Shown in pieces: positions 1 to 35,356 of a stretch of 35,356 bases of DNA. How positions within the stretch are numbered: the stretch's first letter is position 1; every line of letters begins with the position of its first letter. Location of the stretch: positions 1 through 35,356 of the forward strand of contig MNWP01000007.1 in assembly GCA_001872575.1 (NCBI GenBank), in the 5' to 3' direction. The DNA comes from Candidatus Peregrinibacteria bacterium CG1_02_54_53. GTDB taxonomy: Bacteria; Patescibacteriota; Gracilibacteria; Peribacterales; Peribacteraceae. The position numbers were made by a program, and so were the translations under genes. The notes under the pieces were generated by a model, which was not told the DNA's origin, searched no databases, and worked only from the letters and a program-made list of their open reading frames with translations.

Positions 1-560
1 AGAGAGGACGAGTATGGAGACATGGAGTAAGGGGTGAGATGCCGTCTTTGAAAAAGCGGCATACCCTATGGCCGACACCAAAAAGTCAAGCTTTACCGCT
101 TGCACATGCGGAAAATATGCTTTGGTTGTAGATCAGATTTAAGCGATGATTGTCGCATTCATGGACACGGAACGATCAGAGATTTTCCTCAGTCTGTAGC
201 GTCATGCCGCACCCGGGCTGCGACGAACCGACCCAAAGGTGTGGTGATATGCGGTGGCACGGTAAGAGCGGGCCAATGCAAAGCGACATCCGGAAGGGGC
301 TGCTTGGCCAGCCGGGGACTGGCGCACGAATGGCGATAGTGTCTCCCGGTCAATAAGTCCCATCGGCGCAATTCACATCCCCGCTCGTGCGTCTATTGTC
401 GCGCCCAAGCGCACTCATTGGCGTCGCCTCGGCTGTCATCGCTCGCACGGCCGTGTGCGTGAGAGTGCGCGCTCCGTTCTCAAGAGCGAGCCGTAGTCCG
501 GAGCGAGGATGAATCGCAGAACGGCACACGAGGAGCAACGCGGTGTGAGGAGCGCACGGA
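1..560. other. GC-rich stretch with no convincing gene
   Basis: Open frames here are short, overlap on both strands, and show no family motif or leader like that of neighbouring genes. The stretch lies beyond the terminator that ends the minus-strand gene set at 561-592, so it is probably intergenic or belongs to a neighbouring unit whose genes lie outside the window. I see no tRNA, repeat array or origin signature in it. Confidence 0.4.
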
Positions 561-592
561 AAAAGCCCCCGATGGCGGATCACCGGGGGCTT
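561..592 (-). terminator. rho-independent terminator of phage-like gene set
   Basis: Read on the minus strand, a 9-bp perfect stem (AAGCCCCCG at 584-592 with its complement at 563-571) and a 12-nt loop are followed by a T-run. It sits 5 nt beyond the stop codon of the minus-strand gene at 597-881. Confidence 0.85.
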
Positions 593-596
593 GGTC

Positions 597-881
597 TCAG
601 CAGTCTATCGCTTTGTCGACGGTGGCATTCATCGCATCGCACAGGGCAGAGAACCCGTCCATCGCCGCGAGGGCCTCCTTGTTTCTGTGGGCCAGGCGGA
701 CGAAGGTGCGGCAAGCGGCCAGCAGGTGAGGCGCCGCGGCGATGAGGTGCGCGTCTTCCCGGACGCAGTGGGAAGCAATGATGACGGAATCGGCGTCGAA
801 GACTCGCCAGAAGCCATCGGGGCCGACTTCGGCAAACCAGGAGGAAGGCGGGGGCACGGGCGGCGGAGTGTGGAAGGGCAT
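597..881 (-). CDS. phage/plasmid-type hypothetical protein (LIAAAPHLLAA motif)
   Basis: A 94-residue protein if started at the ATG at 881, which is preceded by a pyrimidine tract (CCCTATTCGTTTCCCC..) like that of many other genes here; an upstream ATG at 947 would overlap the previous gene by 19 nt. The N-terminus is proline-rich. The middle holds REDAHLIAAAPHLLAACRTF, close to the (N/D)AxLIAAAPxLLxA motif common in small phage and plasmid proteins of unknown function. It is the last gene of the minus-strand set and is followed by a strong terminator. Function unknown. The family resemblance is from memory of recurrent phage proteins, not from a search. Confidence 0.6.
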   Translation of the reverse strand: MPFHTPPPVPPPSSWFAEVGPDGFWRVFDADSVIIASHCVREDAHLIAAAPHLLAACRTFVRLAHRNKEALAAMDGFSALCDAMNATVDKAIDC

Positions 882-928
882 GGGGAAGGAGGGGAAACGA
901 ATAGGGAAAGCCACGGCGGCGTTTGCTT

Positions 929-1312
929 CTACGGGTGTTTGTTGCACGAGCAGTCGGGATGGAATGTGAGGTTCATCTCTTTGATGTCGATGAAAGCGTT
1001 CCAGGCTTCGACCACCTCGCGGCTGATGTTGCGGTAGCGGTGGAGTCTGTCCCAGAGCTTGGAGTCGTCGTAGTCGCCGACGAGGACGACGGGATCACCC
1101 GCCCAGCGGCCGGCGATGGCCGTCTTGTCGGTCTCGTAGGTCGGGCCGTGGTAGTCTCCGCCGCCGCCCTCGGTGGACTTGCGGAGCAGCAGCGGGAAGA
1201 TCGCGCCCCAAGGATTGGCGGACCATTCCCAGAGTTTGGCGACGCCGCCGAGGCACCAAGGGCAGACGTACTCGCGCTTCTTGAGATTCACGGCTTTGAA
1301 GTATTGGCCCAT
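929..1312 (-). CDS. hypothetical protein, MGQYFKAVNL family
   Basis: A 127-residue protein beginning MGQYFKAVNLKKREYVCPW, a start seen in small hypothetical proteins of phages, plasmids and actinobacteria. It has one CPWC pair near residue 18 and a second cysteine group, CSCNKHP, at the C-terminus, so metal binding is possible. The start is supported by a pyrimidine leader (CTTCCTTTCCCCTCTCAACA) directly before the ATG and by a hairpin just upstream. It encodes no recognisable enzyme domain. Probably accessory to the mobile element that makes up the left end of the window. Confidence 0.6.
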   Translation of the reverse strand: MGQYFKAVNLKKREYVCPWCLGGVAKLWEWSANPWGAIFPLLLRKSTEGGGGDYHGPTYETDKTAIAGRWAGDPVVLVGDYDDSKLWDRLHRYRNISREVVEAWNAFIDIKEMNLTFHPDCSCNKHP

Positions 1313-1336
1313 TGTTGAGAGGGGAAAGGAAGTAGA

Positions 1337-1368
1337 AGAAAAGGGGCGGCTGCCGCGAAGCCACCGCC
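1337..1368 (-). terminator. hairpin terminator between small genes
   Basis: The minus strand reads a GC-rich imperfect stem (GGCGGTGGC with GCAGCCGCC, one wobble and one mismatch) followed by CCCTTTTCTTCT. It lies between the stop at 1379 and the pyrimidine leader of the gene starting at 1312. Confidence 0.55.
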
Positions 1369-1378
1369 TTGAAACGGT

Positions 1379-1666
1379 TCAGTAGTCGGACGGGAGGAGG
1401 GCGGTGATCGCGCCGCCTTCGCCGTCTTCGATAAACCACATCGGTTCGGGTTTTCCCGGGCAGGTGAAGACCTGCAGGTAATCGAGGCCCTTGTGCTGCC
1501 GCGCGAGCGCCTGGAGCGTCCGAAGGCACGGCAGGATCGCGTCGCCGTAGAGTTTGAGCGCGGCGGGTGTGGCGAGGAACGGCTTCGCGGGCTTCGGCTG
1601 GAACATGCAGGCGGAGTCCGGATGATCCAGCGGGATCTCCTGGGGTTTGAGAGTGGGGAGAGGCAT
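1379..1666 (-). CDS. small hypothetical protein
   Basis: A 95-residue protein starting MPLPTLKPQEIPLDHPDSAC. The ATG at 1666 is chosen over an in-frame ATG at 1753 because it follows a terminator T-run and a pyrimidine leader (CATTTCCCTTCCCCCTTCCC), as for its neighbours, and because the longer form would overlap the upstream gene at 1734-2294. It has an alanine/leucine-rich helix around residues 35-60 and an acidic C-terminal part (WFIEDGEGGAITALLPSDY). I do not recognise a family. The context is a row of small phage-like genes. Confidence 0.5.
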   Translation of the reverse strand: MPLPTLKPQEIPLDHPDSACMFQPKPAKPFLATPAALKLYGDAILPCLRTLQALARQHKGLDYLQVFTCPGKPEPMWFIEDGEGGAITALLPSDY

Positions 1667-1689
1667 GGCGGGAAGGGGGAAGGGAAATG

Positions 1690-1721
1690 AAAAAAGGGCG
1701 GGAACCGGAAGGCCCCCGCCC
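1690..1721 (-). terminator. rho-independent terminator between small genes
   Basis: On the minus strand GGGCGGG, a 12-nt loop and CCCGCCC are followed by six T residues. It ends the gene at 1734-2294 and sits immediately before the leader of the gene starting at 1666, so these two genes should have separate transcripts. Confidence 0.85.
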
Positions 1722-1733
1722 CGATGTGTGTCT

Positions 1734-2294
1734 TTACGAGTGGATGTCCACACAGATGACCTTGCAGTCGCTGTACTGCTTGAGGACCCGCCGGACCTGG
1801 GCGTGCCAGCGGCGATCGGCGCGGCGATCGGCTGCGGTCTCTGGGGAGCCCCATCTCAATCTGCTCTCCGATTCGAGCCACCGCCCGTCCGGCGTGACGA
1901 GGTAGTAGGGAAGGCACTGGGGGAGGTGCCGGGACCGGTGGAGTGCGCGGGCAGTGATGGCGTTTCGCTTTGAACCGCGGATATATCCGTTCCAGCGGCC
2001 GCCGATCTCGTACCAGTCGAACATCCCGTCGGGGTTGTACGTGCTGACCGCGTAGAGGCCGCGGGCGTCCACGCCGACTTCGCCTCCCCGCCAGTCGCGC
2101 ATCTTGCGTGCGAGGCCCGCGAGGTCTGTGGGCGGGAGGCCGTAGTGAGTGGCCATGCGCTGGATGTCAGAGGCGTCGAAGTAGTCGCGGTACGGTTCGA
2201 CGTCCAGGTTCTCGTCGAACGGTTCGAGAGCCCGGGCAACGGCGGCTTCGGGATCGTCGTTCTGGCCGATGATGACGAACGTTTCGTAGTGCAT
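1734..2294 (-). CDS. phage-like hypothetical protein (WYEIGGRWNGYIRG)
   Basis: A 186-residue protein, MHYETFVIIGQNDDPEAAVA at its start. Around residues 91-107 it has FDWYEIGGRWNGYIRG, a motif I associate with uncharacterised proteins of actinophages and plasmids. The N-terminal half is acidic (DENLDVEPYRDYFDASD) and the C-terminus basic. The start has the standard local leader, CACTTCCCTTTCCTTTCC, before ATG. It is separated from both neighbours by terminator hairpins. Function unknown; the motif supports a phage or plasmid origin for this part of the window. Confidence 0.6.
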   Translation of the reverse strand: MHYETFVIIGQNDDPEAAVARALEPFDENLDVEPYRDYFDASDIQRMATHYGLPPTDLAGLARKMRDWRGGEVGVDARGLYAVSTYNPDGMFDWYEIGGRWNGYIRGSKRNAITARALHRSRHLPQCLPYYLVTPDGRWLESESRLRWGSPETAADRRADRRWHAQVRRVLKQYSDCKVICVDIHS

Positions 2295-2350
2295 AGGGAA
2301 GGAAAGGAAAGGGAAGTGAGAGCGGCATCGGGAGTGGGTGTGTGTGGCAG

Positions 2351-2390
2351 AAACCTCCCGCCCCCTGCGCTGTCGTTCAGGAGGCGGGAG
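2351..2390 (-). terminator. strong hairpin terminator
   Basis: The minus strand forms a long GC stem (CTCCCGCCTCCTG with CAGGGGGCGGGAG, 10-nt loop) followed by GTTTC. It lies after the stop of the gene at 2412-2618 and before the leader of the gene starting at 2294. Confidence 0.7.
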
Positions 2391-2411
2391 AGGATTAGGG
2401 AGTTCCGGCGG

Positions 2412-2618
2412 CTAGATGGACAGCGAGCCGTCGGAGCAGAGTCGCCCGCAGGCGGAGCAGGCCAGGAGATCCTTCATCACCGCCTCGAACGGAGCGTTGT
2501 AACAGTCGCTCACGGGCTCCTCCGGTGCGGCCGCCGGCTTGCGCTGGTAGATGGCGTCGAGTATGGTGTTGACGGCCCGGGCGGAGTGTTCCACCAGGGC
2601 AAGGTCGTGATTGTTCAT
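2412..2618 (-). CDS. small hypothetical protein with C-terminal Cys motif
   Basis: A 68-residue protein starting MNNHDLALVEHSARAVNTIL. It has a helical N-terminal half and a C-terminal CSACGRLC cluster (about residues 54-61) that could bind a metal. The start follows a leader CTTCCCTATTTCCCCTTTGA; part of that leader (CTTTGACC) is complementary to GGTCAAAG about 30 nt upstream, so the leader could fold into an 8-bp hairpin next to the start codon. No family is recognised. It belongs to the row of individually terminated small genes of the left-hand element. Confidence 0.5.
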   Translation of the reverse strand: MNNHDLALVEHSARAVNTILDAIYQRKPAAAPEEPVSDCYNAPFEAVMKDLLACSACGRLCSDGSLSI

Positions 2619-2803
2619 AGGTCAAAGGGGAAATAGGGAAGCAGAACCGTTTCTCTCTTTGACCGAAGGCGGGGAGCGTGCGGTGGCCATGGATGGCGGG
2701 GGAAGGGGATAGGAGGCTCCTGATCGGAGCAGGCCCTACCCAGCACGCCCGCAGCCCGCGTCAAGGAAGCGAGCGGGAGGGGCTGAAAAGCCCCGTGGCG
2801 ATC

Positions 2804-2870
2804 GCGCAGGAGGTTTGCCCGCCCTTTCCTTCCGTTGCTATCGAAAACGGGCGCGGCAAACCTCCTGCGC
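2804..2870. repeat. long inverted repeat in gene-free stretch
   Basis: Perfect 16-bp arms (GCGCAGGAGGTTTGCC at 2804-2819 and its complement at 2855-2870) enclose 35 bp; after one unpaired base the pairing continues for another five base pairs (CGCCC/GGGCG). The surrounding 2640-3060 holds no convincing gene. The element could be a recombination or replication site, or an RNA hairpin; it has no T-run on either side. Confidence 0.7.
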
Positions 2871-3066
2871 CGTCGCCCCGCGAGCGCCCTTGGACGCATT
2901 AGGGCGAGGTCGTGCTACACTGCGGCCTCTCCGAGCAAAAGAGTGTCCGGCGAACCTTCAGCGGGGGATTGGGGGCGTTCCTGGATCGCGTCGGAGCGGG
3001 AGTGAGGCGCGCGGGAAGCTGAGACGCGGGGATGTGAGCGGCGCACGAAAAAAGGGGCCGAAGCCC

Positions 3067-3258
3067 CTACCACTTCTCGATGTCAAACGGGTCTGTGACG
3101 TTCCTGTTCTCCCGCAACTGTTCGTCCACAAAGTGCCACTTGCGGCCGATCTTCACGATGGGCAGGACGCGGGGCTGCGGATCGGGTTCCGTCTTGAGCC
3201 GCCGCTCGTACTCTTTGCGGAGCCTCAGCCAGTGCTGGACGGTCTTCGGGATGGCCAT
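3067..3258 (-). CDS. small phage/plasmid-like hypothetical protein
   Basis: A 63-residue basic protein starting MAIPKTVQHWLRLRKEYERR. The ATG at 3258 is chosen because the leader before it, TTCTATTTCCTTTCCCTTCA, is nearly identical to the leader of the micro-ORF at 8742. The C-terminal half, GRKWHFVDEQLRENRNVTDP, resembles the (Y/H)FVDERLRxLRNVxNPHD pattern of short phage and plasmid proteins of unknown role. It follows the SSB-like end of the fused gene at 3336-3956 in the same direction. Confidence 0.55.
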   Translation of the reverse strand: MAIPKTVQHWLRLRKEYERRLKTEPDPQPRVLPIVKIGRKWHFVDEQLRENRNVTDPFDIEKW

Positions 3259-3335
3259 GGGGATGAAGGGAAAGGAAATAGAAAGCCGTGGGGAAGCCCA
3301 CGCGCAGGGCCTCCGGGGAGGCCGAGCGTTCGGGC

Positions 3336-3956
3336 TCACGCGTCGCTTTCGGCGGCCTCGCCAGGCCCTCGTGAGCGGCCCGAGAGCAGCACCAGCCGGT
3401 CCACGATGATTTCCGTGCTGGTCCGTGCCTCGCCGTTCTTGCTCTCCCAACGACCGGTGTGAAGGCGGCCCTCGACGTAGAGCGGGGTGCCCTTCTTCAC
3501 ACGGTTCGCGGTGAATTCCGCGAGCTTGCCGAAGCAGACCAGCCGGTGAAACTCCGGCTCCGACTGTTTGTCGCCGTAGATGTGGAAGTCATGATTGAAG
3601 AAAAGGCGGATCGATTTAGATTGTCCGTCAGTGCTCCGGACGTGGAACGATCGGAGGAGAACATTGTGAATAGGATGGATACAATCTTCGACCGTGATAG
3701 CGATACCGAGACGATCGTTGCGAAGGGCTGAGTTACCCACAAGTGTCTCAGGCATGTACTTCGGTCCGATCGTCCATTCAGGATTATCGAGCCACGAGAA
3801 TCCTTTTTCCTCGACGAACACCCCCACACGGTGGACATGTCCGTACGTCGTATGATCCTCCATCCCCACGTGCGGGAAGTAGAGATCGCGCATCTGCAAG
3901 TGAGCATCGAACGTGGCGAGGAGCGAGCCGTTACCGAAGATGAGAGATCGTGGCAT
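3336..3956 (-). CDS. chimeric frame: GH15 glucoamylase N-part fused to SSB C-part
   Basis: A continuous 206-residue frame with two unrelated halves. Residues 1 to about 130 (MPRSLIFGNGSLLATFDAHL..., RDLYFPHVGMEDHTT, NHDFHIYGDK) match the N-terminal beta-sandwich of prokaryotic GH15 glucoamylases, normally 600-plus residues with the catalytic domain after this point. Residues from about 131 (SEPEFHRLVCFGKLAE, TPLYVEGRLHTGRW, STEIIVDRLVLL) match the second half of a bacterial single-strand DNA-binding OB fold plus a short acidic tail. The join lies near 3555-3575 at a DKQ stretch that both families could supply. Neither half can be a working family member as drawn. The GH15 part is the natural fourth gene of the glycogen operon; the SSB part belongs to the GC-rich element on the left. 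It is either a real recombination/integration scar or an assembly chimera. Confidence 0.75.
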   Translation of the reverse strand: MPRSLIFGNGSLLATFDAHLQMRDLYFPHVGMEDHTTYGHVHRVGVFVEEKGFSWLDNPEWTIGPKYMPETLVGNSALRNDRLGIAITVEDCIHPIHNVLLRSFHVRSTDGQSKSIRLFFNHDFHIYGDKQSEPEFHRLVCFGKLAEFTANRVKKGTPLYVEGRLHTGRWESKNGEARTSTEIIVDRLVLLSGRSRGPGEAAESDA

Positions 3957-3973
3957 AGGATGTGTGGAAGGGG

Positions 3974-5251
3974 TCAGACACGGGCAAGTCGCTTCGATGG
4001 ACTGCGCTGCTCAATTCTACCCCGCACGTCGCAAAGGGCATGACTGAAACGGCGATAGGCTTCGTATGGCGAATCGTAGGGGCTGAAGTACTTGTGCACG
4101 TCGCCATCGTTCCAGTACTTGGTAGACATGTAGTAGTAGTGGTCGGAGGTCTGCAACTTTCGCCAATGTTCCAGAAGCTCTGGGTCTCTTGACCGTTGCA
4201 CGTCGGCTTCAATGGCATAGAGCGAGTCCAGCGCGGCCTTCTGGATCCGATTGCCTTGCCATGCGGAGAGATCTCGCTCCATGTCGGCCCACGACACGAA
4301 CGCATGCGCATCAAATATTTCTTCCGTGCGGTCTTCTTTGGTCCAGGATTCAATGACCTGCGACGGTGTCATCGTTCGGATGTCGCGCTTGTGCCACTGA
4401 GCCGGAAGAGCTCGAAGGAACTCGAAGATACCGGTGTCCTTCCATTGGTGTTCGCCGAACGTTTCGTAGTCCATGAAGAGATTGACGCAGTAGCCGCCGC
4501 TTTGCAGGAGCCAATCGGTGAACGTATCGGCATGGAGAGGGAAGCCTACCCATGTACGATCCGAGAAACGGAAAGCGATGTCATCGGAGAGACGGTAGTT
4601 CTTGAGGAGGACGTGCATGTTCTTCGAGGGGGCGCTTAGTGGCCGATGCTTGCGGATGACGGATGAGATGTCCTTGGGCAACGTGAACTTCGGCGGAACG
4701 AAAGGATGATTGGGACTTCTGCCCCTCAGGATGTGATCTGCCCCTTCCGCGAGTATCCCGTGGAAGCCCATGAAGCGTGCGATCTGCGCTATTTCATTTG
4801 AATAAATCAGTTCTGTGTTGCGGAACACTGTCGGTGTCTGCCCAAAGAGGGATTGTACTCTGCGAACATGGAGCTGTACTTGAGCAACGAACTCTTCGGG
4901 GGATTTGAGGCAGCTGAGGGAGTGATAGTACGTTTCACCGAGGAATTCGACACTGCCAGTGCGGGCAAGAGCTTGGAAAGATTCGAGAACGTCGGTGCCG
5001 TACTCCTCGCATTGATCCAGGAAAACGCCAGAGAGCGAGTAGGCGATATGAAAACCGGGATATGTTTTAAGAAGATCCAGCATGAGTGCATTGGTCGGTA
5101 AGTAGCACTTCTCCGCCACTTTCCTGAAGACGGCGCGATTCTTCTGTGCGTCGAAGTACTCGAGATGCTCCCTGCCGATGTCATTCACGCGCAGGTCTCT
5201 CAGCCGATATGGCTGATGCACCTGGAAGTAGCATGTGATGATGGGGGTCAT
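3974..5251 (-). CDS. GH57 alpha-amylase-type glycoside hydrolase
   Basis: A 425-residue cytoplasmic enzyme that should cleave or transfer alpha-glucan chains. The GH57 marks are visible: N-terminal ITCYFQVHQPYR (residues 5-16), the GETYYHSL stretch near 105-112, nucleophile Glu147 in TVFRNTELIYS, and Asp261 in FMDYETFGEHQW as the likely acid/base. No signal peptide. The ATG at 5251 overlaps the stop of the upstream glycosyltransferase as ATGA, which fixes the start; an ATG 26 codons upstream is inside that gene. It lies between a glycogen-synthase-like gene and the GH15 remnant, so a role in storage-glucan turnover is likely. Hydrolase versus 4-alpha-glucanotransferase or branching activity cannot be decided from sequence alone. 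Confidence 0.85.
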   Translation of the reverse strand: MTPIITCYFQVHQPYRLRDLRVNDIGREHLEYFDAQKNRAVFRKVAEKCYLPTNALMLDLLKTYPGFHIAYSLSGVFLDQCEEYGTDVLESFQALARTGSVEFLGETYYHSLSCLKSPEEFVAQVQLHVRRVQSLFGQTPTVFRNTELIYSNEIAQIARFMGFHGILAEGADHILRGRSPNHPFVPPKFTLPKDISSVIRKHRPLSAPSKNMHVLLKNYRLSDDIAFRFSDRTWVGFPLHADTFTDWLLQSGGYCVNLFMDYETFGEHQWKDTGIFEFLRALPAQWHKRDIRTMTPSQVIESWTKEDRTEEIFDAHAFVSWADMERDLSAWQGNRIQKAALDSLYAIEADVQRSRDPELLEHWRKLQTSDHYYYMSTKYWNDGDVHKYFSPYDSPYEAYRRFSHALCDVRGRIEQRSPSKRLARV

Positions 5252-6525
5252 GCGGGGGTGGGGATGGAAGCGAAAGAATGAATGACAGTTTTGTAGAGCG
5301 CGATGACGTTCTGAGCCTGTCTCTCCCACGTCAGTGTGTGCAGCACGTGCTGGGCCTCACTACTCAGCTGCTCAGACAGCGGCTTTTCACGGAGAATCGT
5401 GAGGATGCAGTCCGCCATCTTGTCGCTGTCCCAGTAGTCGACGGCCATCGCGTGGGCTACGACCTCGGATACTCCTGATTGCTTGCTCACAATAACAGGT
5501 GTCCCATGTGCGATCGCTTCGAGAGCGACCAAGCCAAAAGGCTCTGAAGTCGATGACATCACGAAGCAATCGGCTTCGGCATATAAGGCTCTTGCTTCCT
5601 CCGATCCTACTTTTCCCGTGAAGAGCACGGAATCCTGCATGCCGAGGGCGCAGGATCGTTCAATGAGTTCACGAAGCATGTAGCCGTCACCGGCAACGAT
5701 GAACAGCACATCCGGTCTCTGTTCGAGAACGCGCTTTGCAGCCGAGAGAAATTCGTGAGGCCCTTTCTGAACGGTCAATCGACCGAGGAAGAGTACGAGA
5801 GGATGTCGAAGTTTGGCATCTTTCTTCGGAAGGTGTTTCGCAGGAGGTATCGGCGCTCCGTTATGGATCACCGTGATCTTCTCCGGAGGAATCCCGTAGG
5901 AGGACGTGAGTACGTTCTTGGTATAACGGCTCACGGCGATGATATGACTTGCATGGTTCAAGCCCCACTGTTCATGTCCGAAAATCCACTCATGCGGCTT
6001 GCCGTTCGTCCGGTCCATCTCAGTCGAATGCACATGTGCAATGAACGGCCTGCCGATCGTTCTCGAAGCCATGACTCCGGCGCCGAATGTCATCCAGTCG
6101 TGGCTATGAATGATGTCCGGCTTCACATGCCTCGTGCGCCTAACGGCGGTGTTAGTGAATACGCTCACTGCTTTCCCCAGATCTCCTCCATACAAGTCAT
6201 GGAAATGTTTGTCATCGGCCATACTGTGCCTCCCGTGTATTCCATGTATGACATCGTCGTATGGATGCAACGCGCTTTTCACGCGGATGGTATCGTCTCC
6301 GTCGTTTCGTTCACCGGGGAGCACGAGAGTTATCTTCACTCCATGCGAACGAAGTCCCTTCACAAGTCCGGCACAGGCAACACCCAATCCTCCCTCCCCT
6401 CGAGGTGGATATTCCCATCCAAACATCAGTACATGGAGAGGGTGTGCTGCGCCCTCGACATGATCAGCATCTCCCTCGAGAGAGTTTTCTCGTTTTTGCC
6501 CTTGAGCCGCATCTGTTGCCAGCAT
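5248..6525 (-). CDS. GT4/GT5-type glycosyltransferase, glycogen-synthase-like
   Basis: A 425-residue GT-B enzyme probably adding glucose from a nucleotide sugar to alpha-glucan. The N-terminal domain carries HVLMFGWEYPPRGEGGLG, equivalent to the KxGGL loop of starch/glycogen synthases, and IIHSHDWMTFGAG. The C-terminal domain has LVLFLGRLTVQKGP and EPFGLVALEAIAHGTPVI with the retaining E-x7-E signature. I place the start at the ATG at 6525, 1 nt after the TAA of the CBM48 gene, because the 64 codons further upstream run through that gene. The substrate is inferred from family and from the neighbouring CBM48, GH57 and GH15 genes. A GT4 trehalose/glucan synthase is an alternative. Confidence 0.8.
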   Translation of the reverse strand: MLATDAAQGQKRENSLEGDADHVEGAAHPLHVLMFGWEYPPRGEGGLGVACAGLVKGLRSHGVKITLVLPGERNDGDDTIRVKSALHPYDDVIHGIHGRHSMADDKHFHDLYGGDLGKAVSVFTNTAVRRTRHVKPDIIHSHDWMTFGAGVMASRTIGRPFIAHVHSTEMDRTNGKPHEWIFGHEQWGLNHASHIIAVSRYTKNVLTSSYGIPPEKITVIHNGAPIPPAKHLPKKDAKLRHPLVLFLGRLTVQKGPHEFLSAAKRVLEQRPDVLFIVAGDGYMLRELIERSCALGMQDSVLFTGKVGSEEARALYAEADCFVMSSTSEPFGLVALEAIAHGTPVIVSKQSGVSEVVAHAMAVDYWDSDKMADCILTILREKPLSEQLSSEAQHVLHTLTWERQAQNVIALYKTVIHSFASIPTPA

Positions 6526-6526
6526 C

Positions 6527-6790
6527 TTAGTTGACCACAAGGATGCAGTTCGATTCGCCGAAGGGATTTGGACAGTGTTCATGGGCGTTGGGGTCATCTG
6601 TCCAGCGGTCCCCGTCGACCACGAACCGATACTCGTATCGTCCCGGCGGGAGCGTGATTGCCACTTCCCACTTCTTGCCTTTCTTTCGCAGTGGCAACGC
6701 ATCGGCGCTCCAGTCATTAAAAGTCCCTGCGACAGCGACGGAGCGTGCGTTTGGATTCTGGCAGGAGAAGGTGATGCGTTTCTCTTTCAT
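6527..6790 (-). CDS. stand-alone CBM48 / AMPK-type glycogen-binding protein
   Basis: An 87-residue protein consisting only of a carbohydrate-binding module: SVAVAGTFNDWSADALPLRK at 17-36, then WEVAITLPPGRYEYRFVVDG and DRWTDDPNA, the standard order of the glycogen-binding fold with its conserved W, K and N residues. CBM48 is normally fused to branching enzymes or kinases; here it is free and is the first gene of the glycogen operon, 1 nt before the glycosyltransferase start. It may tether that enzyme to glucan. The start is preceded by the pyrimidine leader TTTCTTTTTCCTTCCCC. Confidence 0.85.
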   Translation of the reverse strand: MKEKRITFSCQNPNARSVAVAGTFNDWSADALPLRKKGKKWEVAITLPPGRYEYRFVVDGDRWTDDPNAHEHCPNPFGESNCILVVN

Positions 6791-6824
6791 GGGATGTGGG
6801 GGAAAGGGGAAGGAAAAAGAAATC

Positions 6825-7025
6825 TCACGAGGATTTCAGAGGGCAGGGACGATCGCCGTACGAACAGAACACACAGCAATCTCCGTCCTTCGCTTTGATC
6901 ATGGCCTTGCAGTTCCTGCAGACGTAGAACGGCATGCAGGCACCCGTGGGAAGTGTCGATTGCTGCCCATGTCCGCACTTGGGACATGTGAGCGTTGCCT
7001 GCAGAGGGTTGGGGGTTTTGATCAT
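6825..7025 (-). CDS. GDCCVxC-domain small Cys-rich protein
   Basis: A 66-residue protein with two zinc-ribbon CxxC pairs (CPKC at 14-17, CRNC at 36-39) and the block GDCCVFCSYGDRPCP near the C-terminus. That block defines the GDCCVxC (seleno)protein family, often found near mercury-resistance genes, where selenocysteine can replace one cysteine; here all positions are ordinary TGC/TGT codons. The ATG overlaps the stop of the upstream glutaredoxin (TGATG), so the two are one operon. A role in thiol-based metal handling is inferred from family context. Biochemical function is unproven. Confidence 0.75.
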   Translation of the reverse strand: MIKTPNPLQATLTCPKCGHGQQSTLPTGACMPFYVCRNCKAMIKAKDGDCCVFCSYGDRPCPLKSS

Positions 7026-7270
7026 CAGGAGAGTTTTAGGAGTGCCATTGCATCGTCGAACCCGACGGCGACCTGCTGTTTCGGTGTGCCCTTATCGATC
7101 ACAGTGACGGGAACCGATGTGCCGCCGTTGGTGGCTTCCTGCATAACATTGAAGTCCTTCTCCGATGTTGTGACGTCGTGTGCGACGTATGCAATCTTCT
7201 TCTCCTGCAGAACGGCCTTCAGTTGCTTGCAGTACCCACAGGTGGGGGTCGTGTAGAGATCGATGGACAT
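7025..7270 (-). CDS. glutaredoxin-like protein
   Basis: An 81-residue glutaredoxin/NrdH-type protein: MSIDLYTTPTCGYCKQLKAV with active-site CGYC at residues 11-14, and the cis-proline TSVPVTVI motif at about 51-58 followed by VAVGFDDAMALL. It likely takes electrons from the divergently transcribed thioredoxin reductase or another flavoprotein. It is first in an operon with the GDCCVxC gene. Upstream there is a -10-like TATGCT at 7305-7300, 22 bp from the palindrome at 7328-7341, and the transcript would start near 7293 with leader CATTCTTTACCCCATCCCC. Confidence 0.85.
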   Translation of the reverse strand: MSIDLYTTPTCGYCKQLKAVLQEKKIAYVAHDVTTSEKDFNVMQEATNGGTSVPVTVIDKGTPKQQVAVGFDDAMALLKLS

Positions 7271-7299
7271 GGGGATGGGGTAAAGAATGAAGCACAGTG

Positions 7300-7369
7300 A
7301 GCATACGACGATAGCCAGCCCGATTCAGTAGCCTGGACTACAGTGCTCGAGCAGATTTTACTGAATACT
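7300..7369. promoter_or_regulatory. divergent promoters around GTA-N8-TAC palindrome
   Basis: The palindrome GTAGCCTGGACTAC lies at 7328-7341. On the minus side TATGCT (7305-7300) starts after 22 bp; on the plus side AATACT (7364-7369) starts after 22 bp. One operator thus sits about 41 bp upstream of both predicted transcript starts, serving the glutaredoxin operon and thioredoxin reductase. Confidence 0.7.
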
Positions 7370-7397
7370 CTTGCAAGTCTCCTCCCTCTCTTTCCCT

Positions 7398-8333
7398 ATG
7401 TACGATGTTCTCATCATTGGACTCGGCTGTGCCGGATATACCGCAGCTATTTACACAGCTCGCTACAAGCTTTCGACCTTCATCGTCGGTGCAGAGGAGG
7501 GTGGTCTCGGCATGACGGCCGCCGAAGTCGGCAACTGGCCAGGAAACATCGATATTACCGGTCCTGACCTCATGGAGAACTTCAAGAAGCATGCGCTCAG
7601 TTTCGATGCTGTCACGCACAAGATTGCACGGGTGAAATCCGTCGAGAAGATCGCGGGTGGCTTTCAACTCACCCTTGATAGCGGCGAAACGGCGCAAGGA
7701 AAGACCGTCATCTTCGCGATGGGCTCAAACAAGCGACACCTTGGTGCGCCCGGTGAGAAAGAATTCTCCGGCAAAGGTGTGACATACTGTGCAACCTGTG
7801 ACGCATTCTTCTACAAAGGAAAGGATGTCGCCGTTCTCGGCGGCGGTGATGCCGCCGTGGAAGGAGCGGCCATTGCCGCACAGGTTGCGAAGAAGGTCTA
7901 CCTTATTCACCGCAGGAATGAGTTCCGCGCGGAACCGTACTGGGTGGACAAAGTGAAAGCCAAGAAGAATGTCGTCTTCGTTCTGGAGCGCAATGTTGTT
8001 GAGATTCTCGGTGATCAAAAAGTGAAGGCTGTGAAGCTGGATAAGCCATTCGAAGGATCAGATACCATCACGCTCGACGGTGTCTTCATTGAGATTGGCG
8101 CCACTCCTGCAACGGAGATCCCGAAGACACTCGGTTGCGCAGTGGATGAGCGCGGATTCCTCACAGTGAATGGTGCACAGCAGACCACCGCTCCCGGTGT
8201 GTTCGGTGCCGGTGACATCACGACTGCAAGCAACTTCTTCGCACAGTTCACAACGGCGGCAGGCGAAGGGGCTGTCGCAGCCAACAGTGTATTCAATTAC
8301 GTGAGCACTGCGGGAGCAAAAATGCCTGCCTGA
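7398..8333 (+). CDS. trxB: thioredoxin reductase
   Basis: A 311-residue low-molecular-weight thioredoxin reductase that passes NADPH electrons through FAD to a dithiol partner. FAD motif GLGCAGYTA at 8-16, redox CATC at 131-134 in the usual YCATCDAFF setting, NADPH-binding GGGDAAVEGA at 148-157, and FGAGDI near the C-terminus. The first in-frame ATG at 7371 lies before the pyrimidine leader CTCCTCCCTCTCTTTCCCT; the ATG after it, giving MYDVLIIG, fits the family and is chosen. Position 11 in the FAD loop is Cys where Pro is usual. Probable partners are the two glutaredoxin-like proteins on either side. Promoter and palindrome lie just upstream. Confidence 0.92.
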   Translation: MYDVLIIGLGCAGYTAAIYTARYKLSTFIVGAEEGGLGMTAAEVGNWPGNIDITGPDLMENFKKHALSFDAVTHKIARVKSVEKIAGGFQLTLDSGETAQGKTVIFAMGSNKRHLGAPGEKEFSGKGVTYCATCDAFFYKGKDVAVLGGGDAAVEGAAIAAQVAKKVYLIHRRNEFRAEPYWVDKVKAKKNVVFVLERNVVEILGDQKVKAVKLDKPFEGSDTITLDGVFIEIGATPATEIPKTLGCAVDERGFLTVNGAQQTTAPGVFGAGDITTASNFFAQFTTAAGEGAVAANSVFNYVSTAGAKMPA

Positions 8334-8345
8334 CAGGCTCTGTCT

Positions 8346-8615
8346 TCATCGCACTTCTCCGAGGAGCCATTTCGCATCCTCCAGCCCTGCGGCAACTCTG
8401 ATGTGCTCGGTATCTTTATCGACGACAAGGACGGGGAAATGCACTATTCCCTCAGTGAGTACTTTCATACTTGTGAGTTCGGCGGCAGAGGACGACACAT
8501 CATGGCTGGAGAATGGTATTTTCCTGCGGCGTAACTCTTCCTTCAGCGTCTCGCAGTCAACGCAGTGCGGGAAGCAGTAGAGATCGAACGTGGGCATAGT
8601 CAGGCAGGTATGCAT
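8346..8615 (-). CDS. glutaredoxin-like protein, CVDC type
   Basis: An 89-residue thioredoxin-fold protein: FDLYCFPHCVDCETLKEEL gives a CVDC active site at about residues 18-21 with an additional Cys four residues before, and FPVLVV is the cis-proline strand. The ATG at 8615 is chosen because a -10-like TATGAT (8627-8622) ends 6 nt before it, the spacing expected of a leaderless transcript; MPTFDLYC at 8597 is the alternative. The palindrome at 8650-8663 lies 22 bp upstream of the -10. It is convergent with thioredoxin reductase (stops 12 bp apart), a likely electron donor. Confidence 0.75.
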   Translation of the reverse strand: MHTCLTMPTFDLYCFPHCVDCETLKEELRRRKIPFSSHDVSSSAAELTSMKVLTEGIVHFPVLVVDKDTEHIRVAAGLEDAKWLLGEVR

Positions 8616-8621
8616 GCCGAG

Positions 8622-8663
8622 ATCATAGGAAATGTACCAACACCCTGCAGTAGCCTAGGCTAC
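8622..8663 (-). promoter_or_regulatory. promoter with perfect palindrome GTAGCCTAGGCTAC
   Basis: Perfect 14-bp palindrome at 8650-8663, 22 bp, then TATGAT at 8627-8622 on the minus strand. Centre about -41.5 from the expected start at 8615, which is also the ATG of the CVDC glutaredoxin. This is the best copy of the repeated motif. Confidence 0.75.
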
Positions 8664-8665
8664 AG

Positions 8666-8694
8666 AAAAACGGGGCTCCTCTGCGGAGCCCCGT
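8666..8694 (-). terminator. terminator of the 11-codon micro-ORF
   Basis: A perfect 10-bp stem (ACGGGGCTCC at 8670-8679 with GGAGCCCCGT at 8685-8694) is followed on the minus strand by a run of five T. It begins 12 nt after the stop codon of the micro-ORF at 8707-8742. Confidence 0.9.
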
Positions 8695-8706
8695 GCGTGT
8701 GGCGTC

Positions 8707-8742
8707 TTAGCCACAGCCGCAACCACCTTTGCCGCCGAACAT
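8707..8742 (-). CDS. micro-ORF, 11-residue Gly/Cys peptide MFGGKGGCGCG
   Basis: ATG to TAA of 12 codons encoding MFGGKGGCGCG, below the size of ordinary gene calling. Evidence that it is a gene: leader TTCTATTTCTTTTCCCC directly before the ATG, the same element found before longer genes; a -10-like CATAGT at 8782-8777, 21 bp from a palindrome copy at 8804-8817; and a strong terminator 12 nt after the stop. The predicted transcript is about 105 nt. Six glycines, one lysine and two cysteines would suit a metal-ligand or thiol peptide, or a modified-peptide precursor. It could also be the reading frame of a dual-function small RNA. No homologue is known to me. Confidence 0.6.
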   Translation of the reverse strand: MFGGKGGCGCG

Positions 8743-8776
8743 AGAATGAAGGGGAAAAGAAATAGAACGTACGCAA

Positions 8777-8849
8777 CTATGTTCTCTCCATCAGGGCTGC
8801 GCAGTCGCCTACGCTACAACGTCGCGTGCGATGCTGTAGCCTGCGCTAC
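8777..8849. promoter_or_regulatory. two palindrome copies and micro-ORF promoter
   Basis: GTCGCCTACGCTAC (8804-8817, one mismatch to GTA-N8-TAC) lies 21 bp upstream of CATAGT (8782-8777, minus strand), serving the micro-ORF. A second copy GTAGCCTGCGCTAC (8836-8849) lies 33 bp before TATCCT at 8883-8888 on the plus strand, which ends 9 nt before the ATG of the HAD gene. The extra spacing is close to one helical turn. Confidence 0.6.
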
Positions 8850-8897
8850 CACGTCAGAATTACCTGCCTCAGCACAGGAGTGTATCCTCGAACTTGC

Positions 8898-9521
8898 ATG
8901 CATTCACATACCACTCTCCTCATTCTCGACTTCGACCATACGCTCTTCAACACGACGAAGCTCGTGCAGGCGGAAGCAGATTATTTCGCCAAGGCGTTCG
9001 GCATTCCAGAATCTGTGTTCCGGGAGACGCGGGAGAAGGTGAAGATCTGCTGCGTCGTCGAGGATGTCGATCGGTTCGTTCATCTATTACCGCATCCGGA
9101 TAAAGCCGCCCTCCACGAGGCATTACTTTACGTCATCCACACGGCGTCACCGTCATGTCTCTTTGCCGATGTATTGCCTTCTCTCGATGTTCTGAAAGGA
9201 AAAGCGGATATTCTTCTGGCAACGCACGGAGACCCCGAACTGCAGGAGGCGAAAATCCGCTCGAGCGGCATCCCGGCGGAATTCCCCTTCGCAATCACCC
9301 AAACGAAGAAGAGCGATATCATCGCGAGTCATATAAATGGGTACACGATGATTTTCTTAGTGGATGACAAACCGGAAAACCTGCGGGAAGCCAAAGAACA
9401 CTTTCCATCAGTCCGCACGTGCCTCATCACGCGTCCTGACGACCATCCATATAGCAAGTCTACGGTTGACTATCCCGGTGTCGATCACAGTGTCGCCACA
9501 CTGACGGATCTGAGACTGTGA
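8898..9521 (+). CDS. HAD-superfamily hydrolase
   Basis: A 207-residue haloacid-dehalogenase-type phosphatase: nucleophile motif LLILDFDHTLFNTT near the N-terminus (two Asp in DFDHT), motif II DILLATHG, and motif IV IFLVDDKPENLREAK near residue 155-170. The ATG at 8898 places the DxD motif about residue 12, as usual, and TATCCT 9 nt before it fits a leaderless start. The substrate is unknown; small phosphosugars or phosphopeptides are typical. Its stop overlaps the GTG start of the next gene (GTGA), so both are co-transcribed. Confidence 0.8.
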   Translation: MHSHTTLLILDFDHTLFNTTKLVQAEADYFAKAFGIPESVFRETREKVKICCVVEDVDRFVHLLPHPDKAALHEALLYVIHTASPSCLFADVLPSLDVLKGKADILLATHGDPELQEAKIRSSGIPAEFPFAITQTKKSDIIASHINGYTMIFLVDDKPENLREAKEHFPSVRTCLITRPDDHPYSKSTVDYPGVDHSVATLTDLRL

Positions 9522-10255
9522 ACATATTCGGGTACACTGTTCTCATGCCCGCGAACACCATTCTGTTGCTACCGCTCTTCGCGCTGATCGGAATACTGAA
9601 GTTCTCCGAAGACCGATTCTGTCTCGCTTGTCTACGCCATGGGAGGCTCCTTGTCTCCGCAGTGGTGGGCGTGGCATCCGTGAGCGTATTCACGCAACTC
9701 CTCAACGACACATACACCGCGGTCCATACTTCTCATCCACTCACGCTCGTCGGACTTCCCGCAGGATTCGTCGCGACGATCCTGCTCGCTCGCCACATTC
9801 ATGCGCACGAGGATGCACAGGGACAGTCGGAACTTCTGTTGCTTCTGCGAAGCAATGCCATTGCATCGGGAGTTTTGATCGGCATCGTTGCCGCGCTGAT
9901 GTCGGGGACGGATGCCCTACGGAACATCATCTTCATCATCGGACTCGTAGCCTACGACTTGCTCGACGACCTCTCGATGCATGCATTCCATCGAGAGTTA
10001 AGTGTCGGGACAGCGCGTACATGGATCGCTCGGCTCCTCGCCGTCCTTTCACCCTTCATCGGATGGATGCTGGCATCATTCCTGCCATTTTCGTCGGATG
10101 CCCATGCGGTGTTGTTGTCGCTCTTCGCAGGTGTGTACCTTGCCATTCTCGTCCGCGAAATCTTGCCACAGGATCGTGCGCTCGCTGTGCCATGGTTTCT
10201 GGCTGGTAGCGGGGTCGTCACAGGACTCTTCATTCTTCAGGTGGTGTTGTCATAG
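9518..10255 (+). CDS. integral membrane protein, possibly ZIP-like
   Basis: A 245-residue protein with about seven to eight hydrophobic segments (for example 9-27, 44-60, 75-91, 113-130, 133-146, 168-185, 194-211, 222-242). A histidine/acid loop, ARHIHAHEDAQGQSE (about 91-105), lies between segments 3 and 4. The last part, SLFAGVYLAILVREILPQD, recalls the C-terminal helices of ZIP divalent-metal transporters, but the diagnostic HExxH-type metal motifs of that family are not clear, so this is weak. GTG at 9518 overlaps the HAD stop; ATG at 9545 is the alternative. The gene ends at a hairpin shared with the opposing micro-ORF. Confidence 0.6.
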   Translation: MNIFGYTVLMPANTILLLPLFALIGILKFSEDRFCLACLRHGRLLVSAVVGVASVSVFTQLLNDTYTAVHTSHPLTLVGLPAGFVATILLARHIHAHEDAQGQSELLLLLRSNAIASGVLIGIVAALMSGTDALRNIIFIIGLVAYDLLDDLSMHAFHRELSVGTARTWIARLLAVLSPFIGWMLASFLPFSSDAHAVLLSLFAGVYLAILVREILPQDRALAVPWFLAGSGVVTGLFILQVVLS

Positions 10256-10285
10256 AAAAACGCCCCAACGTGCGAGTCAGGGCGT
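10256..10285 (-). terminator. terminator of the 7-codon micro-ORF
   Basis: On the minus strand ACGCCC and GGGCGT (arms 10280-10285 and 10260-10265, loop 14 nt) are followed by a T-run at 10260-10256. It lies 18 nt beyond the stop of the micro-ORF and directly after the stop of the opposing membrane-protein gene. Confidence 0.75.
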
Positions 10286-10303
10286 ACCGGGCGCATGTGC
10301 GCC

Positions 10304-10327
10304 TTAGCATTTTCCGCCACCGATCAT
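10304..10327 (-). CDS. micro-ORF, 7-residue peptide MIGGGKC
   Basis: ATG to TAA of eight codons encoding MIGGGKC. It is preceded by the leader CTATCCTTTCCCCAATCCTTT, by a -10-like CAGGAT (10363-10358) and by the palindrome at 10386-10399, 22 bp before that hexamer; a terminator follows. The arrangement copies that of the micro-ORF at 8707-8742, and the peptide shares its Gly-Gly-Lys-Cys character. A 97-codon frame in the same phase ends with these residues but runs back through the oxidoreductase gene and is rejected. The predicted RNA is about 95 nt. No coding gene follows on this strand, so a leader-peptide attenuator is unlikely. Confidence 0.5.
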   Translation of the reverse strand: MIGGGKC

Positions 10328-10357
10328 AAAGGATTGGGGAAAGGATAGAGGATCTTC

Positions 10358-10399
10358 ATCCTGCTCCGCTCTCTCAAGCGGTGCAGTAGCCTGGGCTAC
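10358..10399 (-). promoter_or_regulatory. palindrome and promoter of second micro-ORF
   Basis: GTAGCCTGGGCTAC at 10386-10399, then 22 bp, then CAGGAT at 10363-10358 on the minus strand. The -10 is weak (only A at position 2 and T at 6 fit). The palindrome overlaps the stop codon of the FAD oxidoreductase gene. Confidence 0.55.
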
Positions 10400-11856
10400 T
10401 CCACATTCACTCCGTCGATCTTGGTGTTTCTGTAGCCGAAAATCTTCCTGAGCCACCAGCGCGTGCGGGGATTGAGAAATTTGCTCCCGAGATATTCTCC
10501 TGCCGCTTGCTGATTGGCCATCGCAAGTGTGGGATAGACGTGCACCATCCGCGAGAGTTTCTTGAGGGGTATCTTCGCATTGTATGCCACGATCCACTCG
10601 TGGATCAGCTCTCCTGCATGCGGTCCCACGATCTGGCAGCCGAGCAACGTGTCTCCTGAGCCAAGAAGTAGCTTGATGAACCCCTTATTTTCGCTTTCCG
10701 CCAGTGCACGATCCTGATGCTCGAAGGGGAACATACTCATGTGGTACTCGATGTTCTTCTCCTTGGCTCTTGTCTCATTGAGACCGATGGAAGCCACTTC
10801 CGGATCCGTGAACGTTGTCCACGGGATAGCATCGAGGTTGATCTTGGCGGGGAAGTGCAGGAGCGCATTGCTCACGATGACCCCCGCCTCGTAGGAGGCA
10901 GAATGCGTGAATTGAAGGTGCCCCGTCACGTCCCCTGCGGCGTAGATGTGCTTCTGCGACGTTCGTAGTTTTGCGTCGGTCTTCACGTACCCCCGCTCGT
11001 CGAGCGCCACTCCGGCATTCTCCATTTTTAGCGTATCCGCATTGCTCGTGCGCCCGACAGCCACGAGGATCTCGTCGGCTCCGATGGTCTCTCGCTTCCC
11101 GTCTTTCTCGTACACGAGCACCTTCATACCGTTCTCATTCTTTATTTCTTTCATGGAGATGCCGAGCCGCAGATCCATGCCTTCTTGCTGGAAAACATTG
11201 CGCAGGACATCTTGCACGTCCCTGTCTTCTTTGCCGAGAATTTGGTCGCTGCGATTGGCGAGGATCACCTTCGTTCCGAGGCGCTGAAATGCCTGCGCCA
11301 GCTCGCAACCAATGGGCCCGGAACCGATGATGATCAGGCGTTTGGGTTGTTCCTTGAGATCGAAGACCGTTTCATTCGTGAGGAAACCCGCCTCCGCGAG
11401 GCCTGGGATGGGAACCGTCGCGGGACGCGAACCGACGCAAATAGCGATTTTCTTGGCGGAGATTTTCGTATCGCCAACATCAATTGTATGTGGATCGACA
11501 AAATGCGCCTGCGTCTCCGTCCAGACATCGCACCCCATCTTCCGGAATCGGTCGGGATTGTCCGTGTGTTCTTGAATCGTGTCGATAACCTTCCGGACAT
11601 GCTCCATCACTGCTGGGAAATTGATTTCCACCGCACCCGTGCTTATGCCGTACTCTTTGCCGCGCTGTGCGAGGTGCGCCACTTTCGCTGAGTGAATTAG
11701 CGTTTTGCTCGGCACACAACCATAATGCAAACAATCCCCGCCGAGGGTCTCTTTATCGATGAGCGCGACTTTCACGCCTAAGCGGGCGGCGACGCTTGCA
11801 AGAGACAACCCCGCCGAGCCGCCGCCGAGAACGATGAGATCGTGTGTGAATTCCAC
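10396..11856 (-). CDS. FAD-dependent pyridine nucleotide-disulfide oxidoreductase
   Basis: A 486-residue class I flavoprotein disulfide reductase. FAD motif GGGSAG at 11-16; redox pair Cys42/Cys47 in GGDCLHYGCVPSKTLIHSA; second Rossmann motif IIGSGPIGCELAQAFQRLG around 175-195; YAAGDVTG; and a dimerisation domain with HVYPTLAMANQQAAGEYLG. It resembles mercuric reductase and dihydrolipoamide dehydrogenase but has no N-terminal NmerA domain and no C-terminal CC pair, so mercury reduction is unlikely. The physiological disulfide is unknown. The start is a GTG at 11856, 6 nt after TACGAT (11868-11863), consistent with a leaderless message. Confidence 0.85.
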   Translation of the reverse strand: MEFTHDLIVLGGGSAGLSLASVAARLGVKVALIDKETLGGDCLHYGCVPSKTLIHSAKVAHLAQRGKEYGISTGAVEINFPAVMEHVRKVIDTIQEHTDNPDRFRKMGCDVWTETQAHFVDPHTIDVGDTKISAKKIAICVGSRPATVPIPGLAEAGFLTNETVFDLKEQPKRLIIIGSGPIGCELAQAFQRLGTKVILANRSDQILGKEDRDVQDVLRNVFQQEGMDLRLGISMKEIKNENGMKVLVYEKDGKRETIGADEILVAVGRTSNADTLKMENAGVALDERGYVKTDAKLRTSQKHIYAAGDVTGHLQFTHSASYEAGVIVSNALLHFPAKINLDAIPWTTFTDPEVASIGLNETRAKEKNIEYHMSMFPFEHQDRALAESENKGFIKLLLGSGDTLLGCQIVGPHAGELIHEWIVAYNAKIPLKKLSRMVHVYPTLAMANQQAAGEYLGSKFLNPRTRWWLRKIFGYRNTKIDGVNVE

Positions 11857-11862
11857 TCTTCC

Positions 11863-11942
11863 ATCGTACCGAGATTGGCGGGTACGGTCTACGCGGAGCT
11901 GTAGCCTGCACTACTGCGGGGACGCCGCGCTCGCAGTAGCGT
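11863..11942. promoter_or_regulatory. divergent promoters with GTA-N8-TAC palindrome
   Basis: GTAGCCTGCACTAC at 11901-11914. Plus strand: TAGCGT at 11937-11942 after 22 bp, then 8 nt to the ATG of glutamate dehydrogenase. Minus strand: TACGAT at 11868-11863 after 32 bp, then 6 nt to the GTG of the oxidoreductase. The same region carries CTACTGCG/CGCAGTAG (11911-11918 and 11931-11938), which could form a hairpin. Confidence 0.6.
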
Positions 11943-11950
11943 GTCTGTAT

Positions 11951-13294
11951 ATGGCGCATACATCCACTCCTTACGAGCGTTTCAAAACGCTCCTCGAAGA
12001 GACGATGAATCACTTGAAGCTCACTCTGGAGGAGAGGAAACCGTTTCTGGAACCGCAGCATATCCACCGGAAGGAACTGACTCTCACGCGTGATGATGGT
12101 TCGTCGGCGACGTTTCCCGCATTCCGCGTCCAGTACAACAACGCACGCGGCCCCTACAAAGGGGGCATCCGCTACCACCCGCTTGCCGATGAGGATGAGG
12201 TGAAAGCTCTGGCAGCCCTCATGGCTATCAAGACCGCCGTCGTGGGAATTCCTTTCGGTGGCGCGAAGGGCGGTATCCAGTGCGACCCGAAAGCACTGAG
12301 CAAGCGGGAACTTCAAGACCTCTCCCGTGCCTACGTCCGGGCGTTTAAGGATCACCTCAGTCCGGACATCGATGTGCCTGCTCCGGATGTGAACACGAAC
12401 CCCGATATCATGGCATGGATGCGCGATGAGTATGAGAAAATCACACGCACGTATGCACCGGCACTGATTACGGGAAAACCTCTCAGCTACGGCGGTTCGC
12501 TCGGACGCGACACCGCAACCGCGCGTGGAGGATTCTTCATCCTACAGGAATTCGTGAATCTGGAGGGAAAAGATGCGGATGATCTGCGCGTCGTGATCCA
12601 GGGGTTCGGCAATGCCGGAGCGAACATGGCGCATCTCCTGCACAATGCGGGCTATACCGTTATAGGACTATCGGATTCCCACGGCGGCATCTATTCCGAG
12701 GAGGGCTTGGATCCCGTCCGGATCGAGAAGTACAAGCACCGCACGGGTTCGATCACCGGTGAATACTGCGAGGGGTCGGTCTGCGATATCGACAAGATGA
12801 AGATGGACAACGTGCGAACCGTGACGAACGAGGAATTATTGGAACTCCCGTGTGACATTCTCATTCCCGCTGCGCTCGATAATGTCATTACGGAGAAGAA
12901 CGCCGGGCGCATCCGTGCGAAATACATACTTGAACTGGCGAACGGCCCAACGACGCCGGAAGCGGATGCGGCGCTGCGGAAGAAGGGCGTCACGCTCATC
13001 CCCGATGTGTTGATGAACGCAGGAGGCGTGACCGTCAGCTACTTCGAATGGACGCAGGGTCGCTCCGGTGAGCAATGGACGGCGGAGTACGTGGACAATG
13101 AACTCAAGCGCATCATGCTCGATGCTTTCCGTGCCGTGCGCAAGGAGGTGAGCCGGTCGGGGCTGACGTATCGGCAAGCCGCGTTCGTTCTCGGCGTCCG
13201 ACGGATGCTCGAGGCGATGCACGCGCGAGGCTGGATCAGCGATGCCACTGCCATAGCCGCCGGATCACGAGGACGGCGACGGTCATTTCGATGA
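11951..13294 (+). CDS. gdhA: glutamate dehydrogenase (Glu/Leu/Phe/Val dehydrogenase family)
   Basis: A 447-residue oxidoreductase interconverting glutamate with 2-oxoglutarate and ammonia. Substrate-binding GPYKGGIRYHP near residue 67-77, catalytic lysine region PFGGAKGGI near 101-109, dinucleotide-binding VVIQGFGNAGANMA near 215-228 and VIGLSDSHGGIYSE after it; the 2-oxo-acid pocket motif LELANGPTTPEA is present. The ATG at 11951 gives the family-typical N-terminus; an earlier in-frame start lies in the divergent gene. Cofactor preference is not decided. The last 59 bp overlap the opposing TVP38-like gene. Control by the palindrome at 11901-11914 would link nitrogen assimilation to the thiol-redox genes. 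Confidence 0.9.
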   Translation: MAHTSTPYERFKTLLEETMNHLKLTLEERKPFLEPQHIHRKELTLTRDDGSSATFPAFRVQYNNARGPYKGGIRYHPLADEDEVKALAALMAIKTAVVGIPFGGAKGGIQCDPKALSKRELQDLSRAYVRAFKDHLSPDIDVPAPDVNTNPDIMAWMRDEYEKITRTYAPALITGKPLSYGGSLGRDTATARGGFFILQEFVNLEGKDADDLRVVIQGFGNAGANMAHLLHNAGYTVIGLSDSHGGIYSEEGLDPVRIEKYKHRTGSITGEYCEGSVCDIDKMKMDNVRTVTNEELLELPCDILIPAALDNVITEKNAGRIRAKYILELANGPTTPEADAALRKKGVTLIPDVLMNAGGVTVSYFEWTQGRSGEQWTAEYVDNELKRIMLDAFRAVRKEVSRSGLTYRQAAFVLGVRRMLEAMHARGWISDATAIAAGSRGRRRSFR

Positions 13295-13859
13295 AGACGA
13301 GAGCGGATGAGAGGAACGCCCCTCTACCAATTTCTCCTCCCGCATAGCTCCATACAAAGGCGAACGGGATGATGCCGATCAGCGATGCGATTGCATACGT
13401 TGAAAAGGACAGATGCTTGAGGAGACCGAGCGCGAAACTTGTGACATCAACGGGCAGGATCATGCGGAGAATGACGATGCCCGCAAACCCTATGTCCTTA
13501 GGAATCTTTTGCTCCAAGCGGTCCACTATTTCGAGAGAGGTGACTTTTTCAAGATAGGGTCTGCCGAGCCGCGCGATTTGGAATGCGATGAGGCATCCGG
13601 TCCACCAGCCGAGAATGCTGAGAACAGCCGTCATCCATACGCCGAAGACCCGTGCCGCCAGCGGCAGGAGCGGCAGAGACGAGAATGGCAAGAATACGAC
13701 CGATGTCATGAGCAGGATGATGTAGAGAACTGCTCCCATGAACGGGTGTGAGCGGATGGTTTGTTCGATCATCGTAAAATCCCAGCGGTATTCCCAGACA
13801 CCGATTCCCAGAATCGCGAGAATGACGATGCCGAGGAGGATCTTCTGCCAACGTCGCAT
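13236..13859 (-). CDS. TVP38/TMEM64-family (VTT domain) membrane protein
   Basis: A 207-residue inner-membrane protein with about five to six hydrophobic segments. The VTT signature is visible: FLPFSSLPLLPLAARVFG in the first re-entrant part and GIVILRMILPVDVTSFALGLL, where Arg and Pro are the conserved pair. Members transport or scramble lipids and some are linked to selenite or mercury handling; the substrate here is unknown. The start MRRWQKILLG at 13859 is preferred to upstream in-frame codons because it begins directly before the first membrane segment. Its 3' end overlaps that of glutamate dehydrogenase by 59 bp. Confidence 0.8.
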   Translation of the reverse strand: MRRWQKILLGIVILAILGIGVWEYRWDFTMIEQTIRSHPFMGAVLYIILLMTSVVFLPFSSLPLLPLAARVFGVWMTAVLSILGWWTGCLIAFQIARLGRPYLEKVTSLEIVDRLEQKIPKDIGFAGIVILRMILPVDVTSFALGLLKHLSFSTYAIASLIGIIPFAFVWSYAGGEIGRGAFLSSALVFIEMTVAVLVIRRLWQWHR

Positions 13860-13929
13860 GTCTGTGCATTGTAGCGATTCCAATCCTATTTCCCATGACA
13901 TCACTATCGCACAGCGCAAGCGGAATCTA

Positions 13930-13965
13930 TTGCATTGGAATTATAACATATGTTATATATTCAAT
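13930..13965 (+). promoter_or_regulatory. promoter and palindromic operator of mercury-module repressor
   Basis: TTGCAT (13930-13935), 17-bp spacer, TTATAT (13953-13958), then 7 nt to the ATG, so the transcript is probably leaderless. The perfect palindrome ATAACATATGTTAT (13943-13956) covers the spacer and -10, and a second half-site AATATGTTAT overlaps the start codon. This is the expected place for an ArsR-type repressor. Confidence 0.7.
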
Positions 13966-14268
13966 ATGTTATCCGAATCTCATCGGCAATTCCTCAAGAC
14001 GCTCGGCAACCCGAAGCGGATGGAGCTTATGCTCCTGCTCATGCAACGGCCGATGACGGTCACGGAACTCATGGAGAAGAGCGACATGGAGCAGTCGACA
14101 GTCTCCCATCACCTCAAGCGGTTGAAGCTCTGCCAGTTCGTGAAGAACAAAGTGAACGGAAAAGAGCGCATCTACTCGGTGAATGAAGAGACAATAGAGC
14201 CTCTCTTTAGGCTCATGAACAAGCATGTGAAGAAGTATTGCCAGCGGCTCTGTTGCCAACCTTCCTGA
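13966..14268 (+). CDS. ArsR/SmtB-family repressor, probably mercury-responsive
   Basis: A 100-residue winged-helix protein: MLSESHRQFLKTLGNPKRME, then TVTELMEKSDMEQSTVSHHLKRLK with the recognition helix at about 43-55, and a beta-wing GKERIYSV. Cysteines are at 56 and in a C-terminal cluster (92, 96, 97: YCQRLCCQPS), a possible metal site unlike the classic ELCVCDL site. It is followed by a Hg-type gene set on the same strand, so it most likely plays the role MerR plays elsewhere; ArsR-type mercury sensors are known in actinobacteria. The start follows its own operator and -10 by 7 nt. Confidence 0.8.
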   Translation: MLSESHRQFLKTLGNPKRMELMLLLMQRPMTVTELMEKSDMEQSTVSHHLKRLKLCQFVKNKVNGKERIYSVNEETIEPLFRLMNKHVKKYCQRLCCQPS

Positions 14269-14299
14269 CGTCTTTTTTTATTTTCTTCTCCCCTTTTCT

Positions 14300-14551
14300 A
14301 TGACCACCTTCGAGGTCATCTCCGCCGACTGTCCTCTATGCAGGACAACTCTCAAGACGCTGCGCTCCGCCATCGAAAAGCGAGGATGCGGCTGCAAGGT
14401 CGTCGAGCATCGTTGCCAAGGCGATGAGTGCTGCGAGCCTGCAAAGAGCCACGACGTGAAAGCGGTGCCCACCGTCATTCGTGACGGCAAGACCGTGCAC
14501 GTCGGGAAGCTCACCCAGCAGGAGGCTGAAGCACTTCTGCCATCTCGATGA
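14300..14551 (+). CDS. Cys-rich thioredoxin-fold protein of mercury module
   Basis: An 83-residue thioredoxin-like protein with CPLC at 11-14, cis-proline AVPTVI at 55-60, and five extra cysteines at 30, 32, 39, 44 and 45. No signal peptide. Overlapping the merF start by ATGA and lying between the repressor and MerF, it may deliver Hg(II) or reduce thiol adducts in the cytosol, taking the place of MerP or NmerA, neither of which is present. That role is inference. It has the pyrimidine leader ATTTTCTTCTCCCCTTTTCT. Confidence 0.7.
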   Translation: MTTFEVISADCPLCRTTLKTLRSAIEKRGCGCKVVEHRCQGDECCEPAKSHDVKAVPTVIRDGKTVHVGKLTQQEAEALLPSR

Positions 14552-14763
14552 ACCGGCAACCGTCCAAACGAGGTTTCTCTGCGGCTGCCATTGGCACTGT
14601 CGCAATTGCCATCTGCTGCTTCACTTCCATCCTTGTCGTCACCCTCGGAACAGTTGGTTTGAGTGCGCTTACACCGTATCTGGATTATGTGCTGTGGCCT
14701 GTGCTCGTCCTTCTCCTCCTCGTGACAATCCTCGCCTACAGGAAGTGGAAGCATTATTCCTGA
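14548..14763 (+). CDS. merF: mercuric ion uptake protein MerF
   Basis: A 71-residue protein with two membrane helices (about 10-33 and 45-64). AIAICCFTSILVVTLGTVGL followed by SALTPYLDYVLWPVLVLLL matches the MerF pattern (CCFTPVLVILLGVVGLSALTGYLDYV) almost position by position, with the vicinal Cys23-Cys24 pair in helix 1 that takes up Hg(II). The second C-terminal cysteine pair of classical MerF is absent: the protein ends RKWKHYS. It is translationally coupled to the thioredoxin-fold gene. Confidence 0.85.
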   Translation: MNRQPSKRGFSAAAIGTVAIAICCFTSILVVTLGTVGLSALTPYLDYVLWPVLVLLLLVTILAYRKWKHYS

Positions 14764-14767
14764 TCCC

Positions 14768-15274
14768 GTGCACACACTGCATCTCATCATCAATGGCATT
14801 GGCCAAGCACTCCGTTCCACGAGGAGGAAGTTTCTCTTCCTCGGTCTCACCTTGCTCATGTTCCTCATTCTCTTCTCGACTCCCATCCTCACCATTCAGG
14901 GTAATAGTCTTGCATTCCAGCTTTCCATTACTCGAGGGACGGATGTTGCCATTGTCCTCTTGCTTTCGTCGCTCCTGAGTCTGGTTGTTACTCTCCAACT
15001 TGAACGCAAGCGATGCCAGAAAGGTTGTCACATAAACACGGCAACGATGGCCGGCATGGGAAGCATGGGTGTTGCTGGGACTGCCTTCACGGGCCTGCTT
15101 GCGACAGGAGCGTGTTCTTCATGTCTGGTGGGTATTTTGGGGTTCGTGGGCATCGGGAGTGCCGTTGCCTTCACGATCCTCGATTATCGCTGGTACATCG
15201 TGTGGGCGGTTATAGTCCTTTCGGTTTTATTCATTATGCTGACCGCAAAAAACATCGGTCGTACCCTCCGCTGA
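14768..15274 (+). CDS. Cys-containing membrane protein of mercury module
   Basis: A 168-residue protein with four hydrophobic segments (about 23-44, 58-79, 98-127, 139-160). It has RKRCQKGCH after segment 2 and TGACSSCLVGILGF in segment 3, i.e. two cysteine pairs that could pass metal across the membrane. I do not recognise the family. Its position, 4 nt after merF and 3 nt before merA with a GTG start, suggests a second uptake component of the mercury module. Confidence 0.65.
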   Translation: MHTLHLIINGIGQALRSTRRKFLFLGLTLLMFLILFSTPILTIQGNSLAFQLSITRGTDVAIVLLLSSLLSLVVTLQLERKRCQKGCHINTATMAGMGSMGVAGTAFTGLLATGACSSCLVGILGFVGIGSAVAFTILDYRWYIVWAVIVLSVLFIMLTAKNIGRTLR

Positions 15275-15277
15275 TCT

Positions 15278-16681
15278 ATGCAGACTTTCGATCTGATCAT
15301 CATCGGCGGCGGCGCAGGAGCATTCGGTGCGGCGATTCGTGCTGATGGACTGAACGCCAAGACTGCGATGATCAACAAGGGTCTTCCGCTCGGAGGCACG
15401 TGCGTGAACGTGGGCTGCGTCCCGAGCAAGACCCTTATTCATGCAGGAACAGTTCTCCACCAAGCGCGGAACCACGGCATCCCCGGCATCGAGCTTTCTA
15501 TGAAGCGATTTGATTTCCAGAAGGTCGTGCAAGATGAACTCTCACTCGTGAAACGGATGCAGGAGGAGAAATACCAGAAAGTATTGAAGCACCTGAAGCA
15601 TGTCACATTCTTCGATGGGAAAGCCCGTTTTGTCTCACCGCACGAAGTGGAGGCAAATGGGGAAACTCTGCGTGGGGAGAAGTTCATCATCGCCACCGGC
15701 TCTACCGCGACCGTCCCCCCGATTGAAGGTATCCATGAGGTGGGCTACGTAACGCACGTCGAAGCCCTGAAACTGGAGAAACAGCCAAAAGAGCTCATCG
15801 TCGTCGGTGCAGGGGCGGTAGGATTGGAGTTCGCACAAATGTTCGCCCGTTTCGGCACGAAGGTCACGATCCTCCAGCACAGCGGAAGCATCTTCCGTCC
15901 AGGGGAGAAGGTCGTGGTGGAACGATTGCAGGAAGTGCTCAGAAAGGAAGGGATTGAGATCATCCTCAGTGCCGAGGTGAAGAGTGCGCGCAGGCAAAAG
16001 GATAGGAAGGTGCTCACCTATGTTGTCGAGGGTAAGCAACAGGAACTTGCAGGCGATGCAATTCTCCTCGCCATTGGCAAGATACCGAACACAGCGGGTT
16101 TGGGTTTGGAAAAAGCGGGAGTGGTGACGGACAAGAAGCAGGCCATCGTGACGAAGCCTTTCCTCCAAACGTCGCAGCCCCATATCTACGCGGCGGGAGA
16201 TGTCACCAATCTCCCCCTTCGTCTGGAGCCGACGGCAGGAAACGAAGGGACGCTCGCAGCGGAGAATGCACTCACGGGTTCGGAGAAGAGCATCGACTAT
16301 CGTACCGTTCCCTACACGATCTTCACCGATCCAGAGCTGGCGGGAGTGGGTTACACAGAGGAGGAATACATCAAGGAGACCGGTCGCTGCGACTGCCGTG
16401 CGCTCAACTTCGCCGACGTGCCGAAGGCGGTAATCCTGCGCCAGACAGACGGCATCATCAAGATGATCATTGCCCCTGAGACGAAGCGAATTGTCGGTAT
16501 TCACATCCTCGCACCCCATGCAGGAGAACTGATTGCCGAGGCGATGATGCTGATTCGGAACAAGAACACGATTGATGATGTGACAGGTTCACTTCCGATG
16601 TTCCCAACACTGGCGGAATCGATCAAGATCGTTGCACTATCCTTTACGAGGGATATCTCGAAGCTGAGTTGTTGCGTGTGA
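15278..16681 (+). CDS. merA: mercuric reductase, core form without NmerA
   Basis: A 467-residue flavoenzyme reducing Hg(II) to Hg(0) with NAD(P)H. FAD motif GGGAGAFGA at 10-18, redox pair Cys42/Cys47 in GGTCVNVGCVPSKTLIHAG, IVVGAGAVGLEFAQMFARFG near 170-190, YAAGDVTN, and, decisively, the C-terminal pair Cys465-Cys466 in KLSCCV that binds Hg(II) in MerA. The N-terminal metal-binding domain is missing, as in several shorter MerA proteins. It is last in the operon and convergent with the MerT-like gene. The second FAD disulfide reductase in the window (10396-11856) lacks the CC tail. Confidence 0.93.
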   Translation: MQTFDLIIIGGGAGAFGAAIRADGLNAKTAMINKGLPLGGTCVNVGCVPSKTLIHAGTVLHQARNHGIPGIELSMKRFDFQKVVQDELSLVKRMQEEKYQKVLKHLKHVTFFDGKARFVSPHEVEANGETLRGEKFIIATGSTATVPPIEGIHEVGYVTHVEALKLEKQPKELIVVGAGAVGLEFAQMFARFGTKVTILQHSGSIFRPGEKVVVERLQEVLRKEGIEIILSAEVKSARRQKDRKVLTYVVEGKQQELAGDAILLAIGKIPNTAGLGLEKAGVVTDKKQAIVTKPFLQTSQPHIYAAGDVTNLPLRLEPTAGNEGTLAAENALTGSEKSIDYRTVPYTIFTDPELAGVGYTEEEYIKETGRCDCRALNFADVPKAVILRQTDGIIKMIIAPETKRIVGIHILAPHAGELIAEAMMLIRNKNTIDDVTGSLPMFPTLAESIKIVALSFTRDISKLSCCV

Positions 16682-16718
16682 GACAGTCGGAGAGGTTCGT
16701 GCAGAACCAGCATGAGCT

Positions 16719-17084
16719 TTACGACCAAATCTTCAAAAATTTCCCGATGTACTCCACCACGACGTAAAGGAAGAAGAAATACCCGGCGACTGCCACGAAC
16801 AGGGAGATGAGAACGGTGTTGATGATCTCGTTTCGGTGACGCTTGGCTTGATCGAGCGTGCAGACACCGCGCTTCCGGAAGTACAGAATGAGGCTGACGA
16901 TCAGAAACACAAGGCCGACGCCCCGGAACACCCACTTGTAATCTCCGTAGAGCGTATCTGCGAGGGATCCGGCGAAGCTCGCAGTGCTTAAACCCAGAAG
17001 CACAAGAATGACGGGGCTGAGGCAGCAGAGGGACGCCGCAACTACCGGCACACCGATGATGCGGAACATGTCTCGAATTTTCAT
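16719..17084 (-). CDS. MerT-like mercuric transport protein
   Basis: A 121-residue membrane protein with three hydrophobic segments. VVAASLCCLSPVILVLLGLS carries the vicinal Cys19-Cys20 pair of MerT helix 1; the loop has one further cysteine (RKRGVCTLDQ), where classical MerT has two. The ATG at 17084 follows a pyrimidine leader (CTTTCCTTTTCTTTCTTCGC) and is far inside a longer frame that is antisense-like. It is on the opposite strand to the merF-merA operon, with stops 37 bp apart, so it must have its own promoter. Confidence 0.75.
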   Translation of the reverse strand: MKIRDMFRIIGVPVVAASLCCLSPVILVLLGLSTASFAGSLADTLYGDYKWVFRGVGLVFLIVSLILYFRKRGVCTLDQAKRHRNEIINTVLISLFVAVAGYFFFLYVVVEYIGKFLKIWS

Positions 17085-17112
17085 GGTGGCGAAGAAAGAA
17101 AAGGAAAGGTCA

Positions 17113-18519
17113 TCATCGACTATACAACTCCGTCTCAGGATACTGCGCCACCCACGAGAACCAGAAGCCATAGAGAGGAATGATTTCCTCTCCTTTCTCT
17201 GAGTTTTGGAAAGTGACGACTTGAGTTTCGGCGTCGTATGCAACTTCGATTTCCACGCCACCGATGTCGTCATTGATTGTCCCGTTCTTCTGAAGAGTCG
17301 TGAGCGGATACGCCTTCGCCTTGCCGTCCACAACGATGCCATAGACGAGAGCTTTTGCATGCAGCCGCGTATCGGTTTTTCGTACAGGGAAATAGGTGCC
17401 GCTGTCCCGCTCATAGCCCTCGTAGGGATCGCGGCCGTAATCGCGACGATGCCCGGTGTCCGTGCTGAGGATCCGCGCAGTCGGATATTGCTCCTGCACC
17501 GTCGAAAACCGTACGACATCGCTGCGGACGGCCTTCAGCTTCTCCCCCGTGAGTGGCCCCACTACGGCCTGCGCTGTCGCCTGACTCCAGAGAGAGTCGG
17601 TCAGACGATCGTACATAAGGAGATTGCTTTGGTAGAGGAAGCCGCTCACGCCGAACTCCGCAATTCCTTTACTGATCGTTCGGTCGTACACGATCGCCGT
17701 CGCACAGAGCGGACAGTACGTGACTGTCACGGCCTTCCCACCGACGGTATCGTTCACGATCTCGTGCCAGTTGAGAATGCGGAAGGGGTAGAAGCGGGTG
17801 TCGCTGCCGACTGTGAGCAGCAGACCAAGATCATCGTCGGCAAGGAATGTCGCATCACTGACACTCACAAATTTCGGCGCATCAATAGAAGGAATACCGT
17901 CCTTCGACGGTCCGCCGCTGAGGATATCCGTGAGTGGGATGAGGTGCTTCACCTGCCCCTGATACCAATCCGAAAGCAGTGACGGAACGGGAGATGAGCC
18001 GCCATTGCAGGCGAGCGAGCCGGAGCCGCAGGAGGGAGTGGTGTTTGCCGATTGCATTTGTACATTGTCGGTCAAATCCTGAACATGCTCATTTAATTCC
18101 TCTTCCGTAAGCGGCCCGTTCTTCTTGAAAATGATCTCTCCATCCGTATTCAGGAAGATCGTTGTCGGCTGCGTGAACACACCAAATTTTTTGGAGAGAT
18201 CCGCTTTTGGGTCGAGAAGAGTCTCGAACGTATAGCCGCCGTTTTCCCAATAACTCTTTACGGTCGACAGGGGTTCTTGAAGATTCACGCCGATAACGGC
18301 GATTTCGGGATGTTCCCGTGCGACCTTCTCGAAGAGCGGCAGCTCCTCCTTACAAAAGGGGCACCATGCCGCCCAGAAGTTCACGATGGCGGGTTTCCCC
18401 GCGATTGCTGCTTCCAGCGTCGTCTCTGTCCCATCGAGGAGAGCAACGCTGTCCATGCTCCCTGCAGAGTTACATGCAGAAAGAGAGAGAAGGCCAATCA
18501 TAAGGAGCAAATGTTTCAT
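17113..18519 (-). CDS. TlpA-like thioredoxin lipoprotein fused to DUF3179 domain
   Basis: A 468-residue envelope protein. Signal sequence MKHLLLMIGLLSLSAC with lipobox LSAC, Cys16 being lipidated. Residues about 22-155 form a TlpA/ResA-type domain with AAWCPFC (Cys53, Cys56) and the cis-Pro strand TQPTTIF. After a Gly/Ser/Cys linker (SCGSGSLACNGGSS), residues about 175-468 are a DUF3179 domain with its TYCPLCATAIVYDR motif and a second C-terminal repeat half. Both domains carry CxxC, so the fusion suggests DUF3179 is a thiol or metal substrate of the thioredoxin domain. The start codon directly abuts a terminator T-run. Confidence 0.85.
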   Translation of the reverse strand: MKHLLLMIGLLSLSACNSAGSMDSVALLDGTETTLEAAIAGKPAIVNFWAAWCPFCKEELPLFEKVAREHPEIAVIGVNLQEPLSTVKSYWENGGYTFETLLDPKADLSKKFGVFTQPTTIFLNTDGEIIFKKNGPLTEEELNEHVQDLTDNVQMQSANTTPSCGSGSLACNGGSSPVPSLLSDWYQGQVKHLIPLTDILSGGPSKDGIPSIDAPKFVSVSDATFLADDDLGLLLTVGSDTRFYPFRILNWHEIVNDTVGGKAVTVTYCPLCATAIVYDRTISKGIAEFGVSGFLYQSNLLMYDRLTDSLWSQATAQAVVGPLTGEKLKAVRSDVVRFSTVQEQYPTARILSTDTGHRRDYGRDPYEGYERDSGTYFPVRKTDTRLHAKALVYGIVVDGKAKAYPLTTLQKNGTINDDIGGVEIEVAYDAETQVVTFQNSEKGEEIIPLYGFWFSWVAQYPETELYSR

Positions 18520-18548
18520 AAAAAATGGAGAGGCTCAAAGAGCCCCTC
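18520..18548 (-). terminator. terminator or attenuator abutting next start codon
   Basis: GAGGGGCTC / GAGCCTCTC (one G-T pair, 3-nt loop) then CATTTTTT on the minus strand. It ends the small Cys-rich gene at 18553-18699 and its last T is the base before the ATG of the TlpA-DUF3179 gene, so read-through control is possible. Confidence 0.75.
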
Positions 18549-18552
18549 GTCT

Positions 18553-18699
18553 TCACATTTTCTTGCCTGCAGCGCAGGCACTGCACTTTCCACTACATGC
18601 TCCACCCGTGGAGGAGCAGACTTGGCCAGTGGCTCCGCAGCCGGAGCAAGTGCCTTCTTTCATCGCCGCGCCGCAGGCGCATTTGTCACCGTTATCCAT
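18553..18699 (-). CDS. metallothionein-like 48-residue Cys-rich protein
   Basis: A 48-residue protein with eight cysteines (7, 9, 18, 21, 28, 35, 39, 42) in CxC and CxxC pairs: MDNGDKCACGAAMKEGTC..., CSGCG, CSGKCSACAAGKKM. There is no signal peptide and the composition is Gly/Ala/Ser/Lys, as in small metal-sequestering proteins. It resembles bacterial metallothioneins in Cys density, though not by clear alignment; a zinc-ribbon fragment is the alternative. The leader TTCTATTTCTTCCCCC precedes ATG, and TATTCT at 18732-18727 is a likely -10, giving a 5' leader of about 20 nt. Confidence 0.75.
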   Translation of the reverse strand: MDNGDKCACGAAMKEGTCSGCGATGQVCSSTGGACSGKCSACAAGKKM

Positions 18700-18743
18700 A
18701 AAAAATTGGGGGAAGAAATAGAAGACAGAATAGGAATATTCTA

Positions 18744-19439
18744 TCAGAAGTTCGTGATGTAGCTTGGGAGATAGGGAAGAAGAAACGCCTCAAACTTTTT
18801 GAAGATGCCGAAATAAAGAAGGATCGCAGTGAGGATCAGAATCCACCCGAACACGTATTTGATCATCTCCGCATATTGCTGGACGAATCTTCGTCCGGTG
18901 AGCGCCCTCTGCCCGCCGTACGCGATGAGCAACATGGGGATGCCTGCGCCGACCGCATAGGTGAAGAGGAGGAGGAAGCTCGTCGTCACACTCTTGCTTG
19001 CAGCCGCAATGGCAAGGATCGATGCGAGCACCGGCCCCGCGCAGGGAGCCCAGACCACACCGAGGGTGCTGCCGACGAAGAACGCTTGCAGCGGTGACTC
19101 GGATGGTCCCGAGGCTGGAGCAACCGCAAGAAGCTTTCCAGTCCACTGAGAGAAAAGGTTACTCAGTGGCTTGATGACGATCACGAGTCCCATGAATCCA
19201 AGGAGAATGATCGCTACCGTCTCCAGTGTCCGTTTCCCGATGCCGACGAAGCTGCCGAGGCTTCCGAAGACCACACCCAAGAGAGAGAAGGTGAACGCCA
19301 GACCCAATACCATGAAGAGCGGGTAGAAGCGATTTCGCTTGAGCGCAGAGCCGAGGATGATGGGAAGGATCGGAATGACGCAGGGGGAGGTGACCGTGAT
19401 GATCCCTGCGAGGAATGCGAACGGAAATGAGGCAGTCAT
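18744..19439 (-). CDS. ccdA: CcdA-type cytochrome c biogenesis/thiol transporter
   Basis: A 231-residue membrane protein with six hydrophobic segments that moves reducing equivalents from cytoplasmic thioredoxin to extracytoplasmic dithiols. Cys20 in TVTSPCVIPILP and Cys133 in VVWAPCAGPVLAS are the redox pair of the CcdA/DsbD-beta family. The ATG at 19439 is 4 nt after the stop of the thioredoxin lipoprotein gene, its natural partner. Electrons could also reach the TlpA-DUF3179 lipoprotein next door. No cytochrome c gene is in the window, so a purely thiol-related role is plausible. Confidence 0.87.
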   Translation of the reverse strand: MTASFPFAFLAGIITVTSPCVIPILPIILGSALKRNRFYPLFMVLGLAFTFSLLGVVFGSLGSFVGIGKRTLETVAIILLGFMGLVIVIKPLSNLFSQWTGKLLAVAPASGPSESPLQAFFVGSTLGVVWAPCAGPVLASILAIAAASKSVTTSFLLLFTYAVGAGIPMLLIAYGGQRALTGRRFVQQYAEMIKYVFGWILILTAILLYFGIFKKFEAFLLPYLPSYITNF

Positions 19440-19443
19440 ATGG

Positions 19444-20031
19444 TTATGATCGAATGAAGGTCGCAACCTGCTCCTGCGTCAGCGGTCCGGGTCCGAGTGT
19501 ACTGATTTTCGTGGCACTCTGCGGATCACCACCTCGTACTTTCACAAGCGTCGACTGCGAGGAGATGCCGAACTGATTCTCGAGCGCGGTTTCCTTGTCG
19601 TAGTCGGCAATGAAGCCGACGACGTTCGGATTCGCCGTGCTCTCGAACGCCGCGCGGATGCCGGGGGCATTGGCGGCGCAGATCGGACACCAAGACGCGT
19701 GGAAATCGATGACGACGGTTTTCCCATCCGCAAGCGCCTCCGCGTACGCAGTCTGGCTATATGTTTGTATCGCACCCGCTTTGTAAGAACGCTGCGTCGG
19801 AGCAGGGGTCGGTTGCTGCTGCGTTGGCACAGGTTGCTGAGCCGGAGGCGGCGTCTGCTGCGGTTCCTCTTCAGGAACTGGAACCGGCTCGGGCTCTTGT
19901 GCGATTTGCGCTGCAGGTTCGTTGCGTGCAGGAGCGTTTTGTGGCCGCTGAGACACATATCCGTTGCAAGCGCTGAGGACGAGGAGCGCTGCAGCGGCCA
20001 CTGGAAGAGAGAAGAGTTTCATCATGGTCAT
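19444..20031 (-). CDS. thioredoxin-domain lipoprotein with Pro/Gln-rich linker
   Basis: A 195-residue lipoprotein: signal sequence with VLSAC lipobox (Cys22), a long Pro/Gln/Glu linker (about 30-80), then a thioredoxin domain with HASWCPICAA (Cys115, Cys118). The domain after the active site resembles DsbD-gamma or TlpA types. Several ATGs are clustered at the start (20031, 20025, 20022); the exact one is uncertain, and TTG at 20034 is not favoured. The leader is TATTTTCTTTCCCATTG. Four bases separate it from ccdA, so the pair probably forms an electron-transfer module on the outer face of the membrane. Confidence 0.85.
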   Translation of the reverse strand: MTMMKLFSLPVAAAALLVLSACNGYVSQRPQNAPARNEPAAQIAQEPEPVPVPEEEPQQTPPPAQQPVPTQQQPTPAPTQRSYKAGAIQTYSQTAYAEALADGKTVVIDFHASWCPICAANAPGIRAAFESTANPNVVGFIADYDKETALENQFGISSQSTLVKVRGGDPQSATKISTLGPGPLTQEQVATFIRS

Positions 20032-20055
20032 CAATGGGAAAGAAAATACAAAGCA

Positions 20056-20559
20056 TTACTGCATCATGTCCATCATCTCTTGCATCATGTCCTTCGCCAT
20101 CTGCGCAGCCTCCGCAAACATACTCCGATTCGATTGGAAGTAGGCTTTCCATTCCCTGCGATTGCTTCCTGCCGCTTCACCATTCGTGACGTAGGCAATG
20201 GTGTTCATACTCTTGCACGTCACGAAGAACTGCCCCGTCTGCGGAATAAAGTAGAGAAATTCCCGATCCTTTGGATTCATCTTGAGATCATTGTCCGTCA
20301 CGACCGCAACCCGCTTCACGTTGCCGGGGAACATGCAGCGGAAAATCGGTCTCAGTGCATTGGCATCCATGTTGTGGCCGATTTTCTCCACAATCTCCGT
20401 TTTCTCTTCCGTAGAGAGTTTCCGAAGCGCCGCGCAGGACATCGTGAGTTCTTTCGTCATGTGCATCGGCATCTCTTCCGCAGCGAACGCGAATGCGGGA
20501 ACGGCCATGCTCACGCCGAGTACCAAGGCAACGAATCGTCTGATGAATGAAACAGTCAT
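20056..20559 (-). CDS. secreted hypothetical protein, Met-rich C-terminus
   Basis: A 167-residue protein with a signal peptide (MTVSFIRRFVALVLGVSMAV, cleavage likely after AFAFAA). The mature part begins with MPMHMTKELTMSC and ends in a helix rich in Met (MAKDMMQEMMDMMQ), which might bind copper or another soft metal. Three cysteines are present. No family is recognised. The ATG follows the leader TATCTTTCCCAATCTCCC. A -10-like TACAGT (20590-20585) and the palindrome at 20613-20626 lie upstream, so it appears to belong to the GTA-N8-TAC regulon. Confidence 0.65.
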   Translation of the reverse strand: MTVSFIRRFVALVLGVSMAVPAFAFAAEEMPMHMTKELTMSCAALRKLSTEEKTEIVEKIGHNMDANALRPIFRCMFPGNVKRVAVVTDNDLKMNPKDREFLYFIPQTGQFFVTCKSMNTIAYVTNGEAAGSNRREWKAYFQSNRSMFAEAAQMAKDMMQEMMDMMQ

Positions 20560-20584
20560 GGGAGATTGGGAAAGATACGATGCA

Positions 20585-20626
20585 ACTGTACCGATCCCCA
20601 CCCTGATGTTCAGTAGTCTAGGCTAC
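20585..20626 (-). promoter_or_regulatory. promoter with palindrome GTAGTCTAGGCTAC
   Basis: Palindrome at 20613-20626, 22 bp, then TACAGT at 20590-20585 on the minus strand. It is 16 bp from the stop of the CRP/FNR-type regulator gene and 54 bp upstream of the secreted-protein ATG. The architecture is identical to that of the copies at 7.3-11.9 kb. Confidence 0.7.
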
Positions 20627-20641
20627 AGCATCTTCTTTCCT

Positions 20642-21292
20642 CTATTTCACAGTGATGCGTCCCTTTTCATCAATATTGATATCTCCCTGAAGTTTTAGGA
20701 GCTTCAGCGTGCGCGTGACGGTGACACGGTTGAGGCCCGTCAATTCGCCTATTTTCTCATGCGAAAGGGCAAGTGGCGCATCTTTAGAAAGTATTGCGAA
20801 GGGGTTTCGCTTCTTCCGGCTATATCTGCGGAGCTCACCAAGAACCTTTTCCAAAGCACTGCCAGTGTCGAGTTTCAGCTTCTGCTCGTAGTCGTGGAGC
20901 CGCGAAGAGAGTTTCTGCAACAGTCGAGTCAGAACTTCTGGGTGCTTCGCAATGACTTTCTGAAAATCATCGGGGGTCAGGATACAAATGCGGCTTCCCG
21001 GCAGAGCTTCGGCATAGTGTGTTGCCCCCTCTGCGTTGGGAAGGAAGTTTCCAAAGAGGCTCCCGGGGCCGAGCACATCGAAGATCGTGCGCTTTCCGTC
21101 GCGGGAATGATACAGAACGACCTCGCCTTCTTTGAGCAGGAAAACATTACGATCCAATCCATCATGCGGACTGTAGAGGTGCATGGGAGAGGTACAGCGG
21201 TGATCCTGCACTTTCTCAGCGATCTGCATGATCTCCATATCGGGGATGCCCTCGAAGATATCGATATGGGAGATGTACCAAGCTTTTTCCAT
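20642..21292 (-). CDS. CRP/FNR-family regulator with NtcA-like recognition helix
   Basis: A 216-residue transcription factor: cyclic-nucleotide-type beta-barrel (residues about 10-115; VFLLKEGEVVLYHSRDGKRT, GPGSLFGNF), dimer helix, then a winged helix with LSHEKIGELTGLNRVTVTRTLKLLK. The recognition helix RVTVTR matches that of cyanobacterial NtcA (TRVTVTR) rather than CRP (RETVGR) or FNR (E..SR). NtcA binds GTA-N8-TAC, and the window holds seven such palindromes. There are no FNR-type N-terminal cysteines. The effector is unknown; NtcA itself responds to 2-oxoglutarate. I prefer ATG at 21292, 6 nt after TATTCT (21304-21299), over GTG at 21298. Confidence 0.85.
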   Translation of the reverse strand: MEKAWYISHIDIFEGIPDMEIMQIAEKVQDHRCTSPMHLYSPHDGLDRNVFLLKEGEVVLYHSRDGKRTIFDVLGPGSLFGNFLPNAEGATHYAEALPGSRICILTPDDFQKVIAKHPEVLTRLLQKLSSRLHDYEQKLKLDTGSALEKVLGELRRYSRKKRNPFAILSKDAPLALSHEKIGELTGLNRVTVTRTLKLLKLQGDINIDEKGRITVK

Positions 21293-21340
21293 GTCCACAG
21301 AATACCTGCTCAGTTCTATGAAGTCATTGGTATGTGTCCC

Positions 21341-21973
21341 TCAAAACTTCTTCCGTCCCTCAATGAGAAGATAAGTATCCGCTTTCAGAAAGCGTGTGCT
21401 TAAGATCTCGATGCTGTTTTTCTCTCGCAAGTATTCCAGTGTATGGCGATCAAAGCGAGCTCCGTACAGTTTCTCCACGAGCAGAGCAAGGAACTCCTGT
21501 CGTCGCCTCAATGTTTCGTCCTTCGAGTACACGATCTCCAGAAGTTTGAACCTCCCTCCCGGCTTGAGCACTCTGATCATTTCTTCAAGAGCGCGCGGTT
21601 GCAGCTCATCTGGCAAAACGCAGTACAGGAATGTTGCGATGTACCAGTCGAAATGCGCTGAAGGCAGATCCCGCAAATGCAGAGCATCCTGAGGCATGAG
21701 TGTCACGGAACATCTGGCCTGTCGCGCTCTCTTCTTTGCAATCGCGAGCATCTCGGAGCTGAGATCGACCCCTGTCACATGCGCTGTCGAAGAATAGTAC
21801 CTGAGGTTGCGCCCTGTCCCGACCCCTGCTTCCAATACTTCACCTTCAACGTTATTCAACAGCAGAGGCCGCCAGTGCCGGTATTGCCGTTCCCAAGGAT
21901 AATCAAGGATGTCGTAGAACCAGGAGGTCACACGATACTTTTTGGCGAGCAATTGTGTAGAAGCATCTCTCAT
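21341..21973 (-). CDS. class I SAM-dependent methyltransferase
   Basis: A 210-residue UbiE/Methyltransf_11-type enzyme. Motif I VLEAGVGTGRNLRYY (about 46-60), acidic end of strand 2 in VTGVDLSSEMLAIAKKR, post-I DALHLRDLPSAHFDWYIATF, and LKPGGRFKLLEIV as motif III. The N-terminal AKKYRVTSWFYDILDYPWER is the form seen in methyltransferases acting on small molecules such as quinones or phospholipids. No CxxC or arsenic-type cysteines are present, so it is not a second ArsM. A -10-like TTACTT ends 9 nt before the ATG. Confidence 0.8.
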   Translation of the reverse strand: MRDASTQLLAKKYRVTSWFYDILDYPWERQYRHWRPLLLNNVEGEVLEAGVGTGRNLRYYSSTAHVTGVDLSSEMLAIAKKRARQARCSVTLMPQDALHLRDLPSAHFDWYIATFLYCVLPDELQPRALEEMIRVLKPGGRFKLLEIVYSKDETLRRRQEFLALLVEKLYGARFDRHTLEYLREKNSIEILSTRFLKADTYLLIEGRKKF

Positions 21974-22369
21974 ACGTGCTCAAAGTAACGCATATCCTCT
22001 TTCAACGACATCATCCTCGAAGGCGACGAAAGGAAAAACGACGGGGTGATTCAGGACTCCAAGACAGGTGAAAATGGCATGCTAAACTATAATAAGTAGT
22101 ATATGTCAGCTGCCACTTGAAAAAGGCTTCTATAAGCCAAAATACTGAATTTGTCCAGCATGAGACACACCCCTGTTGTACTGTCTCATTTGTCTCATTT
22201 GACCGACAGACCCTTTGGCCTTCGCACACTCAAAATGACCCCCTCAAAAACCTTGTCTGGGACTCAACTATTTTGTTGTCAGACCCCGTCGTTCTGCCAC
22301 TACGTGCGCGTGCTTATATGTCCGCCTGCTGAAGCCGAAAAGTGAAATTTCGCGGACAGTCTCATGCGA
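21974..22369. other. AT-richer intergenic region
   Basis: No convincing gene. It contains a small minus-strand hairpin with T-run at 22120-22138 (GGCTT/AAGCC), possibly the distal terminator of the long CDF-ending operon, and a short tandem repeat TGTCTCATT (two copies near 22184-22201). Base composition is lower in GC than its surroundings. Confidence 0.4.
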
Positions 22370-23236
22370 TCAATTGCAATGCTCACATTCGAGAGCCTTT
22401 GCTTCCTCCGTGGTGACCATCTGCAATGTGGTATGTCCGATACGAAAATGCTCCAATAGCAATGATTTAGCCTTCATGAGAAGCCTCATGCGTTCCTGTC
22501 CGTCCGTGTCCGTGACCGTCAGGTGGGCGCTGAGAAAGCGATCATGAGATCCTGTCTGCCAAATGTGCAAATCATCCACGCTCTCCATATGTTCCAAAGA
22601 TAGAAGCGCGGTTTTCACTTCTTCGAAGTCCAAATCTGACGGCACCGAATCCAGGAGCATGTGAACCGATTCGGAAAGGATCGCGAAGATTTCTTTCAGG
22701 AGGAACAGGGAAAGGACGATGGAAATCGCAGGATCGATCCATTGCCACCCCGTAAAAGTCAGCATGATTGCCCCCACGATGACACCGAGGGAAAAGAGTG
22801 CGTCCTGCAGGGAGTGGATCCATGCACTCTTGAGGTTGAGATTCCCATGTGCTTCCTTTTCCAGAATGTATGTCGCAAGACCGTTTCCCAAGAGCGCAAC
22901 AGCCGCGACGATCAACATCTGTATCCCGGCCACTTCCGTAGGCGAAAACAGGCGCTGCACGGACTCGATGAGAATGAATCCGGCGACCGCGAGCAGCACT
23001 CCTCCGTTCACAAAGGCAATGATGATCTCCGCGCGTTTATAGCCGTAGGTCTTGCGAGTCGTGGAAGGACGAGCCGCCACCTTCATGCCCCAGAGGCTCA
23101 AGATCATGGAGCCGATATCTGTGATGTTATGCAGTGCATCCGCAAGCAGGGCCAAGCTTCCCGTAAGAAAGCCGAAAGTGACCTCAAAGATGATGATGAG
23201 GACGTTCAGGCCGATGGCAATGATGAGGCGTTTCAC
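22370..23236 (-). CDS. cation diffusion facilitator (CDF) efflux protein
   Basis: A 288-residue CzcD/ZitB-type exporter of Zn(II) or related cations in exchange for protons. Six membrane segments; the site-A motif DALHNITD (helix 2) and SAWIHSLQDALFSLG (helix 5) give the His/Asp metal ligands; the C-terminal cytoplasmic domain has VDDLHIWQTGSHDRFLSAHL and ends CEHCN. The start is a GTG at 23236 overlapping the ArsG-family stop as GTGA; the longer frame upstream is antisense to real sequence of that gene. It is the last gene of the operon beginning at 27381. Confidence 0.87.
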   Translation of the reverse strand: MKRLIIAIGLNVLIIIFEVTFGFLTGSLALLADALHNITDIGSMILSLWGMKVAARPSTTRKTYGYKRAEIIIAFVNGGVLLAVAGFILIESVQRLFSPTEVAGIQMLIVAAVALLGNGLATYILEKEAHGNLNLKSAWIHSLQDALFSLGVIVGAIMLTFTGWQWIDPAISIVLSLFLLKEIFAILSESVHMLLDSVPSDLDFEEVKTALLSLEHMESVDDLHIWQTGSHDRFLSAHLTVTDTDGQERMRLLMKAKSLLLEHFRIGHTTLQMVTTEEAKALECEHCN

Positions 23237-23961
23237 TGTCCGATGAATGGAAGTGGCAAAACCATCCGCCACACGTAGTACCCGCCGATGACGAGAAAGA
23301 GCAGCGCCACGGCGATACGGACGAATTTTTCCATGCGTTGCACGATACGAAAAGCGCGTCCCGCCGTCTGCACGCTTACGGCAAGCAGGAGAGAGAAGAG
23401 GATGACGGGGAGCCCCGTCCCGACGGCATAGAGCGGCGGGAGGACGAAGCCCGTGCCCGTCTGCATAGTCATGGGAATGAGCGCACCGAAGAAAAGCGCC
23501 GCACTGTAGGGGCAGAAAGCGAGTGCAAAGAGGGCACCGAGCAGGAATGCACCAATGTAGCCGCGTCGGGAAAGCCATGCCTGCAACCGCTGCGTACGCG
23601 CCCCTTTCCCTCCGCTCGGCCAATGGATCACGCCGAGCATGAGGAGGCCGATGAGGATGAGAACGGGACCAAGTAATAGTTCACCCCAGCCCTGGAAGAA
23701 GCCGGAAACGCGGAATGCGGAGAGGCCCAAAAGCAGGAGGAGCGAGACGATGGTATAGCTAAAGACGCGTCCGAGGGTGTAGACAAGGCCGTTGAGGAAT
23801 GTGCGCGCCGCCGATGCATTCGTATCCTTCGAAAGATACGCGATCGCCGCGATATTCGTCGCAAGCGGGCAGGGGCTGACGGACGTGAGGATGCCCAGCA
23901 GCAAGGCCGTGAGAGCCGGAATGTTGTAGGTGTCGATGAGGGCGTTGAGCGAGTCCGTCAT
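23233..23961 (-). CDS. ArsG-family efflux permease (DsbD-like membrane protein)
   Basis: A 242-residue protein with six hydrophobic segments. TSVSPCPLATNIAAIAYLSKD (Cys31) and LAFCPYSAALFF in the second half are the paired cysteine motifs of the ArsG / aromatic-arsenical efflux permease family, which is related to DsbD and CcdA. The ATG overlaps the ArsF-type gene stop (ATGA). ArsF plus ArsG pairs are found in arsenic gene clusters, and the assignment fits the ArsR and ArsP genes upstream. Whether it exports an arsenical or moves electrons to ArsF is not settled by sequence. Confidence 0.78.
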   Translation of the reverse strand: MTDSLNALIDTYNIPALTALLLGILTSVSPCPLATNIAAIAYLSKDTNASAARTFLNGLVYTLGRVFSYTIVSLLLLLGLSAFRVSGFFQGWGELLLGPVLILIGLLMLGVIHWPSGGKGARTQRLQAWLSRRGYIGAFLLGALFALAFCPYSAALFFGALIPMTMQTGTGFVLPPLYAVGTGLPVILFSLLLAVSVQTAGRAFRIVQRMEKFVRIAVALLFLVIGGYYVWRMVLPLPFIGQ

Positions 23962-24443
23962 GAGGCGCAGGAGAGGAGGTCTCGTATCTTCCGCTCGAAG
24001 TATTCCTTGTACTGCTCCTCATTGGCATAGAGACGCCACACCGTTGTATCTTCCTCGACGTGTTCCTGGCCTTGGGAGATTGCATTGGTAAACAGGGAAG
24101 AGCCGCGGGCTTGGTACTGCAGGACGATCTCACTGTTCTCCGGCAGTTCCCCGTTCACGTCCCGAAAGATGACGCGTCCCGACTCCATTTCCGCAGAGAA
24201 ACTCTCCTTGAGCGTTTCCTTCGCGAGCCTGCCGACCGCGATGCAGGAGATGCACTGTTGTGTCGCGTGAAAGTGTACTACTTCCACTCTCTCGACCGGG
24301 ATGCAGGACATTGATGCTTGTACGGGGTCACTATCGGGCATGGCTTGCGCCGGAGTGCCACCGGTTGCCTGTGAACAGGCTACGAGAACAAGCGGGAGAG
24401 CGACTGTAGAAATTAGAGACAGAGTTGGGCGATAGAAGTGCAT
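23958..24443 (-). CDS. ArsF-family thioredoxin-like lipoprotein
   Basis: A 161-residue lipoprotein: signal sequence with LVAC lipobox (Cys23), then a thioredoxin-like domain VEVVHFHATQQCISCIAVGRL with CISC at 64-67, LKESFSAEMESGRVIFRDVN and a C-terminal helix EYFERKIRDLL. This layout (HxTxxCxxC, followed by DVN) is that of the nitrophenyl-compound nitroreductase subunit ArsF family. Leader TTCATTCCTTCTCCAAGCC precedes ATG. It is coupled to the ArsG-family permease, probably its membrane partner. Confidence 0.75.
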   Translation of the reverse strand: MHFYRPTLSLISTVALPLVLVACSQATGGTPAQAMPDSDPVQASMSCIPVERVEVVHFHATQQCISCIAVGRLAKETLKESFSAEMESGRVIFRDVNGELPENSEIVLQYQARGSSLFTNAISQGQEHVEEDTTVWRLYANEEQYKEYFERKIRDLLSCAS

Positions 24444-24494
24444 GGCTTGGAGAAGGAATGAAAGTGAAGTGAGCGCGGCCCATTGTAACGATCA

Positions 24495-25715
24495 TTACCC
24501 GAACATCAGCCACTCGGGTTTGAAGATGAGCAGCAGCCCGATGAGCAGCATCAGAGTACCGCCAACCAAATGGGAAACGCGGCTGTACTTGTCGGAGAGC
24601 CCTGTCATCTGCAACGTGATCATGGCCGAAAAGAAGACAAAGAGATCATCGAGCATGAAGATGAAGATATAGAGCAGGAGGTAGAGGTAGTACTGCCATA
24701 CAGGCAAGCGGCTCAGCGTCAGCACTTGTGTATATACAGCCGGCAGTCCGGCAGAACAAATCAGCTCCACCAGATTGACCGCAACGGCGAGCAGAATGAT
24801 GCCGCCCAGAGCGAGCAGGAAATTGCTGTTGTAAGCAAACTCTTTCATGCGGGCAAAGACCTTCTGCCGCTTTTCGCCTCCCGTCACTTTGCACCCCCCG
24901 TGCGGATTGGCGAAAAATTCTCTGAGGTAATATCCGCCTCCCCCCAGCGCAACGAGACCGATCGCCAGCCTCACCCAGAGAATAAAACCGATGAAGAGCA
25001 GCAGATTGAGCCATGCCGCGAGGAACAGGAAGTACACACCCGCCGATGTGACGATGAACGCAATGCCCAGAGTCCACATCCGTTTCCTGTTGCTCATACC
25101 AAGCAGCAGGCTGATGAGGAAAATGAGCGTCCACATGGCGCAGGGATTGAAACCATCCAGTGCGGCGACGATGAGCGTGAAGACGGGCAGGGACAGGTTC
25201 TTTGTCCGCACTTCCCCAAGGAACGGCAATGTCAGTGTTTCGGGGATGGCTTTGCCAACGTCAGGCGTCTTTGTGACAGAATGGGATAGTTCCGATCCCA
25301 CGTCGCGGCAGCCGTTTTCAAGCACACAACGAACGGCATCTTCTATTTGTGCACCTGACGTGCGTTCGTCCATCCAGCCGACTACATATTGCTCTCCAAT
25401 GACGGTAAACGGTACGCCGCTGACCACGGCATCCAGTTTTTTGCCCAGTTCAATCATGAGGTCGCGGTTTTGTTTGTTCCCCCAGATTTCATATGCATGC
25501 ACCCGCACTTGTGGATACCGCTGCTCCAATTGATCCAGGAACGGCTTTTCTTTCTCACAATGGGGGCATCCTTCCCCCCAGAAGAAGTAGATATTCACCG
25601 GCTGCTGCGGTTTCTGCGCATGGATGGATGCCGGGGAAAGCACGAGTATGAATGCGCAGGCGAGAAGGGCTGTGAGAAGAAGCTTTCTGGACATAATCAT
25701 GAATGTCGAGCGCAT
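24495..25715 (-). CDS. secreted thioredoxin domain fused to DsbD-like membrane domain
   Basis: A 406-residue membrane protein. An N-terminal signal or anchor segment precedes a thioredoxin/glutaredoxin-type domain with FFWGEGCPHCEKEKPF (Cys50, Cys53) and cis-Pro GVPFTVIG. From about residue 175 there are six to seven membrane segments with LDGFNPCAMWTLIFLISLLLG and VNLVELICSAGLPAVYTQ, the two Cys of a DsbD/CcdA-like transmembrane electron channel. It would carry electrons across the membrane to its own exported dithiol domain. Starts at 25715, 25700 or 25694 are all possible. It lies 3 nt after the ArsP-type gene. Confidence 0.8.
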   Translation of the reverse strand: MRSTFMIMSRKLLLTALLACAFILVLSPASIHAQKPQQPVNIYFFWGEGCPHCEKEKPFLDQLEQRYPQVRVHAYEIWGNKQNRDLMIELGKKLDAVVSGVPFTVIGEQYVVGWMDERTSGAQIEDAVRCVLENGCRDVGSELSHSVTKTPDVGKAIPETLTLPFLGEVRTKNLSLPVFTLIVAALDGFNPCAMWTLIFLISLLLGMSNRKRMWTLGIAFIVTSAGVYFLFLAAWLNLLLFIGFILWVRLAIGLVALGGGGYYLREFFANPHGGCKVTGGEKRQKVFARMKEFAYNSNFLLALGGIILLAVAVNLVELICSAGLPAVYTQVLTLSRLPVWQYYLYLLLYIFIFMLDDLFVFFSAMITLQMTGLSDKYSRVSHLVGGTLMLLIGLLLIFKPEWLMFG

Positions 25716-25718
25716 GGA

Positions 25719-26693
25719 TCAGGCGAGGAGGAAATTGAAGAGGTAGCCGATGAGGATGATCCCGACCGTGACCGTGCCGAAGAAAGCCGCGAGAAGGGGC
25801 AACTCGATTACTTTCTTGAGGATCAACGCCGCAGGGAGCGAGAGGCCGACAATTGCCATCATGAAGGCGAGCGCCGTCCCCATTGGAACGCCCTTTGCAA
25901 CGAGGGACTCTAAGATGGGTAATACTCCGGCTGGATTGGCGTACATGGGAACCGCAACAAGTACCGCCACCGGGAGACTAAAAGCGCCGAGGCGCGTGAG
26001 AATGAACTCGAAGAAATTGGCCGGAACGAATCCATGGATGGCGGCGCCCACGCCGATACCGACGAGAATATAGGGAAGAATGCGCCGGAGAATACTCGAT
26101 GATTCCCGCGCGATACCGGGAAGTGCCTCACGGAGTCCCATACGTTTCGCCTCCGTCGCAGTAATGGCCGCGCTGGCTTTCCATACGAAATCCTCCACAT
26201 ACTTTTCCATGTTGAGCTTGCCAATGACGAATCCGCCTATCATGCCGATGACGCTGCCGGCAAGGACGTAGAGCAGCGCGATTTTGATCCCGAAGAGTCC
26301 GATCATGAGCGCGAACGCAATCTCGCTGATGAGCGGGGAGGAGATGAGGTATGCAAACGTGACCCCCAGAGGAATGCCCGCTTTCAGGAAACCGATGAAG
26401 AGAGGAATGGAAGAACAGCTGCAGAAGGGCGTGATGGCGCCGAAGATCGTCGCGAAGAAGTAATCCAAGCCCCAGAGCTTATGGCTCGCGAGATAGTCGC
26501 GTATGCGTTCAACGGGCAAATAGAAATTGACGATGCCCGATAGAAAGGAGATACCATATACAAGAAGAATGATCTTGGCGGTGTCGTACAGGAAGAAATC
26601 GACCGCTTGACCGAGATGGGACTCCGGCGAAAGGGAAAACAGACTGTATGAAAGCCAGTCGGCAGCGAATTGTAGAGGAAAGAAAATATCCAT
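25719..26693 (-). CDS. ArsP/DUF318-type permease
   Basis: A 324-residue membrane protein with eight or more segments. The family signature TPFCSCSSIPLFIGFLKAGI (Cys91, Cys93) is intact, followed by PLGVTFAYLISSPLISEIA; the second half has VAVPMYANPAGVLPILESLV. ArsP proteins export trivalent organoarsenicals; related DUF318 permeases have other or unknown substrates. The neighbourhood (ArsR, small thioredoxin, ArsF/G, ArsM) supports an arsenical. The start at 26693 has leader CTATTGCTATCCCCTTAACTC. Confidence 0.8.
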   Translation of the reverse strand: MDIFFPLQFAADWLSYSLFSLSPESHLGQAVDFFLYDTAKIILLVYGISFLSGIVNFYLPVERIRDYLASHKLWGLDYFFATIFGAITPFCSCSSIPLFIGFLKAGIPLGVTFAYLISSPLISEIAFALMIGLFGIKIALLYVLAGSVIGMIGGFVIGKLNMEKYVEDFVWKASAAITATEAKRMGLREALPGIARESSSILRRILPYILVGIGVGAAIHGFVPANFFEFILTRLGAFSLPVAVLVAVPMYANPAGVLPILESLVAKGVPMGTALAFMMAIVGLSLPAALILKKVIELPLLAAFFGTVTVGIILIGYLFNFLLA

Positions 26694-26716
26694 GAGTTAA
26701 GGGGATAGCAATAGGA

Positions 26717-27064
26717 TCAGCAGGAACCACAGGAACAACTCTCACCTGCCGGTGGATTCTGCGGGGCACATCGGATGTCGCAAATCTCCTTCCCACTGCA
26801 ACATCCCTCTTCTCCGTCCTTCTCTTCCGTGTGTGCGGCAAGAAGTTTCTTGATCGTCTGAATGTCCGGGACGGAACCGACCAACACGGGCTTACCGTTG
26901 AGCGCAAGCACCGGACTCGATATCGCGCCCATCGTGATGATTTTTTCGATATCCGTGCTGTAGACGATCTCCGTCTGCAAACCCAGTTCCGCTGCAGCTG
27001 CCTTTGTCAGCTCATGCAGCTTCTTGCACTTTGCACATCCGGAGCCAAGGACTTCGATGGTCAT
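26717..27064 (-). CDS. small thioredoxin with Cys-rich C-terminal tail
   Basis: A 115-residue protein. Residues 1-78 are a Thioredoxin_3 / redox-active disulfide protein 2 domain: MTIEVLGSGCAKCKKLHELT with CAKC at 10-13 and GAISSPVLALNGK as cis-Pro strand. The remaining tail has nine cysteines in a short span: EEGCCSGKEICDIRC, then ESCSCGSC at the end. Such tails can bind As(III), Hg(II) or other soft metals. ATG at 27064 overlaps the ArsR stop (ATGA) and is preferred to 27082. The family typically accompanies ArsR-permease operons. Confidence 0.8.
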   Translation of the reverse strand: MTIEVLGSGCAKCKKLHELTKAAAAELGLQTEIVYSTDIEKIITMGAISSPVLALNGKPVLVGSVPDIQTIKKLLAAHTEEKDGEEGCCSGKEICDIRCAPQNPPAGESCSCGSC

Positions 27065-27381
27065 GCTTGAGGAGTTCGCCATAGGAAGTGTGTGAGGGAG
27101 TGAAGATAGTGAGTCATGACTTTCTGATTGATGGAATAGAAGACTTTGAGTCCGTCTTTTCGTGCATGGATGAGGTTCAGTTCTTTCAAGACAGAGAGAT
27201 GGTGGGATGTGAGGTTCTGAGGAAGATCGAGGTGCTGCCATATCTCGCAGACGCAGCGTTCACCTTCCTGGAGCAGGCAGAGGATACGAAGCCGATTCTC
27301 ATCGCCGACCGTACGCAGGAAAGCGGCGTTCTTTATGAGAGCGGCAGTTGTACTCTTTGTCTTGCAGGCAGGAAGATCCAT
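27061..27381 (-). CDS. arsR: ArsR-family arsenic-type repressor
   Basis: A 106-residue winged-helix repressor with the classic alpha-3 metal site ERCVCEIWQHLDL (CxC in the position of ELCVCDL), the helix-turn-helix LPQNLTSHHLSVLKELNLI, and the wing ARKDGLKVFYSI. It should dissociate on binding As(III)/Sb(III). It is the first gene of a seven-gene operon running to the CDF exporter at 22370, with stop-start overlaps or short gaps. Its promoter carries a palindromic operator over the transcription start. Confidence 0.9.
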   Translation of the reverse strand: MDLPACKTKSTTAALIKNAAFLRTVGDENRLRILCLLQEGERCVCEIWQHLDLPQNLTSHHLSVLKELNLIHARKDGLKVFYSINQKVMTHYLHSLTHFLWRTPQA

Positions 27382-27400
27382 AATGGATGTGCGAAACTAT

Positions 27401-27446
27401 ATCAATGAACATTGATGAAGTTACTCGATGCAAACTCTCCTGTCAA
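27401..27446 (-). promoter_or_regulatory. promoter and ArsR operator of the arsenic operon
   Basis: Minus strand TTGACA (27446-27441), 17-bp spacer, TAACTT (27423-27418). The perfect inverted repeat ATCAATG-AA-CATTGAT (27401-27416) covers the expected transcription start near 27411. The region lies just beyond the ACR3 stop codon, so the two arsenic units are separately controlled. Confidence 0.8.
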
Positions 27447-27449
27447 TAC

Positions 27450-28562
27450 TCAGGAACGCGTTTGATGCTCTTTCCCCATAACGATGGCAGGAACAGGGAA
27501 GCCTCGCTTGAGCCGCAACGCCACATTCACGAGTCCGATGAGGACGGGTACTTCGACGAGGGGGCCGATAACCGCGGCCAATGCCGCCCCGGAGTTGATG
27601 CCAAATACCGCAACAGCAACGGCAATCGCGAGTTCGAAGTTGTTACTTGCAGCCGTGAAGGAAAGCGCGGCGGTTTTGGCATAGTCCGTTCCAAGCCTTC
27701 GACTCATCCAGAACGAGAAGAAGAACATGATAACGAAGTAGAGAAGCAGCGGAACGGCGATGCGCATCACGTCGAGTGGGAGGATGAGAATGTTCTTTCC
27801 TTGCAGCGAGAACATCACGATGACCGTGAAGAGCAGGGCAATGAGCGTCAGGGGGCTTAAGCGGGGGATGAACACGTGTTCATACCACGTGATCCCCTTT
27901 GCTTTCACGAGCAGGATCCTTGTTAAAAAACCCGCTGCGAACGGGATGCCGAGGTAGACGAGGACGCTCTCCGCGATGGTTGCTATCGAAATGCCGGACA
28001 AATCCACGTACCCGAAGTTGACCTCGAGCAGAGGGGGCAGCACCTTGATGAAGACGTAGGCGTAGATGGAGTAGAAGAGCACTTGGAAGATCGAATTGAA
28101 TGCCACGAGACCTGCCGCATACTCGGTGTCGCCTTCCGCGAGTTCGTTCCACACGATGACCATGGCGATGCATCGGGCGAGACCGATGAGAATGAGTCCG
28201 ACGGCGTACTCCGGACGACCAGCCAGGAAGAACAGTGCGAGACCAAACATGAGAATGGGACCGATGATCCAGTTTTGCACGAGGGACAGGCTCAAAATGC
28301 GCTTATCGCGGAATACTTTTCCGAGCTTCTCGTAGTGCACCTTTGCGAGAGGCGGATACATCATGAGGATGAGTCCGATGGCAATAGGGATGGACGTGGT
28401 ACCGACCGAGAGATTCGTGACGCCCGAAACGAATGCGGGAGCGATGTCCCCAAGCACGATGCCGACGGCCATCGCAAGGAAAATCCAGAGCGTGAGATAG
28501 CGATCGAGAAACAAAAGGCGGCGGGGAAGTGCGTGAGCCGATATGTGATGCAGTTGATGCAT
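27450..28562 (-). CDS. acr3: arsenite efflux transporter ACR3
   Basis: A 370-residue membrane protein of the bile/arsenite/riboflavin transporter superfamily with ten hydrophobic segments. The ACR3 motif [20 protein letters not shown], with the essential Cys in helix 4, and [21 protein letters not shown] near the C-terminus are diagnostic. It exports As(III) using the proton motive force. The start [10 protein letters not shown] has the leader TCTGCCCCCTTCCCTCCTCC. It lies 25 bp after the ArsM gene on the same strand and may be read from the ArsR promoter at 29780-29809. Confidence 0.92.
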
Positions 28563-28587
28563 GGGGAGGAGGGAAGGGGGCAGAGAC

Positions 28588-29454
28588 TCAGCGTGGCTTC
28601 ACGGCAAAGATTTTCACGCTCGCTGCGTAATCATTGATGTTATAGCGTCGAAGCAGGTCAGTCAGTTCGGTATGGAGCGCATCCTGACCGTCTTGATTCA
28701 CGGCCGGTGAGCAACACCCGTTCTCGGCCTCCGAAGTGGGCGAGCAGCAACCGCACTGGTTCTCCACCTTCGCATACGCATTCAGGTCGGCTCCGCTGTC
28801 GATAATCTCGACGTGCGCGAATCCTGCCTGGGCGAGTCCGTTTCGGAATTCCTCGATCGGCAGTGCGCCGGCGATACAGCCGACAAAAGCCATGATATCG
28901 GAACCGAGTTCCGGCGGAAGCGGTTTTTTGAGAGCGATGTCGCTGACGGTAAGCCTTCCGCCGGGCTTGAGTACGCGGAGGATCTCGCGGAAGACCGAAG
29001 TCTTGTCCGGTGCGAGGTTGATGACACAGTTGCTGATCACGCAATCCACCGAGGAGTCAGGAAGAGGAAGACGATCGATCGTCGCCTGGTGGAACTCGAC
29101 GTTGGACACATCTGACTTCTTCGCATTCCTGCGGGCAAGCTCGATCATCTCACTCGTCATGTCGATGCCGATCGCCTTGCCCGTCGGTCCCACTTTTCGG
29201 GCAGCCAGGAGCACATCGATACCGCCGCCCGACCCGAGATCCACGACAACCTCGCCCGGACGCAAATTCGCGATGGCTGTCGGATTCCCGCAGGAAAGCC
29301 CCATGTTGGCTTCTGCCGGGATGGAGGTCAGTTCCTCGGGTGTGTAGCCGAAAGCTTCGGCAACGGCGCGGACACCGTGTTGATCACCGGAAAGACCACT
29401 GACTGCTACGGATGCGTACTGCGAACGTACGGCGTCAGTTATTTGCTTTGACAT
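28588..29454 (-). CDS. arsM: arsenite S-adenosylmethionine methyltransferase
   Basis: A 288-residue enzyme converting As(III) to methylated species. SAM motif [36 protein letters not shown]-type strand 2, and the three conserved cysteines: GLSCGNP (about 55), VISNCVINL (about 145) and FVGCIAGAL (about 195). The C-terminal [19 protein letters not shown] adds cysteines typical of bacterial ArsM. ATG at 29454 is chosen because [17 protein letters not shown] is the usual N-terminus; it overlaps the upstream ArsR stop by 16 nt. The product could be exported by the ArsP-type permease. Confidence 0.93.
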
Positions 29455-29777
29455 ACTTGCTTGGGGGATGAAGAAGGAGAAGGAAGAGTGGCAATGAGAG
29501 TTTTGAGCCGGACAAGCATGGCGGGCTCGATACAATAGCAGACGCAGGGCCCATCAATTTCACCAGTGATCAAACCCGCTTTCTTGAGTACTTTGAGATG
29601 CTGTGAAACGGTCGACTGCGCAAGCGGAAGCTCTTTCACGATGTCCCCGCACATGCATGAGGTTCGTTTTGTGAGGTGGCGAATGATGCGAACGCGTGCA
29701 GGATGCCCCAGGGCTTTCGCCAGGCGAGCCAGTTCTCCATCAGTTGAAGTCGGACGAGTTGTCCTGCGTAGCCACAT
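29439..29777 (-). CDS. arsR: ArsR-family repressor of arsM-acr3
   Basis: A 112-residue winged-helix protein with [33 protein letters not shown]: a CxC in the alpha-3 position plus a normal recognition helix, followed by [17 protein letters not shown] with three further cysteines in the wing, so its metal site may differ from that of the arsR at 27381. It is the first gene of the arsM-acr3 unit. The predicted -10 lies only 3 nt before the ATG, so the true start or promoter may be slightly different. Confidence 0.88.
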
Positions 29778-29779
29778 CC

Positions 29780-29809
29780 TATCGTATTTTTACGATAAAG
29801 GAAAGGCAA
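29780..29809 (-). promoter_or_regulatory. promoter and operator of arsR-arsM-acr3
   Basis: Minus strand TTGCCT (29809-29804), 17-bp spacer, TACGAT (29786-29781). The perfect inverted repeat TATCGTA-TTTT-TACGATA (29780-29797) covers the -10 and part of the spacer, as expected for ArsR autorepression. The operator sequence differs from those of the other two ArsR genes. Confidence 0.75.
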
Positions 29810-29955
29810 GAATTCCCGACAGCAATCATGCACATAGGGGTGTAGAAAGAAAAGGCCTGATGAATGAATCCACTGAAGAGGTCAGATTGCGCACTGCCCC
29901 GTAACCTGCAACTTCTCTCTCGCAAGCCCTCTTTAACGGATATACTTTTGAATAG

Positions 29956-30198
29956 ATGCCCTACTATTTCTATCTCGCCCGTTGCTCCGATGGATCTCTC
30001 TACTCCGGTTCTTGTGTGGATTTAAAAGAGCGTGAAAAGTGTCATAACGAAGGAAAGGGCGCCAAGTACACCCGGTCGCATCGTCCGATTCGGTTTGTCT
30101 ACCATGAGCGGTTTTCCACGCTTTCTGAAGCGTGTCGTCGTGAAGCGGAGGTGAAGAAGTGGAATAAAGCAAAAAAAGAGCAGCTTGTTACAGGATGA
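29956..30198 (+). CDS. GIY-YIG domain protein (UPF0213 type)
   Basis: An 80-residue stand-alone GIY-YIG nuclease-fold protein: YYFYLARCSDGSLYSGSCVD corresponds to the GIY..YIG strands, then LKEREKCHNEGKGAKYTRSH, RPIRFVYHERF and EACRREAEVKKWNKAKKEQL with the Arg and Glu of the family. These proteins resemble the UvrC N-terminal domain and may act in DNA repair or restriction. A -10-like TATACT (29941-29946) ends 9 nt before the ATG, suggesting a leaderless transcript. Convergent with the TPR gene. Confidence 0.8.
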   Translation: MPYYFYLARCSDGSLYSGSCVDLKEREKCHNEGKGAKYTRSHRPIRFVYHERFSTLSEACRREAEVKKWNKAKKEQLVTG

Positions 30199-30211
30199 AA
30201 TGGGCAATGTT

Positions 30212-31930
30212 TCAGCGCAGTCCTGCAAGTTCGTTGGCGAGATTGCGATGGATCTCGGCTTCATCAACGCGCCCGGTCTTGGCCAGTACGGGTGCGAGGC
30301 CGCGATGAGCGTCTGCGGAATTGGAATTCCACTTCAGAGCTGCACGAAATTTCTCTTCTGCACCCTGAAGATCGCCTTTGTCGGCGAGAATCCTCCCGAT
30401 GCCGATGATGGCCGGAACATCCGAGGGATCGAGCTGCACTGCCGCACGGTAATGGTCGAGTGCCGCATCGGCATTGCCTGTCTGTTCCTGCAGCGATCCG
30501 ATCGAAAACCACGCATCGGCATTGCCGGGCTCCATCTGCGTCACTTTTGTGAATTGTGCGAGTGCATCGTCGATCTGCCCCACGCGGGCATAGATCGTGC
30601 CGGCCATGAGGTACAACCGTACGTCATCTCCCTGTTTCAATCCTTCTTTGAGAACGGCGAATGCCTCTTGCGGGTCACCGCGTTCCAGCTTGGTCTGTGC
30701 CAGTGCCGTGCGTGCGGCGACTGATCGGGGATTCATGGCGAGTGCTTGCGTGAAGAGGGCATCCGGCGAGCCCCACAACTTTGTCTGCTTGATGGAGAGC
30801 AGGCATAAAACGGCGATCACGAAGGCGCTCACTCCCGTAATCATCTGTTTCGGCGGTCGGATCTTCACTCCGATATTTCTTATGCACAGTACAATGAACA
30901 GCAATACGCCGAGACTGGGGAGGTAGAAGTATCGATCAGAGGCAAGAAAGACGGTATTGGCCTTGAAGAAGGTGAGGATGGCTGGTGCGAAGAGGAGCAG
31001 AGCTACGGTGAGAGCTTGCGTAAGGGGGAGAGGGCGCAGGGATTTCCATTGAAGGATGCCGAACAGACCGAACAAGCCGAGAATCGAGAACAGAACTTTC
31101 GGATTCGAGAGTGCAATGGCGTCCGTTACCTCGTAAAGAGGACTGAAGTTGCCGGGGTAAAAGAACTTTCCGATGAGGAACAGCATGCTCCACGGAGCCA
31201 GCAGAAATGTCTCGATGCCGTTGGATGTTTGGACGATGCGCTCTTTGCCGAAGAGGGCGATGCCCACGAAGACGGCGGATAGCAGAAGGAATGGCAACGT
31301 TGAAAGGATGAGATTCCTGTTCCATTTCTTTCCTTGTATGCCGAGCAGAAGCGGAAACACGAGCGGAAGCGGGGCAACCGAGACTTTGGCGAAGAGTGCG
31401 CAGAGAAACAGAACCAGGCTCATTGCTCTCCCTCGTCGTGTTTGCCGGAGGAATGCCAGTGTTGAGGCGAAGGCGAAGAATGTGGAGAGCAAATCTTTGC
31501 GGGCCGTAATCCAGACGACGGCTTCGGTATTGATCGGGTGTACGGCGAAGACCGCTGCGGCGAAAAGCGAGGCACGCGGCGCACCGGAAACTCTCTTGAG
31601 AATCGAAAACAGCAGAATGGCATTCGCACAATGGAGCAGAATATTCATGAGGTGGTAACTCCATGGAACGAGACCCGAAACCAGGTAATTGATCTGAAAC
31701 GAGACGAGTGTGAGAGGGATGTACAGTTCGGGGTCGAACGTCGTGAAGGCGATTTTCAGATGATCCCACGTTGGTCCCCGCGTTGCGAGGTTCTGCACGA
31801 CGAGAAAGAGGTCATCGATGGGGGCGAAGCCCTGTGCGAGGGCGCCCCAAAAGGCCACGAAGGGGAGTGCGATGAGGGCGGCCGTTGCCGCGAGAGCCCA
31901 CCACCGTTGGTGTGTTGCAGGAGATTCCAC
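30212..31930 (-). CDS. multi-pass membrane protein with C-terminal TPR repeats (GT-C-like)
   Basis: A 572-residue protein with about ten to twelve hydrophobic segments (residues about 8-400) and a C-terminal tetratricopeptide region (about 415-570; repeats include ARTALAQTKLERGDPQEAFA, ADAWFSIGSLQEQTGNADAA, PAIIGIGRILADKGDLQGAE). FAPIDDLFLVV after segment 1 and HPINTEAVVWITARKDLLST resemble TMTC/DUF1736-type O-mannosyltransferases, where an acidic pair in the first loop is catalytic. It may transfer sugars to exported proteins. The start is GTG at 31930, 6 nt after TATACT (31942-31937); the longer frame runs through hsp20. Confidence 0.75.
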   Translation of the reverse strand: MESPATHQRWWALAATAALIALPFVAFWGALAQGFAPIDDLFLVVQNLATRGPTWDHLKIAFTTFDPELYIPLTLVSFQINYLVSGLVPWSYHLMNILLHCANAILLFSILKRVSGAPRASLFAAAVFAVHPINTEAVVWITARKDLLSTFFAFASTLAFLRQTRRGRAMSLVLFLCALFAKVSVAPLPLVFPLLLGIQGKKWNRNLILSTLPFLLLSAVFVGIALFGKERIVQTSNGIETFLLAPWSMLFLIGKFFYPGNFSPLYEVTDAIALSNPKVLFSILGLFGLFGILQWKSLRPLPLTQALTVALLLFAPAILTFFKANTVFLASDRYFYLPSLGVLLFIVLCIRNIGVKIRPPKQMITGVSAFVIAVLCLLSIKQTKLWGSPDALFTQALAMNPRSVAARTALAQTKLERGDPQEAFAVLKEGLKQGDDVRLYLMAGTIYARVGQIDDALAQFTKVTQMEPGNADAWFSIGSLQEQTGNADAALDHYRAAVQLDPSDVPAIIGIGRILADKGDLQGAEEKFRAALKWNSNSADAHRGLAPVLAKTGRVDEAEIHRNLANELAGLR

Positions 31931-31943
31931 GATAGCAGTATAA

Positions 31944-31970
31944 AAGAAAAAGAGGGGTACATACCCCTCT
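31944..31970 (-). terminator. terminator of hsp20
   Basis: AGAGGGGTA/TACCCCTCT (2-nt loop) followed by TTTTTCTTTTA on the minus strand, 20 nt after the hsp20 stop. The T-run merges into the TATACT -10 of the TPR gene. Confidence 0.85.
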
Positions 31971-31989
31971 TTCTTCCTCAATTCATCGT

Positions 31990-32436
31990 TCACGCCTCTT
32001 CGACCTTCAGGGTCTTCTTTGCTGCCTCCTCTCGCTTGGGGATCGTGATGCTGAGCACGCCATTCTTCACTTTGCATTCGGCGCGGGAACCATCGGCGTA
32101 ATCGGGCAGCCGGACCTGCCGCTGGAATGCATTGAAGGAAGATTCACGGCATACCCACTCCTTGTCGTTTTCCTCCTGTTCCTGCTCGGCCTTGCCGGAG
32201 ATGGAGAGCACGTTATTGTGCGTGTCCACCACGATATCCTTCGCCTCGAACCCCGGAACGTTGATGGAGATGCTGAGTTCCTTGGGCGTTTCGGCGATAT
32301 TCATCGCGGGGATGGAACGGGGCGCGAGATGCGTTCCGAAGAACCCGAAAGGATCCCAAAATGCCTCGTCGAAGAGGCTGCCGAAGGGGGTAAGTCCCCG
32401 CGTCGGGCCGGTGTTGTCATGCTTGATCATGCGCAT
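31990..32436 (-). CDS. hsp20: Hsp20 small heat-shock protein
   Basis: A 148-residue alpha-crystallin-domain chaperone that holds unfolded proteins. PAMNIAETPKELSISINVPG, FEAKDIVVDTHNNVLSISGK, SSFNAFQRQVRLPDYADGSR and VKNGVLSITIPKREE form the domain; a C-terminal IxI-type motif is replaced by TLKVEEA. ATG at 32436 (MRMIKHDN) or 32430 is preferred to 32475, which lies at the predicted transcript start. A CIRCE element and a TTGACC-18-TATACT promoter lie upstream, so HrcA control is expected. Confidence 0.9.
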   Translation of the reverse strand: MRMIKHDNTGPTRGLTPFGSLFDEAFWDPFGFFGTHLAPRSIPAMNIAETPKELSISINVPGFEAKDIVVDTHNNVLSISGKAEQEQEENDKEWVCRESSFNAFQRQVRLPDYADGSRAECKVKNGVLSITIPKREEAAKKTLKVEEA

Positions 32437-32468
32437 AGACACTAGGGGGGAAGTGAGCAAAAGTGCGG

Positions 32469-32510
32469 TTAGCACTCTCTAGTATAGAGTGCCAGCATAG
32501 GGGCGGTCAA
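32469..32510 (-). promoter_or_regulatory. CIRCE operator and promoter of hsp20
   Basis: TTAGCACTC-N9-GAGTGCCAG at 32469-32495 matches the CIRCE consensus TTAGCACTC-N9-GAGTGCTAA except for three positions in the last triplet region. On the minus strand TTGACC (32510-32505), 18 bp, TATACT (32486-32481) lies inside it. HrcA binding would block this promoter. The -35 touches the ATG of the divergent PRMT-like gene. Confidence 0.85.
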
Positions 32511-33520
32511 TGGATATTTCGTACGAGAATCGTAGTTTTTCAAATGTAGGTTGCCACGAATATGACAGTGATTTCTCTGCTACACTGCGCGTAATGATTG
32601 AGTATCAGCGCATTATTCTGGCCGATACCGTCCGCAATGAGGCCTTTGCGCGTGCTCTCCAGTCTGCCATCCATACGGGGGAGTCCGTCGTTGCGGATAT
32701 CGGGTCCGGCACAGGGTTCCTCTCTTTTCTTGCGTCGAAGTTGGGCGCAAAGGAGTGCCATCTGTATGAGCAGTCGGCACTCTTGGATCTCAGTCGTGCA
32801 CTCGCGCACGAGAATGGCATCACCAATCTTCGTTTTCACCGGCAGCACTCCACGCAGGTGCGCAAGCCCGTGCAGGCGGACATCGTTGCCTCAGAGACGT
32901 TGGGAAACTTCGTCCTTGAAGAGGGCATCATCGAGACCATGAACGATGCACATCGTTTCCTCAAACCTGGCGGTGTGCTCCTGCCTCAATCGTTGAGACA
33001 GTTTGTTGCCCCGATTGTTTCGGATCGTCTGTGGAAAGAGGTAACGAGCTGGGACCGAGTCGGTCATGATCTTACCTTTCGCAATGCGCGCGAAATTTCG
33101 TGCCAAAATATCTACGTTCGAACTCTGCGCGAGTCCGATCTGCTCGCGGGGGGCGCCCAGGAATGGGACAGTGTGAATTTTCTTAAGAAGAACGACCCAA
33201 TTCGCACCGCGAAGCTTGAGTGGTCGGTTCAGCAACCCATGACGATCTTCGGCTTCGGTCTGTGGTGGGTGGTGCATCTTTGTTCCGGCATCACGCTCTC
33301 GACTGCACCGGACGCAGCTAAAACACACTGGGAACAGATCTACATGCCTGTACTGGAGCCGCTTGCTCTCGAAGCGGGCGATCGTCTGCAGCTCAAGCTC
33401 TCGGTCGATTCGCACCATGCCGTACGCATTCACATTGCATGGGACGTACGTGTGCTCGCTGCAAATGGAGCACCACGTTCTCATCAACAGCTCGACATGC
33501 ATGCGGGCCAGGTCGACTAG
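32510..33520 (+). CDS. protein arginine methyltransferase-like SAM enzyme
   Basis: A 336-residue protein with the PRMT layout: Rossmann domain with motif I SVVADIGSGTGFLSFLASKLGA (about 59-80), acidic strand-2 end HLYEQSALL, and a double-acidic loop IVASETLGNFVLEEGII (about 124-140), followed by HRFLKPGGVLLPQS and a C-terminal beta-barrel half with THWEQIYMPVLEPL. That order (GxGxG, SExxGxxxxxE, THW) is typical of PRMTs, which are rare in bacteria. The target is unknown. ATG 32510 or 32594 could start it. The gene diverges from hsp20 across a CIRCE element. Confidence 0.7.
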   Translation: MDISYENRSFSNVGCHEYDSDFSATLRVMIEYQRIILADTVRNEAFARALQSAIHTGESVVADIGSGTGFLSFLASKLGAKECHLYEQSALLDLSRALAHENGITNLRFHRQHSTQVRKPVQADIVASETLGNFVLEEGIIETMNDAHRFLKPGGVLLPQSLRQFVAPIVSDRLWKEVTSWDRVGHDLTFRNAREISCQNIYVRTLRESDLLAGGAQEWDSVNFLKKNDPIRTAKLEWSVQQPMTIFGFGLWWVVHLCSGITLSTAPDAAKTHWEQIYMPVLEPLALEAGDRLQLKLSVDSHHAVRIHIAWDVRVLAANGAPRSHQQLDMHAGQVD

Positions 33521-33556
33521 GGTCAGTTGGTTCGTTTTTTCCTGACAGATGTTTAC

Positions 33557-33585
33557 TTGCGCTCATGGTTCGAGTCGAATAGTCT
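33557..33585 (+). promoter_or_regulatory. promoter of the ATP-grasp gene
   Basis: TTGCGC (33557-33562), 17 bp, TAGTCT (33580-33585), ending 9 nt before the ATG at 33595. The predicted message is nearly leaderless. Confidence 0.5.
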
Positions 33586-33594
33586 GCGCGCGAG

Positions 33595-34881
33595 ATGACT
33601 GATCAGCCGAAGAAATTCCTGTTTGTCTCGTACGACGGCACCACCACCGATCTCGCTTGGGCAGTGTCGCGCGAGGGTCACCAGGTACGTCTCTGTCTCG
33701 AGGCTGCAGGGTTTCAGGACGTGGGAAAAGGATTCGTCGAAGTGGTGACCGATTGGAAGGAGCATGTCGATTGGGCGGATATCGTTCTCTTCGATCACAT
33801 CGGTAAGGGAGAGGATGCACAAGCCATTCGCAAGAAGGGCAAACTCTGCGTCGGCGGCACGCCGTACACCGATCGATTGGAAAATGACCGCACATTCGGA
33901 CAGGAAGAACTGAAGCGTAATAAGGTGCGCATCATTCCATATCAGGAATTCCGTTCGTTCGATGAAGGCATAAAGTACGTGCAGGACAATCCGGGCCGGT
34001 ACGTCATCAAGCCTTCGGGCGATGCGCAGAATTTGAAGCAATTGCTCTTCGTCGGGAATGAAGACGATGGCAGTGACGTGATTAGAGTTCTTGGAGCGTA
34101 TAGCGAGACGTGGAGCGATACTATTTCGGTCTTTCAGTTGCAGCGACGTGTGGCGGGAGTGGAAGTCGCGACCGGAGCCTTCTTTAACGGCAGGCAATTT
34201 ATGAGTCCCGTGTGCGTGAATTTCGAGCACAAGAGACTCTTTCCCGGAGAGCTGGGCGTTTCGACGGGTGAGATGGGTACCAGTATGTTCTGGACGCCGC
34301 ACAGCCCCATTTTTGAAGCTACGCTACGTCCCTTCGAGGCGATTCTTGCCGAAGAAGGGTACGTGGGCTACATCGACGTCAACTGCATTGTGAACAGTAA
34401 CGGTATCTATCCATTGGAGTTCACTTGTCGTTTTGGCTTTCCGTTCATCGACTTGCAACTTGAAGGGATCACCGAACCGATAGGAGAGCTTCTATTGCGG
34501 ATGGCCCATGGTGAGGGAAACGGCATCAAGGTGAAGCGTGGATACCAGGTCTGTGCACTCATTGTGGTGCCCCCGTTCCCGTTCAACGATCCCAAGACCT
34601 TCGAGTCGTTCTCTGAAGATGCGGTGGTTGTTTTTAAAAAGAAAATGCCTGATGGCATTCACATCGGGGACTTGAAACAAGAGAACGAGCAATGGCTGAT
34701 CACGGGGCAAGAAGGTGTGGCGCTCGTCGTCTCGGGTGCGGGCATGACCATGCGCGATGCGCAGAAGCAGATGTACACACGCATTCAGAACATCCTCATC
34801 AGCAATATGTACTACCGAACGGATATTGGCGATCGATGGATGGACGACTCGGACAAATTGCGTTCATGGGAGTATTTGTAA
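33595..34881 (+). CDS. ATP-grasp enzyme, PurD-like (GAR synthetase superfamily)
   Basis: A 428-residue protein of the phosphoribosylglycinamide synthetase type. N-terminal FLFVSYDGTTTDLAWAVSRE resembles the PurD nucleotide-like domain; the ATP-grasp part has NPGRYVIKPSGDAQNLKQLL, GVEVATGAFFNGRQF, and the metal-binding end GYIDVNCIVNSNGIYPLEFTCRFGFP (PurD: DVN and E-x-N-xRFGDP, here ECTCRFG with N replaced by T-C). The C-terminal domain follows. No other purine gene is nearby and the key asparagine differs, so a related ligase is more likely than true PurD. It is downstream of the PRMT-like gene on the same strand with its own promoter. Confidence 0.7.
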   Translation: MTDQPKKFLFVSYDGTTTDLAWAVSREGHQVRLCLEAAGFQDVGKGFVEVVTDWKEHVDWADIVLFDHIGKGEDAQAIRKKGKLCVGGTPYTDRLENDRTFGQEELKRNKVRIIPYQEFRSFDEGIKYVQDNPGRYVIKPSGDAQNLKQLLFVGNEDDGSDVIRVLGAYSETWSDTISVFQLQRRVAGVEVATGAFFNGRQFMSPVCVNFEHKRLFPGELGVSTGEMGTSMFWTPHSPIFEATLRPFEAILAEEGYVGYIDVNCIVNSNGIYPLEFTCRFGFPFIDLQLEGITEPIGELLLRMAHGEGNGIKVKRGYQVCALIVVPPFPFNDPKTFESFSEDAVVVFKKKMPDGIHIGDLKQENEQWLITGQEGVALVVSGAGMTMRDAQKQMYTRIQNILISNMYYRTDIGDRWMDDSDKLRSWEYL

Positions 34882-35090
34882 ATTCATGAGAGACAAACCT
34901 TCAGCCTTCGCCCTTCGGGGCTTCGACCGACAGGACGGTTTTCCTTCCATGAACCATTCTTTCCCTTCATTGGTGTGCCTCCCCGCCCGTACCGAACGGT
35001 ACGTTCGGGCGGGCACCCTGCAGCAAGTGCGGGGTTCGCGATGATTATTTTGATTATTGAGTTACGAGAGTGGCTCTATTCTTGCGGCTA
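34882..35090. other. intergenic region with GC-rich hairpin
   Basis: No gene is evident. A hairpin at 34982-35013 has outer arms CCCGCCCG/CGGGCGGG and an inner stem CGTACCG/CGGTACG; it lacks a T-run. Thereafter the sequence turns AT-rich (ATTATTTTGATTATTGAG), consistent with the border of an insertion element. Confidence 0.5.
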
Positions 35091-35094
35091 TGAA

Positions 35095-35356
35095 CAACTA
35101 TGGGGGCTAGTGGACAATTTTGCAGGCTGAAATGAGCATCTTTCCTTTTCTGGAAGCCAAAGTATGCTCAGATTTTTCCCAATGCATCATGAAAAATATG
35201 TTCTCATTGCAGTTCACGATCAGTGAAGAAGAATGGATCTCGATATGGAAAGCAGTTATGGAAATGTACGGAGTGCGGTAAACAATTCCGTCAGAAATCG
35301 CCGTCGAAGAAGAAAGAAATCTGGAGAGAATTCACTCATGGCAAACAGACCCATGC
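35095..35356 (+). mobile_element. left end of an insertion sequence, truncated by window
   Basis: The sequence changes to lower GC and encodes a Zn-ribbon transposase N-terminus of the IS256-variant/IS1249 type. The left terminal repeat is probably near GGGGGCTAGTGGACAATTTT at 35102-35121, but the right end is outside the window, so the boundary is not confirmed. Confidence 0.6.
35189..35356 (+). pseudogene. transposase N-terminus with one-base frameshift
   Basis: From 35193 a frame reads KICSHCSSRSVKKNGSRYGK, then WKCTECGKQF and SKKKEIWREFTHGKQTH: two CxxC zinc-ribbon pairs and the W-x-x-(F/Y)xxGKQT stretch of IS256-variant, Zn-binding transposases. No start codon is in that frame; TGA directly precedes it. 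The natural start ATG at 35189-35191 is one base out of phase because five A residues (35192-35196) follow where four would give MKICSHC. Explanations are a decayed copy, a sequencing error in the A-run, or polymerase slippage that restores the frame. The gene continues beyond the window. Confidence 0.65.

Follow-up and report, generated by a model that had tools for sequence, protein, structure and literature searches.

Gly/Cys micro-genes with a common promoter geometry in Candidatus Peribacteria: candidate gene-encoded thiols or metal ligands beside redox enzymes

NtcA class II promoters have been described in which a GTAN8TAC site centred at -41.5 is combined with a TAN3T -10 box (PMC3898017), and the mer operon of Thermus thermophilus includes a bacillithiol-synthesis gene (PMC8261052). 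The DNA analysed here (35,356 nucleotides, hereafter the window) forms one contig of a genome of 1.37 Mb, the relatives of which belong to Candidatus Peribacteria. Its promoter layout equals the one published for NtcA-type class II promoters (PMC3898017) and, with the spacing taken from the sequence, it presents the elements of CRP-family class II activation, i.e., a palindrome near -41.5, a -10 box and a CRP-family protein. These promoters precede redox genes as well as very short ORFs, one of which encodes the 11-residue peptide MFGGKGGCGCG.

The first-pass annotation had proposed that this peptide is framed by a palindrome, a -10 box, a pyrimidine leader, an ATG, a TAA and a 10-bp terminator. 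Every one of these parts was found on the minus strand, where the complete unit, from operator to terminator, runs from 8817 to 8666:

8836..8849, minus strand: upstream operator-like palindrome GTAGCGCAGGCTAC of the MFGGKGGCGCG unit
8804..8817, minus strand: operator GTAGCGTAGGCGAC of the unit, centred at about -41.5 relative to the predicted start
8776..8781, minus strand: -10 box CATAGT, 22 nt past the operator
8743..8769, minus strand: predicted 5′ leader, with pyrimidines at 20 of its last 22 nt
8707..8742, minus strand: ORF MFGGKGGCGCG plus TAA, the ATG at 8742 and the end of the TAA at 8707
8666..8694, minus strand: intrinsic terminator, a 10-bp hairpin (8694-8670) followed by T5

The operator departs from the palindrome by a single mismatch (GAC in place of TAC). 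Transcription is predicted from the sequence to start at about 8769, and the resulting transcript of 106 nt agrees with the approximately 105 nt claimed beforehand. With its own promoter and terminator, arranged in a geometry common to the sister units described below, MFGGKGGCGCG has indeed the organization of a complete, stand-alone gene. A conserved tail of a longer protein was considered and ruled out: the frame 5′ of the ATG is closed in the related genome G006, and the ATG in the window occupies the standard start position.

Palindromes of the GTAG-N6-CTAC type are a recurrent element of the window. Searching both strands for GTAGCNNAGGCTAC with up to two mismatches, we counted 13, against 1.0 expected. 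In all the promoters tabulated here, those of micro-genes and of enzyme genes alike, a -10-like hexamer lies exactly 22 nt after the operator and the ATG falls at 66-75 nt counted from the operator start; the conditions on the -10 box and on the leader with its ATG are satisfied by 0.16% of random positions. Besides the operator of the 11-mer, the tabulated ones are:

7328..7341: shared operator of thioredoxin reductase (plus strand) and glutaredoxin 2 (minus strand)
8650..8663, minus strand: operator GTAGCCTAGGCTAC of glutaredoxin 1, with the -10 box TATGAT at 8627-8622
10386..10399, minus strand: operator GTAGCCCAGGCTAC of the second micro-gene, with the -10 box CAGGAT at 10363-10358
20613..20626, minus strand: operator of an exported Met/His-rich protein, adjoining the regulator gene, with TACAGT as -10 box after 22 nt

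Another operator, at 11901, sits between the genes for an FAD oxidoreductase and a glutamate dehydrogenase. In that region (11901-11950, operator GTAGTGCAGGCTAC) the hexamer TAGCGT is found 22 nt downstream, right before the start of the glutamate dehydrogenase, whose transcript from this promoter would be almost leaderless. In a relative, a rhodanese is among the genes with predicted operator promoters.

The genes around the micro-genes constitute a redox and mercury island, in which the following stand out:

7025..7270, minus strand: glutaredoxin-like protein 2
7398..8333, plus strand: thioredoxin reductase-like flavoprotein
8349..8597, minus strand: glutaredoxin-like protein 1, starting MPTFDLYC, with an in-frame upstream ATG at 8615
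15278-16681: mercury(II) reductase MerA, above the curated cutoff

An ArsR-family regulator is encoded upstream of MerA on the same strand, and the island further holds DsbD, a thioredoxin-like protein and a redoxin. The adjacency of MFGGKGGCGCG to glutaredoxins and thioredoxin reductase, pointed out in the earlier reading, was confirmed: the reductase and the two glutaredoxins adjoin the 11-mer, are among the predicted operator targets in the window and, having the operator type in common with it, are probably co-regulated, which would make them candidate recyclers of the peptide. In G006, a glutaredoxin paralog adjoins a protein that, judged by eye, resembles MerF.

The candidate cognate regulator is encoded in the same window:

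20642..21298, minus strand: CRP-family regulator with the recognition helix GLNRVTVTR

This protein is the probable regulator of the GTAG-N6-CTAC set, and its orthologs adjoin such operators in G057, G006, G064, G046, G003 and G048. Furthermore, more distant CRP homologs (33-40% identity) carry the helix GLTRETVTK and are associated with TGTRA-N6-TYACA sites, so that helix and site change in parallel between regulator clades, which supports the pairing of regulator and operator. The likeness to NtcA-type regulons comprises GTAN8TAC sites at -41.5, a -10 box after 22 nt and a helix with RVTVTR; unlike them, the regulator of the window has redox genes and micro-peptides as predicted targets and falls far under the family cutoff. 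An identity as NtcA was consequently rejected (30.1 bits with TIGR03697, against a curated cutoff of 244.95). The pairing of operator and regulator predicts a CRP-family redox regulon in Peribacteria. Adjoining the CRP-like gene, the exported Met/His-rich protein (20559 to about 20060, minus strand), which also occurs in L087, L089, L090 and L105, is accompanied by the same operator in five genomes and belongs to no Pfam family.

A second micro-gene, whose operator was given above, lies on the same strand:

10304..10327, minus strand: ORF MIGGGKC plus TAA, read as ATG ATC GGT GGC GGA AAA TGC TAA
10255..10285, minus strand: its terminator

Its architecture matches that of the 11-mer unit in operator, -10 box, pyrimidine leader (19 pyrimidines in 22 nt, next to the 20 of MFGGKGGCGCG) and terminator. 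G057 retains it, differing by one synonymous change, and the changes in the terminator stem preserve pairing. These two units bear on the idea that MFGGKGGCGCG is an attenuator leader peptide through which the supply of glycine and cysteine would control glutaredoxin 1. Such a mechanism would call for what is seen upstream of glutaredoxin 1, where a run of Gly and Cys codons and then a terminator lie on its strand; yet glutaredoxin 1 possesses a separate operator and -10 box past that terminator, and no gene was found downstream of the sister MIGGGKC on its strand. We therefore rejected this very improbable explanation.

The micro-genes are not confined to the window. A six-frame search of 74 family genomes for M-x-(G/C)-G-G-(K/H/N/Q)-C gave four matches: both the window genome and G057 contain MIGGGKC, G043 contains MEGGGHCRVGGCSCS and G069 contains MLCGGHC. 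The G043 and G069 units adjoin diverged CRP homologs and have the same promoter geometry as the window units (GTGATCTGTCTCAC-N22-TATATT with the ATG at 74 for MEGGGHCRVGGCSCS, and GTAATTAGGCTTAC-N22-CATAGT with the ATG at 72 for MLCGGHC), redox genes being absent from their neighbourhood. When the search was extended to all 353 genomes of the class with MxGGG(K/H)C, six matches were obtained, of which four are the micro-genes and two, MKCGGKC in G203 and MLCGGKC in G127, are chance matches located within unrelated genes.

Could these units be chance intergenic ORFs, their conserved features being due to neighbouring promoters and terminators? ORFs of 11 codons are common by chance, and the exact unit is rare, both of which would fit. 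On the other side, the promoter geometry is present at every one of the MxGGG(K/H)C micro-ORFs, and when 646 kb were scanned blindly for Gly/Cys ORFs of 5-20 codons accompanied by a leader and a terminator, five units came out, i.e., MFGGKGGCGCG and MIGGGKC in two genomes each and MEGGGHCRVGGCSCS, and nothing else. Reversed sequence and 20 shuffled copies gave none, controls that are somewhat post hoc given that the scan criteria and the motif were set after the first units were known. Overall, chance appears to be a quite improbable origin.

The way genes start here points to translation of the micro-ORFs. Of 60 long ORFs, 18 have a leader with at least 17 pyrimidines in 22 nt, compared with 3.6% of all ATGs; in the three stretches of contig that were measured, about 1% of ATGs have one as pyrimidine-rich as that of the 11-mer. 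Many gene starts, in the window as well as in L077 and L078, show a pyrimidine-rich leader and no obvious Shine-Dalgarno sequence, and such leaders often contain CTTTCCCC some 10 nt upstream of the ATG; the motif, or the pyrimidine leader itself, is possibly a lineage-specific signal for translation initiation.

An alternative at the RNA level is a role as small regulatory RNAs: the CRP-like regulator would control transcripts of about 105 nt whose ORFs are either incidental or part of a dual-function RNA. The transcripts would be short and separately terminated, as expected for such molecules, and in the G006 copy of the 11-mer two changes past the stop codon turn A-U into G-U pairs, a small hairpin being kept. 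Nevertheless, the RNA 5′ of the terminators folds no better than its shuffled versions in the two window units (z of -0.96 and -0.95), so no structure beyond the terminator is apparent, and no Rfam family was matched in the window. Moreover, the position of the ATG and the leader match those of protein genes, and independent units are alike in the Gly/Cys composition of their peptides while they are unlike in RNA sequence. We regard the regulatory-RNA explanation as unlikely, though deserving of some weight. Translation of the micro-genes is well supported, if indirectly, and on sequence grounds translated micro-genes are far likelier than chance ORFs, an attenuator or a pure small RNA. Summed over the possible functions, MFGGKGGCGCG is probably a real translated micro-gene and one of a set, a judgement that we hold with good, though not full, confidence.

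Larger Cys-rich products of the same surroundings extend the picture:

18553..18699, minus strand: 48-residue Cys-rich mini-protein MDNGDKCACG..., with a pyrimidine leader and a terminator

This protein, with nine cysteines, is flanked by the DsbD gene and a redoxin/DUF3179 gene. Its ortholog in G057 has undergone five synonymous and three non-synonymous codon changes with every cysteine retained. At the same end of the DsbD gene stand MGNGGTCGCGSNKCAACGGCLTCGTCTCGTKK in G006 and MDKCPSCGNEPCSCGK in G064, preceded by leaders with 25 and 24 pyrimidines in 25 nt, respectively. The DsbD-linked mini-proteins have -10-like boxes of their own, yet no operator was recognised for them; in G003, a perfect operator (GTAGCCGCGGCTAC) lies upstream of the Cys-rich mini-protein MENDRCLCGTALCEACGRCSTCETCTCR... 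Across relatives the sizes range from 16 to 48 residues. The reading frame, the start and the cysteines are constant in spite of this drift in length and sequence, so that selection would act on the peptide and not on the RNA. Homologous Cys-rich mini-proteins of the form RCLCGTxLCxxCxRCxxCxxCTCR were also observed in G048 (L088, about 904, minus strand) and G003 (L133, about 10190), close to putative sites of the regulator.

Regarding its distribution, the exact 11-mer is present in three of the 353 class genomes. Absence from relatives had been named in the first-pass annotation as an argument against a gene; it holds for the exact 11-mer in the other 350, and it does not hold for the type of unit, considering that sister micro-genes of other sequence with the same promoter geometry exist in other relatives, which makes the MFGGKGGCGCG unit a member of a set and no one-off. 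Among viral contigs the pattern of the 11-mer had no match, and plasmids gave just weak short matches, one of them annotated trxB.

Positions 8244-9105 are identical between the window and G057 inside a region of 90.8% identity, which suggests that this block was probably exchanged recently. Because the block is shared by G000 and G057, few changes are left and codon statistics on MFGGKGGCGCG are uninformative; each of the two window micro-ORFs offers one synonymous change. Codon-level conservation, the check proposed in the first-pass annotation, comes down for the 11-mer to the single synonymous change in 36 nt of the G006 copy, and is hardly a test. In that copy the ORF and the terminator are kept, and a repeat with 11 copies in that genome ends immediately 5′ of the ATG; a recent loss of the promoter is probable, and little can be learned about function from this copy. 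G006 was accordingly rejected as independent support for the promoter, as the repeat abuts the ATG. The repeat itself (L108 1-139, contig C77 of G006), inserted exactly before the ATG of the 11-mer, also has seven copies in G044, mostly at contig ends as in G006, and codes for the first part of a protein that contains GLDLHKK, which we take to be reminiscent of IS110-type transposases; the 84 residues available have no Pfam match. On a larger scale, identity between the window (7061-22300) and G057 switches from stretch to stretch between 98-100% and about 70-80%, a mosaic that suggests recent exchange of the redox/mercury island between Peribacteria lineages.

Altogether, a three-step mechanism can be proposed. 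Firstly, and with strong sequence evidence, the CRP-like regulator would bind GTAG-N6-CTAC centred at -41.5 and activate, in the class II manner, short transcripts that each have a terminator of their own. Secondly, with good indirect evidence, each transcript would be translated from the ATG behind a pyrimidine leader of the protein-gene type. Finally, the peptide thiols may provide a buffer against soft metals, for example Hg(II), or against disulfide stress, and would be kept reduced by the co-regulated thioredoxin reductase and glutaredoxins. The peptides would in this way be genetically encoded equivalents of low-molecular-weight thiols, or else metallothionein-like ligands in miniature, with the bacillithiol gene of the T. 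thermophilus mer operon (PMC8261052) as a precedent. That Gly/Cys micro-genes of 7-15 residues, driven by the regulator at least in part together with redox enzymes, have a thiol or metal-ligand role is a tentative proposal, to which we give slightly less than even credence. The thiol/metal-ligand step is the weakest of the three, since the G043 and G069 peptides are without redox neighbours.

The same two peptides would suit micro-genes that are translated for another purpose, be it signalling, binding to a protein partner or adjusting the regulator. Cysteine is however the constant residue across peptides and mini-proteins, and redox enzymes are what the regulator is predicted to target in the window, so that we consider such other roles rather doubtful. 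The first-pass annotation had also raised a precursor for modification (RiPP). A small product rich in Cys and Gly would be in keeping with it, but none of the scanned window proteins was recognised as a modifying enzyme and the 7-residue sister is too short to leave room for a leader; this suggestion was dropped as hardly credible. A thiol cofactor or a metal ligand, as had likewise been put forward, stays our best functional guess for MFGGKGGCGCG.

From a methodological perspective, gene finders skip ORFs of 7-15 codons and could in this way overlook an entire class of genes. Promoter geometry, leader and terminator expose such genes from sequence alone, providing a recipe for finding more.

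Compared with described systems, attenuators with Cys-rich leader peptides have in common with the micro-genes a very short ORF that contains Cys codons and has a terminator after it, whereas no gene here relies on read-through. Metallothioneins such as SmtA and BmtA are also small Cys-rich products with CxC/CxxC motifs, a likeness clearest in the relatives of 32-48 residues, which are Cys-rich with CxC at both 32 and 48 residues; the 11-mer has two cysteines and the 7-mer one. Unlike metallothioneins, the micro-peptides comprise 7-15 residues with one to four cysteines and match no family: neither the 11-mer (scanned as a doubled sequence due to the length limit) nor the 32- and 48-residue relatives matched a metallothionein or any other model in Pfam, nor did the two relatives in NCBIfam. 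It is nonetheless plausible that the function is that of a metallothionein or of a small thiol, in micro-peptides that no curated family covers. With glutathione, bacillithiol and mycothiol they have in common the Gly/Cys make-up, the glutaredoxin and thioredoxin reductase partners and the mercury context; those thiols, however, are made by dedicated enzymes, while MFGGKGGCGCG is a genomic ORF that would be read by the ribosome. It is conceivable, although we think it unlikely, that this lineage encodes its working thiols directly as ribosomally made Gly/Cys peptides of 7-15 residues, each with its own promoter and recycled by thioredoxin reductase and dedicated glutaredoxins, instead of enzymatic glutathione or bacillithiol. 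If the peptides were working thiols or metal ligands, a lineage of reduced genomes would have swapped an enzymatic pathway for a few dozen bases of DNA.
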